This document shows, in pieces, positions 1-64,000 of a DNA stretch of 64,000 bases. Under the pieces are notes generated by a model. It searched no databases and was not told the origin of the DNA. It saw only the letters and a program-made list of their open reading frames with translations. The stretch lies in assembly GCA_022823625.1 (NCBI GenBank), contig JAJEHQ010000015.1, positions 62,001 to 126,000 on the forward strand, given 5' to 3'. The position numbers were made by a program, and so were the translations under genes. Positions within the stretch are counted from its first letter, which is position 1. Every line of letters starts with the position of its first letter. The DNA comes from Gammaproteobacteria bacterium (lineage in GTDB: Bacteria; Pseudomonadota; Gammaproteobacteria; Arenicellales; JAJDZL01).

Positions 1-768
1 GATGATGAGTCCCAATGCGATGGGAACGTCCATCGTTGCTGTTCGCTGTTTCAGGTCGCGCCAGGCACCAGCGAATATCGGTGTAGCAGAATAAAACAGC
101 ACGGGCAGCACAAACAACAGACTGAGGCGGCGAAACAGTTCCTCATATTCAAATTGAATGGACGTCCACGCACTTGAGTAGAGTGCAACCGCGATGACCA
201 TAATCTGCATTCCAAAAACGCCGGCAACACCCATGCGTTTGAGAAGATCTTGGTGCTGAGCATTAACAATTTCCGAAATAGCGGTGCTGCTGTATGGCAC
301 AAGTCCATAGCCAAGGCTCTGAGTGCGGCTGACTATTTCTGAAAGGGAAATCTCACTTGAGCGCCACGAAACCTTTAGTTTTTGAGTTCGATAATTGAGT
401 TTTACATCGACTACACCAGGCTGAGAGACCAGGTGGCTTTCAATAAGCCAAACACAGGTTGGGCAATGAATGTTGTGAACGATAAAAGCCGTTGTACTTT
501 GTTCACCGTCAGAATCGACATATTGCTGATGAATGGCTTCATCATCAAGAATTTCAGAAAAAGTCTGTGGCAGAGTTTCATTCGATTCATCGACTGGGGG
601 CGGCAGAGCCGTACGCTTTTTGTAATAAGCTTCAAGCCCACTCTCGTGAACAATTGCGGCAACCGTTGCGCAGCCTTCACAACACATCGGGTGACTGACG
701 CCGTCTATTTCACGAACAACCTTGCGGCCTGATCGAATGACGCTGCCGCAGTGATAACAGTCAGTCAT
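1..768 (-). CDS. ccoI: CcoI/FixI copper-transporting P-type ATPase, N-terminal part (truncated by window edge)
   Basis: Inner-membrane P1B-type ATPase that exports copper for assembly of the cbb3 oxidase encoded divergently next door. The 256 visible codons start at ATG 768 and run off the left edge. They show a Cys-rich N-terminal metal-binding segment (CYHC at 4-7, CCEGC at 29-33), a heavy-metal-associated domain with CPTC at 102-105, and two hydrophobic segments from about residue 180. The segment near 226-250 (PIFAGAWRDL, then TATMDVPIALG) is typical of the family. The DKTGT phosphorylation site lies outside the window. The extra N-terminal cysteines and the cco neighbourhood favour CcoI over a CopA detoxification pump. 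Confidence 0.9.
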   Translation of the reverse strand, partial: MTDCYHCGSVIRSGRKVVREIDGVSHPMCCEGCATVAAIVHESGLEAYYKKRTALPPPVDESNETLPQTFSEILDDEAIHQQYVDSDGEQSTTAFIVHNIHCPTCVWLIESHLVSQPGVVDVKLNYRTQKLKVSWRSSEISLSEIVSRTQSLGYGLVPYSSTAISEIVNAQHQDLLKRMGVAGVFGMQIMVIAVALYSSAWTSIQFEYEELFRRLSLLFVLPVLFYSATPIFAGAWRDLKQRTATMDVPIALGLII

Positions 769-915
769 ATTATTTCAAGAGGTTTAATGCACATTCGAAA
801 GCGTGGCGCACGAGAGCTTAATTCAATTATGTTGCACTGCAATATAGTTCATTGCGACAAATGAAAGCTTGTATCATATGAGCAGAAGTTCATATTACGA
901 AATTGCTATAGCCCA
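769..915. promoter_or_regulatory. ccoI / cco operon divergent promoter region with weak FNR/Anr-like box
   Basis: This 147-bp spacer must hold the promoters of ccoI (minus) and of the yip1-cco operon (plus). The only candidate operator seen is TTGCG-ACAA-ATGAA at 852-865, matching 7 of the 10 conserved positions of the FNR/Anr consensus TTGAT-N4-ATCAA. cbb3 operons are commonly FNR/Anr activated under low oxygen, so the location is plausible, but the match is weak. Confidence 0.25.
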
Positions 916-1524
916 ATGTCGGTGAGTCGAAGTATAGGACTGCTGATTAACCCACAAAAAACGTGGCACAAAATCAAAGAAGATGGCCGGGGAACAGTCG
1001 CTGTTCTGCTTGGACACACGGCAATTCTTGGACTTATCCCACCTGTCTGCGCTTATTTTGGAACGACTCGAGTCGGCTGGACGATCGGTTATGCCGACCC
1101 TGTCCGGTTGACAGAAAGTAGCGCTTTACCCATCTCTGTCATTTACTATCTGGTCATTCTTTTCAGCATTTATGTGCTCGGAAGAATGATTCACTGGATG
1201 AATATCACTTACGGGACCAATTGTTCAGTCAGTCGATGCGTGAACTTGGCGGCATACCCGGCGACACCACTGTTGCTTGTAGGGGTGGTTCAGTTATACC
1301 CCGCGTTGTGGTTGAATTATCTGATTGGTTTGCCAGCACTGGCATATTCAATATACCTGCTGTATTCCGGTACGGAAATTATGATGGAATTGCCCCGCGA
1401 GCGCGCCTTTCTGATGGCTAGTGCGATTCTTGCGGTTTGTCTGGTGGCATTGGTCGGTGTACTGGCCGCCACAGTAACGCTTTGGGGACTTGGAATCGGT
1501 CCTGGATTTATGATTTATTGGTAA
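916..1524 (+). CDS. Yip1-family integral membrane protein
   Basis: A 202-residue polytopic membrane protein with about five hydrophobic segments. The N-terminal line (INPQKTWHKIKED) is typical of bacterial Yip1-domain proteins, in which it is followed by the first membrane helix. No catalytic motif is visible and the function is unknown. The stop codon is 6 bp before the ccoN ATG, so the gene is probably co-transcribed with the cbb3 oxidase genes and may help in membrane assembly of the oxidase; that role is inference from position. Start ATG 916 is the first in the frame after the divergent spacer. Confidence 0.7.
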   Translation: MSVSRSIGLLINPQKTWHKIKEDGRGTVAVLLGHTAILGLIPPVCAYFGTTRVGWTIGYADPVRLTESSALPISVIYYLVILFSIYVLGRMIHWMNITYGTNCSVSRCVNLAAYPATPLLLVGVVQLYPALWLNYLIGLPALAYSIYLLYSGTEIMMELPRERAFLMASAILAVCLVALVGVLAATVTLWGLGIGPGFMIYW

Positions 1525-1530
1525 CACTTG

Positions 1531-2946
1531 ATGGCCGCTGATCAATCAAACTATAACTACAAAGTTGTTCGACAGTTTGCAATTATGACTGTCGTCTGGG
1601 GCATCGTTGGCATGCTGGTCGGAGTGGTTATCGCTGCGCAACTGGTTTGGCCGGCACTCAATTTAGATATTCCCTGGCTGACCTACGGTCGATTGCGACC
1701 GCTGCACACAAACGCGGTGATTTTTGCTTTTGGTGGCTGTGCGCTGTTTGCCACTTCCTACTATGTTGTTCAACGCACCTGCCACGTTCGCCTGGTCAGC
1801 GATGGCTTGGCGGCTTTTACCTTCTGGGGCTGGCAGGCAGTTATAGTGCTGGCGGCAATCACACTTCCGCTTGGCATTACCACCACCAAAGAGTACGCTG
1901 AACTGGAATGGCCAATCGATATTCTGATCACAGTTGTTTGGGTGGTGTATGCAATCGTATTTTTCGGCACGATCATGCGCCGCAAAATTCAACACATTTA
2001 TGTTGCCAACTGGTTTTTTGCGGCATTCATCTTGGCAGTTGCGATGCTGCACGTGGTTAACAGTGCGGCACTGCCCGCATCATTCCTGAAGTCTTACTCC
2101 GCGTACGCCGGGGTGCAGGATGCCATGATTCAGTGGTGGTATGGCCACAATGCTGTAGGCTTTTTCCTGACCGCCGGTTTTCTTGGGATCATGTATTACT
2201 TTGTGCCCAAGCAGGCAAATCGGCCAATCTATTCGTACCGTCTGTCGGTGGTTCACTTTTGGGCACTGACATTCACCTATATCTGGGCAGGTCCGCATCA
2301 CCTGCACTATACAGCGTTGCCGGACTGGGCTCAGTCGCTCGGCATGGTATTCTCATTAATCCTTCTGGCTCCATCCTGGGGCGGCATGATTAACGGCATC
2401 ATGACACTGTCTGGCGCCTGGGAAAAACTTCGTACTGACCCGATTCTGAAGTTTTTGATCGTTTCGATTTCATTCTATGGGATGGCGACGTTTGAAGGAC
2501 CGATGATGTCAATAAAAACCGTCAATTCACTATCCCACTATACCGACTGGACGATTGGACATGTGCATGCAGGCGCCTTGGGATGGGTGGCGCTGATATC
2601 GATTGGCGCAATGTACTACCTGATTCCGCGACTCTACGGTCAAACTCTGTATAGCCTGAAGTTAGCGGAAACACACTTTTGGGTCGCATGTCTTGGCATT
2701 TTGCTGTATGCCACATCCATGTGGGTTTCTGGCATTACGCAGGGGCTGATGTGGCGAGCTGTCAATCAGGACGGCACTCTGACCTACAGTTTTGTTGAAA
2801 GTGTGCAGGCCATGGCACCGTTTTATGTGATTAGATTTATTGGCGGTGCTCTGTTTCTGCTTGGAATGTTGCTGATGGCATACAACCTTTGGAAAACAGT
2901 TCAGGCTGGAAGTGCTGTTGAAGCACCCATTCCTAAACCGGTTTGA
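1531..2946 (+). CDS. ccoN: cbb3-type cytochrome c oxidase subunit I
   Basis: Catalytic heme-copper subunit of the high-affinity cbb3 oxidase, reducing O2 to water in the inner membrane. 471 residues from ATG 1531; an in-frame TTG at 1528 is a less likely start. Heme and copper ligands are visible: H59 (LRPLHT), the CuB motif WWYGH with H206, the pair H256-H257 (AGPHHLHY), and H344/H346 (IGHVHAG). Twelve hydrophobic segments and the length fit CcoN. It is followed by ccoO after 15 bp, in the usual ccoNOQP order. Confidence 0.97.
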
Positions 2947-2961
2947 GCAGGAATTACGGTC

Positions 2962-3567
2962 ATGTTTTCAGCTAGCGAAAAGAACATCGGATTGATGATC
3001 GTGTTCATATTGATTTTGGCCAGCATTGGCGGAATCATTCAGATTGTACCGCTCTTTTTTCAAGTTTCAACCACTCAGCCAATTGAAGGATTGACGCCTC
3101 ATTCTGCACTCGTGCTGGCAGGTCGCGATGTCTATATTCGCGAGCAGTGTGTTTCCTGTCACTCGCAGATGATTCGGCCTTTGAGAGCCGAAACAGAACG
3201 CTATGGACATTACTCCGTTGCTGGTGAGTTTGTCTATGAGCGTCCCTTTCAGTGGGGGTCTAAGCGCACCGGACCGGACCTCGCACGCGTAGGCGGACGA
3301 TATAGTGATGAATGGCACCGCTTGCACATGATTGATCCGCGGGCAGTTGTTCCTGAATCGATTATGCCAGGATACCCCTGGCTCGAAAACCGAATGGTGA
3401 ACGTTGAAGCAACTGTTACCAATATGCAAACGCTGAGAAAACTGGGGCATCCTTATAACGATGCAGACATTGAAGGGGCTCCGGCGATGCTTGAAAACAA
3501 AACCGAGATGGATGCCATGGTTGCATATCTCCAAAGTCTTGGTACGATCTTGAGTGCGCGTAATTAG
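2962..3567 (+). CDS. ccoO: cbb3-type cytochrome c oxidase subunit II (monoheme cytochrome c)
   Basis: Membrane-anchored monoheme cytochrome c that passes electrons towards CcoN. 201 residues: an N-terminal transmembrane anchor (about 10-34), then a periplasmic domain with heme-binding CVSCH at 63-67. The stretch after it ([15 protein letters not shown]) is strongly conserved in CcoO. The length matches the family. ccoQ begins 2 bp after the stop. Confidence 0.96.
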
Positions 3568-3569
3568 TC

Positions 3570-3728
3570 ATGGTTTGGGTTCATATCATCTGGACGGTGC
3601 TGTTGCTGACCACATTCATCGTAATCGTTGTCTGGGCTTGGAGCGGTAAGCAGAAGTCCAGGTTTCAGGACGCGGCACAGATTCCACTTGAAGATGACCT
3701 TGAAAAACCTAGACGGGTCGTGGATTAG
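3570..3728 (+). CDS. ccoQ: cbb3-type oxidase subunit CcoQ (small membrane subunit)
   Basis: A 52-codon gene between ccoO and ccoP. It starts at ATG 3570, 2 bp after the ccoO stop, and ends at TAG 3726-3728, 3 bp before ccoP. The product has one N-terminal transmembrane helix (about residues 4-24, ending WAWSGKQ) and a short charged tail rich in D, E, K and R. This is the size, topology and position of CcoQ, which stabilises the oxidase complex. Sequence conservation in this family is low, so position carries most of the weight. Confidence 0.85.
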   Translation: MVWVHIIWTVLLLTTFIVIVVWAWSGKQKSRFQDAAQIPLEDDLEKPRRVVD

Positions 3729-3731
3729 AAC

Positions 3732-4622
3732 ATGGATTTCACAAGTCAATTCTGGATTTACCTGATCCTGATTGGTACGGTGTTGAGTCTGCTGTTTGTC
3801 GTGGTGCTTGCCTATCGCAATCAACACACAGGATCGGCAGCTAATGAGACGACTGGTCATGTGTGGGATGAAGATCTGACGGAGTATGACAATCCGCTGC
3901 CGGCATGGTGGCTGTACTTGCTGTATCTGACCGTCATATTCGGCGCGGTATACCTGGTTCTGTATCCAGGCATGCTACCGAACGGTGGTTTCTTGAATTG
4001 GACTCAGCTTGGGCAGTACGAAGCTGAAATATCAGAGGCAAACCAGGCGTATGCTGAAACGATGGAAGCGTATGGACAGTCCACGCCGAGTGAATTGGCG
4101 AAAAACCCGCAAGCCATGAAAACTGCAGCAAGACTGTTTTCGCAAAATTGTGCGCTGTGTCACGGTTCAGATGCCCGTGGGGCACCCGGGATTCCCAATT
4201 TACGCGATGATGACTGGATTTATGACAGTTCACCTGATGCCATACTGACCACGATTTTGGATGGGCGCTACGGTGTTATGCCAGGTTGGGAAGCCGTCCT
4301 CGGTGGTCGGGAGGCGAGTGAAGACGTTGCCAATTATGTATTGCAGCTAAGTGGAGAAGTCGTAAACGTCGACAGCGCTAAACGCGGTGAAGCCAAATAC
4401 AAAACAATTTGTGCAGCTTGTCACGGTATCGATGGCAAGGGTAATCCATTGCTCGGCGGAATGAATTTGACTGATCGGATCTGGGTGCATGGTGGTTCCT
4501 TTGAGCAGATTGTCGACGTCATTTCCAATGGGGTAACCAGCCAAATGCCGGCGCATCGGAACATTCTCGGCAAAACAAAATCTAAACTGCTGGCCGGTTA
4601 CGTGCTCAGCATTTCTGACTGA
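3732..4622 (+). CDS. ccoP: cbb3-type cytochrome c oxidase subunit III (diheme cytochrome c)
   Basis: Diheme electron-entry subunit of the cbb3 oxidase. 296 residues with an N-terminal helix (5-28), the FixP N-terminal domain with a second helix (58-78), and two cytochrome c domains with CALCH at 140-144 and CAACH at 227-231. The segment YDNPLPAWW (52-60) is a CcoP hallmark. It ends the structural gene set; maturation genes follow. Confidence 0.96.
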   Translation: MDFTSQFWIYLILIGTVLSLLFVVVLAYRNQHTGSAANETTGHVWDEDLTEYDNPLPAWWLYLLYLTVIFGAVYLVLYPGMLPNGGFLNWTQLGQYEAEISEANQAYAETMEAYGQSTPSELAKNPQAMKTAARLFSQNCALCHGSDARGAPGIPNLRDDDWIYDSSPDAILTTILDGRYGVMPGWEAVLGGREASEDVANYVLQLSGEVVNVDSAKRGEAKYKTICAACHGIDGKGNPLLGGMNLTDRIWVHGGSFEQIVDVISNGVTSQMPAHRNILGKTKSKLLAGYVLSISD

Positions 4623-4682
4623 CCTTCCGTTTTACCGTCAGTCCCATTAATAGGGATCAATAATCATGGGGGACCTTGTCCC
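4617..4682 (+). terminator. Hairpins in the ccoP-ccoG spacer
   Basis: GACTGAC (4617-4623, overlapping the ccoP stop) can pair perfectly with GTCAGTC (4637-4643). A second small stem, GGGAC (4670-4674) with GTCCC (4678-4682), follows. Neither has a clean U-tract. They may act as an attenuator or as mRNA processing/stability elements separating structural (ccoNOQP) from assembly (ccoGH) genes. Confidence 0.35.
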
Positions 4683-4713
4683 TGGATTTTGACAATCATA
4701 AGGATTGCGAATT

Positions 4714-6084
4714 ATGGCTGAGTCGGAACATCAACTGTATCTTCATCACGAGAAGATCTATCCTCGCGAAGTTCACGGCAAGTTTGCTTTTTTTCGCTTG
4801 ACTGGAATTGTTGGACTTCTAGGCCTCTATTATGTGATTCCATGGCTGAATTGGGACGGCAGACAGGCAGTGCTGTTTGATCTTCCCGGCAGAAAGTTCT
4901 TTATCTTCAATTTTGTCATATGGCCACAGGAACTCTACTTTCTGGCAGCTTTACTGGTCATCCTGGGAATTGCGCTATTTTTATTTACTGCAATTGCCGG
5001 GCGGCTATGGTGCGGTTATGCGTGCCCACAAACAGTATGGACTGAAGTCTTCCTGTGGATTGAAAGAAGGGTCGAAGGTGATCGGCCTCAGCAGATGAAA
5101 CTTGATCGCAGTGGTCTGTCGTTCAACAAAGTATGGCGAAAGTCAATCAAGCACGTGGGGTGGCTGGCCGTATCGATAGTGACCGCGATTACCTTTGTTG
5201 GCTACTTCAAGCCCATTGACGAGCTCTGTTTGGAATTAATCGGCTTGAGTCTGCATCCATGGCCGTTGTTTTGGGTCTTCTTTTTCACCACTGCAACTTA
5301 CGTGAATGCTGGTTGGATGCGTGAACAGGTATGCCTTTACATGTGTCCGTATGCACGTTTTCAGAGTGCAATGTTTGATCCGGACACGCTCGTCATCTCC
5401 TACGATACATCTCGTGGTGAGCCGCGCGGTGGGCGGCAACGGGGCATCGATCCTCGTACAAAGGGGCTAGGCGACTGCATCAACTGCAAGATGTGTGTCC
5501 AGGTCTGCCCAACCGGAATTGATATTCGCAATGGTTTGCAGTATGAGTGCATTGGATGTGCTGCATGTGTGGATGCATGTGATGGCATCATGGAAAAAAT
5601 GAACTATCCGAAAGGATTGATTCGCTATACGACTGAGAATCTATTGAACAACAAGCCATCGCGAATCATCCGGCCGCGAAGTGTTGTTTACAGTTTGATA
5701 CTGATGATTTTAGTATCTGGAGTTTCGTATGGCTTACTGACCAAGGATCTGGTTGAAATTGATATTCTCCGGGACCGCAATGTGCTATACCGAGAAGTGG
5801 TTGGCGGCATTGAGAACATCTATATCGCACGCATTTTGAACAAGGATGAGAGCGATCATCGATTTGTCATCGCAATTGAAGGGTTGGATGATCCGCAGAT
5901 CTATGTTGATGAAGAACAGTTGTCTGTGCCATCTGGTGGCGTTTCGGACGTCACTCTGACCGTGCGCGCGGATGTGGATTTTTCAGGGAGTCGGGATATG
6001 GTTGTCCGAATCGAAGCTGTAGACAACCCAAGAATTGCGGCGACAAGCACAACCAGATTTTTGAGTGGTGAGAGATCAAACTGA
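4714..6084 (+). CDS. ccoG: Cytochrome c oxidase accessory protein CcoG (FixG/RdxA)
   Basis: Membrane-bound iron-sulfur protein needed for copper handling during cbb3 assembly. 456 residues from ATG 4714, which has AAGGA at 4700-4704; a TTG three codons upstream is rejected. Five to six membrane segments are present, with WCGYACPQ near 100-107. Two 4Fe-4S motifs follow: C255, C258, C261, C265 and C279, C282, C285, C289. The C-terminal part after the last helix is an Ig-like periplasmic domain. Position after ccoP and before ccoH is canonical. Confidence 0.95.
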   Translation: MAESEHQLYLHHEKIYPREVHGKFAFFRLTGIVGLLGLYYVIPWLNWDGRQAVLFDLPGRKFFIFNFVIWPQELYFLAALLVILGIALFLFTAIAGRLWCGYACPQTVWTEVFLWIERRVEGDRPQQMKLDRSGLSFNKVWRKSIKHVGWLAVSIVTAITFVGYFKPIDELCLELIGLSLHPWPLFWVFFFTTATYVNAGWMREQVCLYMCPYARFQSAMFDPDTLVISYDTSRGEPRGGRQRGIDPRTKGLGDCINCKMCVQVCPTGIDIRNGLQYECIGCAACVDACDGIMEKMNYPKGLIRYTTENLLNNKPSRIIRPRSVVYSLILMILVSGVSYGLLTKDLVEIDILRDRNVLYREVVGGIENIYIARILNKDESDHRFVIAIEGLDDPQIYVDEEQLSVPSGGVSDVTLTVRADVDFSGSRDMVVRIEAVDNPRIAATSTTRFLSGERSN

Positions 6085-6179
6085 GTATTGACGAACAATT
6101 TTTCAGAGATGAACTAGCTTGTGCCCGGGTGTTTGAACAAATTAATCAATTGGTTCAGCAGCCTAGGGTGTAACTGAAC

Positions 6180-6695
6180 ATGCCAAACACTGAAATGCAG
6201 TCACGTTGGTACCAAATTCCGATTGTCTGGCTGGTCATCGGAATTCCGCTATTTTCAATTGTTTTCACCTTGTCGATTGTTTGGATTTCGGTCAAAACCT
6301 TTGATGGCGTAGTTGTGGACGACTATTACAAGAGGGGGCTTGAGATTAACCGTGATCTGGCTCGCGATCGATATGCAGATGAGGGCAATCTTAAGGCTTC
6401 GGTACGACTTGAAGGTGAACAATTGCTGGTTGAAATGTCAGGTGATACCGCTGAAGTCTGGCCTGAATTGTTGGAGTTGGGCTTCTATCATCCTACTGTA
6501 TCGAACCGTGATGTCGTTGTGAGGCTGGAACACAAAGGCTCGGGTACTTATTTTGCGCCAGCTCCCGTGCTTCGATTCGGGAAATGGAACGTGGTCACAG
6601 GGACTGAAAAATGGCGGCTCGAGGGTAATGTATTCCATCCAGACAAAGACGGGTTTATCCTGAATCCTGTTCGAGTTGGCGATGCAGTTCGATGA
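6180..6695 (+). CDS. ccoH: FixH/CcoH family assembly protein
   Basis: Single-pass inner-membrane protein required for stable cbb3 oxidase assembly. 171 residues, with one transmembrane helix (about 13-38) followed by the family signature DDYYKRGLEINRDLARDR and a periplasmic domain that ends in a beta-rich segment. Start ATG 6180; an in-frame ATG five codons on is possible. It overlaps the next gene by 14 bp, suggesting translational coupling. Confidence 0.9.
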   Translation: MPNTEMQSRWYQIPIVWLVIGIPLFSIVFTLSIVWISVKTFDGVVVDDYYKRGLEINRDLARDRYADEGNLKASVRLEGEQLLVEMSGDTAEVWPELLELGFYHPTVSNRDVVVRLEHKGSGTYFAPAPVLRFGKWNVVTGTEKWRLEGNVFHPDKDGFILNPVRVGDAVR

Positions 6696-7380
6696 ACTGA
6701 TCATCGTATCCGGCTTTATTGCTGGATTTGTTGGATCAGTACACTGTGTCGTGATGTGTGGTGGATTGGTTGGCGTAATTTCTGCTTCCTTGAAGAGTTC
6801 TAGGTGGCGCGCTGCTACTTACTGGGTCAATTACCATTTCGGGCGGATTCTGAGTTACACCATTGCAGGGATACTGGCGGGTGGCATAACTGCACAAATC
6901 AGTAGCCTGTTCCCTATTCATCGGGCCCACGCGGTCGGCTCAATGATAGCAGGAATTTTTCTCGTAATCCTTGGGGGCCATGTTGCTCAGTGGTGGAATC
7001 TGCTGAGTGTAGTTGAGACGGCTGGCGGCCGACTGTGGCAGAAAATTGTGCCGATATTTGCAAAGATTGTGCCACCAAAGGCGCTTAAGCATGCGATTAT
7101 CGGTGGCCTGTTGTGGGGTTGGATTCCCTGCGGACTGGTGTATTCAACATTAGTACTGGCTGCCAGTACAGCTGATCCAGTTAATGGCGGGCTGACTATG
7201 ATAGCGTTTGGGATTGGTACACTGCCGATGCTCTTGGCTATGGGTGTGTTGGCCAAGCAGTTGGAAAAGCTCAAATTTCAGATTTGGCTGAGAGTGCTGT
7301 CGGGAACTGCTCTTTGTGCACTAGGTATAGCGGTAGCTTTAGATGTTGTACCGCTCCACGTCAGCAGCCAAAGAATGTAA
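6682..7380 (+). CDS. SafE/TauE-like (DsbD_2-type) membrane transporter of the cco locus
   Basis: Polytopic protein of about 232 residues with six hydrophobic segments. It opens with a helix bearing GSVHCVVMCGG, the signature of the sulfite-exporter/urease-accessory UreH-like (DsbD_2) family found beside ccoGHIS in many Proteobacteria. The Cys/His pair and a second motif (GWIPCGLVYS) suggest metal, perhaps copper, handling; substrate is unproven. The start is ATG 6682 or TTG 6676, both inside ccoH. No ccoS is seen after it; ccoS, if present, may lie beyond ccoI outside the window. Confidence 0.8.
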   Translation: MQFDELIIVSGFIAGFVGSVHCVVMCGGLVGVISASLKSSRWRAATYWVNYHFGRILSYTIAGILAGGITAQISSLFPIHRAHAVGSMIAGIFLVILGGHVAQWWNLLSVVETAGGRLWQKIVPIFAKIVPPKALKHAIIGGLLWGWIPCGLVYSTLVLAASTADPVNGGLTMIAFGIGTLPMLLAMGVLAKQLEKLKFQIWLRVLSGTALCALGIAVALDVVPLHVSSQRM

Positions 7381-7421
7381 GTTGGTGTGTTTAGAACCCA
7401 TCTAAAGGGAGTTAACACTTT

Positions 7422-8903
7422 ATGAAAATTGCGGTAGCAGGCTTTCAACATGAGACCAACCGGTTCTCACCCTATCCAACCACTCTGTTCGATTTCGAAA
7501 GGGAAGACGGTTGGCCGGGATTAACCTCGGGTCACTCAATTTTTGATGTCTTTCCAAGTATGAATATTCCACTTGGCGGATTCCTGAACTTTGCGAAGGG
7601 TCGGTACGAAGTTGTACCCATTTTGTGGGCAAGTGCGGAACCAGGCGGTCTGGTAGAAGACGCTGCTTTCGATGTTATTTCTGAACGAATTCTCGACGAA
7701 ATACAAGCATCGCTGCCGTTGGATGGAATTTACCTTGACCTGCACGGAGCTATGGTGACCCAGTCACACGAAGATGGCGAAGGTGAGTTGCTCGCACGTC
7801 TTCGGGCGCGTTTCGGTGAGGCGATTCCCATCGCAGTCAGCCTTGATTTGCACACTAACGTCACTACGCAGATGAAAAGCAAGGCAGATGTAATCACAAT
7901 TTTTCGAACCTATCCGCATCTTGATATGGCGAAGACTGGATTTCGTGCCGGTGTGCTGCTGGATCAGATTTTGACCAGTGGGCATAGACCACATTGTGAG
8001 TTTCGTAAATTACCGCTCCTGGTCCCGCTACAGTCTCAGTGTACGGACCTGGAGCCGACGCGTTCAATTTATCAACATCTAACTGATGCACAATCGCTTG
8101 ATACGGTGCACGCGGACGTTGCAATGGGCTTCCCACCGTCAGATATCGCTGAAAACGGTCCGGCAATCGTGGCGTACAGCTATTCTGAACCTGTGGCGCT
8201 GGAAAAAGCCGACCAGATAGAACGGGAATTTCTGCTGAGTGAGAACAAATTTCCCTACCCCCTTTACCGGGAAGACGAAGGAGTCAGGCTGGCTAAAGAA
8301 AACATTGGTGGCGGACTCCCGGTTTTGCTTGCAGATATACAAGACAACTCCGGTGCTGGTGCTACCTCAGACACTACCGGACTTTTGCATTCACTGGTTG
8401 AGCACGGTGTCAAGAACTGCGCGATTGCAGCAATACATGATTCAAGCGTCGTAGAACTGGCTCACTCGACTGGTATTGGTGAAGAGTTCAGTGGTAGTTT
8501 GGGTGGTAAGCATAAAGGTGATGGCTTTGCACCGCCTTACCAGGGAAAGTTCAAAGTGGCTGCACTAAGCGATGGTCGCTTCGAATTTCATGGAGAGATG
8601 ATGAAAGGAAGTATCGCGAATATCGGACCGACTGCTGCGCTGGAGTTGGCAGATCAAAAGGCTGAGATTTTGGTTGTGGTCACCAGTGAGCGAATTCAGT
8701 GCCTGGATCAGGCGCTGTTTCTGCATCTTGGCATCAATCCTCTGGAAAAATCAATATTGGCTATCAAAAGTACTGTTCACTTCAGGGCAGACTATGGTTC
8801 GATCTCTGATCCCATTATCCTGATTGAATCTCCTGGTCTCAACCCCTGCCAATTGTCTTCGGATATGCTACCACGACTTCGCCCAGGAGTTAGAATTTTA
8901 TAG
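7422..8903 (+). CDS. M81 family metallopeptidase / MlrC-like amidohydrolase (paralog 1)
   Basis: 493 residues with the MlrC N-terminal domain (about 1-290; opening AVAGFQHETNRF) and MlrC C-terminal domain. Metal-site style motifs are present, for example DLHGAMV and SLDLHTNVT. The namesake MlrC hydrolyses linearised microcystin peptides; most family members act on unknown amide substrates. This copy stands alone after the cco genes with its own ribosome-binding site (AAAGGGAG before ATG 7422). It is a distant paralog of the copy at 45088-46590, which sits in a catabolic operon. No neighbour here indicates its substrate. Confidence 0.85.
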   Translation: MKIAVAGFQHETNRFSPYPTTLFDFEREDGWPGLTSGHSIFDVFPSMNIPLGGFLNFAKGRYEVVPILWASAEPGGLVEDAAFDVISERILDEIQASLPLDGIYLDLHGAMVTQSHEDGEGELLARLRARFGEAIPIAVSLDLHTNVTTQMKSKADVITIFRTYPHLDMAKTGFRAGVLLDQILTSGHRPHCEFRKLPLLVPLQSQCTDLEPTRSIYQHLTDAQSLDTVHADVAMGFPPSDIAENGPAIVAYSYSEPVALEKADQIEREFLLSENKFPYPLYREDEGVRLAKENIGGGLPVLLADIQDNSGAGATSDTTGLLHSLVEHGVKNCAIAAIHDSSVVELAHSTGIGEEFSGSLGGKHKGDGFAPPYQGKFKVAALSDGRFEFHGEMMKGSIANIGPTAALELADQKAEILVVVTSERIQCLDQALFLHLGINPLEKSILAIKSTVHFRADYGSISDPIILIESPGLNPCQLSSDMLPRLRPGVRIL

Positions 8904-9010
8904 AAGAATTAAAGTAAACTGACAATTGCAAGTTGTTGAAATCACAGCCTAAATTAGTGTTTTCTCGAGAGAGTGAATTTTTGTACTCAATTTATGACAT
9001 AGTGATTCCA

Positions 9011-9787
9011 CTAGTTCGCCTGAAATGGCACGGTAGCAGAGCCTCGGTCGGTAGTTTTTTTCCAGGCAATTCCGTAAAACACTTCGATTGTCAAAAGAAG
9101 AGTGCGGGTCTTTTCCTCTAAATTCGAATAGTGTCCTAGCAGTTCTGCTAAAGTCTCGCTTATATTCAGTTTCTCCGAGTTGGTAAACAGCAGGCTTGCA
9201 AGACCTGCATCGGTAATTTGATTGTAAAGAGTCTCTATATCGGCGTAGCTGTACATGACACGATCAGTATCAACGACAGGGTTCGTAAATCCTGTAGCGA
9301 GTAGCAGATCTCCAAAATTATGCATGTCACCGAAACTGGCTTTAAATTCTATTGATGACAGTTCTCGGGAGGCAGATTCAAGCTCTTTGAAAGAATCTGG
9401 ACCAAATGCGGATGTTAACAGTACTCCGCCATCGCGAAGAACGCGAAAGCACTCTCTGGCAAACGTCGGGAGTGGGAGAAACGAGACTATGAGATTGCAA
9501 ATGACAAGATCCATTGAGTTAGACTCAAATGGTAGGTCGAAAGAATTGTCGCTGACAGGACCTGCTTGGCTTTGAGAGTCTGTCAAATTACCCAAGGCCT
9601 TTTCTGGATAGCTGAATGACTGCACGGGGCACTCTGGAAAGCGTTTTTGAAGTAAATCTGCGATGGAGTTGTTTTGGTGCTCAACAACAGCGGTAGCCAA
9701 GGCTCCAGACTGCAGGAGAGAAATTCGATCAATCAACTCGTCAGCGATGGCAACCCTAAAATCATGCTGTTTTTCGGGCAACGACAT
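9011..9787 (-). CDS. BioC-like methyltransferase-fold protein with degenerate SAM-binding motif
   Basis: 258 residues from ATG 9787 (a GTG at 9796 would overlap coaE). The C-terminal half has clear BioC/NDUFAF5-type features: the FARECFRVLRDGG helix-strand, TSAFGPDSFKEL, and GDMHNFGDLLLATGF. The glycine-rich SAM-binding loop expected near residues 31-41 is replaced by ATAVVEHQNNS, with no GxGxG. It may be catalytically dead or bind its ligand differently. There are no biotin genes nearby, so the name bioC is not applied. It starts 3 bp after the coaE stop in the same direction, so the two are probably one transcript. Confidence 0.65.
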   Translation of the reverse strand: MSLPEKQHDFRVAIADELIDRISLLQSGALATAVVEHQNNSIADLLQKRFPECPVQSFSYPEKALGNLTDSQSQAGPVSDNSFDLPFESNSMDLVICNLIVSFLPLPTFARECFRVLRDGGVLLTSAFGPDSFKELESASRELSSIEFKASFGDMHNFGDLLLATGFTNPVVDTDRVMYSYADIETLYNQITDAGLASLLFTNSEKLNISETLAELLGHYSNLEEKTRTLLLTIEVFYGIAWKKTTDRGSATVPFQAN

Positions 9788-9789
9788 GA

Positions 9790-10410
9790 TTAGCACTTAG
9801 GTGCGGTGGACTCAAATTGATGGGCGAGTTCGGTGTATTTTTGGTGTAGTAAGTCGATTCTTTCATACAGCAATTCGACTGTACCTGAGTTTTCGACGAT
9901 GTCATCAGCCAGGCTCAGACGCTTTTCCCTTGAAGATTGCGACTGAATAATCTTGTCAATTTTCTCTTCAGATTGCTGATCGCGAGCACTGGTACGTTCA
10001 AGTTGTAGTGCGTGGGGAAGGTCAATCACCAAAACTCTGTCGAGCGGATAAATTCGCTTGCTTTCTGCCAGTAGAGGGATGACTACGATGCAGTAAGGCG
10101 TCGAAAGATGGTCAAGTTGCCGCAGAATTTCGTCATAAATCCTGGGGTGCAGAATACTTTCCAGCAGTGCTTTGTGCTCTTTGTTCTCGAAAACAATTTT
10201 CCGCAGCTCTGTTCGGTCCAATTCGCCGTCAGAACTAACGACTTTTTCACCAAATGCGGCGATAACTTCCTCAAGAGCCGGTTTACCTGACTCAACTACG
10301 TTTCTGGCAATGACATCAGCATCAACAATCGGCACTCCTAGTTCTTCAAAGCGCTGAGCCGCAGTGCTCTTGCCACTGCCGATTCCGCCGGTAAGGCCAA
10401 CTTTCAGCAT
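9790..10410 (-). CDS. coaE: Dephospho-CoA kinase
   Basis: Phosphorylates dephospho-CoA at the 3'-ribose hydroxyl, the last step of coenzyme A synthesis. 206 residues. The P-loop GGIGSGKST lies at residues 8-16 and is followed by the family motif DADVIARNVV; HPRIYDEI and the LID-region basic residues are also present. Length is normal. It lies between mnmA and the BioC-like gene with short spacers. Confidence 0.95.
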   Translation of the reverse strand: MLKVGLTGGIGSGKSTAAQRFEELGVPIVDADVIARNVVESGKPALEEVIAAFGEKVVSSDGELDRTELRKIVFENKEHKALLESILHPRIYDEILRQLDHLSTPYCIVVIPLLAESKRIYPLDRVLVIDLPHALQLERTSARDQQSEEKIDKIIQSQSSREKRLSLADDIVENSGTVELLYERIDLLHQKYTELAHQFESTAPKC

Positions 10411-10428
10411 GGGTGGCAGTTCTCTAGA

Positions 10429-11502
10429 TCACGAGAGTGCATCTTCAATCACTGCACCTCCCAGACAAACGTCTCCTTGGTAGAAGACGATTGACTGACC
10501 AGGCGTAACCGCCCTGACTGGTTTTGCAAATTCAACCTTAAATCTGCCTTTTTCGGCCTGTTGTATCCTACATTCCTGATCTGCACCCTGATAACGTATT
10601 TTTGCCATCGATTTGAGTGGTAACTCAGGGAATTTTGAAATCCAGTTGATGTTCGCTACCTTTGCATAACGACTGAAGAGCAGCGGATGGTCATGTCCCT
10701 GTACTGCGATGAGTGTATTTGAGGCTATATCCTTTCTCGCAACATACCAGGCATCACCAGGTCCGCCAATGCCCAAGCCGGTACGCTGTCCGATGGTATA
10801 AAGAAAAGCGCCGCTGTGTCTGCCTATCTCTGCACCAGATTCATCCGTAATCTTTCCTTCTGTCGAGGGCAGGTACCGTTGGATGAATGATCCGAAGTTT
10901 CTTCTACCGATAAAGCAGATTCCCGTACTACCTTTCTTGTCATGATTTTGCAATCCGAGATGTTTCGCCTTACCCCTTACCTCGGACTTAGTCAAATGTC
11001 CAAGCGGAAATATTGCATTTTCAAGTGCTTTGGCATTCAAACCGTGTAGAAAATAAGACTGATCCTTGTTATGATCTTTGCCCTTAAGCAGTCTGGGAGG
11101 ACTGGAAATTCGATCGATGCGAGCATAATGACCAGTTGCTGCATAAGTCGCTCCGAGTTTTCTGGCCCAGTCCGGAAACTCTCGAAATTTGATTTCAACA
11201 TTACAGATGATGTCTGGATTGGGCGTGCGTCCAGCTTTGAGATCTTCCAGGAACCCGACAAATACTCGTTCCCAGTACTCGAATGAAAAATTAACGGTTT
11301 TCAGTGGTATGTCAAGAACCTTACAGACAGCTTCAGCGTCTGCAAGATCCTGTGCGGAATTACACTCGTCATCGTCGTCTTCATCCCAGTTTTTCATAAA
11401 GAGTCCGGTAACCTGGTAGCCCTGCTCCAGGAGTAGGGCCGCTGAAACCGATGAGTCGACACCTCCAGACATGCCGATCACAACTGAGTTATTGTGTTTC
11501 AC
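10429..11502 (-). CDS. mnmA: tRNA-specific 2-thiouridylase MnmA
   Basis: Adds sulfur at position 2 of the wobble uridine of Lys, Glu and Gln tRNAs, using ATP and persulfide sulfur. 357 residues with the PP-loop SGGVDSS (12-18), the catalytic cysteine C100 (NPDIIC) and the persulfide-accepting C196 (STGICFIG). The C-terminal barrel ends with SIVFYQGDVCLGGAVI. Start is GTG 11502. It lies 18 bp upstream of coaE on the same strand. Confidence 0.95.
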   Translation of the reverse strand: MKHNNSVVIGMSGGVDSSVSAALLLEQGYQVTGLFMKNWDEDDDDECNSAQDLADAEAVCKVLDIPLKTVNFSFEYWERVFVGFLEDLKAGRTPNPDIICNVEIKFREFPDWARKLGATYAATGHYARIDRISSPPRLLKGKDHNKDQSYFLHGLNAKALENAIFPLGHLTKSEVRGKAKHLGLQNHDKKGSTGICFIGRRNFGSFIQRYLPSTEGKITDESGAEIGRHSGAFLYTIGQRTGLGIGGPGDAWYVARKDIASNTLIAVQGHDHPLLFSRYAKVANINWISKFPELPLKSMAKIRYQGADQECRIQQAEKGRFKVEFAKPVRAVTPGQSIVFYQGDVCLGGAVIEDALS

Positions 11503-11529
11503 GACGGAGTCGTTTCTGACCGTAAAAAA

Positions 11530-12513
<984 letters not shown>

Positions 12514-12960
12514 TTAGGATACTGTTGCAGCCTGTACTTCGGAGTCTTCAGAAGTGCAGTCCTCACAAACCCCTTTCAATTCGATATTCAGTTCTTTCAA
12601 GCCTGGGAATTTTTTACCTACTTCTCTTTTGACTTGAGCAGCGAGGTCTTCTGCGGGAATGTCCTGTACCTGCCCACAATTGTCACAAATCGCAAGGATA
12701 GATGGCCCCTTTTCGTGCTCTTTACAACAGGCAACAAATGCGTTAAGAGATTCAACTTTATGGATCAGTCGCAAGTCTAGAAGTTGTTTTAATGCTCGGT
12801 ATATCTGAGTCGGTGCCTTAAACCCAATAGCTCTTAGGTTCTGATCATTCAGAAGATCATATGCACCTAGAGGCGACTTGGAACTTTCAATGAATTCAAA
12901 AACCTTCCTGGTTTTAGGACTCACTTTGGCCAATTTGGACTCTTTTGGTGTTTCCTGCAT
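12514..12960 (-). CDS. zur: Fur-family zinc uptake regulator Zur
   Basis: 148-residue metalloregulator that represses zinc uptake genes when zinc is plentiful. An N-terminal winged helix (about 12-75, with APTQIYRALKQLLDLRLIHKVES) is followed by a dimerisation domain with the structural zinc site CDNC and CEDC. The sequence CKEHEKG is Zur-like rather than Fur-like. It is divergent from znuA, a known Zur target, and a Zur-box-like site lies before znuA, which supports Zur over Fur. Confidence 0.88.
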   Translation of the reverse strand: MQETPKESKLAKVSPKTRKVFEFIESSKSPLGAYDLLNDQNLRAIGFKAPTQIYRALKQLLDLRLIHKVESLNAFVACCKEHEKGPSILAICDNCGQVQDIPAEDLAAQVKREVGKKFPGLKELNIELKGVCEDCTSEDSEVQAATVS

Positions 12961-12992
12961 TCCTCACCAATACGCATCGCTGTAATAGAAAA

Positions 12993-13006
12993 TAGGCAAT
13001 TGCCTA
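12993..13006. promoter_or_regulatory. Perfect 14-bp palindrome upstream of zur
   Basis: TAGGCAATTGCCTA is a perfect palindrome 33 bp upstream of the zur start codon. Its sequence does not resemble the Zur box near znuA, so a different regulator or a core-promoter operator is possible. Identity of the binding protein is unknown. Confidence 0.4.
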
Positions 13007-13226
13007 CGGTTACATTACCGGACTTTTCACAGGAATATACAACAATTTCAAATACCAGTTGACCAATGTCGTTTCATGTTGTAAGTTCAGTTGCGAACTG
13101 AACAGTTCAAATTCGGACCAGAAATAATTCAACAGATTCACAGTGCTCGGTGCAAATTTTGACACAGGGCGGTTGACATCTGTAGTCGCGAGGGTCTAGT
13201 TAGGTGACTCAAGTCAACTTTCGGGA

Positions 13227-13241
13227 TGTTATACTATTACG
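13227..13241. promoter_or_regulatory. Zur-box-like operator upstream of znuA
   Basis: TGTTATACTATTACG lies 40 bp before the znuA ATG. It differs from the gammaproteobacterial Zur palindrome TGTTATA-N-TATAACA at two positions outside the central base. Together with the divergent zur gene this is a good candidate for zinc-dependent repression of znuA. Confidence 0.6.
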
Positions 13242-13280
13242 GCTAAGTAAATGTTCAACGATTGCTAAGGGATTAGTTCC

Positions 13281-14375
13281 ATGATCAAGAAAACCTCTGC
13301 TGTGGTGTATTTGGCAATTGCGCTCGCCTTTTGGATGCCACAAACCGCGCTCGCAGATTCTCGCGTAGTTGCCTCTATTAAGCCAATTCACAGTCTTGCT
13401 GCTGCAATCATGGATGGTGTCGGAGAGCCGGCACTAATTGTTAAAGGATTTGAATCGGTTCATGACTACCAACCGAAGCCATCCGATGCCAAGCTGCTGG
13501 AAGAAGCTGATGTTGTCGTTTGGATTGGACCTGATCTGGAGTCTTCGATCAGCACCGCAATTCGAAATCTTTCTAAAAATGCAATTAGTGTTGAATTGTC
13601 CGAAGTTGATGGGCTGACTCTGTTCGGATTTCGAGAATCTCACGTGCATCATGATGAAGACGATGACCACGGTGAAGATCATGATGAAGAAGGAGAAGAG
13701 GATGAAGATCATGAAGGTGAACGGGAAGACGACGACCATGGTGAAGAGCGGGAAGGTGATGATCATGCAGAAGAAAAAGAAGACGAAGATCATGAAGGTG
13801 AACGAGAAGACGACGATCACGGTGAAGAACATGAAGAAGAACGGGATATGCATGAAGAAGGCGAACTGGACATGCATGTTTGGCTTGATGTATCCAACGC
13901 CATCTTGATGGCCGACGAAATTGCCAGAATTTTGAAAGTAGCTTACCCTCAACACAGTGACCTTTTCGATTCCAATCACAAGTCACTGCTAGAGAAGTTG
14001 CACGACTTGGAACGTGAACTGGAAAAGCAGGCGGACTCGATTAGAGAACGGCCCTATATCGTGTTCCATGATGCCTACCAATATTTAGAAAAGTCGCTGG
14101 GCTTGGAAAGCGTCGCTGCGGTGACCTTAAACCCCACAATTACTCCGGGTGTTGGGCAAATCAACGAAATTAGGGAAGCAGTCATAGAAACAGGTGCGAT
14201 TTGTGCGTTCGCTGAGCCACAGTTCAATCCAGGTATCTTGAAGATAGTCGGTGAAGGCACTGAACTTGAAATGGGCATGCTTGATCCGCTTGGATACGAT
14301 GTCGAAGCTGGACCAAATGCGTATTTCGAGATTATGCGGAATATGCTTACTGCTCTGCGCGATTGCCTGACATAA
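13281..14375 (+). CDS. znuA: Zinc ABC transporter substrate-binding protein ZnuA
   Basis: Periplasmic zinc-binding lipid-free receptor, 364 residues. The signal peptide (1-26) ends TALA before DSR. Metal-site features of the cluster 9 family are visible: IKPIHSL with H37, DMHVWLD after the loop, FHDAYQYLEKSLG, and FAEPQFNPG. Between residues about 118 and 195 lies a very long loop of His, Asp and Glu that would scavenge zinc; its DNA contains an 81-bp tandem repeat (units starting 13704 and 13785), which may vary in copy number. The permease and ATPase genes znuB and znuC are not adjacent, so they must be elsewhere. Confidence 0.93.
   Translation: MIKKTSAVVYLAIALAFWMPQTALADSRVVASIKPIHSLAAAIMDGVGEPALIVKGFESVHDYQPKPSDAKLLEEADVVVWIGPDLESSISTAIRNLSKNAISVELSEVDGLTLFGFRESHVHHDEDDDHGEDHDEEGEEDEDHEGEREDDDHGEEREGDDHAEEKEDEDHEGEREDDDHGEEHEEERDMHEEGELDMHVWLDVSNAILMADEIARILKVAYPQHSDLFDSNHKSLLEKLHDLERELEKQADSIRERPYIVFHDAYQYLEKSLGLESVAAVTLNPTITPGVGQINEIREAVIETGAICAFAEPQFNPGILKIVGEGTELEMGMLDPLGYDVEAGPNAYFEIMRNMLTALRDCLT
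13704..13865 (+). repeat. 81-bp imperfect tandem repeat in the znuA His/acidic loop
   Basis: The 20-mer beginning GAAGATCATGAAGG occurs at 13704 and again at 13785, exactly 81 bp (27 codons) apart in frame. The encoded residues EDEDHEGEREDDDHGEE are repeated exactly. Expansion or contraction by slippage would change the number of zinc-binding His residues without breaking the frame. Confidence 0.75.
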
Positions 14376-14397
14376 ATTAAGTTTTTTGCTCACGCAG

Positions 14398-14431
14398 GCC
14401 CGTAGCGGATCTCAGAGATACTGCTACGGGC
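14398..14431 (+). terminator. Hairpin downstream of znuA
   Basis: GCCCGTAGC (14398-14406) pairs perfectly with GCTACGGGC (14423-14431) around a 16-nt loop, 22 bp after the znuA stop. There is no U-tract on the plus strand, so it may be a weak terminator or an mRNA 3'-end protector rather than a classic intrinsic terminator. Confidence 0.45.
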
Positions 14432-14535
14432 AATTCTCTAGGCACTTCAGAGGAATTCTTTACACTTCTAAAGCGGTTTGCTTGACCGAATTGTGTCAAG
14501 CATTTCGACTACATTAAAAAAATGTTGAATTCCTG

Positions 14536-14563
14536 TTGAATTCCGAAAATTAATCCCTATAAT
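14536..14563 (+). promoter_or_regulatory. groESL sigma-70-type promoter
   Basis: TTGAAT (14536-14541) and a perfect TATAAT (14558-14563) are separated by 16 bp. The CIRCE operator starts 4 bp after the -10 element, so repressor binding would block transcription start. Confidence 0.7.
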
Positions 14564-14566
14564 TTG

Positions 14567-14593
14567 TTAGCACTCAACGATAGTGAGTGCTAA
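14567..14593. promoter_or_regulatory. CIRCE element (HrcA operator) for groESL
   Basis: TTAGCACTC, nine bases, GAGTGCTAA: a perfect match to the CIRCE inverted repeat. It implies that the heat-shock repressor HrcA controls this groESL operon. hrcA itself is not in the window. Confidence 0.95.
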
Positions 14594-14738
14594 CACTTTC
14601 GATTGGAGTGCTCTCATAGTATTTAAACATCTGTTTTATCAGTACTATTTGTTAAGCGCTCAAATTTGAAATTAGAATCATTTTGAAAGGTGCACAGTTC
14701 AGGCTGTGCGTTTTCTGTTTAATTTGACATAGTGTTCT

Positions 14739-14744
14739 GGAGGT
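14739..14744 (+). promoter_or_regulatory. groES ribosome-binding site fixing a GTG start
   Basis: GGAGGT lies 4 bases before GTG 14749. An ATG at 14745 is closer but out of frame with GroES and soon hits a stop, so the GTG is the start. Confidence 0.8.
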
Positions 14745-14748
14745 ATGC

Positions 14749-15036
14749 GTGAACATTCGTCCACTTCATGATCGAGTCGTTGTTCGCAGGGTCGAAGACG
14801 AACGTAAGAGTCCTGGTGGTATCGTAATTCCTGATACCGCGGCTGAAAAGCCCATGCAGGGTGAAGTGCTTGCTGTGGGTAAAGGTAAGCTTGATGATGG
14901 CGGCAGTCGTCGCCCAATGGAAGTCAAAGTCGGGGACAAGGTCCTCTTCGGCAAATATGCCGGGACCGAGTTTCGTCAAGACGGTGAAGAAGTTCTCATG
15001 ATGCGTGAAGACGACATCATGGGAATCATTGATTAG
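14749..15036 (+). CDS. groES: Co-chaperonin GroES
   Basis: 95-residue heptameric lid of the GroEL folding chamber. It opens with [13 protein letters not shown], has the mobile-loop stretch [16 protein letters not shown] and ends DDIMGII, all typical. Translation starts at GTG 14749. Transcribed from the CIRCE-controlled promoter with groEL 40 bp downstream. Confidence 0.98.
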
Positions 15037-15058
15037 TTTGGATTAACAGCAAGCATAA

Positions 15059-16702
<1,644 letters not shown>

Positions 16703-16724
16703 TCATCAACCGCTTATCGGTACA

Positions 16725-16752
16725 AAAGAGCCCCGCGCAAGCGGGGCTCTTT
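16725..16752. terminator. Strong bidirectional intrinsic terminator after groEL
   Basis: AAAGAGCCCCGC (16725-16736) and GCGGGGCTCTTT (16741-16752) form a perfect 12-bp stem with a GCAA tetraloop. It has A and T runs at its feet, so it can stop transcription of groEL (plus) and of mlaFE (minus), whose ends converge here. Confidence 0.92.
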
Positions 16753-16775
16753 CGTTACGTATTTATCGTTGGTAA

Positions 16776-17570
16776 TCAGCTACGGAACATCAGGGCAGTC
16801 AGGATGTAGTCCGATCCCAGAATCGCCAGTGAGGCAGTAACAACGGTACGCGTCGTTGCCCGACTGATGCCTTCTGCGGAAGGGTAACTGTCGTAGCCTT
16901 CAAATACAGCAATCCAGGTCACAAGAATACCGAACACGACACTCTTGATCATACCGTTCATGATGTCAAGCCTAAGGTCCACGCCATCGGCAATTGATGA
17001 CCAGTAAACGCCAGAGTCAACACCAAGCTGAATCACACTGGCAAAATACCCGCCTAGTATCCCGACAAGGGTAAACATCGCACATAGGAGCGGAACGGCA
17101 ATAATACCGGCCAGAAGTCGTGGTGAGATCACTCTCCGGATAGGGTTGACTGCCATCATTTCAAGTGCAGCCAGCTGCTCAGTAGTTTTCATCAGACCGA
17201 TCTCGGCTGTCAGAGCCGACCCGGCTCGACCAGTATAAAGCAGAGCTGAGAGCACTGGCCCCAACTCCCGGGTCAAACTGAGCGCAACCAGCAGTCCAAG
17301 AGAACTCTCGGCACTAAAATCAATCAGGGTGTAATATCCCTGAAATCCCAGCACCATGCCAACAAACGCACCGGCAACCACTGTGATGGAAACAGTTAAA
17401 ACACCTACCGAATATATTTGACGCGTGAGCAACGACGGTCTGCGCAGCAGGCTTGGAAAATGACCAATCGACTTCAGCAAAAAAACCGTCGCATGGCCAA
17501 GCCTCCCGACAAGCTCAATTGCCTCGGCTCCAATGCGCTGCACCCAAACTGCCGGGTTAGCTGTGTTCAA
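16776..17570 (-). CDS. mlaE: Phospholipid ABC transporter permease MlaE
   Basis: Inner-membrane permease of the Mla system, which keeps phospholipids out of the outer leaflet of the outer membrane. About 264 residues from TTG 17570 (AGAGGG upstream); GTG 17543 is the alternative. The longer reading frame to 17735 overlaps mlaF and does not resemble the family. Signatures are ELGPVLSALLYTGRAGSAL, TAEIGLMKTTEQ and the C-terminal GISRATTRTVV. It overlaps mlaF by 14 bp. mlaB, mlaC and mlaD are not adjacent; mlaA is at 34328. Confidence 0.92.
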   Translation of the reverse strand: MNTANPAVWVQRIGAEAIELVGRLGHATVFLLKSIGHFPSLLRRPSLLTRQIYSVGVLTVSITVVAGAFVGMVLGFQGYYTLIDFSAESSLGLLVALSLTRELGPVLSALLYTGRAGSALTAEIGLMKTTEQLAALEMMAVNPIRRVISPRLLAGIIAVPLLCAMFTLVGILGGYFASVIQLGVDSGVYWSSIADGVDLRLDIMNGMIKSVVFGILVTWIAVFEGYDSYPSAEGISRATTRTVVTASLAILGSDYILTALMFRS

Positions 17571-18366
17571 GAATCTGCCCTCTGTAATCGTTCGCTGGAT
17601 AGTGGAACGGAACGGGACCATCGGGTAATCCGTGCAAGAACTGTCGAACTTCGGGTTGATTGCTGTCCAGTAGTTCCTGTGGTGTTCCGCTGGCGAGTAG
17701 AGTACCACGACCGAGCAAAAAGACGTGGTCTGCAATGCTAAGCCCCTCTTCTACATCGTGAGTAACCACGATTGAGGTGGTACGTAGAGCATCAGTGATC
17801 TCACGAACCAGTTTGGTAATGATTCCAAGAGAAATCGGATCCAGACCAGTAAATGGTTCATCAAACAGTAAAAGGTCCGGATCCATTGCAGTTGCCCTGG
17901 CTAGGGCAACACGTCTCGCCATTCCTCCGGATAACTCTGAAGGTGAGTGATCCTGAGCCCCTCGAAGACCTACTTGCTCAAGTTTCATGAGTACTAGGTT
18001 TCGGATCAACGGTTCGGGTAGATCTGTGTTTTCACGAAGCGGAAATGCAACATTTTCGAAAACACTGAGGTCAGTCAACAAGGCGCTTGACTGAAACATC
18101 ATTCCCATTCGCCGACGCAATTGAAAGAGATCATTCTCTCGGAGCGTGTTCACCTCGCAGCCGAGCACCCTGACTTTTCCACGATCGGGCTTATAGCGGC
18201 CCGAAATCAAATTCAGTAGCGTAGATTTCCCACAGCCACTCGGCCCCATAATCACGCTAACCCCATGCGATGGGATTTGTATAGTAACATTAGTGTAAAT
18301 TTTCTTCTGGCCGAAGTGAAAATCGACCGCTTCTATTGCCACAACCGACTGATGTTGTTCAGACAT
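17557..18366 (-). CDS. mlaF: Phospholipid ABC transporter ATP-binding protein MlaF
   Basis: Cytoplasmic ATPase that powers MlaE. 269 residues with Walker A GPSGCGKST, signature ELSGGMARRVALARA, Walker B LLFDEPFTGLDP and the switch His in VVTHDVEEG. First gene of a short mlaFE operon that is divergent from the lpt genes, 38 bp apart, so their promoters share this gap. Confidence 0.95.
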   Translation of the reverse strand: MSEQHQSVVAIEAVDFHFGQKKIYTNVTIQIPSHGVSVIMGPSGCGKSTLLNLISGRYKPDRGKVRVLGCEVNTLRENDLFQLRRRMGMMFQSSALLTDLSVFENVAFPLRENTDLPEPLIRNLVLMKLEQVGLRGAQDHSPSELSGGMARRVALARATAMDPDLLLFDEPFTGLDPISLGIITKLVREITDALRTTSIVVTHDVEEGLSIADHVFLLGRGTLLASGTPQELLDSNQPEVRQFLHGLPDGPVPFHYPANDYRGQILEHS

Positions 18367-18404
18367 CGGTAATTTAGAGGGTGATCAGTATCATTTAGCT
18401 CTTC

Positions 18405-18854
18405 ATGCGTCGTATATCTGTCAATTCCCAGGCTTTGGTTACCGTGGTCTTGGTAAGCGCTCTGACGGCAGTCTGCATATTTGTGCTGATTGGCGGTGCC
18501 GAGAGTGAAAAAGAAAGATTGGCATTCGTAGGCTCGAATCTGAAAGAGCGTGAACAGGTCTTGGAAAATGTAAAAATTACTAGAACTGTACCAGATATGC
18601 AAGTAAATTATAGGATTGAAACGATAAGGCTTACGCAGTATCCGGAACAGAAAACTGGCGAACTGGTTTCTCCAGTTTTAACTGAGACGCGTGCAGACGG
18701 CACTCAGCTCGTCGTCACAGCCCAAACTGGCGTAATCAATGGTAATGAGGAATCAATTGAACTCAATGGCGATGTTGAAATAATCGAGCGGCAGCTGCCA
18801 GAGAACACTGAAACAACGAGAGTGAAAACCAGTAAATTCATAGTCAATTATTAG
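18405..18854 (+). CDS. lptC: LptC-like LPS export protein (short form)
   Basis: Bitopic protein that links the inner-membrane LptBFG transporter to LptA and carries lipopolysaccharide. 149 residues: one N-terminal helix (about 10-30) followed by a periplasmic beta-jellyroll segment with TETRADGTQLVVTAQTG and ESIELNGDVEI. It ends at KFIVNY, about 35-40 residues shorter than typical LptC, so the last strands are missing. Only 38 bp separate it from lptA, leaving no room for a lost tail. Position directly before lptA supports the call. Confidence 0.85.
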   Translation: MRRISVNSQALVTVVLVSALTAVCIFVLIGGAESEKERLAFVGSNLKEREQVLENVKITRTVPDMQVNYRIETIRLTQYPEQKTGELVSPVLTETRADGTQLVVTAQTGVINGNEESIELNGDVEIIERQLPENTETTRVKTSKFIVNY

Positions 18855-18892
18855 TCTCAATATTCGATTCAATAACATAAGGTAGTCAAAGC

Positions 18893-19393
18893 ATGAAAAA
18901 GTACTCGCACCTGTTAATTTCGTTTATTTTGGGTTTACTTCTATCGTGCTCTGCTGCGGTTGCACAGGAAAAGAGATTGACAGTGCAGTCGGATACCATC
19001 AGATACCATGCCAATAGTGGCAACAGCGTATTTGAAGGAAATGTAGTCGTAAATCGTGGCCGCCTCAATCTCTGGGCTGACAGAGTTGAGCTCTTTCAGG
19101 ATCAGCAAGAAAGCGACTACATTGTCGCCGATGGTTCGCCTGTTCGATATATTGAAAGGTCCGAAGATGGAGACATTATTACCCAGGGCAAGTCCAATAA
19201 ATCCATCTATCGGTACGATGAAGACGTAATTCAACTTACGGGAAATGTTGAATTTGAGAGCGATGGGAATGTTCTGCGTGCTCACCAAGTGATTTACAAT
19301 ACGGAATCTCGCGAAGTGCATGCATTTTCCGACGGTGGTTCAGAAGCAGGCGGAGACAGGCAGAGAACGACAGTAATCATTGATGACAACTGA
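18893..19393 (+). CDS. lptA: LPS transport periplasmic protein LptA
   Basis: Forms the periplasmic bridge on which lipopolysaccharide moves to the outer membrane. 166 residues: signal peptide (about 1-24, ending AAVA before QEK) and OstA-type repeats, e.g. NSVFEGNVVVNRGRL and QLTGNVEFESDGNVLRA. The stop overlaps the start of lptB, an arrangement typical of lptA-lptB. Confidence 0.93.
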   Translation: MKKYSHLLISFILGLLLSCSAAVAQEKRLTVQSDTIRYHANSGNSVFEGNVVVNRGRLNLWADRVELFQDQQESDYIVADGSPVRYIERSEDGDIITQGKSNKSIYRYDEDVIQLTGNVEFESDGNVLRAHQVIYNTESREVHAFSDGGSEAGGDRQRTTVIIDDN

Positions 19394-20147
19394 GTCCAGA
19401 AACGATCCATCACATTCACGAAATTATCGGCTTGAAATTGTTAACGCAAGCAAGACATTTGCTTCGAAACCCATAGTCGAAGACGTCAGTTTTCACGTTG
19501 ACAGCGGTGAAATTGTCGGCTTACTCGGGCCGAATGGTGCGGGGAAAACAACCTGTTTCAATATGCTCATTGGACTGGAGCGTTGTGACGTCGGCAGAGT
19601 ATTGATCAACCGTCGGGATGTGACCGCCTTGCCAATTTACGACCGAGCCAAACTTGGCATCGGCTACCTTCCACAGGAATCTTCAATTTTTCGAAGACTG
19701 AGCGTTGAAGACAATATCAAGGCAGTGCTACAGACCAATAGGGAAATGACCCCCGCTGACCAACATAGCTTTCTTCAGAACATTCTCAATATTTTTCATA
19801 TTAACGATATTCGATACCAGCTAGGTACAACATTGTCCGGCGGTGAGAGACGACGTGTCGAGATTGCACGGGCAATCGCATTGCAGCCTCGCTTCATGCT
19901 GCTTGATGAACCATTTGCCGGTGTTGACCCAATTGCGGTTGATGATGTCATCTCACAGGTAAAAACGCTTTCCGAATGGAATGTCGGTGTTTTAATCACT
20001 GACCACAATGTTCGAGAAACGTTGCGAGTCTGTAATCGGGCATACATCTTAAACCAGGGGCAGGTACTTGCCTCTGGCAGTTCCTACGAAGTCATGCGCA
20101 ATCCCGACGTCAGAACAAAATTTCTGGGACAAAGATTTCGTTATTGA
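19383..20147 (+). CDS. lptB: LPS export ABC transporter ATP-binding protein LptB
   Basis: ATPase that drives lipopolysaccharide extraction by LptFG. 254 residues from ATG 19383 (a TTG directly before it is ignored). Walker A GPNGAGKTT, signature LSGGERRRVEIARA, Walker B LLDEPFAGVDP, switch His in ITDHNVRETL. The sequence GIGYLPQESSIFRRLSV is diagnostic of LptB. Overlaps lptA by 11 bp. lptF and lptG are not in the window. Confidence 0.97.
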   Translation: MTTESRNDPSHSRNYRLEIVNASKTFASKPIVEDVSFHVDSGEIVGLLGPNGAGKTTCFNMLIGLERCDVGRVLINRRDVTALPIYDRAKLGIGYLPQESSIFRRLSVEDNIKAVLQTNREMTPADQHSFLQNILNIFHINDIRYQLGTTLSGGERRRVEIARAIALQPRFMLLDEPFAGVDPIAVDDVISQVKTLSEWNVGVLITDHNVRETLRVCNRAYILNQGQVLASGSSYEVMRNPDVRTKFLGQRFRY

Positions 20148-20272
20148 TTTTTTGGTCAGATCTGGTATGGATTCGCAGCCTGTTTAAGGGATGTTGTAGA
20201 ATTCGTACTATATGGTCATGCGTTTAAATCATGCGATACTCTGATTGCGATATTGGTTAATTTGATACTCGC

Positions 20273-21649
20273 ATGAGACAGCGGACAGAAATTAGACAGC
20301 GTCAGAAACAGGAGTTTAATGCGCGTTTCGGCGCAGCTGTTCAAATTCTGCAAATGCCGGTATCTGAACTGGCCGAAGAAATCAGGGCGACACTTGATTC
20401 CAATCCCCTGCTTGAAGAATACGACACACCGGATTCTCAAAGTACTGAATTTGGTGAAGATCTGTCAACTACTGCTTCATCTACTTTGAATACCGACTTC
20501 AGTCACGGGCTCGACTATACCACTCAGATTGCGGAGGTACAAACTGTTCGCAGCCATTTATCTCAGCAACTTTGGACAGCTGGACTTTCCAAAGCTCGCC
20601 GCACCATCGCAGAAGCAATAATTGACTCAGTCGACGAAAGAGGCTATCTCACCGAATCGGTCAATGAAATTCAGCAGATTGTCTCACTCAATACGATCGT
20701 AACTCAACAAGAGGTAACGGAAGTGCTGCGTATCGTGCAGCAGTTTGGACCACCAGGCATTGCAGCACGCGAACTGACCGAATGCCTTTTACTTCAGTTG
20801 GAGAGTTCATCAGCGCCAACGGGTACCATTGCTAACGCCAGACGCATTCTGCTTGAGTGCTTTTCAGAACTGTCAGAACGCAGATTGGACCAGATTGGTG
20901 CAAGTCTCGGAATCAATGTAAGTGCCGTCGATGCAGCAATCGCTCTGATTCAGTCACTCAATCCATATCCAGGTAATCAATTCGGTACTGCAGCCGAGGT
21001 CGTTGTGCCAGATATTATTACCCGCAAGGTTGGTAATAAGTGGCAGGTTGAACTGAACTCTCAGGTATTGCCGAAACTGAGAATTTCGAGTCATTACCGC
21101 AACATGATCGATCGCCTCGAAAATGACGAAGGCCGAACCTATCTGAGAAAGAATCTTTCCAATGCGAATACATTTTTGGATAATGTGAATCGACGGCACG
21201 AAACGGTTCTCAGCGTGGCGAAAGAGATAGTCAAGCATCAGCATGCATTTTTGGAAATTGGTGAGGCCGGTATGCAGCCCTTGAAAATAAGCGAAATTGC
21301 ACAGTCGCTGAATCTGCATGATTCGACCATCAGCCGTGCCTGCGCGCGCAAATATATAATGACGCCTAGAGGCACCTACGAATTGAAGCGATTGTTTTCA
21401 GTGCGAATTCCAAATCGATTTGGAAATGATGAATCAGCACAGGCGATCAAACACCGGATTGCCAGCCTCGTCGAACAAGAAGATATAAATTCCCCCCTCA
21501 GCGATCAGCAGATTAACGAACAGTTGCTGCGCGGCGGTGCGAGCCTCTCCAGGCGTACCGTTGCGAAATATCGAGCAGAACTTGGAATCCCGGCTCGCAA
21601 TATACGCAAGAGAACAAAAATCAATCAACCGAAAGGAGAGGTAGTGTAA
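20273..21649 (+). CDS. rpoN: RNA polymerase sigma-54 factor RpoN
   Basis: Alternative sigma factor for promoters that need enhancer-binding ATPases, often nitrogen and motility genes. 458 residues with region I (QILQMPVSELAEEI, SNPLLEEYD), an acidic linker, the core-binding domain and the C-terminal DNA-binding part ending in the RpoN box (SRRTVAKYRAELGI). The 125-bp gap after lptB shows no clear promoter. It overlaps hpf by one base. Confidence 0.97.
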   Translation: MRQRTEIRQRQKQEFNARFGAAVQILQMPVSELAEEIRATLDSNPLLEEYDTPDSQSTEFGEDLSTTASSTLNTDFSHGLDYTTQIAEVQTVRSHLSQQLWTAGLSKARRTIAEAIIDSVDERGYLTESVNEIQQIVSLNTIVTQQEVTEVLRIVQQFGPPGIAARELTECLLLQLESSSAPTGTIANARRILLECFSELSERRLDQIGASLGINVSAVDAAIALIQSLNPYPGNQFGTAAEVVVPDIITRKVGNKWQVELNSQVLPKLRISSHYRNMIDRLENDEGRTYLRKNLSNANTFLDNVNRRHETVLSVAKEIVKHQHAFLEIGEAGMQPLKISEIAQSLNLHDSTISRACARKYIMTPRGTYELKRLFSVRIPNRFGNDESAQAIKHRIASLVEQEDINSPLSDQQINEQLLRGGASLSRRTVAKYRAELGIPARNIRKRTKINQPKGEVV

Positions 21650-21978
21650 TGGAAATATCAATTACAGGCCACCATATGACTGTGAGGGACTCAATTCGCA
21701 ATTATGTGAACAAACGTCTGAAGAAGGTCGAAAACCACTTCCGCCAGCCTACGAGTGTTGATGTAATTCTACGCAAGGAAGGCGGTTCTTATCGTCTGGA
21801 GGCAACGTTGCACGGCAAAAAAATGTCGATTCATGCACATTCACATTCCACTGATATATTTCGTGCGATTGATGCCATGTCAAGCAAATTGGACAGGCAG
21901 GTCCTCAAGCATAAAGAACGATTGACCAATCATGGGAAAAATGGACATGGTGTTCCAATTGTCAGGTATCGAGGATGA
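21649..21978 (+). CDS. hpf: Ribosome hibernation-promoting factor HPF
   Basis: 109-residue short-form HPF/YfiA that binds the 30S subunit and promotes inactive ribosome dimers in stationary phase. It begins EISITGHHMTV, has SVDVILRKEGGSYRLEAT and DIFRAIDAMSSKLDRQV, all family signatures. The ATG overlaps the rpoN stop and is preceded by AAAGGAGAGG. The final TGA overlaps the ptsN ATG. Confidence 0.95.
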   Translation: MEISITGHHMTVRDSIRNYVNKRLKKVENHFRQPTSVDVILRKEGGSYRLEATLHGKKMSIHAHSHSTDIFRAIDAMSSKLDRQVLKHKERLTNHGKNGHGVPIVRYRG

Positions 21979-22496
21979 ACGAAAATGTAGACCAGTCTTC
22001 ACAAGCCGGGCGTCCGGAATCGGATGTCCGGCTGGCTGATGTATTTTCCTGCGACCGTATCCAGTTAAACGTCGAGGTCAAAAGCAAGCGACGTCTAATT
22101 GAACTCTTTGCAAAACTTTTTGCAAATTCCAGCGAGTATGTGATGAATAAAGATACCGTGTTTCGGTCGCTGCTGGAGCGTGAGAATCTGGGTAGTACCT
22201 GTCTGGGCAATGGTGTAATGGTGCCACACAGTCGTTTACATGGACTGACTTCTCCGCTTGGTGCTGTTGTCCAAATAACGACTCCACTGAAAGTAGATGC
22301 ACATGATGGAATACCTGTTTCCCTTGCTTGTGGATTGCTGGTGCCAGCAGAATGCTCGGATCTTCACATTCGAATTCTCGCACGACTTGCAGAGGGATTT
22401 TCCGAACACAACCTTCATCAACGACTAATGGATGCTGAGAACGAATCCGAGCTTTTCGAGGAATTGGTAAAGTTCGATGAGCATAAGCAGCGCTGA
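21975..22496 (+). CDS. ptsN: PTS IIA-like nitrogen regulatory protein PtsN
   Basis: EIIA-Ntr, the terminal phospho-acceptor of the regulatory nitrogen PTS, influencing potassium, phosphate and nitrogen control through protein contacts. 173 residues; phosphorylation site H85 in MVPHSRL, with GLLVPAECSDLHIRILARLAE later. Start ATG 21975 overlaps the hpf stop by 4 bp (ATGA). The N-terminus is about 12 residues longer than in E. coli. Confidence 0.95.
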   Translation: MNENVDQSSQAGRPESDVRLADVFSCDRIQLNVEVKSKRRLIELFAKLFANSSEYVMNKDTVFRSLLERENLGSTCLGNGVMVPHSRLHGLTSPLGAVVQITTPLKVDAHDGIPVSLACGLLVPAECSDLHIRILARLAEGFSEHNLHQRLMDAENESELFEELVKFDEHKQR

Positions 22497-22600
22497 TCAC
22501 CCAATATTCCCGGTGAGATTCAGTAGCGCATGTAAACGCACCCAACCCAGGCACATGGCAGGTATCACACATTAAACACAGTGAAAACAACACCCGACAC

Positions 22601-23449
22601 CTGAGGATTATCAGTGGCCTATCAGGTTCTGGAAAATCCGTTGCCTTAAGCGCATTGGAGGACTTTGGTTTCTATTGTGTGGATAATTTACCAATTCCGC
22701 AACTGGTTGCTTTCGCAAAAAATGTTTTGGCTTCGGAGAAAAACCCCATTCGGCTGGCAGCTGTGAGCATTGATTCGCGCAATCGATGGTTTTTAAGTGA
22801 GTTGAATGATGCGCTAAAAGAAATTGAGCAGCTTGGTATACATGTTGAGTTTATGTTTCTCGATGCCGAAGAGGCAGTTTTGGTCAAGCGCTATAGTGAG
22901 ACGCGGCGCATGCACCCACTGATGAGTGATTCGGTATCTTTGGTGGATGGGATTAAGTTGGAGCGGCAGCTACTCACATCTTTGTCAGAACGTGCCAATA
23001 GACATTTGGACACCACCAATCTGACACCCCACGACCTGCGTTTCCTGGTTCAGGAAGATGCTGCTGAATTTCACACTGGTCGCGAGGTGTTGCTGTTGAA
23101 GTCGTTTGCATACAAGTACGGCGCTCCTCTTGATGCCGACTACGTTTTTGATGTGCGTTGCCTACCCAATCCATATTGGGAGGGAGACTTGAAGCAATAC
23201 AACGGACTGCAGGAACCGATCCAAAATTACTTTTCCACCAAACCAGAGGTGGAACAAATGATCGAGCAAATTGAAAAATTCATTTGCGACTGGCTTTCAC
23301 TTTTTTACGCAAACGGTCGTCGATATCTGATCGTGGCGATCGGCTGTACTGGGGGAAGACACCGGTCTGTATATGTTGTTGAAAAGCTCGAACAGCGATT
23401 TTCTTCCCGTGGATTCGTCGTTCAGAAGCGACACAACGAGATTTCTTGA
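22601..23449 (+). CDS. rapZ: RNase adapter protein RapZ; start codon non-canonical or disrupted
   Basis: P-loop protein that targets small RNAs to RNase E and regulates cell-envelope amino-sugar synthesis. The frame is open from 22517, but contains no ATG, GTG or TTG before TTG 22655. A start at 22655 would delete the Walker A loop GLSGSGKS encoded at about 22616-22639. Starting at CTG 22601 gives LRIISGLSGSGKS, matching the family N-terminus, and 282 residues, as expected. An ATT at 22571 is another option. Downstream signatures are intact: ALEDFGFYCVDNLP, DADYVFDVRCLPNP, GCTGGRHRSVY. The stop overlaps the npr start. Confidence 0.88.
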   Translation: MRIISGLSGSGKSVALSALEDFGFYCVDNLPIPQLVAFAKNVLASEKNPIRLAAVSIDSRNRWFLSELNDALKEIEQLGIHVEFMFLDAEEAVLVKRYSETRRMHPLMSDSVSLVDGIKLERQLLTSLSERANRHLDTTNLTPHDLRFLVQEDAAEFHTGREVLLLKSFAYKYGAPLDADYVFDVRCLPNPYWEGDLKQYNGLQEPIQNYFSTKPEVEQMIEQIEKFICDWLSLFYANGRRYLIVAIGCTGGRHRSVYVVEKLEQRFSSRGFVVQKRHNEIS

Positions 23450-23721
23450 AATTGGTATCGGGCCGTCTGACTGTATTAAACAAGCTTGGCCTCCATGCCA
23501 GGGCAGCCGCTAAAGTTGTGAAAACTGCATCAATTTTCGAAAGCGACATTTTTCTCGGTAATGATGATCGGGAGGTTAATGCGAAGAGCATCATGGGTGT
23601 CATGATGTTGGCTGCAACACAAGGGGTTACTCTTGAGGTACGTGTTGAAGGCGAGGATGAAAAAGATGCTTTTACCGCAATCGAGAGAATTTTCAACGAA
23701 CGTTTCGGCGAGGAAGAATAA
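23446..23721 (+). CDS. ptsO: HPr-like phosphocarrier protein (NPr)
   Basis: 91-residue phosphocarrier between EI and EIIA-Ntr. The phospho-His H17 lies in NKLGLHARAAAKVV; S48 of the second helix is in AKSIMGVM, though no HPr kinase gene is visible. Start is TTG 23446, overlapping the rapZ stop (TTGA). Position between rapZ and ptsI indicates the regulatory rather than a sugar-transport PTS. Confidence 0.93.
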   Translation: MKLVSGRLTVLNKLGLHARAAAKVVKTASIFESDIFLGNDDREVNAKSIMGVMMLAATQGVTLEVRVEGEDEKDAFTAIERIFNERFGEEE

Positions 23722-25488
23722 GTGTTTAGTTTACAGGGAACTGGGGTTGGTTCCGGCATTGCAATAGGTCCCGCGTATGTGATCCAGCAATCGGTCACCG
23801 CGGCGGCGATGCGACGTGTGGAAGAGGATCAGATTGATCAGGAAATAGAGCGGCTGGAAGCAGCACTGAAGACCACCTCCGAAAGGCTCGCGAAAACCAG
23901 GGGCGATGTACCGGACAACGCACCGAAAGAAATCGCTGCATTCCTTGATGCCCACATCATGATGGTGGACGATCCCACTTTACGGGACGCGACTGTGGAA
24001 ATCATTCAGGACCATCAATTCAGCGCCGAATCCGCACTGATCATGCACCGCAATCAACTGGCTGAGATATTCGAAAACATGGAAGACGAATACCTGCGCA
24101 GCAAGAAAGATGATGTCGACCAGGTGATCCAGCAAATTCTTCAGCAACTGGTGTTTTCCGATGACGGTGAACAGAATGAACTGAATGACAGTCTGGACGG
24201 ATGCATTCTCGTGGCACACGATCTGACTCCGGCAGATACGGTTCATTTTATGGGAATGAATATGAGTGCCTTTGTCACCAATCTCGGCAGCCCGATTTCA
24301 CATGTTGCAATCCTTGCAGGAAGTCTCAAAATTCCAGCTGTAGTCGGATTGCACGGAGCGGTTCGGCACATCGCACATGGGACAAATGTTGCTGTAGATG
24401 CCCGCACGGGAGAAGTTATTGTTGATCCTGACGAGGAAACACTCAAAATACTCTACGCCCGGCGTGAAGAGTACGAGCGCCATCAGAGTGAATTACTGGC
24501 GCTAAAAGATTTGGACGCTGTTACCAGGGACGGTGAAAAAGTTACTTTGCTTGCCAATGTTGAACTTCCAGAAGATATAGAGCACGCTTTGAATAGCGGA
24601 GCAGTGGGAGTCGGCTTGTACCGAACCGAGTACCTGTTTATGAATCGAGTACAGTTGCCGACTGAAGAAGAACAGTTCGAGGCCTATAAGGAAGTTGTCA
24701 AATCTCTGGAACAGGTGACTATTCGCACACTCGATCTTGGTGCGGACAAGCAGGTAGACGGTGGTAGAAAGCAGGGAAATGTTGCCATCAATCCGGCTTT
24801 GGGATTGCGGGCTGTGCGGTTTTGCTTGAGGTCTGTTGACATCTTCCGCACTCAACTGCGGGCGATCTATCGGGCATCCGCATTTGGTGAGGTGCAGTGC
24901 TTGATTCCAATGCTGTCTAATCTTGATGAAATCAAGCAGGTGACTGCTCTGATTGATGAAGTAAAACGCGACTTGGACAGTGAAAACGTCGTCTATGACC
25001 CGACCGTCAAAATTGGTGGCATGATTGAAGTACCCGCAGCAGCGATCACCGCAGATCAATTTGCTCAGGCACTGGACTTTCTTTCTGTCGGGACCAATGA
25101 TCTGATCCAATACACCCTAGCGATAGACAGGGTTGATGATGATGTCAATTATTTGTACGACCCCTTGCACAGTTCGATTTTGCGGCTGATCAAGAATGTT
25201 CTGGATGCAGGAACGAAGTATGACATACCCGTTTCACTGTGTGGCGAAATGGCGAGCGACAGTCGGTATACCCGTTTGTTGCTTGGAATGGGGCTTAGAA
25301 TTTTCAGCATGGACCCCGGCGCGATTCCTGAGGTAAAACAAATCATTCGGCAAAGTGATGTGTTCAGCACCCTTGATTATGTAGACAAAATCATGACCTG
25401 TCCGGACTCAGCACGACGATTAGACTGGCTTTCGCATCTGAATGTTGCTGAAGTGTCAGTTCTCCAAACAGCCCGGGTCCAATCGTAA
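23722..25488 (+). CDS. ptsI: PTS enzyme I (phosphoenolpyruvate-protein phosphotransferase)
   Basis: Takes phosphate from phosphoenolpyruvate and passes it to NPr. 588 residues from GTG 23722, directly after the npr stop. The active-site H194 is in GSPISHVAIL; RTEYLFMNR, LSVGTNDLIQYTLAIDR and SLCGEMASD line the PEP-binding barrel. It lacks the N-terminal GAF domain of PtsP, so a plain EI feeds the nitrogen branch here. No EIIB or EIIC sugar permease is near. Confidence 0.96.
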   Translation: MFSLQGTGVGSGIAIGPAYVIQQSVTAAAMRRVEEDQIDQEIERLEAALKTTSERLAKTRGDVPDNAPKEIAAFLDAHIMMVDDPTLRDATVEIIQDHQFSAESALIMHRNQLAEIFENMEDEYLRSKKDDVDQVIQQILQQLVFSDDGEQNELNDSLDGCILVAHDLTPADTVHFMGMNMSAFVTNLGSPISHVAILAGSLKIPAVVGLHGAVRHIAHGTNVAVDARTGEVIVDPDEETLKILYARREEYERHQSELLALKDLDAVTRDGEKVTLLANVELPEDIEHALNSGAVGVGLYRTEYLFMNRVQLPTEEEQFEAYKEVVKSLEQVTIRTLDLGADKQVDGGRKQGNVAINPALGLRAVRFCLRSVDIFRTQLRAIYRASAFGEVQCLIPMLSNLDEIKQVTALIDEVKRDLDSENVVYDPTVKIGGMIEVPAAAITADQFAQALDFLSVGTNDLIQYTLAIDRVDDDVNYLYDPLHSSILRLIKNVLDAGTKYDIPVSLCGEMASDSRYTRLLLGMGLRIFSMDPGAIPEVKQIIRQSDVFSTLDYVDKIMTCPDSARRLDWLSHLNVAEVSVLQTARVQS

Positions 25489-25501
25489 AGCTTCATGGAT
25501 G

Positions 25502-25520
25502 AATGGCAGACTCTGCCATT
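25502..25520 (+). terminator. Small hairpin after ptsI
   Basis: AATGGCAG (25502-25509) pairs with CTGCCATT (25513-25520) around a 3-nt loop, 13 bp after the ptsI stop. No strong U-run follows, so termination is uncertain. Confidence 0.35.
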
Positions 25521-25724
25521 TCGTATCAACTCCTACTTTGTTCTCAACCGTATTTGCATCGGAATCTGAGAAAACCCCTACCTGTGCAAAATTCTATCTG
25601 AGCTGAAAGCCGGTTAACGGGCCCAGCCAATTAAAAATGGCGAAGCACCATTTGTGTTAACATATTGCTGTCTTTACACGGCAGCGAACTCCCCTGCTGC
25701 CAACTTTTCACCAGGAATAATTTG

Positions 25725-27071
25725 ATGGCGGTTGCCGAGCACACCGATATCCGCAAAACTATATTGGAACTCCTCGAGTACGGAGCGACCAGCGAACTGC
25801 GCGAGTATCTACATGATATTCACGGCGCCGACCTAGCTGCAGTACTGGAAAGCCTGCCGCCATCCGTCCGTAGTCTTGTCTGGTATGAAGTTTCCGAATC
25901 CGACATGGGAGAAATGCTGACTGAGTTGTCGGACCAGGTAGCAGAAAGTCTGATGAGCGAGATGGAACCACGCACACTGGTGCGGGTTTTGCAGATGCTG
26001 GACATTGATGAGATTGCGGAAATCATGCCGCAGTGCCCATCTAAGGTGGCAGCAGAAATTCTGATCACACTGGATGAAGAGCGGCGTAAAGGACTTGATA
26101 CCGTCTTGTCCTACCAAGAGGACACCGCCGGCCGGCTGATGAATATCGATGCGCCCGTGGTTCGCGAGGGTGTCAAAGTGGCAGTGATTATGCGGTATCT
26201 CAGGGTTGTAGGAGAGTTGCCTGAATATACCGACAAAATCTATGTGTTGAATCGCCAGGGTAAGCTCCGCGGCGCAATCCTGCTGCGTGATTTGGTAACG
26301 GCTAGTCTTGATGCGCAGATTGACGATTGCATCGATGAAGACCTGTTCCGATTTTCACCAGACGACCCCGAAGAACAGGTCGCACAGGTATTCGAGCGCT
26401 ATGACCTGACGTCGGCACCTGTTGTTGCCTCTGACGGCAGGCTGTTAGGCAGAATCACCATTGATGACGTGGTCGATCTGATGAAAGATACAGCCGGTAA
26501 AAATATTCTTGCCCCAGCGGGACTGGATGATGAAGACGATATATTTGCGCCCGTACTTTACACCGCAAGGCGCAGGGCACTTTGGTTAGGCATCAATCTG
26601 ATTACCGCAGTTATTGCTTCAATGGTGATTGGAATCTTTGAAGCAACCATTGAAAAACTTGTGGCGCTTGCTGTTCTAATGCCGATTATTGCAAGTATGG
26701 GAGGAAATGCTGGAACTCAAACACTGACCACGGTAATTCGCGGATTGGGCGTTGGCACCATATCGACTGCCAACGCGTTGGACGTGCTAAAAAAAGAACT
26801 GCTGGTTGGTGGTTTAAACGGGTTAATCTGGGCAACAGTTGTCGCAGTTGTCTCAATCGTGTGGTACCAAAATTACCTTCTGGCAACAATCGTCGCGACA
26901 GCGATGCTGGTTAATATTGTGGTATCAGCATTGTCCGGCGTGCTATTGCCAGTGATGCTGGAGAAAGTTGGAATTGATCCGGCACTTGCAGGTGGTGTAT
27001 CGCTGACGACCATCACAGATGTGGTTGGTTTTTTAGCAATTCTGGGTATAGCAGCACTGGTTCTGGTTTAG
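25725..27071 (+). CDS. mgtE: Magnesium transporter MgtE
   Basis: Inner-membrane Mg2+ channel gated by cytoplasmic magnesium. 448 residues from ATG 25725, preceded by AGGA at 25713-25716; the longer frame from 25665 is rejected. Domains in order: MgtE N superhelical domain (about 10-130), two CBS domains (about 135-255), plug helix and five transmembrane helices with PIIASMGGNAGTQTLT, the conserved pore region. mgtE after ptsI is also found in other Gammaproteobacteria. Confidence 0.95.
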   Translation: MAVAEHTDIRKTILELLEYGATSELREYLHDIHGADLAAVLESLPPSVRSLVWYEVSESDMGEMLTELSDQVAESLMSEMEPRTLVRVLQMLDIDEIAEIMPQCPSKVAAEILITLDEERRKGLDTVLSYQEDTAGRLMNIDAPVVREGVKVAVIMRYLRVVGELPEYTDKIYVLNRQGKLRGAILLRDLVTASLDAQIDDCIDEDLFRFSPDDPEEQVAQVFERYDLTSAPVVASDGRLLGRITIDDVVDLMKDTAGKNILAPAGLDDEDDIFAPVLYTARRRALWLGINLITAVIASMVIGIFEATIEKLVALAVLMPIIASMGGNAGTQTLTTVIRGLGVGTISTANALDVLKKELLVGGLNGLIWATVVAVVSIVWYQNYLLATIVATAMLVNIVVSALSGVLLPVMLEKVGIDPALAGGVSLTTITDVVGFLAILGIAALVLV

Positions 27072-27076
27072 ACCAA

Positions 27077-28573
27077 TTAGTTCCTAGAATTGCGATTCAG
27101 GACAATCGTAAGCCCGATTAACATCACACACAGAATCAGCAGCGGTACAAAGCCATAGCGTACAAAGGGTGTTGTCCCGCTGGTCGGAACGATCGTGGTT
27201 TTTAACACCTTACCTTCCGATTGTTCAAGTTGATCAATCACTTGCCCTCGGTGGTCAATAGACGCAGATATTCCCTTATTGGCTGCACGGACCACGGGAC
27301 GTGCTGTTTCGATCGCACGCATTTTTGACATTTGTAGACGCTGGTGCGGGGCAAGTCGGTCGCCAAACCATGCGTCTTCACTGACATTGACCAGGTAAGT
27401 GGCAGTGGGAAGCATTTTGATAATATCGTTTGGGAAAGCGTCTTCGTAGCAGATGGATACGCCAGCCAGCTGGCCGGCCAGTAGCATCGGTTGCTGTGGT
27501 GGCTTGTAGGCTGTCATGTCAGAAGCGGGTAGAGATACTAACTCATTCAGCCAATCAAGCCAGCGTCGAAAGGGTGTGTATTCCCCGAAAGGTACGAGAC
27601 GAGCTTTACGATACTTCTGCAAATCATCTTCCGAGATTCCGTACGCGCTGTTGTAATAGCGGGTGGTTTCAAGTTCGACTTCCTCTTCCAGGGTCCCGAT
27701 TAGAAAATCAGCGGGATGCTGGCCCAGAGTATTCCAAAGTCCAATTTTTTCGAGATGGGTGTCAGGGTAGGATAACGCTATCTCCGGCCAGATAATTAGA
27801 TCTGCATCGGAGACCGCCCGGCTTTCAGTGACAAAGTAGTCCAGCAGACGAACTGCTTTTTTTCGATCCCATTTTTCAATGACACTGACATCCCCCTGAA
27901 CCACCACTACGTTAATTGGTTTAAATGAATCATCAGTCCAGTCTGTCCGACTGCTGAAGAATCCAATCAAAATAATTAGTGCGGCGATGCCAAGCGGAAT
28001 CAACCGAATCTTGTGGCTGAATAGTGAGATCACGCCGGCAAGGATACAAACTGTAAGACTGACACCGAGCACACTGGTGAGCGGTGCCCAACCGACCAGC
28101 CAGGTGTCGGTCTGGCTGTAACCAACATAAAGCCAGGGGAAGCCTGTAAACAGCCAGCCCCGCGTCCATTCTGCGAGTGTCCATATCGCGGGTATCAACG
28201 CAAGGTATCGCCAAATCAGTGATGCGTGGAATTTTGTCTGAAGATATCCGCTGATGGCTGTGAAAAGAGACATGATGGCGGCAAGCAGAACTACGGTAGT
28301 GCCAGCTAGAATGGGCGAAGCAAAGCCAAAGTCGTGGACACTGATGTAAATCCAGTTAATCCCGACTCCATAGAACCCGATCCCAAACAAAAATCCAAGC
28401 CATGCGGCTCGGCCTGCTGACGCTCCATTCCACAGTCGGAACAACAGCGCAAGCGTTAAAAATGCGACTATGAAATAGCCAAAAGGCTCGAACGCAAGGT
28501 TGGTAAGCAGCCCTGCAGCAAGTGCGGCTAGAAGCGGGGCAAAGCCTGTCGTCGAGAAGCGCCTGAGAAACAA
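27077..28573 (-). CDS. lnt: Apolipoprotein N-acyltransferase Lnt
   Basis: Adds the third acyl chain to lipoproteins in the inner membrane. 498 residues, with a multi-helix membrane half and a nitrilase-like periplasmic domain. The catalytic Glu (WPEIAL), Lys (RKARLVPFGEYTPF) and Cys (VSICYEDAF) are all present. Start TTG 28573 lies 4 bp after the corC stop. It converges with mgtE, the two stops being only 5 bp apart, with no obvious terminator between. Confidence 0.95.
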   Translation of the reverse strand: MFLRRFSTTGFAPLLAALAAGLLTNLAFEPFGYFIVAFLTLALLFRLWNGASAGRAAWLGFLFGIGFYGVGINWIYISVHDFGFASPILAGTTVVLLAAIMSLFTAISGYLQTKFHASLIWRYLALIPAIWTLAEWTRGWLFTGFPWLYVGYSQTDTWLVGWAPLTSVLGVSLTVCILAGVISLFSHKIRLIPLGIAALIILIGFFSSRTDWTDDSFKPINVVVVQGDVSVIEKWDRKKAVRLLDYFVTESRAVSDADLIIWPEIALSYPDTHLEKIGLWNTLGQHPADFLIGTLEEEVELETTRYYNSAYGISEDDLQKYRKARLVPFGEYTPFRRWLDWLNELVSLPASDMTAYKPPQQPMLLAGQLAGVSICYEDAFPNDIIKMLPTATYLVNVSEDAWFGDRLAPHQRLQMSKMRAIETARPVVRAANKGISASIDHRGQVIDQLEQSEGKVLKTTIVPTSGTTPFVRYGFVPLLILCVMLIGLTIVLNRNSRN

Positions 28574-28577
28574 AGGC

Positions 28578-29438
28578 TCACTGCTGAACTGAATCAGGCG
28601 GTGACGGTCTGAGTGGAGTGACTTGGAGTTGCAGAATACGTCTGCTATCGGCCTCAGTTACTTCGAACTTAAACCCTCGATAATCGAATCGATCACCGGT
28701 TACGGGAACCCTGCCCGCCAGTTTCAATATGACGCCGCCAATCGTATCAACATCGTCTGGAAATTCTGCGTCGAACCGTTCATTGAACTCTTCAATTTCG
28801 GTCTGCGCATTGACGCTGAACAGATTGTTTGCCGGCTCGGTAATCATTTCGTCGGTTTCAATGTCAGACTCATCTTCAATATCACCAACCATCTGTTCCA
28901 GTACGTCCTCAATCGTAATCAGTCCGGCGATACCCTTGTACTCATTGACGACAATCGCCATGTGGCTGCGCCGTTCCTGAAACCGCTTCAAAAGAGAATG
29001 CAGGCGCATGCTTTCGGCTACAAACATTGGATCGCGAATTGAGTCGAACAGGCTGAATTCCTGATGACCGTTATCACTGTGGTGATGAAGGATGTCTTTG
29101 GCCAGAAGAATTCCCCGAATTTCATTTTCCGCATTTTCGTTAATGACCGGAAATCTGGAGTGCCCGGACTCGGTTACACACTGAAGAATTTCCTCAAGTG
29201 TCGACTCGTGATCGATGGTTACCATTTTGGCTCGGGGAATCATGACATCTCTGACTTTGAGTTCGGAGGCCTGTAGAACTCGCTCAAGGATCGCAAACTC
29301 TTCACGCTGAATCACTCCGTTTTCCCTTGCTGCTTTAAGCTCCGCTATCAGGTCTGCTGATGATGGCAGCACTGAACGAGCGATATAACTGCGCAATCGC
29401 CGTTTCCAGGACTTAGGCAATCGATTAAGTATCTTCAT
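28578..29438 (-). CDS. corC: HlyC/CorC family CBS-domain protein (YbeX)
   Basis: 286-residue cytoplasmic protein with two CBS domains (about 65-185, opening VRDVMIPRAKMVTI) and a C-terminal CorC_HlyC domain (GGVILKLAGRVP). Linked to Mg/Co efflux in enterobacteria; its exact role is debated. There is no membrane domain, which fits YbeX rather than the larger DUF21 members. It overlaps ybeY by 4 bp in the conserved order lnt-corC-ybeY-phoH-miaB. Confidence 0.93.
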   Translation of the reverse strand: MKILNRLPKSWKRRLRSYIARSVLPSSADLIAELKAARENGVIQREEFAILERVLQASELKVRDVMIPRAKMVTIDHESTLEEILQCVTESGHSRFPVINENAENEIRGILLAKDILHHHSDNGHQEFSLFDSIRDPMFVAESMRLHSLLKRFQERRSHMAIVVNEYKGIAGLITIEDVLEQMVGDIEDESDIETDEMITEPANNLFSVNAQTEIEEFNERFDAEFPDDVDTIGGVILKLAGRVPVTGDRFDYRGFKFEVTEADSRRILQLQVTPLRPSPPDSVQQ

Positions 29439-29902
29439 GATGCATGACCGTGGAGTTCGGGATGACGTAACCCCAGGCGACTGAGTATCGCACTCTCGGC
29501 TGTTTCCATTACGAGAGTGGATTGCGGCTGATCATGATCAAAGCCAAGAAGGTGCAAGATACCATGGGCGATGATTCGAGCCCAGTGAGCCTGTCGGTCG
29601 ACCTGGTATTTAATAGCCTGTTCATTAACCACACCCGCGCAGACAACTACATCACCGAGGAGGTCGGTTTCGATCTCGCCTGGCAACTGGTGAGGGAAGG
29701 CTAAAACATCAGTTGGGTTGTTGCATTGTCGGTAGCGGCTGTTGAGTGAAGTGATTTCTTCCTCATCTACAACACGTACAGTTAATTCGGCGCGATCACG
29801 ACCGCCTTCACAAAGCGTCTCGCGTATCCAGTCTTCAATATCTGATTCGCTTGGCAGGTCTTGAGAGGAACTCGCGAACTGAATTTCAGCAGCGATCTTC
29901 AT
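29435..29902 (-). CDS. ybeY: Endoribonuclease YbeY (16S rRNA maturation)
   Basis: 155-residue metal-dependent RNase that acts in 16S rRNA 3'-end maturation and 70S quality control. The zinc-binding motif HGILHLLGFDH gives H113, H117 and H123. NNPTDVLAFP is the other family signature. Overlaps corC and phoH by 4 bp each, so translation is coupled. Confidence 0.96.
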   Translation of the reverse strand: MKIAAEIQFASSSQDLPSESDIEDWIRETLCEGGRDRAELTVRVVDEEEITSLNSRYRQCNNPTDVLAFPHQLPGEIETDLLGDVVVCAGVVNEQAIKYQVDRQAHWARIIAHGILHLLGFDHDQPQSTLVMETAESAILSRLGLRHPELHGHAS

Positions 29903-30897
29903 AGCGGCTCGTCTGGAGGTTTTTCCGCATCTCTTTCATATGCCTCAACAATCGCCTGAATCAACGGATGGCGCACGATATCCCGATTCTTGAATCGTAC
30001 GATGCTAATGTCGTCGACATCACTCAAAATTCGGATTGCGTGTTTAAGACCTGATTGAACGGAGCGCGGCAAATCGATCTGAGTCACATCGCCCGATATA
30101 ACCGTTCGAGAGTTGTAGCCAACGCGCGTCAGGAACATCTTCATCTGCTCAATCGTGGTGTTCTGTGCTTCATCAAGAATGATAAATGCATCATTCAGCG
30201 TGCGTCCCCGCATAAATGCGAGCGGCGCAAGTTCGATTGTACCGCGTTCCAGTAAGCGGCCAACCCTTTCAAAGCCGAACATTTCGTAAAGGGCGTCATA
30301 TAGTGGTCGCAAATAAGGATTGACTTTTTTCTCTATATCGCCAGGCAGAAACCCGATGCGTTCTCCAGCTTCAACTACCGGTCTCACCAGCACAATTCGG
30401 CTAACCCAGTCATTTGCTAAAGCATGCGCTGCGCTGGCAACCGCGAGATAAGTTTTTCCGGTACCGGCCGGTCCGATGCCAATCGTAATGGAGTTCTTTG
30501 CAATGCTGGAAAGGTAGGTCTGCTGTGTTTTTGACCGCGGACGAATTGTGGTCTTGCGAATTTTGAGTTTTATCGACTCTTCCACTTCTTCGTCAATGTT
30601 CATACGACCAATGGCATTCTGAATGTCATTGGGACCGATGATGTCGTTTTGCTCCGTCAAGTCGTAAAGATCTCGCAAAAGCGTTTCGACTTCCTGCGCG
30701 GGAATTGGGTCGCCGTCAATCTGAAACAGGTTGCCACGATTGGAGACGCGCACACCAAAGTGCCGTTCGATCGATTTGATGTTGGCGTTAAACTGCCCGC
30801 ACAACTGCGCGAGCCGTTTGCTGTTGGCCGGCGCCAAAGCAAAAACATTGGCGATTCGGGCTGTGCTCGTGTAATCGGTCAATTCAGTTGGAGACAA
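29899..30897 (-). CDS. ybeZ: PhoH-family ATPase (YbeZ)
   Basis: 332-residue P-loop NTPase that partners YbeY in rRNA processing. Walker [14 protein letters not shown], Walker [12 protein letters not shown], and [17 protein letters not shown] are intact. Translation appears to start at TTG 30897 inside miaB, giving a 14-bp overlap, although another TTG lies five codons downstream; the exact start is uncertain. Confidence 0.94.
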
Positions 30898-32239
30898 TCT
30901 CCTGGCTTTGATGATGAGATTGAGCGATACCCCGCAGGGAGTTTGGCATGGCTGCCGTAATCCGTACGTCTACAAATTGGCCCTGCCAGGTTTCGGGTCC
31001 GTCAAAATTGACCACTCGATTGTTTTCGGTACGACCGCACACTTGACTGTCACGACGTCGAGACACGCCGTCGACCAGCACCGACTGAACCGTGTTCACC
31101 ATCGCGTCGCTGACGGCAACTGCGAACGAGTTAATTCTAGCCTGAAGCTCATAAAGTCTTTCTTTCTTTTCTTCCTCACTGGTTTCATCCTGCAGCAATG
31201 CCGCAGGTGTTCCTGGTCTCTTACTATACAGGAAACTGAAAGAATGATCGAATTCAACCTCGTCAATCAAGTCCATTGTCTGTCGAAAATCATGGGCCGT
31301 TTCACCTGGAAAGCCCACGATAAAATCGGAAGAAATTGATATCTGTGGACAATATGATCGCACATTTTCAATGATTTGCAAATAGTCTTTACGCGTGTAG
31401 TGTCGCTTCATACGCGCTAGAATCTTGTCTGATCCACTTTGAACAGGTAGATGAAGGTGTTTCGCCAGCGATGGTAATTCGCCGTGAGCCCGAGCCAGTT
31501 CATCCGTAAATTCCAGCGGATGGGAGGTCGTATAGCGAATTCGTCCAATACCTTCGATCTCATTGACATACCTTAGGAGTGTGGCAAAATCAATTGCTTC
31601 GCCTCTGTGATTAACAGTTTGATAGGCGTTGACATTCTGTCCGAGCAGGGTCACTTCACGAACCCCCTGTTCAGCAAGTTCATAAATTTCCGTAATCACG
31701 CTGTCAAAGGGACGACTGTATTCTTCTCCGCGTGTGTACGGTACTACGCAGAAACTGCAGTATTTACTGCAACCCTCCATAATCGAAACGAACGCACGCG
31801 GTCCATCTACCTGTCTTGGCGGCAGGCAGTCGAACTTTTCGATTTCAGGAAACGAGATGTCGATGCGTGGTTTGCGGGTTGAAACGGTTTGGTCGATCAG
31901 TTCGCTCACGCGGTGATAGGTTTGCGGACCGAATATAAAATCGACGTACGGCGCTTTTTTCAGAATCGCCTCGCCTTCCTGACTGGCGACGCAGCCGCCC
32001 ACACCGATCAGGAGATCAGGGTTTGAATGTTTCCAGGGCCGCCATCGCCCTAACTGCGAATACAGCTTTTCCTCGGACTTTTCGCGCACTGAACAGGTGT
32101 TGAGTAATAAAACGTCTGCATCTTCAGGACGATCGATCGCGCGATAACCATGAGACCCAGCCAATGACTCGACCAGCCGGTCTGAGTCATACTCATTCAT
32201 CTGACAACCGAAGGTTTTGATGTAAAGTTTCTTTTCCAT
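30884..32239 (-). CDS. miaB: tRNA-2-methylthio-N6-dimethylallyladenosine synthase MiaB
   Basis: Radical SAM methylthiotransferase that modifies i6A37 of tRNA. 451 residues: UPF0004 domain with three cluster cysteines ([30 protein letters not shown]), radical-SAM CxxxCxxC motif in [15 protein letters not shown], and a C-terminal TRAM domain. First gene of the miaB-phoH-ybeY-corC-lnt operon. Confidence 0.96.
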
Positions 32240-32355
32240 AAAATATTTGTGATCGACCTGGGTTGAACACCCAATTCCCTTCAGATATAGGGTAGCGCGT
32301 AAGCGGCTATTGTATCAACAGAATAGTCAGGCAGTAACAGAGCGAATTGAGCACT

Positions 32356-33267
32356 TTAGTTCCAGACATCGGTGCTGAGATATCGTTCACCGGTATCTGG
32401 AAGAATGGCCAGCAGTGTTTTGCCCTTTGACTCCGGCCGATTTGCGACGGTCAGCATTCCGCTGGTAGCGGCACCGGAGGATATGCCTGCAAATATTCCT
32501 TCCTCACAGGCAAGATAACGGGTTGTTTCATATGCCTCTTCAGTAGTAATTGGCAAAATCTCGTCATAGGAATTGGTATCCAGAATCTCAGGGATAAATC
32601 CTGGGGCGGTACCCATGATTTTGTGCTTGCAGGCAATGCCTTTAGACAAAATCGGCGAGTCAGCGGGTTCTGTTGCAATGATGGTTAGATCAGGATGGCG
32701 GTCCTTCAGGTAATGACGAAGGCCAGTAATGGTTCCGCCGGTACCCGTTGTACAGACCAAGATGTCCAATTCTGTTCCAAAGTCCTCCCAGATTTCATTA
32801 GCGGTTGTTTCATGTGACTCTGGATTGGCAGGATTGAAGTGTTGGCCGACAAAAAAGTATCCCTTTTCTTCTTCAAGCTCGCGCGCCCGTTCAATCGCAC
32901 CTTTGGTGCCAAGATGTGCCGGGGTTAACTCAATTTCGGCGCCGAAAGAACGAAGAATCTGTTTTCGTTCTTCACTCATGTCTTCGGCCATGGTGAACAC
33001 AGCCCGGTAATCTTTGTACGCTGCTACCATTGCAAGCCCGATACCGGTATTTCCAGAGGTCGGTTCGACAATCGTATCCCCTGGCTTCAGAACACCCCGC
33101 TTTTCCGCATCAATGATCATGTTCAACGCTGGCCGGTCTTTAACCGAACCAGCAGGGTTGAAAGCTTCAAGTTTCACCCAGACTTTCACATCATCCGGTG
33201 CACTCGACTTGTTCAGCTGAACAACAGGTGTTGCACCAACCGTGTCAAGAATATTGTCGTATTTCAT
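32356..33267 (-). CDS. cysK: Cysteine synthase A (O-acetylserine sulfhydrylase)
   Basis: PLP enzyme that makes L-cysteine from O-acetylserine and sulfide. 303 residues; PLP lysine K43 in PAGSVKDRPA, substrate loop TSGNTG, phosphate-binding GTGGT. The length and the PAGSVKDR motif fit the CysK/CysM group; a choice between CysK and CysM is based on overall resemblance and is not certain. It stands alone between miaB and apaH. Confidence 0.9.
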   Translation of the reverse strand: MKYDNILDTVGATPVVQLNKSSAPDDVKVWVKLEAFNPAGSVKDRPALNMIIDAEKRGVLKPGDTIVEPTSGNTGIGLAMVAAYKDYRAVFTMAEDMSEERKQILRSFGAEIELTPAHLGTKGAIERARELEEEKGYFFVGQHFNPANPESHETTANEIWEDFGTELDILVCTTGTGGTITGLRHYLKDRHPDLTIIATEPADSPILSKGIACKHKIMGTAPGFIPEILDTNSYDEILPITTEEAYETTRYLACEEGIFAGISSGAATSGMLTVANRPESKGKTLLAILPDTGERYLSTDVWN

Positions 33268-33446
33268 TGAATTAAAAAGACTAACCAGTTAAGTCTTGCT
33301 TCGGATCGGTTGCTGTATCGGTAATGATGTTCGATAAGTGCACATTCGCAGGATTGCACTAAGATATGTGGTAGCAATTGACGTTAAATCAAGAACGGTT
33401 CGGTGTCTAAATTTTACCCGCTATACAACTTTCGCTGTCGCCAGAC

Positions 33447-34292
33447 TCATGGTTCACCAACTGAGACTGGCAGCTTAACTTTTTTGCAACGAACGGAATT
33501 AATCTCTAATGGTCTGGTGTCAATCCTCGCGGCACTGAGTCGTCGACCCCAGCAGCAGCCGGAGTCAAGTGAGAGCAAACCAGGTTTTTGAAAAACACCC
33601 AGTGCTGACCAGTGTCCAAACAAGATCGTTGCATCGATTGGCTTGCGGTTAGGGTATTCAAACCACGGTATCAGATTGGGTAACTGTTCTCCCGGTGGTC
33701 GAACCTCTTCAAAATCCATCTTCCCGCTGGTAGTCAGAAAGCGCATTCGGGTGAGAGCATTGATAATAAATCGAGTCCGTTTCCAGCCTGAGTGCGAGTC
33801 ACGCCATCGACGGGGTTTGTCTCCAAACATATTTTCGAACATGGCGGTACGCTCTGGGCCTTGCAGCACATCTTCAACCTCTCTGGCAAGTTCCAGGCAC
33901 TCTTGCAGTGTCCATCCAGGATGGATGCCCGCATGCGTGACCACGAAATTCAGTGTCTGATCATGAATTGCCATAGGTCTGTTGATTAGCCAGTCTCTAA
34001 TCGCTCCACGGTCCGGTGCACTAACCACATCGTGAAATGTATCAGTCGGACGCGGCATCTTGACGCCATCCAATACCGCCAGCAAATGCAGTTCATGATT
34101 GCCGAGGACGATGTCTATGGAAGCTTGGTTCTGCATTGCGTATCGAATGACTTCCAGCGATTGAGGTCCGCGATTGACCAGATCGCCCACTAGAATCAGG
34201 CGGTCGTTGTGCGGATTGAATTGAAGCTTCTTGAGAAGTTTCAACAGTTGGCGATAGCAGCCCTGAATGTCCCCAATAGCATACGTAGCCAC
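33447..34292 (-). CDS. apaH: Symmetrical bis(5'-nucleosyl)-tetraphosphatase ApaH
   Basis: Hydrolyses Ap4A to two ADP. 281 residues with the metallophosphatase motifs GDIQGC, GDLVNRGPQS and LGNHELHLLAV, followed by FVVTHAGIHPGW. Length is normal. mlaA lies 35 bp upstream on the same strand. The last gene before cysK; a 179-bp gap separates them. Confidence 0.95.
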   Translation of the reverse strand: MATYAIGDIQGCYRQLLKLLKKLQFNPHNDRLILVGDLVNRGPQSLEVIRYAMQNQASIDIVLGNHELHLLAVLDGVKMPRPTDTFHDVVSAPDRGAIRDWLINRPMAIHDQTLNFVVTHAGIHPGWTLQECLELAREVEDVLQGPERTAMFENMFGDKPRRWRDSHSGWKRTRFIINALTRMRFLTTSGKMDFEEVRPPGEQLPNLIPWFEYPNRKPIDATILFGHWSALGVFQKPGLLSLDSGCCWGRRLSAARIDTRPLEINSVRCKKVKLPVSVGEP

Positions 34293-34327
34293 GATAATTC
34301 AGTCGGGTTGATTTGTGTGAAACGCGG

Positions 34328-35047
34328 TTATGGTGAGCAGACTTTGTTCAAACGAGTCTGCAAGTAACTTTCACGCGCAAAAATGTAAGGATCTGGCTGT
34401 TCTTTGAGCAGGTCTGTGGCTGGAATTAAACGGGCTCGAAAATCCAGCCAATTCATATACTGTACAAAAAGCTGCCCCTCAGAATCATCAATCCGAGAAA
34501 TCAAGTAAGTGTGTCTGTTGTGGATCAGAGACCCGGTCATTGATCGGGGTGTCGAAGGTCCAACAATTGGCAACACGATGTAGGGCCCCCTGCCTATTCC
34601 CCAATAACCGAACGCTTGGCCGAAGTCATAATCGGTATATTGCAGTCCTACCGCCTGGCCAACGTCGATAAAACCCGCAAGTCCAAAAGTTGAATTCATG
34701 ACGAATCGCGATGAAGTGCTTGTCATGCCTTCTACGTTGCCCATCAAGGTTGCTGCGAAGAAATTTCGCGGCTCCTTGAGGTTATCAAAAAAATTGGAAA
34801 CTCCGTGCTGAACGTGTTTGTTAGTCTTCTCCCGCCAAAATCTCGCGGTCGGCTCGGTTATCGCGGCATCAAACTCAATATTGAAATTAAACATCGCGCG
34901 GTTGTAACTCTCAAAGGGATCTTCGGTTTCAACAAAATATTCGGGGTCAAGTGCTTCACAGGCTGAAGGTGCGTAATTTTTCGCGCAGCCAGCTGGCAGA
35001 GCCAACACCAGCAGCCAAATTGAAAAGTGCCAAAACTTCGAATTCAA
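34328..35047 (-). CDS. mlaA: Outer-membrane phospholipid transport lipoprotein MlaA (VacJ)
   Basis: Lipoprotein that removes phospholipids from the outer leaflet of the outer membrane and hands them to the Mla system. 239 residues; lipobox LPAGC with C21, then the VacJ signatures DPFESYNRAMFNFN and GRGPYIVLPIVGPSTPR. Works with the mlaFE genes at 16776-18366, though unlinked. Confidence 0.94.
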   Translation of the reverse strand: MNSKFWHFSIWLLVLALPAGCAKNYAPSACEALDPEYFVETEDPFESYNRAMFNFNIEFDAAITEPTARFWREKTNKHVQHGVSNFFDNLKEPRNFFAATLMGNVEGMTSTSSRFVMNSTFGLAGFIDVGQAVGLQYTDYDFGQAFGYWGIGRGPYIVLPIVGPSTPRSMTGSLIHNRHTYLISRIDDSEGQLFVQYMNWLDFRARLIPATDLLKEQPDPYIFARESYLQTRLNKVCSP

Positions 35048-35210
35048 CTTTTCTAAGCCAGCAGATTAGTAGAGACTAAAAGCAAAGTAATTTAGCTTTT
35101 GGTAAATAAGTGTTTCAGCATTGTGCTCAGATTCAGGAAAAACCGGGTGTGCGTTCCTGCAATACAATATTGTTCGATACCATCCATGAAATCAAACACC
35201 CAAGGCAAGG

Positions 35211-36110
35211 GTGCCAACAGACTCGCATTATAAAGTGTACGCATTCTCCGTTCTTCGCTTCAAGCCCTTCCGAAAACTTCTTTTGGGGTTGATTTTTTTG
35301 TTGTTTTGTAATCTTGCCATGGCCGAAGCCGTAGACATTGAGCAGACAGCGAATACGCTATTCAAGTCGTTCACGCGAACAGATTCGGTTGAGACTGCTC
35401 TCAAAGTCACTCCTGATCTGGCTATTGCTGTTCAGGAATACTACATTGCACTGCTGCGGCCAACCTGGGGGATGGATGTTGGTTACATCGCTCAGGCGAC
35501 CGATGAAATGAGTGTGGCGAAAGGTGCGCCAACCGGAATTCTGCTCGAAAACATGTTCACGGGTACGCGAGCGGTGATCGACCGGACATTGGGTATCAAT
35601 ATGCATGCCGCGGCAGAACTGTACTTTCGTGTGAAATCAGAAAACCTCAACACAGCAACGACCCGCGAAGAAGCCCTGGCGGCACTTGATGTTGTAATTC
35701 CGGGTGTACGACTGTCGGACGTTCTGCTTCCGGAACCCGTTGGCCAAGATCAGACCCTGCACTCGGCCGCTAATTTGGAAGTACGTATGTGTGTGTTGGG
35801 AGGTCCGCTGAAACTTAGTAGTGAACAGAATTGGAATGAACGTCTGGCGAACTTTTCCGTTGAGATGTCAGATCAGGACAAACAGCAGATCGCAACGCTC
35901 AATCCGTCAATGTCCGTGCATCCGCTGGACGCAGTGCTGGCCACAAGGAATGCTCTGTTGCAACGCGGCATTCAAGTTGTCGCTGGAGACATTCTGGCGG
36001 TTGGCACTTTGACAGATGGGTATCGCATTGAAAATCTGACCCGATTGCGCGCTGAATTTAAAGGCCTCTCTGATGAGCAGCAGGTTTACGTCTACATGGG
36101 GTTTCGGTAA
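35211..36110 (+). CDS. Exported protein with 2-keto-4-pentenoate hydratase fold and degraded active site
   Basis: 299 residues from GTG 35211. A signal peptide is likely (LLLGLIFLLFCNLAMA before EAVD), unusual because the hydratase family is cytoplasmic. The C-terminal part (HPLDAVLATRNALLQRG, VVAGDILAVGTLT) and the middle (GILLENMFTG, AAAELYFRV, LDVVIPGVRLSDV) align with MhpD-type hydratases. The catalytic Lys position is Asp (GMDVG), one Glu of the metal-binding ExE pair is Ala, and a third metal Glu is Arg. It probably does not catalyse the family reaction. The function is unknown; the next gene is similarly degraded. Confidence 0.6.
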   Translation: MPTDSHYKVYAFSVLRFKPFRKLLLGLIFLLFCNLAMAEAVDIEQTANTLFKSFTRTDSVETALKVTPDLAIAVQEYYIALLRPTWGMDVGYIAQATDEMSVAKGAPTGILLENMFTGTRAVIDRTLGINMHAAAELYFRVKSENLNTATTREEALAALDVVIPGVRLSDVLLPEPVGQDQTLHSAANLEVRMCVLGGPLKLSSEQNWNERLANFSVEMSDQDKQQIATLNPSMSVHPLDAVLATRNALLQRGIQVVAGDILAVGTLTDGYRIENLTRLRAEFKGLSDEQQVYVYMGFR

Positions 36111-36148
36111 TAGCCAATCCATTGATCGTGTGAGTGCAAGTGCTTCAC

Positions 36149-36835
36149 ATGACTTGTAAAGGGTTAATTTTTGCAGCAGGCCACGCGTCCAATCCTCATC
36201 TCCCACTGGAAGACGTCTCCGGGCTTGGTGCCGATTTACTTGGTACCCCAAGAATCCGATTTCCGCTAGCTGTCATGGAAAAGGCAGGCGTTCGCCAGGT
36301 CATCATTGCAGCGAAACCAGAAGATATCGCTGAAATGCATGTGATACTAGGTGATGGTCGACACTTTGGAGTCAATGTTTCTTACCTGATGCTCGAGTGT
36401 GACAGTAGCATTGAACTTGCTCTGAGAAGCGCCAATCAGTTCATTGCGAAGAGCTCAGTGCTGCTAGTTTCATCGGACGTTTGCTGCGCCAATTTTCAGT
36501 TGCCGGATGCTGGCAGTATTTCGCCCCAAGCCGTTTTAAGTATCAGAATGCTGAATGGCGCGGTGGACCCCCAAGGTGAACGACCCGAAATGCTCATTAT
36601 CGGAAGTAGTGTACTGAACCGCTTGCGACGTCAGACCACCGAACTGAGTCGCGGTGCAGAGGACGTGGATCAACTGCGACGAGCCTGTATGACCCGGTTC
36701 AAATATCAGGATGATGATTTAACTCAGACGTGTACGTTCGTCAACCTGAAAAAAGGTGTGACGATTGACAACTCGCTGATGAGCGAATCGGCCCTGCGAG
36801 CGCTGTTGTTCGTAGAGCCTTCAGCTACTACCTGA
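36149..36835 (+). CDS. Nucleotidyltransferase-fold (RmlA-like) protein with degenerate catalytic motif
   Basis: 228 residues from ATG 36149 (a GTG frame start at 36134 is less likely). It resembles glucose-1-phosphate thymidylyltransferase: MTCKGLIFAAG, FPLAVMEKAGVRQVIIAAKPED and LGDGRHFGVNVSYLM. The nucleotide-binding signature GxGTRLxPxT is replaced by GHASNPHLPL, the catalytic Lys segment is absent, and the metal-binding GDN becomes SDV. So it is likely non-catalytic, perhaps a binding or regulatory protein. Same strand as the preceding hydratase-like gene, 38 bp apart. Confidence 0.6.
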   Translation: MTCKGLIFAAGHASNPHLPLEDVSGLGADLLGTPRIRFPLAVMEKAGVRQVIIAAKPEDIAEMHVILGDGRHFGVNVSYLMLECDSSIELALRSANQFIAKSSVLLVSSDVCCANFQLPDAGSISPQAVLSIRMLNGAVDPQGERPEMLIIGSSVLNRLRRQTTELSRGAEDVDQLRRACMTRFKYQDDDLTQTCTFVNLKKGVTIDNSLMSESALRALLFVEPSATT

Positions 36836-36845
36836 GCGGAATTTT

Positions 36846-36864
36846 ACGGCTGCAAATCAGCCGT
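36846..36864. terminator. Hairpin between convergent RmlA-like gene and gcvP
   Basis: ACGGCTG (36846-36852) pairs with CAGCCGT (36858-36864) around a 5-nt loop in the 39-bp gap between converging genes. No U-tract follows on either strand. Possible weak bidirectional terminator. Confidence 0.4.
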
Positions 36865-36874
36865 GAATCAGTAA

Positions 36875-39823
36875 TCAGGATGCTTTGTCAAGTTTAACTG
36901 GTTCGGTATCGGCACTATCCATCCATTCGGACATGGGCGGACAACTACAGACTACGTGCCGGTCTCCGTAGACATTATCGATCCTGCCAACCGGCGGCCA
37001 GTATTTGTCCTGCCAGACCCAGTCCAGTGGGAAGAAGGCCTGCTCTCTTGAGTATGGTAGGCTCCACTCATCAGAAATTAATTTATCAAAGGTATGCGGT
37101 GCATTTTTGAGTGGATTGTTTTCCGGGTCCAATTTCCCAGATTCAATATCTGCAATTTCCTGTCGAATTGCCACAAGCGCGTCGCAGAATCGATCAATCT
37201 CGCGTTTTGCTTCACTTTCCGTGGGTTCGATCATCATGGTGTCCGCAACTGGAAACGAGATGGTTGGTGCATGAAATCCGTAGTCCATCAAGCGTTTCGC
37301 AACATCTTCGACGGTTACGCCACTGGTTCGGCGAATCTCTCTCATATCTACAATGCACTCGTGTGCGACGCGGCCATTTCGACCTTTATAGAGAATTGGA
37401 TAGTAAGGTTCCAGTTTCTTGGCCATATAGTTGGCATTCAAAATGGCAATTTCCGTTGCATAGCGTAAACCGTCAGCACCCATTAGCGAAATATAGGCCC
37501 ACGATATTGGCAAGATTCCGGCTGAACCCCAAGGAGCGGATGCAATGGTACCGATCGTCGGTTCTTTACCAGCGTAGGGATTGACACCTTCAACAACTTC
37601 GTGGTCAGGGAGAAATGGTGCAAGATGAGCTTTGACACCAATAGGCCCCATCCCCGGGCCACCGCCGCCATGTGGGATGCAAAATGTCTTGTGCAGATTC
37701 AGGTGACAGACATCAGCGCCGAAATCGGCTGGTTTACAGATTCCCACCATCGCATTCATGTTTGCCCCATCAAGATAGACTTGTGCACCAAATTGGTGCA
37801 TCAGATCGCAGATGTCGACAATTGCCTCTTCAAACACGCCATGTGTTGACGGGTAGGTGATCATCAGCGCGGCAATTTCATCTGCATGCTTTTCCAGCCT
37901 GGCTTTGAGGTCATTCACATCAACGTTACCGGTGTCATCACACTTAACCACCACCACCCGCAACCCTGCCAAAGCTGCGCTCGCCGGGTTGGTGCCGTGC
38001 GCGGACTGTGGAATAAGGCAGATATTTCGATGTCCCTGACCGGAATCCTCCAGGTAGCGTTTGATACATAGGAGTCCGGCGTATTCACCCTGAGAACCGG
38101 CATTGGGCTGAAACGAAATCGCATCAAAACCAGTGATTTCACATAGCATCGTTTCAAGCTCTTCGACTAACTGGTGATAGCCCTGAGTCTGATCCAGTGG
38201 TGCAAACGGGTGAATTGCACTGAATTTGTGAAACGTGACCGGCGTCATTTCGGTGGTTGAATTGAGCTTCATGGTGCATGAGCCCAGCGGAATCATTGAC
38301 CGATTGAGCGCGATGTCCTTCTGTCCAAGCTGTCGAATGTAGCGCAGCATCAGTGTTTCGGACTGATACAGATTGAAGGTTGGATGGGTGAGATAAGCGG
38401 AGGTGCGGCTTAAATTATTCGGTATGCAGCCATTGACTTCAGCGTCAATTTGATCAATTGAAATTTTCGAATTGGCGTTTGTGTCGAAAATGGACCAGAG
38501 TCTTTCCAGGTGGACACGCTTAGTTGTCTCATCCAGCGCAATGCCAAGATGATCAGCATCGACAACGCGAAGGTTGATTCGAATTTCCCGTGCCCGTGCA
38601 GCAATTCGGCGCGCCTGACCATGTGCGTTCACGGTCAGGGTGTCGAAATAGGCATCGTGAACAATGCCGTAGCCAAGGCGGCGCAAGCCCTCGGCAGTAA
38701 TTTGAGCATAGCGATTGACCCTTGCCGCGATGTCCCGCAATCCTTGCGGACCGTGATACATCACATAAAACGCGGCAACGATGGCCAGCAGTACCTGTGC
38801 CGTGCAAATATTGCTTGTTGCTTTATCTCTTCTGATGTGCTGTTCACGGGTTTGTAGTGCCATACGCAGTGCAGGCTTGCCGCGCGAGTCAATGGAAACA
38901 CCGATCAAACGCCCCGGAATGGTGCGTCGATACTGGTGCCGGGTGGCAAGAAATGCGGCGTGTGGACCTCCATAAGCCATCGGTACACCGAACCGCTGTG
39001 TATTTCCAACCACGATGTCAGCGCCGAACTCACCCGGTGGTTTAATCAGACATAGAGACAAGAGATCGGTCGCGACACTGACAATTGCCTTCCTGGCGTG
39101 TGCGGACTCGACCATTGGGCCGATATCTGAAAGTCGGCCGCTGGAACCGGGATACTGAATCAGAATACCGAAATATTCATCTTCCGCGTCAGCCAGCTTT
39201 TCCAGATCACCAACAACGACATCAAAGCCAAGTGTACCCGCCCGTGTTTGTACGACTGCTATGGTTTGTGGGTGACAGTCATCCGATACCAGAAATTTGT
39301 TGGATTTTGCCTTTGAAACCCGTTTAGCCATCGCCATTGCTTCCGCGGCGGCTGTTCCCTCATCCAGCAAAGACGCGTTGGCAAGTTCCATGCCAGTCAG
39401 GTCAATCAGCATTTCCTGAAAAACCAACAGCGCCTCCAGACGCCCCTGGCTGATTTCAGCCTGGTAGGGTGTATACGCGGTGTACCAACCCGGGTCTTCA
39501 AATATGTTTCGTCGAATGACCCCAGGTAAAATCGTTGCATGGTAGCCCATACCGATCATCGAAGTAAAGACTTGATTTCGTTCCCGCATTCGGCGGATAT
39601 AACTGATTGTTTCGTTTTCTCCGACCGGAACTTCCAGGTTCAGCGGTTCGCTGGTGAGCAGATTTTTCGGAACAGTCTGTTCAATAAGGGTTTTCAGGGA
39701 GTCGATGCCAAGTTCATCAAGCATCTGCTGCACTTGAACTGAACCTGGTCCAATATGGCGCCTGACGAAATCATTAACGGACTCTAATTCACTGAGACTC
39801 TGCGGGATATTATTTTCGGGCAT
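36875..39823 (-). CDS. gcvP: Glycine dehydrogenase (decarboxylating), P protein
   Basis: PLP enzyme that decarboxylates glycine and loads the aminomethyl group onto GcvH. 982 residues, so both halves (P1 and P2) are fused as in most Proteobacteria. N-terminal FVRRHIGP and the C-terminal PLP-lysine site LNLHKTFCIPHGGGGPG are intact. Last gene of gcvT-gcvH-gcvP, 24 bp after gcvH. Confidence 0.97.
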   Translation of the reverse strand: MPENNIPQSLSELESVNDFVRRHIGPGSVQVQQMLDELGIDSLKTLIEQTVPKNLLTSEPLNLEVPVGENETISYIRRMRERNQVFTSMIGMGYHATILPGVIRRNIFEDPGWYTAYTPYQAEISQGRLEALLVFQEMLIDLTGMELANASLLDEGTAAAEAMAMAKRVSKAKSNKFLVSDDCHPQTIAVVQTRAGTLGFDVVVGDLEKLADAEDEYFGILIQYPGSSGRLSDIGPMVESAHARKAIVSVATDLLSLCLIKPPGEFGADIVVGNTQRFGVPMAYGGPHAAFLATRHQYRRTIPGRLIGVSIDSRGKPALRMALQTREQHIRRDKATSNICTAQVLLAIVAAFYVMYHGPQGLRDIAARVNRYAQITAEGLRRLGYGIVHDAYFDTLTVNAHGQARRIAARAREIRINLRVVDADHLGIALDETTKRVHLERLWSIFDTNANSKISIDQIDAEVNGCIPNNLSRTSAYLTHPTFNLYQSETLMLRYIRQLGQKDIALNRSMIPLGSCTMKLNSTTEMTPVTFHKFSAIHPFAPLDQTQGYHQLVEELETMLCEITGFDAISFQPNAGSQGEYAGLLCIKRYLEDSGQGHRNICLIPQSAHGTNPASAALAGLRVVVVKCDDTGNVDVNDLKARLEKHADEIAALMITYPSTHGVFEEAIVDICDLMHQFGAQVYLDGANMNAMVGICKPADFGADVCHLNLHKTFCIPHGGGGPGMGPIGVKAHLAPFLPDHEVVEGVNPYAGKEPTIGTIASAPWGSAGILPISWAYISLMGADGLRYATEIAILNANYMAKKLEPYYPILYKGRNGRVAHECIVDMREIRRTSGVTVEDVAKRLMDYGFHAPTISFPVADTMMIEPTESEAKREIDRFCDALVAIRQEIADIESGKLDPENNPLKNAPHTFDKLISDEWSLPYSREQAFFPLDWVWQDKYWPPVGRIDNVYGDRHVVCSCPPMSEWMDSADTEPVKLDKAS

Positions 39824-39847
39824 GGTAACGGTTGCAAAATTTAGATG

Positions 39848-40228
39848 TTACTCAAGATTTGAGGTGAACTCTTCATACTCTTCTTCACTCATCAAATCAT
39901 CCAGTTCTGAGGGGTCGGAAAGTTCCAGTCTGCAGAACCAACCATCCTCTGTTGGACTTTCATTGACGGTTTCAGGACTATCTTCAAGGTCGCTATTGAC
40001 CTCAGTGACGGTTCCGGATACAGGTGTTTTAAGTTCGGCTGCGGCCTTGACTGATTCAATCACAGCGACTTCATCTCCGGCATCAAATGTAGCGCCCTCT
40101 TCGGGCAATTCGACAAACACGATATCACCCAATTGTTCCTGGGCGTAATCAGTAATTCCGATCGTTGCGCTATTCTCGTCTTCAGAACGGGCCCACTCGT
40201 GATCGCTGCTGTAACGGGTATCAGACAT
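39848..40228 (-). CDS. gcvH: Glycine cleavage system H protein
   Basis: Lipoyl carrier protein shuttling the aminomethyl group between P, T and L proteins. 126 residues from ATG 40228, preceded by GGAGG; the longer frame start at 40243 is rejected. The lipoylated lysine is K61 in ESVKAAAELKTPVSG. Overlaps the gcvT stop by 8 bp. Confidence 0.96.
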   Translation of the reverse strand: MSDTRYSSDHEWARSEDENSATIGITDYAQEQLGDIVFVELPEEGATFDAGDEVAVIESVKAAAELKTPVSGTVTEVNSDLEDSPETVNESPTEDGWFCRLELSDPSELDDLMSEEEYEEFTSNLE

Positions 40229-41363
40229 TCGATTTTCCTCCACTGGAATTCGATTGAATTTTTACGGTATTTTGATAACGATGTTTGACAAAAGGTAGCC
40301 GAATGACTTCTGCCGGTACATGCTTGCCGCGAAGTAACAGGCTGATTTGAGTGCCTGGGCTGGCATAGTCCCGATCAATGTAACCCATCGCGATCGGCGC
40401 ACCAACCGAAGGTGCGACCAAACCACTGGTCACCCGTCCAATGGTTTTGCCGTCTTCGAGACAGATTTCGGTGCCGGTTCTCACGGGAGCCCGACCTTGG
40501 GGGAGCATTCCGATAAAGCGTCGGCCGGCGCCGTTTGTCAATTGTTCCAATATTACATCAGCACCGGGGAATCCGCCCGGTCGCGCACCGCCGGTACGTC
40601 TGGATTTGGAAATTGTCCATTGAATGCCAGCTTCAACAGGTGTGGTTGTTGTATCCATATCCTGGCCATAAAGCCGAAGCCCGGCTTCAAGTCTTAAGGA
40701 GTCCCTGGCACCAAGTCCGGCTGGCATGACCTCAGGCTCGTTCAGCAGATCTTTCGCGAGTTTCATTGCGGTTTCTGCCGCCATTGAGATTTCAAACCCA
40801 TCCTCGCCCGTATACCCTGACCGGCTGACGATGCAAGGCACGCCTCGAATGGCAAAGTCGCCCATGGTCATGAATTGGAGATCACAAATTTCTGGTGTCA
40901 GACGCCTCAAAACTTCGGTCGCTTTGGGTCCCTGCAACGCGATGAGTGCGTTTTCCGTGTGCTCCAGAACCGCGGACTTCTTAATGTTTGTGCGTAGGTG
41001 ATTCAAATCGTGCTCTTTACGAGCTGCATTCATGACGACAAAATAGTCCTGCCCCAGGCAGGCGATGACAAGATCGTCCAGAATTCCGCCATTCACCGCG
41101 GTAAAACAGCAGTAGTGCATTCTGTGCAACGGCAGGGACTTAAGGTCAGTCGGAATTAGACCTTCAAGTTCTGTGGCAGAGTCTTCACCCACAATGCTAG
41201 CCTGTCCCATATGAGAAATGTCAAACAGGCTGGCCTGGGAGCGGGTGTGTTTGTGTTCGGCAAGGATTTTTGAAGGATACCAAAGCGGCATTTCGAATCC
41301 CGCAAATGGCCCCATTTTCGCACCTAGTTCGATATGCAAATCGTGAAGGGGACTTCGAAGCAT
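40221..41363 (-). CDS. gcvT: Aminomethyltransferase (glycine cleavage T protein)
   Basis: Transfers the one-carbon unit from the H protein to tetrahydrofolate, releasing ammonia. 380 residues; PLHDLHIELGAKMGPFAGFEMPLWY at the N-terminus is condensed here as the family opening, with SRSGYTGEDGFEI (folate site) further on and the C-terminal GCV_T domain. First gene of the operon; the lpd gene for the L protein is not in the window. Confidence 0.96.
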   Translation of the reverse strand: MLRSPLHDLHIELGAKMGPFAGFEMPLWYPSKILAEHKHTRSQASLFDISHMGQASIVGEDSATELEGLIPTDLKSLPLHRMHYCCFTAVNGGILDDLVIACLGQDYFVVMNAARKEHDLNHLRTNIKKSAVLEHTENALIALQGPKATEVLRRLTPEICDLQFMTMGDFAIRGVPCIVSRSGYTGEDGFEISMAAETAMKLAKDLLNEPEVMPAGLGARDSLRLEAGLRLYGQDMDTTTTPVEAGIQWTISKSRRTGGARPGGFPGADVILEQLTNGAGRRFIGMLPQGRAPVRTGTEICLEDGKTIGRVTSGLVAPSVGAPIAMGYIDRDYASPGTQISLLLRGKHVPAEVIRLPFVKHRYQNTVKIQSNSSGGKSNV

Positions 41364-41830
41364 GAAATCTGGTGAACGCGTTGTTTATTCTTTTTGTAAC
41401 AAATGACTGATTGTCATTCTGGCCGTTCTTAGCAAAATTTTTAGTCCTGCATAATTTTAAAACCAAATGTCAAGACCAATCCATCCGCGTAGTTCATTTA
41501 ACCATGCAAAAATTGGTAAAGTTGCGTATCGCGAATTGGCAAAATTTTACAGTAGGGAAGTGGGTTGTTGGTTGGATTTTTGCGCGAACAGACTGAAAAA
41601 ACGGTTTTGGACGAAAGATTTTTCTAATTGCAAATTTTGCCTGTTCTGCAAGGTGTATTCAAGCTTGAAGCATGTGACTGAATTGAGTTGCAACCCATCG
41701 TCATTGCATAGAAATGGGCACAATTGTTGGGCAGCACCTCGGTACACTGAAGTGTGATTTGCGGTGGCAGGCAGACTGTAAAGTGCCCAGAATTTAAAGA
41801 ATCAAGCGGTGTAAAGTTATTGGTAGTCGT
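41364..41830. other. 467-bp gap between gcvT and the racemase-like gene
   Basis: The gap should contain the gcvT promoter (minus strand) and the 3' end of the next minus-strand operon. It is AT-rich, with several near-copies of GCAAAATTTT (around 41432, 41539, 41630). No glycine riboswitch aptamer was recognised on the minus strand. No open gene is supported. Confidence 0.4.
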
Positions 41831-42601
41831 TTAACTTGAACCACTTTCAAATTTACCTCCCAAATTACCTGCGATTAAAGTACCAAACCTTGGGTCCGAT
41901 AAAGTCAGTCCCGCAAGGCCCATCGCGTGCCACATCGTTACTCCATTAGCGGTAAATACGGGTATACCAGCGCAGCTTTCAAAATCTTTGATTGCAAAGG
42001 TCGATGGCATCGCTGTATCTGGAATCAGCAGAACATCGGCATCAGGGTGGATGGCCCTTGGAATGTGCTTAATGATGAATTCTGGTTGAAACAGCGCGGC
42101 ATCCCAACCGGAAGGTGCATTCAACCAGATCATGTTCAATACCTCAATATCGAATTCATTAAGAAACGACTCAAATGCTCTAGAGGCAGGTTCCGGATAC
42201 GTCGAAAGGACGCTGACCCGGCGAAAACCGCTGTAGCGCAGCGCTTCGATAAATGCCAATGAGGTACTGCCAGACGGTGCACTGACTGTGTCAGTCAGAA
42301 CGCGCAGTTGTTCTTCTGCATGCGCCTTTCCACGAATGAAGCTGCCACTGGTACAAGGCCAGTAAACACAATCCACCTTCAGGGGAATCAGTCGAAGCGC
42401 CGCCTCTACCAGCCAGTCAAGGCGAGAGGTTTGCTCCAGGGCTTCAATATCGTGGTCGTTGTCACCATCTCCGCCGACTCGTGTACAGGTGATAAAGAGC
42501 CGCGCACGATCGCCTGTTTCTTCTAGAAACTGATAGAAATCGTGTTCCGAACCGCCACCCGGCCAAACAAAGCCGATGCGAGCCTGTTGATGATTATTCA
42601 C
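41831..42601 (-). CDS. Asp/Glu racemase-fold protein (maleate isomerase / arylmalonate decarboxylase / EutA-like)
   Basis: 256 residues. The first half has the nucleophile motif WPCTSGS with C83, and the second half has DVLLIPDTAMPS, where the second catalytic Cys of racemases and maleate isomerases would lie; it is Asp195 here. The one-Cys arrangement argues against a classical racemase. Related proteins include EutA of ectoine degradation. It is the last gene of a four-gene operon and overlaps the aminotransferase by 8 bp, so it probably acts in the same pathway. Substrate unknown. Confidence 0.75.
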   Translation of the reverse strand: MNNHQQARIGFVWPGGGSEHDFYQFLEETGDRARLFITCTRVGGDGDNDHDIEALEQTSRLDWLVEAALRLIPLKVDCVYWPCTSGSFIRGKAHAEEQLRVLTDTVSAPSGSTSLAFIEALRYSGFRRVSVLSTYPEPASRAFESFLNEFDIEVLNMIWLNAPSGWDAALFQPEFIIKHIPRAIHPDADVLLIPDTAMPSTFAIKDFESCAGIPVFTANGVTMWHAMGLAGLTLSDPRFGTLIAGNLGGKFESGSS

Positions 42602-43916
42602 TTTCCAGTTCCCTCCAGGCCAAGTCCGCGTGCTGTAGAGATTTTTCTATATCATCGGCAGTGTGAGCTGTCGACAAGAACCAGGTGCCGCGCGCGGTGA
42701 CCCGAGTTCCAGCACTCTGTAATTTTGCATAGAAGTTATTCTTCAGCGCATTATCCATTTTCAAGTAGTCACGATAATTGGTCACCGGTCCAATATCACC
42801 AAAAATGGGGTGAAACACTGACCCGATGCCTTGAATCGACATATCCTGACCATACTTACGGGCGAGAGCCAGTAATCCCTCAATTAAAGTTTTACCCAGT
42901 TCATCCATCCGACGGATAGCGGCACCACTGTTGGATTGAAGCGCGTCGATGGTTGCCAGTCCTGCAACCACTGACATGACGTTTGCATTGTAGGTCCCGC
43001 CGTGCATGACTGAACGGGTTTGCAAAAGCTCCATGATTTCCTTATTGCCGACAATCGCCGCAAGCGGAAAACCTGCTGCCAGTGCCTTCGCGAAAATCGC
43101 GAGATCAGGCGTAACACCCAGCATTCCCTGTGCACCGTTGAGTGCAACGCGAAATCCGGATATGACTTCATCAAATATTAGGACGATCTGATGCTCTTCA
43201 GTCAGTTTTCGCACACCCTCCAGGTAGCCTGGCTTCGGGAATATCGCGCCGGTATTGCAGTTGATTGGTTCCATTATGACACCAGCAATTTCGTCAGCCT
43301 GTTCCTGTACCACACTGGCAAAGCGTTCAAGATCATTCCAGGGTAGTGTGATGATGTCGTCGAGTGCACCAATCGACTGTCCTGGCGTTTGCGCAACACT
43401 TTTTGGACGAGATTCCGGCCCGGCATCTGCTAAGGGTGGGTGAACGCTGACAAATACATTGTCAGTCCAGCCATGATAGTGCCCTTCAAACTTAATGATC
43501 TTGGCTCGATTGGTGGCGGCCCGCGCCAAGCGTACTGCGGCCTGAATCGCTTCGGTTCCACTTGAAGCAAATCGGACAAGTTCAGCGCATGGAATGAGTT
43601 CCACCAGTTTGCTGGCTAACTCCACCTCGTATTCTGTCTGCCCCGCGAACAACTGCCCCATAGACAGCGTGTTTTTAACCCGTTCCAGAACTTCATCCGG
43701 AGCGTGCCCCAGAATGATCGGACCATTGGCTAATGCGTAATCGATGTAAACGTTGCCGTCCAAATCGGTGATTCTCGAACCTTTTCCACCCGAGTAAAAG
43801 AGTGGAACCGGGCTTTCGCCATAGCCAATGTATCGAAAATTACTGCTTACACCGCCAGCGAGATAGTTGCGGGCAGTTGTATACAGCTTCTTGGATTGAT
43901 CAAATTTCACAACCAC
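42594..43916 (-). CDS. Class III aminotransferase, glutamate-1-semialdehyde aminomutase-like (1)
   Basis: PLP enzyme, 440 residues. GSA-aminomutase-like features: LAGGVSSNFRY start, SSGTEAIQAAVRLARAAT, GHYHGWTDN, IFDEVISGFR and the PLP lysine in FAKALAAGFP. Start GTG 43916 (a second GTG is two codons on). Position inside the M81-M24-racemase operon, and the lack of porphyrin genes, suggest a catabolic amino-group transfer or 1,2-amino shift rather than heme synthesis. Paralogous to the gene at 55809-57125. Confidence 0.85.
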   Translation of the reverse strand: MVVKFDQSKKLYTTARNYLAGGVSSNFRYIGYGESPVPLFYSGGKGSRITDLDGNVYIDYALANGPIILGHAPDEVLERVKNTLSMGQLFAGQTEYEVELASKLVELIPCAELVRFASSGTEAIQAAVRLARAATNRAKIIKFEGHYHGWTDNVFVSVHPPLADAGPESRPKSVAQTPGQSIGALDDIITLPWNDLERFASVVQEQADEIAGVIMEPINCNTGAIFPKPGYLEGVRKLTEEHQIVLIFDEVISGFRVALNGAQGMLGVTPDLAIFAKALAAGFPLAAIVGNKEIMELLQTRSVMHGGTYNANVMSVVAGLATIDALQSNSGAAIRRMDELGKTLIEGLLALARKYGQDMSIQGIGSVFHPIFGDIGPVTNYRDYLKMDNALKNNFYAKLQSAGTRVTARGTWFLSTAHTADDIEKSLQHADLAWRELESE

Positions 43917-43918
43917 TC

Positions 43919-45079
43919 TCAGATCTGATACAGTTCTTGTGGAATTTCACTGAGAACTTCAGGTTCTCCGCTTTCAGTGACTACGAATGTTTGGCTGAGA
44001 CCGACTCCAAATTCACCATTGACTCGAAGCGTCATCGGAATGTGAAACACCATACCCGCTTCAAGAGGTCGGTCGTTGTTGGTGACGAGAGCAAATCCAG
44101 ATTCTTCGCCCCAGGTTGGTGGAAAACCGATCCCCACAGGATAGCCATAGACTTCGTGAAATAGTATGTCTTTGCGGATGGGAGCGATGATCGACTCTGC
44201 GACTTTGGCTACATCCGAGGCCAGCACGCCGGGTTTTGCTGCTTTGAGCATTTCAGTGACCACGGTTTTTTCGAGTTCGGCAAATTCTTCAATCTTAGGA
44301 CCAGGTTTACCAACAACGGCGGTTCGCATGAGTGGTGCGTGGTACCAGTGAAGACTCGGTGAACACTCAATAAATACTGGATCGCCTTTCTTGATGACAT
44401 ATCCATTATTGCTGTTGTGGGGCATTCCCGCACGATAGCCCGCAGAGATAATTGGATAGACCGAAAATCCCAGACTGTCGGACTGAATCAGAGTTTTTGC
44501 TACGATTGCAGCGATTTCGGAATCAGTTATGTCCTTACTTGTGGCGTCAAAGCCAGCCAAGATTGCGGCATCGGTGATTTTGGCAGCTGCTCGCATCACG
44601 TCGAGTTCCTCTGCTGACTTAATATTTCTAACGTTGTCAACCAAACCCGAACCATTGATCACCTTTGCACCATTCAATGCATCTGTTAACCTGTCGTGCA
44701 GAAGAGGCACCAGGTACCGCGTCTGCGCCTCGATCCCGATCGTTCCCTTCAGCAAGCCTCGTTTCGACAGCGAGTCTTTTGTTGCCTGAATTGGATCTGC
44801 ATGGGTTTCATACAGGTCCAGTTCAGCAAGGTTTCCGGATGCTTCGAATCGTCCACGCTCAAATTGCCAGAGTACCATGATTGGGTCGTCCGACAGTGGC
44901 ACGATCAGGCACTGATAATCCCATAAATTCAGTGAATGGTGACCGCAAAGGTAATAGATATTTGGTGCTGAATGCAGAATCAGAACATCAATTTTGCGTG
45001 ATGCCATCACCTTGCGGGTATTTGAAAGACGCGTGTTGAATTCTGTGTCCGAAAAGACAGTCTCTCGGGGTATGGCCAT
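43919..45079 (-). CDS. M24 family creatinase / ectoine hydrolase-like protein
   Basis: 386 residues with a creatinase N-terminal domain (about 10-150) and M24 'pita-bread' domain (about 160-375). The metal ligands of aminopeptidases are replaced: the Asp pair becomes E238 and H247 (FIECSPSLHWYHAPLMRT), and the His and two Glu ligands fall in YGYPVGIGFPPTW, FHIPMT and GLSQT. This pattern and YPVGIG-PP-WGE resemble ectoine hydrolase (EutD/DoeA) and metal-free creatinase; H221 may be the catalytic His. It therefore likely hydrolyses a C-N bond in a small amidine or amide. 2 bp before the aminotransferase. Confidence 0.8.
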   Translation of the reverse strand: MAIPRETVFSDTEFNTRLSNTRKVMASRKIDVLILHSAPNIYYLCGHHSLNLWDYQCLIVPLSDDPIMVLWQFERGRFEASGNLAELDLYETHADPIQATKDSLSKRGLLKGTIGIEAQTRYLVPLLHDRLTDALNGAKVINGSGLVDNVRNIKSAEELDVMRAAAKITDAAILAGFDATSKDITDSEIAAIVAKTLIQSDSLGFSVYPIISAGYRAGMPHNSNNGYVIKKGDPVFIECSPSLHWYHAPLMRTAVVGKPGPKIEEFAELEKTVVTEMLKAAKPGVLASDVAKVAESIIAPIRKDILFHEVYGYPVGIGFPPTWGEESGFALVTNNDRPLEAGMVFHIPMTLRVNGEFGVGLSQTFVVTESGEPEVLSEIPQELYQI

Positions 45080-45087
45080 AGCTCGTC

Positions 45088-46590
45088 CTAGGTGAAATAT
45101 GTGGCAGACTGTTCCAATGGATACAGCGGCTTTGGACGTTTTTCGTAGTTCAATCGTGCAAGGTCAGCTGCACATACGCCTGGTGTATCTGCGACCAGCA
45201 CTCGTTTCGCAATTTTGCCAAATGCGGCTTTCCAGGCAATAGCAGCTTTTACAATGATAATTTTTTGCTCTTCTGGTTCGATGCCAAGACAGCGTAACTG
45301 CTCGGCGTCGAAAGGCATACTCCGTCTGGAGGTTAGCACAATCTGGACGCCCTGAGACTCCACCAAAGCTGTCTGCCCCATGGAAGTAATACAACCCGTC
45401 ATGTAAGAACCCTTGTGAGTATATTCCCCACGGCTAATTGCTTTTACAGTGACAGAAGCCTGAACCGGCGGGCCGTGATGACTATCTGTCTTCCCGCCAA
45501 TACGAAGTGAGCATTCACAGCCGACACCCGCCTGAGTGGCTACAGCCACTGCTTCCGGGTCGCAAATAACGATGACTGACTGTCTCGCATTGGCTTTGAG
45601 TAATGCATCCAGAATCGCGGTGCCGTCACCTGCACTGCCACCACCAATATTGTCAGCCGGCTCGACGATGACAACCGGAAATTCAACACTGTTGAGCGCG
45701 AGATCAACACAGGTTTCGACTGACAGAAGCTGTTGCTGGAAATCCTGCCTTGAGTTCCACAGAGTTGTCGCGATAGAGTCGGCAGCAGTATCAGCCTGCT
45801 CCTGATTTTCAGCGTACACGATAACGGATGCTCCTAGGTGTGAAACATCGCTGTAGGGGAATCCCATCGCAACAGAGCCAAAAACGACGGTTGGGTCTTT
45901 TTCCAAATCTTGAAGCTTTTGCATCACTTCTCGCATTGGTGGTTGATCTGTCTGCTGTTTGAGCGGTGAAGTAAGAAGTGGCAGCTTACGGTGAGCGCAA
46001 ATCGGATTCCGCTGGCCAGCAAGGAAGTGTCGAATCAGTTTAATTGCCTCTTCCCCTCGGTCTGCCATATCGGTATGTGGGTAAGTGTCATATCCGATCA
46101 ACGCTGATGCAGATCTGACCATGTCATCGCTCAGGTTGGCATGGTAATCAAAGGTGGCAACAATCGGTACACTTTCTCCGACAATTTTTCGCACTTGAGC
46201 AAGTATGTACGCATCTGCGTCATCGATTGTTTCAACCACGGCGGCGCCATGCAGTGCCAATACGACCGCGTCCAGTGGCATGGCCTCCTGAAACAGTTCC
46301 GTCATCTCATCGAGCAGTTGAATGAATGACTGGTATTCGATGGTCCCAGAAGGCACGGCTGCTGCAAAGAGTGTAGGTTGGAGGTCAAAATCGGTGGCAC
46401 CCCGGATCACCCCGCCAAGTTCGGTATTGGTTCCGATATATCGCTCGATCAATCCATCCTTTCGTACAAGTTGGTATGCCTCAAAATCTTCGTAGCGCGT
46501 GAGTCCTGTCGCGAAAGTATTGGTTTCATGCCAGATACCGCCAATCGCCACTCTAGGCTTATCTGTAGAGGTGAATGTTAATTTTGACAC
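45088..46590 (-). CDS. M81 family metallopeptidase / MlrC-like amidohydrolase (paralog 2)
   Basis: 500 residues; MlrC N-terminal domain (opening RVAIGGIWHETNTF) with LHGAAVVE and TFDYHANLSDDM, and C-terminal MlrC domain with VEPADNIGGGSAGDGT. First gene of the operon M81-M24-aminotransferase-racemase (8-bp, 2-bp spacers and an 8-bp overlap). Start is GTG 46590. The context suggests hydrolysis of an amide or cyclic amide in the same route. Paralog 1 is at 7422. Confidence 0.85.
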   Translation of the reverse strand: MSKLTFTSTDKPRVAIGGIWHETNTFATGLTRYEDFEAYQLVRKDGLIERYIGTNTELGGVIRGATDFDLQPTLFAAAVPSGTIEYQSFIQLLDEMTELFQEAMPLDAVVLALHGAAVVETIDDADAYILAQVRKIVGESVPIVATFDYHANLSDDMVRSASALIGYDTYPHTDMADRGEEAIKLIRHFLAGQRNPICAHRKLPLLTSPLKQQTDQPPMREVMQKLQDLEKDPTVVFGSVAMGFPYSDVSHLGASVIVYAENQEQADTAADSIATTLWNSRQDFQQQLLSVETCVDLALNSVEFPVVIVEPADNIGGGSAGDGTAILDALLKANARQSVIVICDPEAVAVATQAGVGCECSLRIGGKTDSHHGPPVQASVTVKAISRGEYTHKGSYMTGCITSMGQTALVESQGVQIVLTSRRSMPFDAEQLRCLGIEPEEQKIIIVKAAIAWKAAFGKIAKRVLVADTPGVCAADLARLNYEKRPKPLYPLEQSATYFT

Positions 46591-47017
46591 GGCAAATTAC
46601 GAATGGATGGAATTAGTGCGACTTATCATCCATCCAGTTTACATTGACACGCCTATTCGCTATTGTTGCGGTGCTGACCGGTGAAGGAGTCGTCCAGACT
46701 ATATGATCGGGTGTCGAAATGGCATTCATGACGACTATCAGATGGCATAAAGTCGCAAAAAATTATAAATCTTGAATGATTCTGGTAAGTTTGATAGAAA
46801 GTGAAAAAATCGGTCATCCCTGGAAAGTCAGAGTTCATCAGTTAACGAGATAAAAGCATTTACTGTGCCCACTAAATTAACGTTTTGTCAATACGTTATG
46901 CAAAGACGACAGACTAACTTTGGAGACGCAACACTGACAACCAGACTGACCACTATAATTGCCCGAAACTCCAAATCGGTACCGTTACCAAAATTCGATT
47001 CTACAGTGAGGCGGAAA
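46591..47017. other. Divergent promoter region between the M81 operon and DUF3830 gene
   Basis: 427 bp. The ORF extension of the DUF3830 gene upstream of 47018 (to 46865) does not resemble the family and is treated as non-coding. An inverted repeat TGGATGGA (46604-46611) / TCCATCCA (46629-46636) lies just upstream of the M81 start and could be an operator. TTGACA at 46645-46650 resembles a -35 hexamer. Nothing else was recognised. Confidence 0.4.
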
Positions 47018-47518
47018 ATGAGCGACAGACTGAAATATGTTCGGGTTGGAATGCGGAACAACGGGGCTAGCGTTAAGTTGAAACTGCGCTGGGACAACTC
47101 CCCTGCAACTTGTGAAATCGTCAGCAAAGCCCTTCCGTTCGAGGGTGATATGTGGCATGCAAAGTATGCCAACCATGAAATTTACACGCTTTTGCCAGTC
47201 GAACACGTATTTGGTAAAGACCCGCCTAAAGAATGGATGTGCATGTATCCAGCACCGGGCGACCTGATGTACATCTTTCATCCGGATGGTTTACTGCCAC
47301 CAGAATCCTGGACACCTGAAAGCGATTTTCACATCGTAGATATTGCTCTCTTTTACGACCGTGGCAACAGCCTCTATGGCCCAAGTGGTGGCAATACAGG
47401 TAATATTTTTGCAACTGCGGCAGATATTGAGGAATTGGAAAGATTTGCCGCAGAGTGCATTAATGTCTGGAAATCCGGGTTCTGGGGTGAGCGCATGTAC
47501 CTAGAGGCGGCTGACTAG
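47018..47518 (+). CDS. DUF3830 (cyclophilin-like fold) protein
   Basis: 166 residues from ATG 47018, preceded by GTGAGG; this matches the family length (about 150-165), whereas the longer frame does not. Features typical of DUF3830: KLRWDNSPATCEIVSKALP, HAKYANHEIY and PGDLMYIFH, with GNSLYGPSGGNTGNIFA near the C-terminus. Function is unknown. DUF3830 genes often occur beside racemase-fold and M24 genes in amino-acid or pyrimidine-type catabolic loci, and this one is divergent from such an operon. Confidence 0.75.
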   Translation: MSDRLKYVRVGMRNNGASVKLKLRWDNSPATCEIVSKALPFEGDMWHAKYANHEIYTLLPVEHVFGKDPPKEWMCMYPAPGDLMYIFHPDGLLPPESWTPESDFHIVDIALFYDRGNSLYGPSGGNTGNIFATAADIEELERFAAECINVWKSGFWGERMYLEAAD

Positions 47519-47600
47519 CACAGTACAAATTTTGCCGTTTTCTTCGTAGCTTTGCTCCAGTATATGTAAGTTTTTTGATAGAAGGATACTCCAAGGAAAT

Positions 47601-48848
47601 TTATGACCAGAGCGCTCCAATTGGCACAGCAAACAGATCGTCTCCAAAAGCAGTACTGTGATCTCCGTCGTACAGCAGGATACCTTTTCGAAATCTTTGT
47701 CCTGCAATATTTCGGAATCGTTTTAGAGAAGAAAAGTCCTGTTTGTGCAGCGTAGCAGACGCCTTGGTTTCAATCGCAAAACATTCACCGAGCGAGTTTT
47801 CGATTATCAGGTCCACTTCAACCTTGTCCTTGTCCCTATAGTGGGAAAAACTTACCCTTTCGCTCAGCCAAACTGCTTGTTTATACAATTCGTTGCACAC
47901 GAAAGATTCCAGAACATTACCAAATTGTCCAGGGTTCAACAACAGGTTATCTGAGTTCAAGTTGCGTATGGCGCAAATCAGTCCGGTGTCAATCAAGTTT
48001 ACCTTCGGAGCTTTTACCAGTCGCTTGTACTCATTACTATGCCACGCCGGAATTCGTTGGACTAGATACAACTGCTCCAGCATTCCTACATACTTTTTGA
48101 CTGTTAGATTGTCTAAATCAAGTCTGTTTCCAAGATCACTGAGATTCAGTAGCTGTCCAGAACAAATAGCAAGAGCTTTCAACAACTTGTTCATTGACTC
48201 AGGATAATCGATGTTTGACATTTCGAGTATGTCGCTCTGAATCATCATATCGACATATTGCCGATACCATGCCTGACGTCGATGTTCGCTAGTGCGCAGC
48301 ACCGGTGCCGGGAAGCAACCGGTTACCAAACGGTCGATGATGTGATCGCGTATTCGAGTGTTGCGAGCTGTGAGCGGCTCAAGATTGAGCAGCCTATTCA
48401 GAAACGTGGGTGTTCTGTTGAGAATTTCGCACTCCGACAGTGCTAAAAGCGGAACAGTTTCCATGCGTCCTGTCAATGCGTCTGACAATTTGGGCAACAG
48501 CAGCGCATTGGCGGAACCCGTCAATAAAAAACGGCCATTTTGCCGTTGCTCATCGACTGTCTGCTTGATTGCCAGAAACAATTCCGGCAGCCTTTGTACC
48601 TCATCAATTATGATGCGTGTAGCGGGAAGGTGGCGAATAAACCCCACGGGATCATTTCTGGCTGTTTCCAGCTGTGCTTGATCGTCTAATGTGAAATAAG
48701 TCCATTCGTTGGTTTTTCCTTTCTCAATCAACTGCTTTGCAATTGTGGTTTTGCCAGCCTGGCGAGGCCCTGCGATAAATACCACCGGTGTATCGCGCAA
48801 AGCTTCTTGAATCATCAATTCAGAATTCCGCGTAAACGCGATAGCCAT
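47601..48848 (-). CDS. AAA+ ATPase with C-terminal DUF4143 (COG1373 type), copy 1
   Basis: 415 residues. N-terminal AAA domain with Walker A GPRQAGKTT (27-35), Walker B IIIDEVQ (D82, E83) and sensor LLTGSAN. A winged-helix segment (about 225-270) and DUF4143 follow, ending in a PD-(D/E)XK-like site: E344, D346, E360, K362 (KVEVDL and FAIETKAS). The molecular function of the family is unknown. Start ATG 48848 has AGGA upstream. The promoter carries four 22-bp-spaced direct repeats. It converges with the DUF3830 gene. Confidence 0.9.
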   Translation of the reverse strand: MAIAFTRNSELMIQEALRDTPVVFIAGPRQAGKTTIAKQLIEKGKTNEWTYFTLDDQAQLETARNDPVGFIRHLPATRIIIDEVQRLPELFLAIKQTVDEQRQNGRFLLTGSANALLLPKLSDALTGRMETVPLLALSECEILNRTPTFLNRLLNLEPLTARNTRIRDHIIDRLVTGCFPAPVLRTSEHRRQAWYRQYVDMMIQSDILEMSNIDYPESMNKLLKALAICSGQLLNLSDLGNRLDLDNLTVKKYVGMLEQLYLVQRIPAWHSNEYKRLVKAPKVNLIDTGLICAIRNLNSDNLLLNPGQFGNVLESFVCNELYKQAVWLSERVSFSHYRDKDKVEVDLIIENSLGECFAIETKASATLHKQDFSSLKRFRNIAGQRFRKGILLYDGDHSTAFGDDLFAVPIGALWS

Positions 48849-48866
48849 ATTTTGTTCCTACAGAAA

Positions 48867-48954
48867 ACCGTCTATATTGGATTATATGAGCGTCTAATTA
48901 TTATTAGGACTGCGTCTATATGTTATCAGAATACCGTCCATTATGCATTCAAAT
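48867..48954 (-). repeat. Four 22-bp-period direct repeats in the promoter of ATPase copy 1
   Basis: The box CGTCTA (CGTCCA in the last copy) begins at 48869, 48891, 48913 and 48935, exactly 22 bp apart. Downstream positions also agree (ATAT after the box in two copies, AT at the 15th-16th unit positions in all four). Read on the minus strand, TATAAT (plus 48881-48886) lies inside the array. Two-turn spacing suggests side-by-side binding of a regulator on one DNA face. Confidence 0.8.
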
Positions 48955-49016
48955 GTAAAATTTTCTTTGTTAAGTCGGCTTTTTCAACACCCGAATTTGT
49001 TTTTCAATGAAACAGC

Positions 49017-50294
49017 TTACCGCGTCCATAACTCAGAAACCGGCACAGCTAGAACTAATCCCTTGGCAAATGAGATGATGTCACTTCCTCTGTAGAACAG
49101 GATGCCTATTTGAAAATCATTACCGCATGCGTTGGCTAGCTTAATCAATCCTTTAGCGTCTCGCGAATTCACGCTCGTCTTGGATTTGATTTCGAATCCC
49201 CAGACTTTTTCCCTTAGAGTCATGACTAGATCGACCTCTACTTGGTCCTTATCCCGATAGTGCCAGAATCGTAAATCTGGGTTAGTCCACCCAGCGTGAG
49301 CAAAAATTTGCTGAACAACGAATGATTCACATAAATGATCCAGGTAAACTCGATTTTCTTCTTCGTTGTACGTAGGAAAATCTGCCAACGTCGCAGCCAA
49401 TCCGCAGTCGATAAAGTGTATTTTGGGGGATTTAGTCAGGCGTTTTGTTCTGTTGGAATTCCAGGCGGGAATCCGACGTACCAAATACACCCGCTCAAGG
49501 TATGCGAGATACCGCTCTAAAGTCAGTCTATGAACAGCGAGTGTTTTGGCCAATTCGCTGATTCTCAATACAGACCCAGTTCGCCAAGCAAGCAGTTCCA
49601 TAATTCGGTACAGCAATTCTGGATCCCTGATTTTGAAGGTTTCAGGAACTACTCTTTCCGCAATATCGCGTAAATAGCTTCTTCTCCACTGTCTTGCCCG
49701 AAGGATGTCGCGATTCAGGGGTTCGGTGTATCCACCAGAGATAATTCTCTCCTCAAACTGCAGATCTGACATGACTGTCAGATCTGTTCTAAATCCCGGT
49801 TGTAGCCAGTCGTTGAGCAAATCAATCAGAAAATTTCCACTTGATCTGGATTTCTCCGATTCTGCCAATGGATGAAGATCGATTATTTCCATTATTCCGG
49901 CGAGGGATTGTGACAAATTTTGGATGAGGTGCAAGTTAACTGAAGCCGTCAAAATAAATCGCCCGGGTCGCCGGTTCTGGTCAACGGAAACTTTAATCGG
50001 ATCGATGAGTTTCGGAACATTTTGAACCTCATCGATAGTGACTGTATCGGGCAAACGCTCTATGTATGAACCAGGATCTTCCGAAGCCATCACAAACTCG
50101 CTATATGTATCCAAATCTACGTAAGGACGACTTGGAAACATATGTTTCACCAATGCAGTTTTGCCAGATTGTCTGGCACCAAGCACACAAACTACGGGTG
50201 TGTTCGATAGTGCGTCACGAATCATCGATTCCACTAAACGTGGGGAAAACTCACTCTCGTTTTTCGTAAATGGCCAAACAGGTGGGAAATTCAT
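49017..50294 (-). CDS. AAA+ ATPase with C-terminal DUF4143, copy 2
   Basis: 425 residues. Walker A GARQSGKTA (39-47), Walker B VTIDEVQ (D88, E89), sensor region FILTASVN. After the winged-helix part the DUF4143 domain carries E353, D355, E368, K370 (QVEVDLV and FEIKSK), again PD-(D/E)XK-like. The first 20 residues (MNFPPVWPFTKNES) are an extra N-terminal extension. It is in tandem with copy 1 (168 bp between) but clearly divergent from it in sequence. The ATG is preceded directly by AAAGG, unusually close for a ribosome-binding site. Confidence 0.9.
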   Translation of the reverse strand: MNFPPVWPFTKNESEFSPRLVESMIRDALSNTPVVCVLGARQSGKTALVKHMFPSRPYVDLDTYSEFVMASEDPGSYIERLPDTVTIDEVQNVPKLIDPIKVSVDQNRRPGRFILTASVNLHLIQNLSQSLAGIMEIIDLHPLAESEKSRSSGNFLIDLLNDWLQPGFRTDLTVMSDLQFEERIISGGYTEPLNRDILRARQWRRSYLRDIAERVVPETFKIRDPELLYRIMELLAWRTGSVLRISELAKTLAVHRLTLERYLAYLERVYLVRRIPAWNSNRTKRLTKSPKIHFIDCGLAATLADFPTYNEEENRVYLDHLCESFVVQQIFAHAGWTNPDLRFWHYRDKDQVEVDLVMTLREKVWGFEIKSKTSVNSRDAKGLIKLANACGNDFQIGILFYRGSDIISFAKGLVLAVPVSELWTR

Positions 50295-50296
50295 CC

Positions 50297-50311
50297 TTTA
50301 TTCAGAATAAA
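50297..50311. promoter_or_regulatory. Inverted repeat abutting the start of ATPase copy 2
   Basis: TTTATTC-A-GAATAAA is a perfect 7-1-7 inverted repeat, 2 bp upstream of the copy 2 start codon, across the translation initiation region. Candidate operator. Confidence 0.4.
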
Positions 50312-50638
50312 TGTGGGGTTGACCGTAAATATTCTTAACACCTAATGTGGTATTCGAACAGAATTTGAATTGATATTAGGATTTCGTCTTTTTTTATATT
50401 AGAGTAAACATTCTCATTCAACTAATATTCTATCTTATTGTTATTTAATTATTATTTAGATAGTTATTACTTCGTACAAATTAGCAGTATTAATTCCATT
50501 GTATTGACCATTTACTTCCAAATTGAGACCATCAGTTTGCCATGTGCTGATGAACGTTCAGAATCAAGCGGATAAAAAAGGTTTTGATGAACTTACCAAG
50601 TTATAGAGCTGGATGAACTGACATGGATTGCTATAAGT

Positions 50639-50667
50639 GTGAAATATCGGAAATCTGTTCCTATAAT
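50639..50667 (+). promoter_or_regulatory. Promoter of ATPase copy 3, possibly leaderless
   Basis: TATAAT at 50662-50667 with GTGAAA at 50639-50644, 17 bp apart (4 of 6 matches to TTGACA). The ATG lies at 50675, 7 bp after the -10 box, about where transcription should start. There is no ribosome-binding site between, so the mRNA may be leaderless. Confidence 0.45.
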
Positions 50668-50674
50668 TCACACT

Positions 50675-51847
50675 ATGTTGGATAGGCTGATTGAAGAAAC
50701 ACTTCTAGAAACGATCGAGCACACACCCGCTGTCGTGCTCGTAGGCGCTCGTCAGGTTGGTAAAACAACACTGGCCAAGAAAATTGCAAAAGATGTTAAA
50801 TCAGTCTATTTGGATTTGGAAAATTCTCGAGACTTGTTTCGCTTGAGTGATCCCTTGTCTTATTTCAATGACAATAGCGACAAGTTAATTATTCTGGATG
50901 AGATTCAGCGAGTACCGGAGATTTTCCCGACACTACGCGGTGTGATCGACAATAACAGATGGGAGGGACGGAAAGGCAAACAGTTTTTGCTTCTCGGTCC
51001 TGCATCCATGCATTTATTGCGCCAGAGCTCGGAAAGCTTAGCGGGACGAATAAGCTATGTCGAATTGAGCGGGTTGAATGTTCTAGAAATCGACCAGCAC
51101 AGAACTGAATTGAACAAGCGTTGGTTGCGAGGAGGATTTCCCGAAAGTTATCTTGCTGAGAACAGTGAACAGAGTATGAATTGGTTGCAAGATTTGGTCG
51201 AAACATACCTTGAGCGCGACATACCAAATCTAGCTTTTCCGATTCCCTCGACAAGGCTACGACGATTGTGGACCATGCTGGCTCACCTGCAAGGTGAACC
51301 GGTCAACTATTCGAAACTTGGTGCGAATTTGGAAATTGATGGCAAAACCGTCAGTCGATATATCGATCTTTTGACTGACCTCCTGCTCGTACGAAGGTTA
51401 ACTCCTTGGCACGAAAATGTAAATAAACGACTAGTGAAATCTCCACGTTACTACGTGCGTGATAGTGGTGTATTGCATTATTTGCTAGGTATCTATGATT
51501 TCGACGCCCTATTGTCACACCCTGTGCTAGGAAAGAGTTGGGAGGGTTTCGTTATTGAAAATATCCACTCGGTCCTTCCCCGTATCGCTAGTACTTACTA
51601 TTACCGAGCAACGACCGGAGCAGAAATTGACTTACTGATCAGATTCGGATTCAACAATATTTGGGCCATCGAGATCAAGTATGGCGTTGCACCGAAAATC
51701 AGCAAGGCATTTGGCCCAACCTGCAATTCTCTAGGTATAAACAGAAAATTTGTCGTTTACGGGGGAGAAGAAGAATTTCCTATTGGTGATGACACGACAA
51801 TGATCTCTCTTCCCAGACTGATGCAAAAGATACAAAATGAGAATTGA
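50675..51847 (+). CDS. AAA+ ATPase with C-terminal DUF4143, copy 3
   Basis: 390 residues from ATG 50675; the family usually begins just before LIEETL-type helices, so the GTG frame start at 50639 (inside the promoter) is rejected. Walker A GARQVGKTT (24-32), Walker B IILDEIQ (D75, E76). The sensor region reads LLLGPAS instead of LLTGSAN. DUF4143 residues E317, D319, E333, K335 (AEIDLLI and AIEIK) are present. Sequence is the most divergent of the four copies. Confidence 0.88.
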   Translation: MLDRLIEETLLETIEHTPAVVLVGARQVGKTTLAKKIAKDVKSVYLDLENSRDLFRLSDPLSYFNDNSDKLIILDEIQRVPEIFPTLRGVIDNNRWEGRKGKQFLLLGPASMHLLRQSSESLAGRISYVELSGLNVLEIDQHRTELNKRWLRGGFPESYLAENSEQSMNWLQDLVETYLERDIPNLAFPIPSTRLRRLWTMLAHLQGEPVNYSKLGANLEIDGKTVSRYIDLLTDLLLVRRLTPWHENVNKRLVKSPRYYVRDSGVLHYLLGIYDFDALLSHPVLGKSWEGFVIENIHSVLPRIASTYYYRATTGAEIDLLIRFGFNNIWAIEIKYGVAPKISKAFGPTCNSLGINRKFVVYGGEEEFPIGDDTTMISLPRLMQKIQNEN

Positions 51848-52217
51848 ATGCCGCTGCTTGCCATATTCTAACGACGAACCTACCCCGATCTGGTAGCGAC
51901 GTGTAAACGATCCACACAGAAATTTCACGTGAAAATGGCTGTATTGACTTCGGCTGGTCTAACTGTATCTCAAACTCCGTTGGACGGTGAATTCACGCTT
52001 CACCAGTTCCGTAATGCAATGGGTACTGCCACTTTTCACCGTTGTTCAAGAATTTTGTAGCGGGTGTTCATTTCTCGCAGAACTGTCAAAAAACCATCTG
52101 TCTGGTCAGACCTGAATCAATCGACAACTGTTCGCAATACAATTGCATCAGATTCAAAAACTCAATATTTTGCATTCGAAAATCGGTATCGGATGGAACC
52201 ACAAGGAGGAACTTATC
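51848..52217 (+). other. 370-bp gap before the solute-binding protein gene
   Basis: Holds a perfect 12-bp palindrome, TTTCACGTGAAA (51923-51934), and a 43-codon open frame (GTG 51929 to TAG 52060) with no recognised homology and no ribosome-binding site, so it is not called as a gene. The promoter of the next gene should be in the second half. AAGGAGGA (52203-52210) is its ribosome-binding site. Confidence 0.4.
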
Positions 52218-53012
52218 ATGAACATGAAGCCTCTTGCTCTAGCCATTGGCACTGTCTTGAGTCTGCTGACACTTGGCAACGAATTAGCATTCGCCGCAGA
52301 TAATCGAATTGACTTAATTCAGGAAAGGGGCGAATTGGTAGTGTGCCACTCCGATTATCCGCCATGGTCTTACAAAGATCGTAAAACAGGGAAATGGATC
52401 GGGGTCTCTGTAGAATCGGCGAAGCACCTAGCCTGGGCCTTAGGCGTTGATTACAAACCCATAGAAGCTGATTTCTATACAAGGGTTTCATTTGTGGAGA
52501 CCGGAAAATGCGACATAACTATGACTCCGATCTATCAAGATGTGAAATATGCGATACGAGTGCTGTTCTCTGACCCTATCAAATATGAATTCCAAAGTGT
52601 GGCAGTCCATATAGATTCACCCCTGCAAACTCACAAAGACGTGGATCAGGAGGGCATCACTGTTGTCGTCGGTCCTAGTTTAGCTGACGAACTTCTTGCC
52701 GAGCGTTTTTACAAGAGAGCGACAGTGAAAAAACTCGAATACCCGAAAGACTTCTCCACTTATTTTCTGGAAGTTTCCTACAGGCGGGCCGATGCTTTGC
52801 TGTATGACAATACGATGATCAGAGACTTCATCAAACAGAATCCAGACATGAATCTCAGAATCATCGATGATGCACCGCTTAGTCCACAGGGTTTCTCTTA
52901 TGTAGTGCCGTTAGGAGAGTATCACTTTATTAACGTCGTAAATATCTTGCTCAAAAAGTTTGAACAGGGGGGATGGAATTACGAGTGGTATCAAAAGTTT
53001 ACCTCAGAGTAA
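52218..53012 (+). CDS. Polar amino-acid ABC transporter substrate-binding protein (orphan)
   Basis: 264 residues from ATG 52218, with a perfect AAGGAGGA upstream; the longer frame from 52143 is rejected. Signal peptide about 1-26 (LAFA before ADN). Family 3 solute-binding domain: GELVVCHSDYPPWSY, SVESAKHLAWALGV, CDITMTPIY. It is clearly paralogous to 57179-57970 but about as diverged as separate specificities. No permease adjoins; it may share the transporter at 58136-60310. The following DddP-like gene is in the same direction. Confidence 0.88.
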   Translation: MNMKPLALAIGTVLSLLTLGNELAFAADNRIDLIQERGELVVCHSDYPPWSYKDRKTGKWIGVSVESAKHLAWALGVDYKPIEADFYTRVSFVETGKCDITMTPIYQDVKYAIRVLFSDPIKYEFQSVAVHIDSPLQTHKDVDQEGITVVVGPSLADELLAERFYKRATVKKLEYPKDFSTYFLEVSYRRADALLYDNTMIRDFIKQNPDMNLRIIDDAPLSPQGFSYVVPLGEYHFINVVNILLKKFEQGGWNYEWYQKFTSE

Positions 53013-53058
53013 TCGTGCGTATATATCGGTTGCTTGAATTCGGCTTGTACTTATTGAA

Positions 53059-54252
53059 TTGTTGAATTCTAGTCAACCAATTGACGAAGTAGCGGTACGT
53101 CAATATCGTTTGGATGCAATACGGTCTCTCGCAGCTGACAACGATCTAGCAGCAGTGTTGCTGTTTGATCCCATCAACATCCGCTATGCAAATGGCTCGC
53201 GATCCATGCAAGTTTGGACAATGCACAATTTCTGCCGCTATGCACTGATACTGACATCGGGTCCATCCGTTATGTTTGAACTACCGACCAGCATGCACTT
53301 GCTCACGGGGCTCGAATCCGTTGAGGAAGTACGACCTGCCTGGTCGACAGATTATCAGTTCACGGGTTATCGGACCGAAGAGATAGTCACTAAATGGGCT
53401 CAGGAGATTGATGATCTGGTCCGCAATTACTGTGGTGATAACCGCCGCTTGGCCGTTGACCGACTGGATGTGCACACTGCCCTTGCACTGATCAAGTGTG
53501 GGTTGGTGCTTGAGGACGGGAAAAGTGTGATGGAGCATGCAAGAGCAATCAAGTCCCTGGAAGAGATTCGTGCTTTCCGGGCATCGCTATCGACCTGCGA
53601 AGCCGCGATGCATGAATTGAGGAACCAGGTTCAACCGGGAATGACGGAACAGGAGGCATTGTCCATTCTGCTGGCGGAGAGCATACGCCGCGGTGGCGAA
53701 TATCCTGAAACGCGCTTGATGACATCAGGACCGCGTACCAACCCGTGGTTTCAGGAAACAAGTAATCGCGTAATCGAAAACGGAGAGTTTCTTTCGTTTG
53801 ACACTGATTTGATTGGTCCGATGGGATTCTATAACGACATATCCCGAAGTTGGATCGTCGGTGATGCTAAGCCGACAGATGAGCAAAGAAGACTGTACGC
53901 CGAATCGAGAGCGCAATTGGAAACCAACATTTCATTGTTGACCCCGGGGTTGTCTTTCTTGGAGTACTCGTCCATGGCTTATCAATTGCCGGAAGAGTAT
54001 CTCGCAAATCGCTACGCCGATGTGGGGCATGGTTGTGGTCTCGGTGTTGAGTATCCTTTTCTTTGGTATCGTGAGGATGAAAAATTTGGTGCCTATGATG
54101 GCGTGTTTGAGGAAAACATGGTGGTATGCATAGAAAGTTATGTCGGTGAAATAAACGGCCGAGAAGGGGTAAAACTGGAGCAACCGGTATGGATCAGCGC
54201 CAATGGACCCGTTGTGCTGTCGGACTTTCCGCTTGAGGATGATCTGAGCTGA
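53059..54252 (+). CDS. DddP-like M24 family protein lacking the catalytic Asp
   Basis: 397 residues from TTG 53059 (no ATG near). The protein aligns with DMSP lyase DddP with, as far as I can align from memory, a constant offset of 47: ETRLMTSGPRTNPWFQE, FDTDLIGPMGFYNDISRSW, GHGCGLGVEYP. Metal ligands D248, D250, D260, H324, E359 and E374 correspond to DddP D295, D297, D307, H371, E406 and E421. The base D377 of DddP corresponds to V330, so classical DMSP cleavage is unlikely. Pairing with a solute-binding protein points to uptake and hydrolysis of a related small compound. Confidence 0.8.
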   Translation: MLNSSQPIDEVAVRQYRLDAIRSLAADNDLAAVLLFDPINIRYANGSRSMQVWTMHNFCRYALILTSGPSVMFELPTSMHLLTGLESVEEVRPAWSTDYQFTGYRTEEIVTKWAQEIDDLVRNYCGDNRRLAVDRLDVHTALALIKCGLVLEDGKSVMEHARAIKSLEEIRAFRASLSTCEAAMHELRNQVQPGMTEQEALSILLAESIRRGGEYPETRLMTSGPRTNPWFQETSNRVIENGEFLSFDTDLIGPMGFYNDISRSWIVGDAKPTDEQRRLYAESRAQLETNISLLTPGLSFLEYSSMAYQLPEEYLANRYADVGHGCGLGVEYPFLWYREDEKFGAYDGVFEENMVVCIESYVGEINGREGVKLEQPVWISANGPVVLSDFPLEDDLS

Positions 54253-54256
54253 AACT

Positions 54257-54273
54257 GTATCTTGAGGAGATAC
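54257..54273 (+). terminator. Small hairpin after the DddP-like gene
   Basis: GTATCT (54257-54262) and AGATAC (54268-54273) form a perfect 6-bp stem with a 5-nt loop right after the stop codon. No U-tract follows; weak evidence for termination. Confidence 0.3.
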
Positions 54274-54415
54274 GGAAACCAACCAGCCACGTCCCCAATG
54301 ACGGGATTAGTTTAATCAACTACCTCAACGGACATATGCTCGCCTCAAAATGCTGAATTTAGGTTCCGTACTGATTCGACAACACCATATCTAAGTTGAA
54401 ATTAACTGTTAATTA

Positions 54416-54474
54416 TTTTGTAAATATAAATTCTTATTTTATGATTTAATAAACTAACTTTTATATTTACAAAA
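54416..54474. repeat. Perfect 15-bp inverted repeat upstream of ATPase copy 4
   Basis: TTTTGTAAATATAAA (54416-54430) and TTTATATTTACAAAA (54460-54474) are exact reverse complements separated by 29 AT-rich bases. The right arm ends 17 bp before the ATG of copy 4. It could be a dual operator or a cruciform, or the ends of a tiny non-autonomous element. Confidence 0.75.
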
Positions 54475-54491
54475 CCATGTGATTTAAATCG

Positions 54492-55736
54492 ATGATTGAG
54501 CGACAGCTCAAAGAAAGGATTTTGGAAGCACTAAATACGTTTCCAGTTATCTTCATTAACGGTCCAAGACAGGCGGGTAAAACCACACTTGTCCAACATC
54601 TGGCAAAAACTGAATGTCCTGCGGACTACGTTAGCTTCGATGATTTCAACTTTTTTCACGCCGCGGAAACAAATCCTCAAAGTTTCTTGCGAGCATTCAA
54701 GGGTCGATTGATTATTGATGAAGTCCAGTTAGTACCGAGTGTTTTTCGTGTGATAAAGATGCTCGTAGATGAAACTCGACAAATGGATCATGTCAATGCT
54801 AATGGTCGATATCTTCTAACCGGCTCAGCAAATGTCATGACTTTTCCTGAACTCTCAGATGCACTAGTCGGTCGCATGTGCACCTTTCCGCTATTCCCGC
54901 TGTCTGCACTCGAAATTTCCAAAGGTCGAGGTGAGTTTTTGGAACGGCTATTCAATAACGAGTTTCAATTTGGAACAAGAAAACAAGACATTGGGATAAC
55001 CGAAATGATTCGACAAGCAACATTTCCTGAAATTACCAATTTGGATGATGACAGTCGAAAGGAGTGGTTTAGTGCATTCTCAACCGCCATACTACAACGC
55101 GAAGTCAAGCAAGTTGCAGCAATATCCAAAGCCAGAGTTCTTCCAAATCTACTCAGCGTATTGGCATCGCGTGCCGGGGGGTTGATCAATGAAGCAGATA
55201 TCGCGAGAACAATCAAGGAAAATTCAGTTACTACAAAAAGTTATCGCATTCTCCTGCAGATGATTTTTCTCACATTTGATATCCAGCCATGGATTCGAAA
55301 CATCGACAAACGTTTGGTCAAATCGCCCAAGGGTTATATTTTGGACACATCGTTATTGTGCTACATTCGACAGATTGACCTGTCTTACGCTGAAAAATTC
55401 CATCCAGATTTATTTGGGTACCTGTTTGAAAATTTTGTCGCATCTGAACTTCTCAAACAAGCCACGATATCAAAACTGAGAGCGCAACTCTACCACTTCC
55501 GAACTAGTGACAACAAAGAGGTTGACTTCGTGCTGGAAACACCTGACGGTAAACTAGTTGGTGTCGAAACCAAAAGCCGAGATTCAGTAACAGCAGCTGA
55601 TTTCAAAGGACTTAAAGTTCTTCAACACCAAGTAAAAAATGACTTCATCTGTGGCATCGTGCTCTACTGTGGACAACACGTGATTCCATTTGGGGACAGG
55701 CTTTGGGCAATTCCCGTTTCCGAAATGTGGGCATGA
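54492..55736 (+). CDS. AAA+ ATPase with C-terminal DUF4143, copy 4
   Basis: 414 residues. Walker A GPRQAGKTT (24-32), Walker B LIIDEVQ (D76, E77), sensor LLTGSAN. DUF4143 carries E343, D345, E359, K361 (KEVDFV and GVETKS). It is most like copy 1 in its N-terminal motifs but differs through the middle. Start ATG 54492 without a clear ribosome-binding site. It converges with the aminotransferase at 55809. The upstream region has the 15-bp inverted repeat. Confidence 0.9.
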   Translation: MIERQLKERILEALNTFPVIFINGPRQAGKTTLVQHLAKTECPADYVSFDDFNFFHAAETNPQSFLRAFKGRLIIDEVQLVPSVFRVIKMLVDETRQMDHVNANGRYLLTGSANVMTFPELSDALVGRMCTFPLFPLSALEISKGRGEFLERLFNNEFQFGTRKQDIGITEMIRQATFPEITNLDDDSRKEWFSAFSTAILQREVKQVAAISKARVLPNLLSVLASRAGGLINEADIARTIKENSVTTKSYRILLQMIFLTFDIQPWIRNIDKRLVKSPKGYILDTSLLCYIRQIDLSYAEKFHPDLFGYLFENFVASELLKQATISKLRAQLYHFRTSDNKEVDFVLETPDGKLVGVETKSRDSVTAADFKGLKVLQHQVKNDFICGIVLYCGQHVIPFGDRLWAIPVSEMWA

Positions 55737-55808
55737 CTCTGGACTTTATTTCAAACTGAAACACACTCTCACTTTGAAACTCAACACAACTGATCGGATA
55801 CTTCAGAT

Positions 55809-57125
55809 TCAATTCAGCTGTTCTAATACTCTTTCAGTAATTTCCAGCGTTTCGTCAATATCAGCCTGTGTGTGCGCGAAAGAAATGCTGCCCTGCTTCG
55901 TCGTGACCGGAAAGTGAAAGACACCCTTCTCGATTAACGCCTTTCGATATCGTACGTCTCGTTCAGCATCGTTGTGTCGAGCAATATCCGACCAACAGAT
56001 TGGTTCGTGGTCCATGAAGTAAACAACGAATGCCGAACCGACGCGCACAATTGTGGTCGGATAGTCCTGTTTTGCAAACAGAGCCCGAAGCCCGGATTCC
56101 ATTTGCTCGCCTAAACGTTCCAGGTGAGTATAGATTTCCTCGCCACGTTCTTTGAGTTTACGTACGGTAGCAGTAGCGGCCGCCACAACGAACGGATGTG
56201 CGTTGTAGGTACCAGCAATCAAAACTCGTCTGGCGGTATCCGGATGGCAGCAATACGCCATGTATTTAGCCTTTCCACCTACGACACCTAACGGATAGCC
56301 ATTTGCGGCAGCCTTACCGAAAACACTGAGATCTGGAGCTATTTGACAGATCGATTGATAACCACCCAAAGCATGTCGAAAGCCTGTTTTCACTTCGTCA
56401 AACACAAGTATAGTGCCGTGTTCGGTGCAAAGCTGTCTTAAGAATTCCAAGTAACCCGGCTGTGGTTTTACGATTCCGATATTCTGCAGAACGGGCTCAA
56501 CGATGACAGCTGCAATTTGTCCGGTTTCCACCAATGACTGCATTGCTTCACGGTCGTTGAACTCGACGGCATGAGCCCCTTGCGGTGTTGATGCATGCAT
56601 TCCAGCGGAAATTGGTCTTAAGGAGTGCTCTTCACCGCCGCGATGGCTGTTAAAAGTCGAGGCCGGGTCCATTAAATTGAATGCCACGGAGTCCATCCAA
56701 CCGTTGTAGCCACCTTGAATGAATACAACATCGTTGCGGCCCGTGGCTGCTCGGGCCAGTCGAATCGAGAATGCAACGGCTTCGGTACCGCTGTTGGTTA
56801 ACTGCACCTGCTCAAGATAGGGTACCGATTCGACCAGTAGATCGGCAATTTCGTGCTCCCACGGGGTGGTCCCAGCGCCCATTAACGATTCACTACGGCG
56901 AATTGATGCAATAACAGCTTCATCGACGTCTTTATCTCCATGCCCTAACAGGTACGGTGCAAATGCTGCGTGATAATCGATATAGCGTTTACCGGTTTCA
57001 TCCCACATATAGGCTCCCGATGCGCGCACGAATACGCGCATCGGGTCTATCAGACGATTAAGCGACATGACGCCGCCGGCAATGGATCCGGTTTCTACGG
57101 AACGACTGTGCGCCGGACTATTCAT
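55809..57125 (-). CDS. Class III aminotransferase, glutamate-1-semialdehyde aminomutase-like (2)
   Basis: 438 residues; HAAFAPYLLGHGD, NSGTEAVAFSIRLARAAT, GGYNGWMD, VFDEVKTGFRHALGG and the PLP lysine in FGKAAANGYP. Last gene of the operon DMFase-like - permease - permease - ATPase - binding protein - aminotransferase, 53 bp after the binding protein. It probably removes an amino group from the product of the transported compound. About as diverged from the gene at 42594 as from other family members. Confidence 0.85.
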   Translation of the reverse strand: MNSPAHSRSVETGSIAGGVMSLNRLIDPMRVFVRASGAYMWDETGKRYIDYHAAFAPYLLGHGDKDVDEAVIASIRRSESLMGAGTTPWEHEIADLLVESVPYLEQVQLTNSGTEAVAFSIRLARAATGRNDVVFIQGGYNGWMDSVAFNLMDPASTFNSHRGGEEHSLRPISAGMHASTPQGAHAVEFNDREAMQSLVETGQIAAVIVEPVLQNIGIVKPQPGYLEFLRQLCTEHGTILVFDEVKTGFRHALGGYQSICQIAPDLSVFGKAAANGYPLGVVGGKAKYMAYCCHPDTARRVLIAGTYNAHPFVVAAATATVRKLKERGEEIYTHLERLGEQMESGLRALFAKQDYPTTIVRVGSAFVVYFMDHEPICWSDIARHNDAERDVRYRKALIEKGVFHFPVTTKQGSISFAHTQADIDETLEITERVLEQLN

Positions 57126-57178
57126 GTCAAGGCTGCCGTAGTTATCGTTGATCTGAATTTAAGTTCAATATTCAAAGA

Positions 57179-57970
57179 TTATTCGGCCGTGACCATCTCG
57201 TACCATTTGTCTTTCAGTCCCTGCTGCTCGATCGTTTCAAGCCAGACATTGATGAAATTTACAAAGTGATACTGCCCTGGTAGCACCGCGTATGCATAGC
57301 CCTGGGGATTAAGTGGCGCATCATCAACAATTCGCAGATTCATACCTGGATTCTGTTTGATGAAGTTTCTAAGCGAAGAACTGTCAGTCAACACAGCATC
57401 GGCTCTTTTGCTGGCCACCTCAAGAAAGTAAGTGGACAGTTTGTCACTGACGAGTGGCTTGACCTCTGCCATCTTGAAAAATCGCATGGCGAAAGCTTCA
57501 TCTGCTGTACCTGATCCAACGGCAATGATCATGCCTTCCTTATCAAGGTCTTTGTGAGACTGTGCGTCAGAGTCCATGTGGACTGCTGTGCCTTGAGTTT
57601 CGTATCCAGAGGGGTTCGAAAACAGCACGCGCATGGCACGTTCTGCGGTTCGGAACATTGGAGACATCACGATGTCGCACTTGCCTGTTTCCAGACTCGG
57701 AATCAGTGTGCCCCACTGGGAGTCGACCGGTACATATTCGACGCCCATAATGCCAGCAAGATGCCTTGCTGCTTCAATATCAGTGCCAACCCACTCACCG
57801 GTTTTTGGGTCTTTGGCACCCCAGGGCAGTGCTTCTGCATGGCAAACCAGAAGTTCGCCGCGGTCCTTGATGACCGAAATCTGATCATCTGCACTGAACG
57901 CTGAACCGATACCCAGACTGAATAAACTAAGAATGACACCAAGTTTGATGGCGATTTTTTTCATACTCAT
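57179..57970 (-). CDS. Polar amino-acid ABC transporter substrate-binding protein
   Basis: 263 residues, signal peptide about 1-25 (SAFS before ADD). Family 3 binding domain: GELLVCHAEALPWGA, DIEAARHLAGIMGVEY, CDIVMSPMF. Start ATG 57970 with GGAG upstream; a second ATG is two codons on. Belongs to the transporter encoded upstream (58136-60310). Paralog of 52218-53012. Confidence 0.92.
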   Translation of the reverse strand: MSMKKIAIKLGVILSLFSLGIGSAFSADDQISVIKDRGELLVCHAEALPWGAKDPKTGEWVGTDIEAARHLAGIMGVEYVPVDSQWGTLIPSLETGKCDIVMSPMFRTAERAMRVLFSNPSGYETQGTAVHMDSDAQSHKDLDKEGMIIAVGSGTADEAFAMRFFKMAEVKPLVSDKLSTYFLEVASKRADAVLTDSSSLRNFIKQNPGMNLRIVDDAPLNPQGYAYAVLPGQYHFVNFINVWLETIEQQGLKDKWYEMVTAE

Positions 57971-58135
57971 ATTTACTTACTCCATTTAATATGATTAAAC
58001 TGTTTTTTGCTCCATGTGCATTAAACTGCAAGTTGAATTGTAATCTGTTCGCTGTTTATTGCAACAGAGTAAACAAATAAAGCGACAGGTGAAACTATCG
58101 TTACCGATCGCAAGTGAATTGAAATCCTGCGAAAC

Positions 58136-58888
58136 CTACAAAATATTAGACAAAAATTTCGCCAATTCAGGGTTTGCGCTGCTGTCAAAAAAACCGTCTG
58201 TCGTTTCATCTACCAGAAATTTACCGCCGGCCATAAAGAGCATCCGACTCGCGGCTTCTCTGGCAAAGCCCATCTCATGTGTAACAATAAGCATTGTCAT
58301 ACCGGAGAAGGCCAACTCCTTCATGACATCCAATACCTCTACTACCATCTCGGGGTCGAGAGAAGAAGTTGGTTCATCAAACAGCATCGCCTGGGGTTTC
58401 ATGGCCAGTGCTCTGGCAATCGCGACTCTTTGCTTTTGCCCACCGGACAAGTGATTCGGAAATTTTTCGATCTGCTCAACGATACCAACGCGCTGCAGTA
58501 GATTTTCAGCTAGTTCATTTGCTTCATGCTGGTCCATGCCACGTGAAACCCTAGGGGCGAATGTAACGTTTTCGCGTATCGACATATGTTCAAACAGGTT
58601 GAACTGCTGAAAAACCATACCGACTTCCCGCCGAACACTTTCAGTTTCCTGCCGGCTTCCAGGTAAACGAATGTCATTCACAACAATTTCCCCGGCTTCG
58701 ATTGATTCCAGAGCATTTAACACCCGCAGAAAGGTAGATTTACCGCCGCCGGATGGACCAACAATGCACACAATCTCTCCCTTGCTAATTTCGATGGAGA
58801 CGTCATCCAGCGCTTTGAATGTACCAAAATATTTTGAGACGTTGCGGCAGGAGAAAAACGATTTGGCTTTGTGTCCTATAGCTTGCAT
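58136..58888 (-). CDS. Polar amino-acid ABC transporter ATP-binding protein
   Basis: 250 residues; Walker A GPSGGGKST, signature LSGGQKQRVAIARA, Walker B MLFDEPTSSLDPE, switch His in IVTHEMGFAREA. Typical GlnQ/ArtP-type PAAT ATPase. 13 bp after the permease gene at 58902, and 165 bp before the binding protein gene, which may have its own promoter or a processing site. Confidence 0.95.
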   Translation of the reverse strand: MQAIGHKAKSFFSCRNVSKYFGTFKALDDVSIEISKGEIVCIVGPSGGGKSTFLRVLNALESIEAGEIVVNDIRLPGSRQETESVRREVGMVFQQFNLFEHMSIRENVTFAPRVSRGMDQHEANELAENLLQRVGIVEQIEKFPNHLSGGQKQRVAIARALAMKPQAMLFDEPTSSLDPEMVVEVLDVMKELAFSGMTMLIVTHEMGFAREAASRMLFMAGGKFLVDETTDGFFDSSANPELAKFLSNIL

Positions 58889-58901
58889 GAAACGGGCCCG
58901 A

Positions 58902-59567
58902 TTAGTGTCCGGTTTTCTCCAGAAGTTTTTTCTCAGAGCGTCGAGCCAACAGACTGAACGGAAAGATCAGCACAAAGTAAAGAACAGCAATGGCGGTTAA
59001 AAACTCAAAGTAGCTCAATGTCTGAGCACCCAGAATGCTCGCCGTGTATGCCATCTCTCCCACAGCGATGGCCGACAGCAGGCTGGTGGCTTTAAGCAAC
59101 TCAGTCAGAAAGTTGACGAAAGCCGGCATCATTCGACGAATTGCCGGAGGAATGATGATCTTTCTCCAAATGTGAAATCTTGGAATTGCCAGTGCATATG
59201 CGGCATCAACCTGTCCCTTGGGCACCGCCAGAACACCTGCGCGAAAAATCTCTGCAAGGTAGGCTGCACTGAAGAGTGACAGTGCAATAATGCCACAGGC
59301 TTCACTTGAAATCCGGATGGATAGCAGCAGTGGAAGACAGGAATAGACCCAAAAAATCAGCACTACTTCGGGAATAGTTCTGAAGAAGTCAATAAATCCG
59401 TTTGACAGTCTGAACGCCAGTCCGCGCTGCTGAAGCTTTCCCAAACAGGCAAACATACCAATAACAATTCCGATGACGAGCGAAACTGCTGAAATCCAGA
59501 TGGTAACTCCAAAAGCCTGCAGCAAATCTGGGCCGTAGCGGATTAACTGGTCCCACTCAAATCTCAT
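58902..59567 (-). CDS. Polar amino-acid ABC transporter permease (2)
   Basis: 221 residues with five hydrophobic segments and the EAA-type coupling motif FRAGVLAVPKGQVDAAYALA typical of HisMQ-family permeases. Overlaps the preceding permease gene by one base. Partners the permease at 59567-60310. Confidence 0.93.
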   Translation of the reverse strand: MRFEWDQLIRYGPDLLQAFGVTIWISAVSLVIGIVIGMFACLGKLQQRGLAFRLSNGFIDFFRTIPEVVLIFWVYSCLPLLLSIRISSEACGIIALSLFSAAYLAEIFRAGVLAVPKGQVDAAYALAIPRFHIWRKIIIPPAIRRMMPAFVNFLTELLKATSLLSAIAVGEMAYTASILGAQTLSYFEFLTAIAVLYFVLIFPFSLLARRSEKKLLEKTGH

Positions 59568-60310
59568 TAGCGTTCCCTTTTCTGCAGAAAATATTCAATT
59601 CGCAAAGTGCCTTTGCTCATTAGAATACCGACGACAAAATAAAGCACGGCAATGAAACTGAACAGCTCTACTGGCTTGAACGTCACATTACTGATTCTGT
59701 TTGTTACGGTCATCAACTCGCTCACGTGCAAAGTTGAAAGAATTGCGGTTCCCTTGAAGAAACTGATTGTGAGATTGACCAATGGCGGAATCATCGTGCG
59801 GATGGCTGGTGGCAGAATGATTCGGGTCCAACGTATCCAGGAAGGCAGTGCGAGCGAGTAAGCAGCCTCCCACTGTCCTTTGGGGACCGAGTCAATGCCT
59901 GCGCGGACGATTTCCGTAAAGTACGCAGCGGCTTGCAGCGTAATGCCAATCACACCGCTTTCCAAGGCAGTGGTGTTGATTCCGGTGACCAGTGGCAATG
60001 CGAAGTGTATCCAGATCAACTGGACCAGAAGCGGAGTATTCCGCCAGATTTCGACAAATGCGATGACAATCCAGCGAAGTGGTGCGATGTTGGATTGACA
60101 GGCAATAGCGAGTACGGTTCCGCTCAAAAGCCCGGCGACCGCTGCGCAAGCTGTCAGGGCCAGAGTAACCAACATCCCCTTCAGCAGAACCTGGCGATAT
60201 TCCCAGACCACGGAAAAGTCAAGGGAGAGCAGTAAATTCCAATTCAGAAAGTAGGCAAGAGTACCTAATGCGAGCAGGAGAACGACTGGAAACGAATACT
60301 TAGCGATCAT
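59567..60310 (-). CDS. Polar amino-acid ABC transporter permease (1)
   Basis: 247 residues, five to six hydrophobic segments, coupling motif VRAGIDSVPKGQWEAAYSLA. It follows the DMFase-like gene by 32 bp, so hydrolase and transporter are probably co-transcribed. Start ATG 60310. Confidence 0.93.
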   Translation of the reverse strand: MIAKYSFPVVLLLALGTLAYFLNWNLLLSLDFSVVWEYRQVLLKGMLVTLALTACAAVAGLLSGTVLAIACQSNIAPLRWIVIAFVEIWRNTPLLVQLIWIHFALPLVTGINTTALESGVIGITLQAAAYFTEIVRAGIDSVPKGQWEAAYSLALPSWIRWTRIILPPAIRTMIPPLVNLTISFFKGTAILSTLHVSELMTVTNRISNVTFKPVELFSFIAVLYFVVGILMSKGTLRIEYFLQKRER

Positions 60311-60342
60311 TGTGCTCTGTGGCGTGCCTGTTGTCAGTCAGC

Positions 60343-62541
60343 CTACTCGACCAAGAATCGTTCAAGAACGTTTTGTGTCAGTTTCGATATGTTGTTGTTG
60401 AATCCGTTCCAAGGCAGGCTACCGCAGTAAGTGATGGAGCCTACCGAAAACACATACCCGTTTTGAGGGGTTTGAAAAATAGTCATATCAGCCCGAATCA
60501 GTTTTTCTTCCGGGTCCCCCGTACGGGTTGCCAGGTGCGAAAGAATTTCTTCTGGCACCAAGATAAAGTGATCTGGGTAAGTCTCTGAACTTGCGAGGAC
60601 AACCGCATTGAGTGGGGTTCCAAGACCAAAGTCGACACGATCGAGTTCAAATCCAGCTGCACCGCCTCCGCTCAGTCCAAAATCTCCCAGAATATCATCG
60701 TCGATGCCTTCAAAGACCCATTCATATTCTGCAGGCACGTTGGGATTTTTCCGATAGTACATACCTTCAAAATCACCCTGAGCGCTAAATCCAACACCAG
60801 CCAGCTGTTGAGGTGGGCGACCGTTTCTGAGCCACATACCCCCATATTCTCCATCCAATGCGTTGTAGTATTCACCAGCTTCTGCTGCCCAGGTTCGAAT
60901 TCCACCTTCGGCTCTTCGAATTTCAATAATCCCGGGTAGGTCTTCACGGATCCCGATTTTCCAGTAGAATCCGTTTCCACCCATGTACATCAACCTTCCA
61001 CCTGTTCTGCTGTATTCATAAATTGCATCCAGGGTGTTGCCGGTGTGATACTCTGGATGGCTCATGGTCATTACAACACGATACGGACTTAGAATTTCAA
61101 TACCCTCCTCGTGAATGTCCTCATCGGAAATCACATCGTAGTCGTGCCCCAAGTGTTCAAGCCAGGCAAGCAAATGGGTATCTGCGGGTAAATGTCGCAT
61201 GCCCGATACGGCGTAGGGTCGAAAGATTGTCATATACCGTGGCCGCATGGTTAACGATGGTCTCAACCTGGAAGACAGGCAGATTCCACTGCCATCAGTG
61301 TGCGAGTTGTATGTGGAAAGTCCAAACTCGCGTACGATGTCTGGTGTCCAACGTCGGTTGCCCATTTTTTTGACCAGAGCATCGTAATCAGGCCCGGCCG
61401 TTCCACGTGCCTGATTGTTGTAGACGGTATAAGTAAAGGTCGGAATAATGACACAGATCTTGGATTGTGGTTTGCCAGTCTTGGGTCGCACATAAAAAGG
61501 AATGTCTTCAAATTCACCCTGGCACTCGATTCTCATTGAATACATAGCACTTCTGAAGTCATTAGGAACCTGGAATTCAAAGTCGGTTTCCCACTCGCAG
61601 TCGTAAATGTCATCTTCGTGGAAGTGGATGGCACCGTAATCCTCTGGTGCATGCTTCCAGGCCATCTCCTTTCCACTCCAGGTTGAGCCTCGCATCGCGC
61701 GGGTTGGAACATTGACCAATTCCCCATGCATGCGGAGCGGGCCAATGTCCTTGATGGACTGAGTACTGATGCCGAGTGAAAAGTCCCATTGCGCAATCGT
61801 ATTTTCAGCGTCAGTCCTAGAGGTGACCGAAGTGTCTCTTCTATATAGGGAATCGTGGGAATACACACAATTCATGATGCCCGGCAGTTCGATCTTTCCG
61901 TTGTAGTGGTTCGCTTTGACTTCGCTGCCTGATGATGCAATATAAATTTCCTGCACTTCAGCCAGTGAAGGTGACTGGTCAAATTGAGAGTCCTTGAAAG
62001 CGGGGGACAGATCATCGTTTCGCGGTCCACATGGAGACTGTCCAATAACAATTTTGTTGGTTTTGTAATTGACTGAGCAGCAGACGGTGTACCAAATTCG
62101 TTCATGCAAAACTTCGCTGAGGCGAAGTTCAGCGCCCGATTTGAGACAGGCTCCCAGATGACCTGAATCAAGGAATAGTTCAAGCAATTTTTCACCGGAA
62201 CTATCATTCAGACAAATGATTGACTGTCTGCCTGCATTAGGTAGTGTTGGCCAGATATTAGCTACAACCGAGAAATGGTCCTGGTGTGTTAATTTGCCTT
62301 CCACCTCTACCCGAGCATAGGACCCGAGTTTGATGGGCTGCTTCCGCGACGGAAATTGACCGGAATAGATTGAGCTTAAATCCTCTTCAATAATGCCGGG
62401 TCCAATCGGATTGGGGTCTGCGCAAGTGATTCGAACAAGTCTGACGGAATAGGGTTCGTCGAGTTCGCTGCTGACTTTGAATTGAATGGTCTGATTGTGA
62501 CCGAGACACCATCGGTCCGCATAACCTGATATTGGAATCAA
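60343..62541 (-). CDS. N,N-dimethylformamidase large-subunit-like amidohydrolase
   Basis: 732 residues from TTG 62541, preceded by GGAG; the first line (IPISGYADRW) matches the family opening. It has a lectin-like middle region (laminin-G-type beta fold, about 90-230) and the C-terminal catalytic domain (about 360-730) with RLRPSLTMRPRYM, MSHPEYHTG and GGRLMYMGGNGFYW. Characterised DMFase has a mononuclear iron site with two Tyr and one Glu and needs a small subunit; no candidate small-subunit gene is seen here. First gene of a six-gene operon with a transporter, so the likely substrate is imported. Actual substrate unknown. Confidence 0.8.
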   Translation of the reverse strand: MIPISGYADRWCLGHNQTIQFKVSSELDEPYSVRLVRITCADPNPIGPGIIEEDLSSIYSGQFPSRKQPIKLGSYARVEVEGKLTHQDHFSVVANIWPTLPNAGRQSIICLNDSSGEKLLELFLDSGHLGACLKSGAELRLSEVLHERIWYTVCCSVNYKTNKIVIGQSPCGPRNDDLSPAFKDSQFDQSPSLAEVQEIYIASSGSEVKANHYNGKIELPGIMNCVYSHDSLYRRDTSVTSRTDAENTIAQWDFSLGISTQSIKDIGPLRMHGELVNVPTRAMRGSTWSGKEMAWKHAPEDYGAIHFHEDDIYDCEWETDFEFQVPNDFRSAMYSMRIECQGEFEDIPFYVRPKTGKPQSKICVIIPTFTYTVYNNQARGTAGPDYDALVKKMGNRRWTPDIVREFGLSTYNSHTDGSGICLSSRLRPSLTMRPRYMTIFRPYAVSGMRHLPADTHLLAWLEHLGHDYDVISDEDIHEEGIEILSPYRVVMTMSHPEYHTGNTLDAIYEYSRTGGRLMYMGGNGFYWKIGIREDLPGIIEIRRAEGGIRTWAAEAGEYYNALDGEYGGMWLRNGRPPQQLAGVGFSAQGDFEGMYYRKNPNVPAEYEWVFEGIDDDILGDFGLSGGGAAGFELDRVDFGLGTPLNAVVLASSETYPDHFILVPEEILSHLATRTGDPEEKLIRADMTIFQTPQNGYVFSVGSITYCGSLPWNGFNNNISKLTQNVLERFLVE

Positions 62542-62914
62542 TTGTCTCCACCTTTGAACTTATTTATTGTGCTTATTGTAGTCAGAACATTTAAATTAGA
62601 ACTAAAGATACTACTTTGGCCCGATAATTTTTCAGGATGTGCCGAACGATTCGAACTAAGGATTCACAGCCGTGATATGGTCGCATAATGATTACTCTAG
62701 CAATGTGTATTGCAGAAGAGACTGAGGTCGGGAAAGAATATATTAACAACTACTTTCAATGTAGCAATTCAGTCACCGGTTGGCGGTTATAACAAGCAGG
62801 TTATGGACGGAAAAATGGCTCGAAAGGGATGCGCTGTTTCATGTAGACCAAGTCGGTTTGGTTGTCGACAAATCCACACCAAAAAACCAAATGTACTATG
62901 AGGGTGCTAGGTTG
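62542..62914. other. Divergent region between the DMFase-like operon and the Ldh2-like gene
   Basis: 373 bp. The frame of the next gene is open upstream to 62780, but that extension shows no family similarity and is treated as non-coding. It must hold both promoters; none was recognised with confidence. No other structure seen. Confidence 0.4.
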
Positions 62915-63976
62915 ATGAAAAACCCTTCTACCAAGTTTCAATTTGACTGCGATTGGGTTGAAGTTTCTAGTGATGATGTATCTGCCAAACTTTCCGCAAT
63001 ATTTAGACTTCTAGGTTGTGAGGAAGACATTGCGAATTCGGTCTCCAATCATTTAGTTGATTCCAGTCTTAGTGGGGTGGAAAGCCATGGGGTCATGCGA
63101 GCTTTACAGTATGTGAAGCAGTTTCAATCGGGATTTATGAATCCTGACGCGACACCGCAGATAGTCACCTGTGACAATGGTTGGGAAGCTGTCGACGGAG
63201 GTGGAGGTGTCGGAATACCGGCCATGGAGTTAGCCTACGAACGAGGTATGCTGCAGGCCAGAAAAAAAGGTGTATCAGTCGTTGCTGTTCGCAATGTCGG
63301 ACATACCGGACGATTGGGTGCTTATGCAGATTCTGCTGCTGAAAAGGGATTTATGACAATCTGTATTGGTGGTGGTAATCGGAAGATATGGCGACAGGCT
63401 GCACCATATGGTGGTGCCAAGGGCCTATATCCAACCAATCCTTGGGCCATTGGGATGCCGGGTGGAAACGATGATCCGGTGGTGGTTGATTTTGCAACCT
63501 CAAGGATTGCAGGCGGTGGGGTTTATGCTGCGCGTTTGGCTGGAGCGCAACTGCCCGAAGGATACCTTATTGACTGCGACGGGAATCCAACCACGGACCC
63601 AGAGGATTACTTTAATGGTGGTGCTATTCTTCCCGCGGGTGAACACAAAGGTTATGGACTCGGCCTGATTGGTGAGATTGTTGCAGATGCTTTACTGGGA
63701 GAGCCGACAACCGAAGGAAACTGGTTAATCATCACGTTAGATATTGAGGCGATGCAGTCGAGCTCAGCATACTCAAAAGCTGTCGAAGCAATATTGACTG
63801 AAGTTCGTGAATGTCCACCAGCACCAGGATTTGAACGGGTTGAAATTCCAGGCCAACGTTCGCGAAATCACAAAAGACTCTGTAATGGGATAGTTGCCAT
63901 TCCAGAGCATACCTGGCAGAAGATCTGTGAGATTTACACAGAGTTGTCTGAAGAGATTGATCGTTCAGTTGATTAG
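62915..63976 (+). CDS. Ldh2/malate dehydrogenase-like NAD(P)-dependent oxidoreductase
   Basis: About 353 residues from ATG 62915 (GAGGG 62900-62904 upstream). Family signatures: LVDSSLSGVESHGVMR, VRNVGHTGRLGAYAD with the probable catalytic His, TNPWAIGMPG and the C-terminal GEHKGYGLGLIGE. Members oxidise 2-hydroxy acids (malate, lactate, ureidoglycolate, sugar acids). It is divergent from the DMFase-like operon and could oxidise a hydroxy-acid product of that pathway; this is inference. The stop is 24 bp before the window end. Confidence 0.88.
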   Translation: MKNPSTKFQFDCDWVEVSSDDVSAKLSAIFRLLGCEEDIANSVSNHLVDSSLSGVESHGVMRALQYVKQFQSGFMNPDATPQIVTCDNGWEAVDGGGGVGIPAMELAYERGMLQARKKGVSVVAVRNVGHTGRLGAYADSAAEKGFMTICIGGGNRKIWRQAAPYGGAKGLYPTNPWAIGMPGGNDDPVVVDFATSRIAGGGVYAARLAGAQLPEGYLIDCDGNPTTDPEDYFNGGAILPAGEHKGYGLGLIGEIVADALLGEPTTEGNWLIITLDIEAMQSSSAYSKAVEAILTEVRECPPAPGFERVEIPGQRSRNHKRLCNGIVAIPEHTWQKICEIYTELSEEIDRSVD

Positions 63977-64000
63977 ATCAATGGGCACAATGCACTGTGA

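What the first reader, a model, noticed from the sequence alone, without database searches (positions are those of the whole stretch)
48867..48954. Four CGTCYA boxes at an exact 22-bp period over a TATAAT promoter
Boxes at 48869, 48891, 48913 and 48935 are exactly 22 bp apart in the intergenic region of ATPase copy 1, and the -10-like TATAAT of the minus-strand promoter lies within the array. Exact two-helical-turn spacing is characteristic of cooperative operator arrays. No known regulator box was recognised, so the ATPase gene may be controlled by an unknown factor, possibly itself.
Basis: seen in the sequence. Interest (0 to 1): 0.65.

Follow-up and report, generated by a model that had tools for sequence, protein, structure and literature searches.

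The report
ATPase gene's private self-operator array
A very common but uncharacterised family of bacterial ATPases, listed as candidate anti-phage proteins, carries rows of 22-23-base DNA boxes in front of its genes, and the boxes change in step with two DNA-reading spots in each ATPase, which points to the protein binding and controlling its own gene.

Summary
Four CGTCYA boxes stand exactly 22 bp apart just upstream of a DUF4143/AAA_14 ATPase gene (PADLOC candidate defence family PDC-S01). In 194 relatives, 124 have a tandem array of period 22 or 23 bp directly before the start codon. Three have another period, and control regions of the same loci have almost none. All alignable boxes fit one consensus (TTTTCAATTGGACGG) in one orientation. 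The window's CGTCYA is the reverse of its 3' half. Box sequences differ between paralogues of one genome but follow the protein across classes and phyla. On a tree built without the relevant columns, box positions 2-3 change together with residue 248, the start of the winged-helix recognition helix (12 co-changes against 1.8 expected, p 2e-10). Position 11 follows residue 340 in a hairpin of the PD-(D/E)XK-like domain. This gives a simple code: K248 TCC, V248 TTT, Q248 TTA, E248 nGG, L248 TAA, R340 GCCG. The -10 element lies inside the window's array. Best explanation: the ATPase binds its own array as a head-to-tail row and represses its own promoter. Binding and repression are inferred, not measured. 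I found no report of this.

The parts
48867..48882 (-). operator box 1, gene-proximal: ATCCAATATAGACGGT (contains CGTCTA on + at 48869-48874)
48889..48904 (-). operator box 2: ATAATAATTAGACGCT (CGTCTA on + at 48891-48896)
48911..48926 (-). operator box 3: ATAACATATAGACGCA (CGTCTA on + at 48913-48918)
48933..48948 (-). operator box 4, gene-distal: ATGCATAATGGACGGT (CGTCCA on + at 48935-48940)
48881..48886 (-). putative -10 element TATAAT in the spacer between boxes 1 and 2; overlaps box 1 by two bases; -35 weak
   Evidence: same phase, about 4 bp before a box start, in other members
47601..48848 (-). AAA_14 + DUF4143 ATPase, 415 aa (PDC-S01): Walker A GPRQAGKTT 27-35, Walker B with D82 E83, winged helix about 218-266 with L248, HYRDK 336-340, PD-(D/E)XK-type D346/E360/K362
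49017..50294 (-). second DUF4143 ATPase (copy 2), upstream neighbour of the array; has no 22/23-bp array of its own

Best explanation
The four boxes are a private, self-recognised operator array. The AAA+/DUF4143 ATPase encoded downstream reads each ~15-bp box with two of its own parts: the winged-helix recognition helix (residue 248 region) reads the 5' half, and a hairpin of the PD-(D/E)XK-like domain (HYRDK, 336-340) reads the 3' half (RGACG). Because the boxes are direct repeats at 22 bp, about two helical turns, the ATPase can line up head to tail on one face of its own promoter, over the -10 element and the inferred start site, and most likely represses its own transcription (a homeostat), released by titration, ATP state or an invader. 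Shown by sequence: the array, its conservation, its phase with the gene, its coupling to two parts of the protein, and its absence elsewhere. Inferred: direct binding, head-to-tail assembly, repression, release.
For: Self-repeat test without any motif model: 124 of 194 subfamily upstream regions have an array of lag 22 or 23, 3 have one of another lag out of 15 tried, against 1/194 inside the CDS, 2/184 downstream and 0/185 at -500..-290. One box matrix fits: 49 of 61 held-out arrays recovered at 22/23 with lags 12-33 allowed; 0/100 other DUF4143 ATPases, 0/312 shuffles, 0/104 reverse complements, 1/636 other genes. Arrays in about 2 Mb of loci lie only before DUF4143 ATPases, intact or broken, with one unclear. 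Phylogeny-aware co-change: box pos 2 with residue 248, 12 against 1.8 expected, p 2e-10; pos 3 with 248, p 1.3e-6; pos 11 with 340, p 2.6e-4, repeated K/R with A or T/C. Code: K248 C at pos 3 24/24, V248 TT, Q248 TA, E248 GG, L248 AA, R340 C 15/15; in 42 arrays added later 63/74 predictions correct against 37% permuted. The 3'-half signal is localised to residues 331-345 and 256-280. In the model residue 248 begins helix 247-259 of a helix-turn-helix. The -10 lies within the array.
Against: No binding or expression data. About a third of the subfamily (67 of 194) shows no clear array at the threshold used; some clearly have boxes that are too diverged, others have none. The 5'-half signal in the sliding-window test is spread over the protein, so part of it is kinship. 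The 340 association would not survive correction for all pairs tested. The -35 of the window promoter is weak, and whether binding represses or activates cannot be read from sequence. Foldseek matched the AAA+ part of the model only loosely.
Confidence: 0.78

Rival explanations
1. The array is an operator for a separate host transcription factor, not the ATPase.
For: Operator arrays are usually bound by dedicated regulators; a phage-defence island is repressed by the small protein RptR at three direct repeats (PMC12255303).
Against: Boxes differ between paralogues of one genome but follow the ATPase across classes and phyla; neighbouring genes on ten plasmids are unrelated; box bases track residues 248 and 340 of the ATPase.
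Confidence: 0.08
2. The ATPase binds its array to activate its own promoter, or as an assembly site for another purpose (self-marking, nucleation of a defence complex), rather than to repress.
For: Direct repeats suit head-to-tail AAA+ assembly; the family is a defence candidate; arrays have 3 to 8 boxes, more than a minimal operator needs.
Against: The -10 and, in one group with a TTGACT/GATAGT promoter (e.g. L200, L097), the -10/-35 spacer are covered by boxes, which favours repression.
Confidence: 0.22
3. Plasmid-type iterons: the array is a replication origin for an initiator ATPase.
For: Period near 22 bp, direct repeats, next to an AAA+ gene; many homologues on plasmids.
Against: Here the gene is on a 131-kb contig of a genome with about 31 homologues; on the listed plasmids it lies among unrelated cargo genes, several records having typed replicons; the protein matches candidate-defence models and no replication initiator in Pfam.
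Confidence: 0.03
4. Chance or neutral tandem duplication.
For: The window's intervening bases are poorly conserved between units, so a reader might take the boxes for coincidence.
Against: Lag 22/23 excess of 124 to 3; the boxes, not the spacers, are what is kept.
Confidence: 0.01

Closest known systems
RptR repressor of phage-defence islands (PMC12255303)
   Same: Represses a defence promoter through a series of direct repeats in the promoter
   Different: RptR is a small dedicated homodimeric regulator with a 6-bp palindrome; here the regulator would be the ATPase itself, with a ~15-bp asymmetric box at 22/23 bp and a box sequence private to each gene copy
PADLOC PDC-S01 (DUF4143/AAA_14 ATPase), candidate phage defence (PMC12988326)
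   Same: The protein is a full-length member (model PDLC04790, 516 bits)
   Different: Described only as a gene family; I found no report of an operator array, DNA specificity or regulation
Plasmid Rep-iteron systems (own knowledge)
   Same: Tandem direct repeats near 22 bp next to the gene of the protein that binds them, with autoregulation
   Different: No replication role indicated; unrelated protein family; box sequence diverges paralogue by paralogue
DnaA and Orc1/Cdc6 (own knowledge; weak Foldseek matches)
   Same: AAA+ ATPases with a C-terminal DNA-binding domain that assemble on repeated sites; DnaA autoregulates
   Different: DUF4143 carries in addition a PD-(D/E)XK-like domain that appears to read half of the box; no origin function

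Membership tests
PDC-S01 / DUF4143 ATPases | AAA_14 domain followed by DUF4143 | tested here: met
   Pfam AAA_14 1e-27 and DUF4143 1e-40; PDLC04790 2e-155
PDC-S01 / DUF4143 ATPases | intact Walker A/B and PD-(D/E)XK-type residues | tested here: met
   GPRQAGKTT, D82 E83, D346, E360, K362 invariant or nearly so in ten array-bearing members
PDC-S01 / DUF4143 ATPases | anti-phage activity | not testable with these tools
   validation pending for most such candidates (PMC12988326)
22/23-bp array subgroup defined here | at least three direct repeats at 22 or 23 bp ending close to the start codon | tested here: met
   four boxes, 22/22/22, last box ends at -18
22/23-bp array subgroup defined here | box bases agree with residues 248 and 336-340 | tested here: met
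   L248 goes with TAA and HYRDK with GACG; majority box of the window is consistent. Individual boxes vary at positions 2-4, and the window protein is itself in the data set
22/23-bp array subgroup defined here | the ATPase binds the boxes and regulates the gene | not testable with these tools
   needs gel shift and promoter fusion
RptR-type repressors | small dedicated regulator gene with TAGCTA palindromes at the promoter | tested here: not met
   boxes are asymmetric GACG-type; genes next to the ATPase differ between ten plasmids
iteron replicons | replication initiator gene and origin | tested here: not met
   no Rep domain in Pfam; copies occur across many genomes, up to about 31 in one. 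Replication itself was not tested

The most novel reading that the evidence does not exclude
DUF4143 ATPases are two-module, recodable sequence readers (winged helix plus a PD-(D/E)XK-like hairpin) that assemble as head-to-tail rows on private promoter arrays. The array is both an autorepression switch and the sensor of a defence response: when the ATPase is drawn away by invader DNA or changed by nucleotide state, the gene is released. Paralogues recode residues 248 and 340 and their boxes together, so many copies can coexist in one genome without cross-talk.
Probability: 0.25. Interest if true: 0.88.

Novelty: new variant of a known kind. Interest (0 to 1): 0.74.

Why it matters
PDC-S01 is reported as the fourth most common defence family of prokaryotes (PMC12988326), yet I found no work on what its proteins do: DUF4143 appears in one paper of the searched library. 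A residue-to-base code read from sequence says these ATPases are sequence-specific DNA binders, names the two contact regions, and gives each gene a predicted binding site, so gel shifts, reporters and structures can be designed at once. It also suggests how tens of paralogues can coexist without cross-regulation.

Tried and rejected
The repeat finder over 48600-49300 found no family, because units share too few bases. One pattern was misaligned and found nothing; it was replaced. PDB sequence search gave no match; Foldseek gave only loose AAA+ matches: NLR/Apaf-1, clamp loaders, ORC. The phage collection holds only distant homologues under 30% identity. First co-variation by mutual information was dominated by nearly invariant columns and was replaced by a sliding-window test and a tree-based test. 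An RNA-level element was considered and rejected, because in the window boxes 2-4 lie upstream of the predicted start site. Two chance CGTCYA pairs elsewhere in the genome equal the reversed-pattern control.

Full report
What is there. The region 48849-49016 separates two minus-strand ATPase genes, both AAA_14 + DUF4143. CGTCTA, CGTCTA, CGTCTA and CGTCCA lie at 48869, 48891, 48913 and 48935, exactly 22 bp apart; shuffles give 0.02 such pairs per window and three are found. In the 3.18-Mb genome a triple of RGACG at this spacing occurs only here. Read towards the gene 47601-48848, the units are ATGCATAATGGACGGT, ATAACATATAGACGCA, ATAATAATTAGACGCT and ATCCAATATAGACGGT, the last ending 18 bp before the ATG. 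A TATAAT on the gene's strand lies at 48886-48881, between boxes 1 and 2, with a weak -35.

Conservation. The 81%-identical orthologue in another species of the genus (L007) has TAGACG at -93, -71 and -49, with different bases between. A 63%-identical homologue on Marinobacter plasmid pMAQU02 has four boxes at 22 bp. More distant paralogues of the same genus carry other boxes at the same period, for example TTTCAATCAGTCGG-like boxes four times.

A family-wide architecture. I collected upstream regions of 194 distinct members from own and related genomes, GTDB species genomes, viral contigs and plasmids. A test for self-similarity that assumes no motif found arrays in 127: period 22 in 66, 23 in 58, any other period from 16 to 30 in 3. 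The same test found 1 of 194 inside the genes, 2 of 184 downstream and 0 of 185 further upstream. An earlier run found none at 22/23 among 48 distant DUF4143 ATPases scoring 150-250 bits and 52 of 79 among the closest. The hosts include Pseudomonadota, Acidobacteria, Verrucomicrobia, Chloroflexi, Spirochaetes and actinobacteria (titles; arrays).

One box, many spellings. All arrays that could be aligned fit one consensus, TTTTCAATTGGACGG, in one orientation relative to the gene, 3 to 8 copies. Held-out arrays are recovered (49 of 61); 100 other DUF4143 ATPases, 312 shuffles and 104 reverse complements give none, and 636 other genes give one. In about 2 Mb of fetched DNA, 87 array hits lie before recognised genes of the family; of 7 others, 6 stand before what read as broken or split copies and one is unclear. 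The window's CGTCYA is the reverse complement of the TRGACG part of this box.

Who binds. Spellings differ between paralogues of one genome and recur with related proteins in other classes and phyla, so specificity travels with the gene. Across 97 aligned arrays, similarity of the 3' half of the box follows local protein similarity at residues 331-345 (partial rank correlation 0.52) and 256-280 (0.34), against a 99% permutation maximum of 0.20; the 5' half gives a spread-out, partly kinship-driven signal. On a tree built without those columns, box position 2 and residue 248 change on the same branch 12 times against 1.8 expected (p 2e-10, best of about 5,600 pairs); position 3 with 248 gives p 1.3e-6; position 11 with 340 gives p 2.6e-4, repeatedly as K/R with A or T/C. 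The resulting code is simple: K248 TCC, V248 TTT, Q248 TTA, E248 nGG, L248 TAA; R340 GCCG; HYRDK GACG. In 42 arrays added later, 63 of 74 predictions hold (37% under permutation). The rules noted before those arrays were fetched (K, V, Q, E at 248 and HYRDK) account for 52 of 63; the L248 and R340 rules were fixed after all arrays had been seen. Added members are often similar to earlier ones (median 68% identity), and for those below 60% only 8 of 12 hold. In the predicted structure (pLDDT 82) residue 248 starts the last helix of a helix-turn-helix, and 336-340 sits at the turn between two strands before D346 of the PD-(D/E)XK-like core.

How it most likely works. Direct repeats of one orientation at about two turns suit a head-to-tail row of AAA+ subunits on one face of the DNA. 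In the window the row would cover the -10 and the predicted start. In one group of relatives with a TTGACT-17-GATAGT promoter (L200, L097) one box fills the spacer and the next overlaps the -10 (sequences, my reading). I therefore favour autorepression (about 0.7 given binding), with release by an unknown signal. Not shown: binding, assembly, sign of regulation, defence function.

Known and new. The protein is a full-length member of PADLOC's PDC-S01, reported as the fourth most common defence family and still awaiting experimental validation (PMC12988326). The nearest regulatory precedent found is RptR (PMC12255303). A DUF4143 gene of Thermus rose 6.6-fold when plasmid and Argonaute were both present (PMC4406477), an isolated hint of regulation. 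I found no description of the arrays or the code in the searched library, which holds open-licence papers only.

Noticed in passing
L011, L012, L132, L213, L218 (upstream of the ATPase start): A subclade without 22/23-bp arrays has instead a palindrome of the type CCACTnAGTGG (CCAC...GTGG) close to the start codon, possibly an alternative self-operator.
   Followed up: no
window 49023-49028: A fifth CGTCCA lies 88 bp (4 x 22) from box 4, but inside the last codons of ATPase copy 2 (LWTR stop); probably chance.
   Followed up: partly
window 47601-55736: Four DUF4143/AAA_14 ATPases (PDC-S01) within 8.2 kb, and about 31 matches in the genome; only the first of the four has a clear array.
   Followed up: partly
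window about 50360-50420, minus strand: Upstream of ATPase copy 2 a single box-like AAAAAAGACG; its relative in G005 (L066) has AAAAATAGACG. Perhaps a decayed array.
   Followed up: no
L057 (G004), about 1400-1500: Near-identical four-unit array (41 of 44 bases at lag 22) in front of an ATPase gene broken by stops, so the array seems to outlive the gene.
   Followed up: no
L245, L314, L315, L276, L237: A more distant group has boxes of the type TAAAATMGCGG or CTAATMGCCG at 23 bp, up to seven copies.
   Followed up: partly
TT_P0211 of Thermus thermophilus (PMC4406477): A DUF4143 ATPase rises 6.6-fold when both plasmid DNA and Argonaute are present, one of few expression data for the family.
   Followed up: partly

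Follow-up and report, generated by a model that had tools for sequence, protein, structure and literature searches.

The question raised by this locus is which reaction would be catalysed by a protein that has the fold and the metal site of the DMSP lyase DddP and carries Val at the position of the Asp proposed as the catalytic base. The protein is encoded within the window, which is the whole stretch of 64,000 nucleotides that was analysed. Its reading frame is open over the coordinates first described. The features of the gene and its surroundings are listed in the table. The protein belongs to the M24 family by the Pfam search, where PF00557 (Peptidase_M24) scored 101 bits against a gathering score of 23 and PF01321 (Creatinase_N) matched weakly. 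The gene is under purifying selection, with a dN/dS of 0.10 against L006 and 0.07 against L007. Synonymous sites are saturated against L008-L011. The promoter and terminator scans around the gene gave nothing beyond chance.

Table. Coordinates of the M24 gene, its diagnostic codons and the surrounding features in the window.
Feature	Position	Strand	Remarks
M81 protein	7422-8903		further M81 protein
Second catabolic cluster	41831-47518		includes another M24 protein
AAA_14/DUF4143 ATPase gene	47601-48848	-	flanks the M24 gene (set spans 47601-55736)
AAA_14/DUF4143 ATPase gene	49017-50294	-	same set
AAA_14/DUF4143 ATPase gene	50639-51847	+	same set
Family 3 amino-acid-type solute-binding protein, possible operon partner	52143..53012	+	ends 46 bp before the M24 ORF, same strand
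DddP-type M24 metalloenzyme of the Val clade	53059..54252	+	397 aa plus stop; TTG start (unproven); stop-to-stop frame 404 aa; coding part without stop 53059-54249
Codons 46-48, Gly-Ser-Arg	53194..53202	+	Gly46 at DddP Asp88, Arg48 at Ser/Thr90 (alignment columns)
Codon GAT, Asp321	54019..54021	+	acid near-fixed in the Val clade (37/38), 0/35 in the Asp clade (alignment columns)
Codon CAT, His324	54028..54030	+	metal ligand, DddP His371 (alignments)
Codon GTT, Val330	54046..54048	+	column of DddP Asp377 (alignments)
AAA_14/DUF4143 ATPase gene	54492-55736	+	same set
Glutamate-1-semialdehyde-type class III aminotransferase	55809..57125	-	relatives near the Val-clade gene in 3/41 loci (L007, L011, L026)
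Polar amino-acid-type ABC transporter (second family 3 solute-binding protein, ATPase, two permeases)	57179..60310	-
Dimethylformamidase beta-like protein	60343-62541	-	DMFA2_C, 308 bits; beside the ABC transporter

By sequence, the solved proteins closest to the window protein are RdDddP and RlDddP, at E about 1e-73, ahead of prolidases at about 1e-15. The AlphaFold2 model of the window protein was built on 45 family members and has a mean pLDDT of 91.5. The model best matches the DddP entries (Z 46.4-46.6), followed by Xaa-Pro dipeptidase (prolidase) at Z 35.4, and its overall fold superposes on DddP with Z 46.6 and an rmsd of 2.1 over 395 residues. The window protein shares with DddP (RdDddP 4b28; RlDddP 4rzy, 4s00 and 4s01; NCBI model NF043017) the six metal ligands, Tyr366, Trp95, Glu378 and the SGPRTNPWF-E stretch, and is 36% identical to RlDddP in the family alignment. 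Its differences from DddP, given as window protein/DddP, include Val/Asp377, Gly/Asp88, Arg/Thr90, Tyr/Trp262, Asp/Cys368 and Pro/Gln423. It also lacks the N-terminal stretch of DddP (about 1-50 of the profile), since only from position 53 onwards does it match the 443-position profile. All 31 survey matches above the NCBI cut-off begin at profile positions 1-8.

The six metal ligands had been matched to DddP in the preliminary description, and this match is confirmed by the alignment with the solved RdDddP and RlDddP (4b28, 4rzy) and by the family MAFFT alignment: D248, D250, D260, H324, E359 and E374 correspond to DddP D295, D297, D307, H371, E406 and E421. The constant offset of 47 residues assumed for that match is valid for the C-terminal catalytic domain but not for the N-terminal domain, where the offset is 42 and W53 corresponds to Trp95. 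The substrate-tunnel pair, which that description did not mention, is retained, with Y319 at Tyr366 and W53 at Trp95. According to the RdDddP paper, Asp297, the equivalent of Asp250 here, is not common to methionine aminopeptidases, and Asp377 is invariant in known DddPs and is the preferred base, with Tyr366 considered as an alternative (PMC4108388). A review states that an Asp abstracts the proton and that a Trp and a Tyr bind the sulfur of DMSP (PMC5395565); we infer that these two are Trp95 and Tyr366. Both alignments place Val330 at the Asp377 column, as had been proposed. The wording that the catalytic Asp was replaced is accepted for the residue but not for the history, because replacement implies loss from a DddP ancestor, a direction that is not established, and M24 peptidases have His at that column.

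The Val is a property of a whole clade. The genome scan gave 54 loci, which were aligned by MAFFT with the window protein, the paralog from its own genome and the two solved DddPs. Val occupies the 377 column in 41/41 rows of the group of the window protein that reach the column, and Asp occupies it in all 15 other rows (13 loci and the two solved DddPs); five further rows are fragments that stop short of it. Val is thus fixed in the clade, and it reflects no sequencing error or accidental substitution. The first tree contained 78 family rows and two distant M24 outgroups. A single branch set off each of the Val (38 rows), Asp (35 rows) and Gly (5 rows) groups, with SH-aLRT values of 99, 81 and only 35, respectively. 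The larger tree (110 rows, from more genomes) again gave Val as one clade (SH-aLRT 96), with three changes needed for Asp and two for Gly, and the tree built with both motif stretches removed gave the Val clade a value of 100. These trees are quick ones made without bootstraps, and their root is unsure because the outgroups are distant and have long branches. The members of the Val clade come from Gammaproteobacteria, Alphaproteobacteria and one Binatota MAG. The window protein is placed in this clade, outside the clade of the solved and curated DddPs. On these trees, the Val clade is taken to be a separate, old branch of the DddP-type fold, and Asp, Val and Gly are read as alternative states of the 377 column within that fold.

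Other fixed or near-fixed columns differ between the Asp type and the Val type together with the 377 column. In DddP numbering these are 88 (Asp to Gly), 90 (Ser/Thr to Arg), 255 (Asn to Ser), 262 (Trp to Tyr), 305 (Cys to Tyr), 368 (various to Asp), 373 (Val to Cys), 377 (Asp to Val) and 423 (Gln to Pro). The corresponding residues of the window protein include Gly46, Arg48, Tyr215, Tyr258, Asp321 and Pro376. Asp88 and Asp377 occur together in all 35 Asp-type rows of the first set. A strict pairing of the two was considered and dropped, since Gly stands at 88 in 3 of the 59 distinct Asp377 survey matches (L132, L195 and L163).

The Asp-type proteins of plasmids of Rhizobium, Caballeronia and Pseudomonas, together with the paralog L002 (C14:87662-88834 of the same genome), belong to the same DddP-type fold family by sequence, are about 40-49% identical to the window protein and have all ligands. 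Unlike the window protein, they keep Asp88 and Asp377, and their genes often lie beside Rieske, MTTB (trimethylamine methyltransferase family) or glycine-betaine transport genes. L002 is 45% identical to the window protein and scores 424 bits with the DddP profile, below the cut-off. The contig of L002 also encodes an AcuI-type reductase, which scores above its own cut-off, at a distance of about 50 kb. The Gly-type members (L105 of Sinorhizobium meliloti pSymA, L081, L126 and L171-L187) resemble the Val clade in Gly88, Arg90 and Tyr305 and differ from it in Gly377, Tyr or Phe at 95, the lack of Asp368 and Gln or Glu at 423. The neighbours of L105 are MTTB, isochorismatase, glycine-betaine transport and mandelate-racemase-family genes. 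One divergent member, L188 (G428:C1:169793-170944), has Trp at Tyr366 and Gly at the metal ligand Glu406. The plasmid records searched for cultured relatives gave 182 matches, all below 60% identity, and the 40 matches listed were all below 49%. The Val type was absent from L099-L108, the plasmid relatives in which the 377 column was read.

The preliminary description had warned that automated annotation as a DMSP lyase would mislead. This applies to metagenome surveys with loose limits (E 1e-30 to 1e-50) but not to NCBI naming, where the window protein scores 329.5 bits (E 3e-98) with NF043017 against a cut-off of 600 bits and the plasmid relatives of this fold are named 'Xaa-Pro peptidase family protein'. 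The published thresholds are an HMM E of 1e-30 (Table 3 of PMC8520302), E 1e-30 combined with an identity of 40% or more to ratified proteins (PMC9327192) and E 1e-50 followed by a tree (PMC7494906). The window protein satisfies all of these E values; with 36% identity to RlDddP it would fail the 40% rule, and tree curation might also remove it. Two genome samples were surveyed, one of 369 gammaproteobacterial genomes and one of 398 genomes from across the phylum; they partly overlap and include the genome of the window. In them, 34 and 58 proteins, respectively, matched the NCBI model at E 1e-30 or better. They represent 90 distinct matches, one of which is short of the 377 column. The remaining 89 carry Asp (59), Gly (25), His (3) or Val (2), so that 30/89 are without Asp377; Asp377 is present in 31/31 matches above the NCBI cut-off. 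The two Val matches are the window protein and L194 from another gammaproteobacterial genome, so Val is rare in this sample and the Gly type is the larger part. According to a sediment survey, dddP was present in 37.8% of bacteria on average and was prominent in Pseudomonas and Mesorhizobium, and sequences closer to other functions were also removed (PMC7039863). By the features tested, the window protein is judged to be no DddP and to represent a new subfamily of a known fold.

The solute-binding protein encoded directly upstream has cyclohexadienyl dehydratase-type and amino-acid binding proteins as its nearest solved relatives. Its pairing with the M24 gene was seen only in this organism and a near-identical relative, two contigs of which (L006 and L007) keep parts of the neighbour set. 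The relatives at 70-80% identity have other neighbours, except for the aminotransferase in L011. No gene family common to the whole Val clade was seen near the 41 Val-type loci. One gammaproteobacterial group has genes of a TauD-type dioxygenase, MmgE/PrpD, RidA, a TrkA-domain channel and an ArsP-type permease nearby, and TauD relatives are found near 9/41 Val-type loci. The neighbours at single loci are a Rieske oxygenase nearest to carnitine monooxygenase (L011), MTTB (L035 and L036), an FAD oxidoreductase (L014), serine dehydratase (L039), glutamine synthetase (L023) and sugar-dehydrogenase-type genes (L038). Some of the listed neighbours are antisense artefacts because gene calling was crude (longest open frames). 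The relatives of the aminotransferase and of the dimethylformamidase-like protein on plasmids indicated no telling pathway.

The genes of Rieske, MTTB or dimethylglycine-dehydrogenase type lie near 14/21 Asp-type loci versus 4/41 Val-type loci, a contrast that is indicative only, since the Asp-type set includes hand-picked plasmid records, the stretches are of unequal length and most query genes were taken from Asp- and Gly-type loci. This contrast in betaine-demethylation neighbours suggests a different role for the Val type. The Asp-type contexts surveyed were those of Rhizobium, Pseudomonas, Caballeronia and Terrarubrum, and the dddP of Loktanella lies beside a Rieske gene, which raises the question of whether some Asp-type members, too, might act on nitrogen betaines.

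Other observations concern the wider surroundings. The M24 gene is flanked by the four AAA_14/DUF4143 ATPase genes listed in the table, and 27 DUF4143 matches occur in its genome, including at least two pieces of one gene, an unusual expansion. The second catabolic cluster encodes an arylmalonate-decarboxylase-like protein, a class III aminotransferase and an M81/MlrC-like protein, with a DUF3830 protein on the other strand; its M24 protein is without the usual metal ligands (GYPVGIGFPPTW motif).

The preliminary description had also allowed for a different substrate, and a non-DMSP substrate or reaction is indeed the better reading of the sequences, in which the Val clade is monophyletic and carries linked changes. 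In M24 chemistry, a metal-bridging hydroxide with Glu as the base hydrolyses C-N bonds. The proteins of the Val clade, a separate and old branch of the DddP-type M24 fold, would be working binuclear-metal enzymes in which the metal-bridging hydroxide would attack the substrate with the retained Glu359 as the M24-type base. The substrate would be a small carboxylate compound, brought in by the neighbouring amino-acid-type transporter and cleaved at an amide or another C-N bond, and Arg48 would suit a second acidic group, not a sulfonium. In the absence of the Asp base, the window protein would not cleave DMSP by the DddP route. We give about an even chance to this reading of a metal-hydroxide hydrolase that acts on an imported small compound resembling an amino acid, where hydrolysis is read from the intact metal site alone. 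The transport and aminotransferase genes nearby fit this reading; the narrow occurrence of the pairing with the solute-binding protein counts against it. The ectoine hydrolase DoeA/EutD and creatinase also hydrolyse C-N bonds of small solutes with the M24 fold. These enzymes are not known to need metals, unlike the window protein, which keeps its metal ligands, and their structures match the model with Z about 33 and 16-19% identity.

The retained Trp95 and Tyr366 are a point against the hydrolase, since the pair is described as holding the sulfur of DMSP and would suit an onium substrate. The window protein might then be an onium lyase that uses another base (Tyr319 or Asp321) on DMSP, DMSOP or a nitrogen analogue such as betaine, a reading that we regard as rather unlikely. 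It is favoured by the retention of this pair and all six ligands, and by Asp321, an acidic residue that the clade has gained close to the site in the sequence. Lyase activity in the absence of Asp377 is conceivable because Tyr366 is named as an alternative base in PMC4108388. Quaternary-amine genes are found beside a few Val-type loci (L011, L035 and L036), and the genome of the window (3.18 Mb) has 11 MTTB matches, all outside the window, versus none in 13/14 control genomes, so that the host looks like a methylated-amine consumer. One of the eleven contains an internal TAA. Against an onium lyase, Asp377 is universal among the matches above the NCBI cut-off, Asp88 is lost together with it, the Arg gained two residues after position 88 would be unfavourable to a cation should that loop line the site, and betaine-type neighbours are found at only 4/41 Val-type loci.

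An Xaa-Pro or other small M24 peptidase is an improbable reading. The M24B Xaa-Pro peptidases (prolidase, aminopeptidase P) share with the window protein the pita-bread fold and the common metal ligands, and the annotation of the relatives points in the same direction. However, both substrate-binding histidines of these enzymes are absent. When the paralog L002 is aligned with prolidase 1pv9 by HMMER, Asp377 falls on the prolidase His itself (HGVGL-a-DEyP against HGVGLEiHEWP), and in 3/3 peptidase-like weak survey matches His stands at the 377 column with the same one-residue loop difference. The idea that Val330 is the ancestral M24 hydrophobic residue that precedes the catalytic His was dropped on this alignment, where one loop residue is missing, and the three survey matches agree. 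The other M24 His, which we take from the aminopeptidase P motif to be at position 278, is occupied by Phe231, and Phe is found there in 38/38 Val-type rows. The window protein is thus without either peptidase histidine and without the lyase Asp, so peptide hydrolysis, named earlier among the activities to compare, is not specially favoured. The extra Asp250 ligand and a fold of the DddP type rather than the peptidase type also argue against a peptidase. Identity to the non-DddP structure rows is low (13-25%). According to the review, the histidine pair became Asp and Phe in DddP, and RlDddP had no measurable activity on Val-Pro (PMC5395565).

A loss of catalysis, with the protein serving in binding or regulation or being a decaying copy, is very improbable: the residue favoured as the base is absent, but the six ligands are kept across the clade, the dN/dS values are low and Val is fixed across two proteobacterial classes and the Binatota MAG.

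With the metal-hydroxide hydrolase as the preferred reading, this gene probably serves another reaction and is better left out of counts of dimethyl-sulfide producers. No paper on the Val or Gly form was found in the incompletely covered literature, which is weak evidence of absence. At a little short of even confidence, we propose that the DddP-type fold hosts at least three chemistries that are sorted by one column (Asp, Val and Gly, with His in peptidases), that the Val clade would be a new activity in Gammaproteobacteria and Alphaproteobacteria, and that a sizeable part of the 'dddP' recovered by broad searches (30 of 89, mostly Gly, some His and rarely Val) would be no DMSP lyase. Asp377 together with Asp88 would provide a simple test for re-scoring published dddP counts. 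The Val clade would offer a natural experiment in which one fold switches between hydrolysis and elimination.
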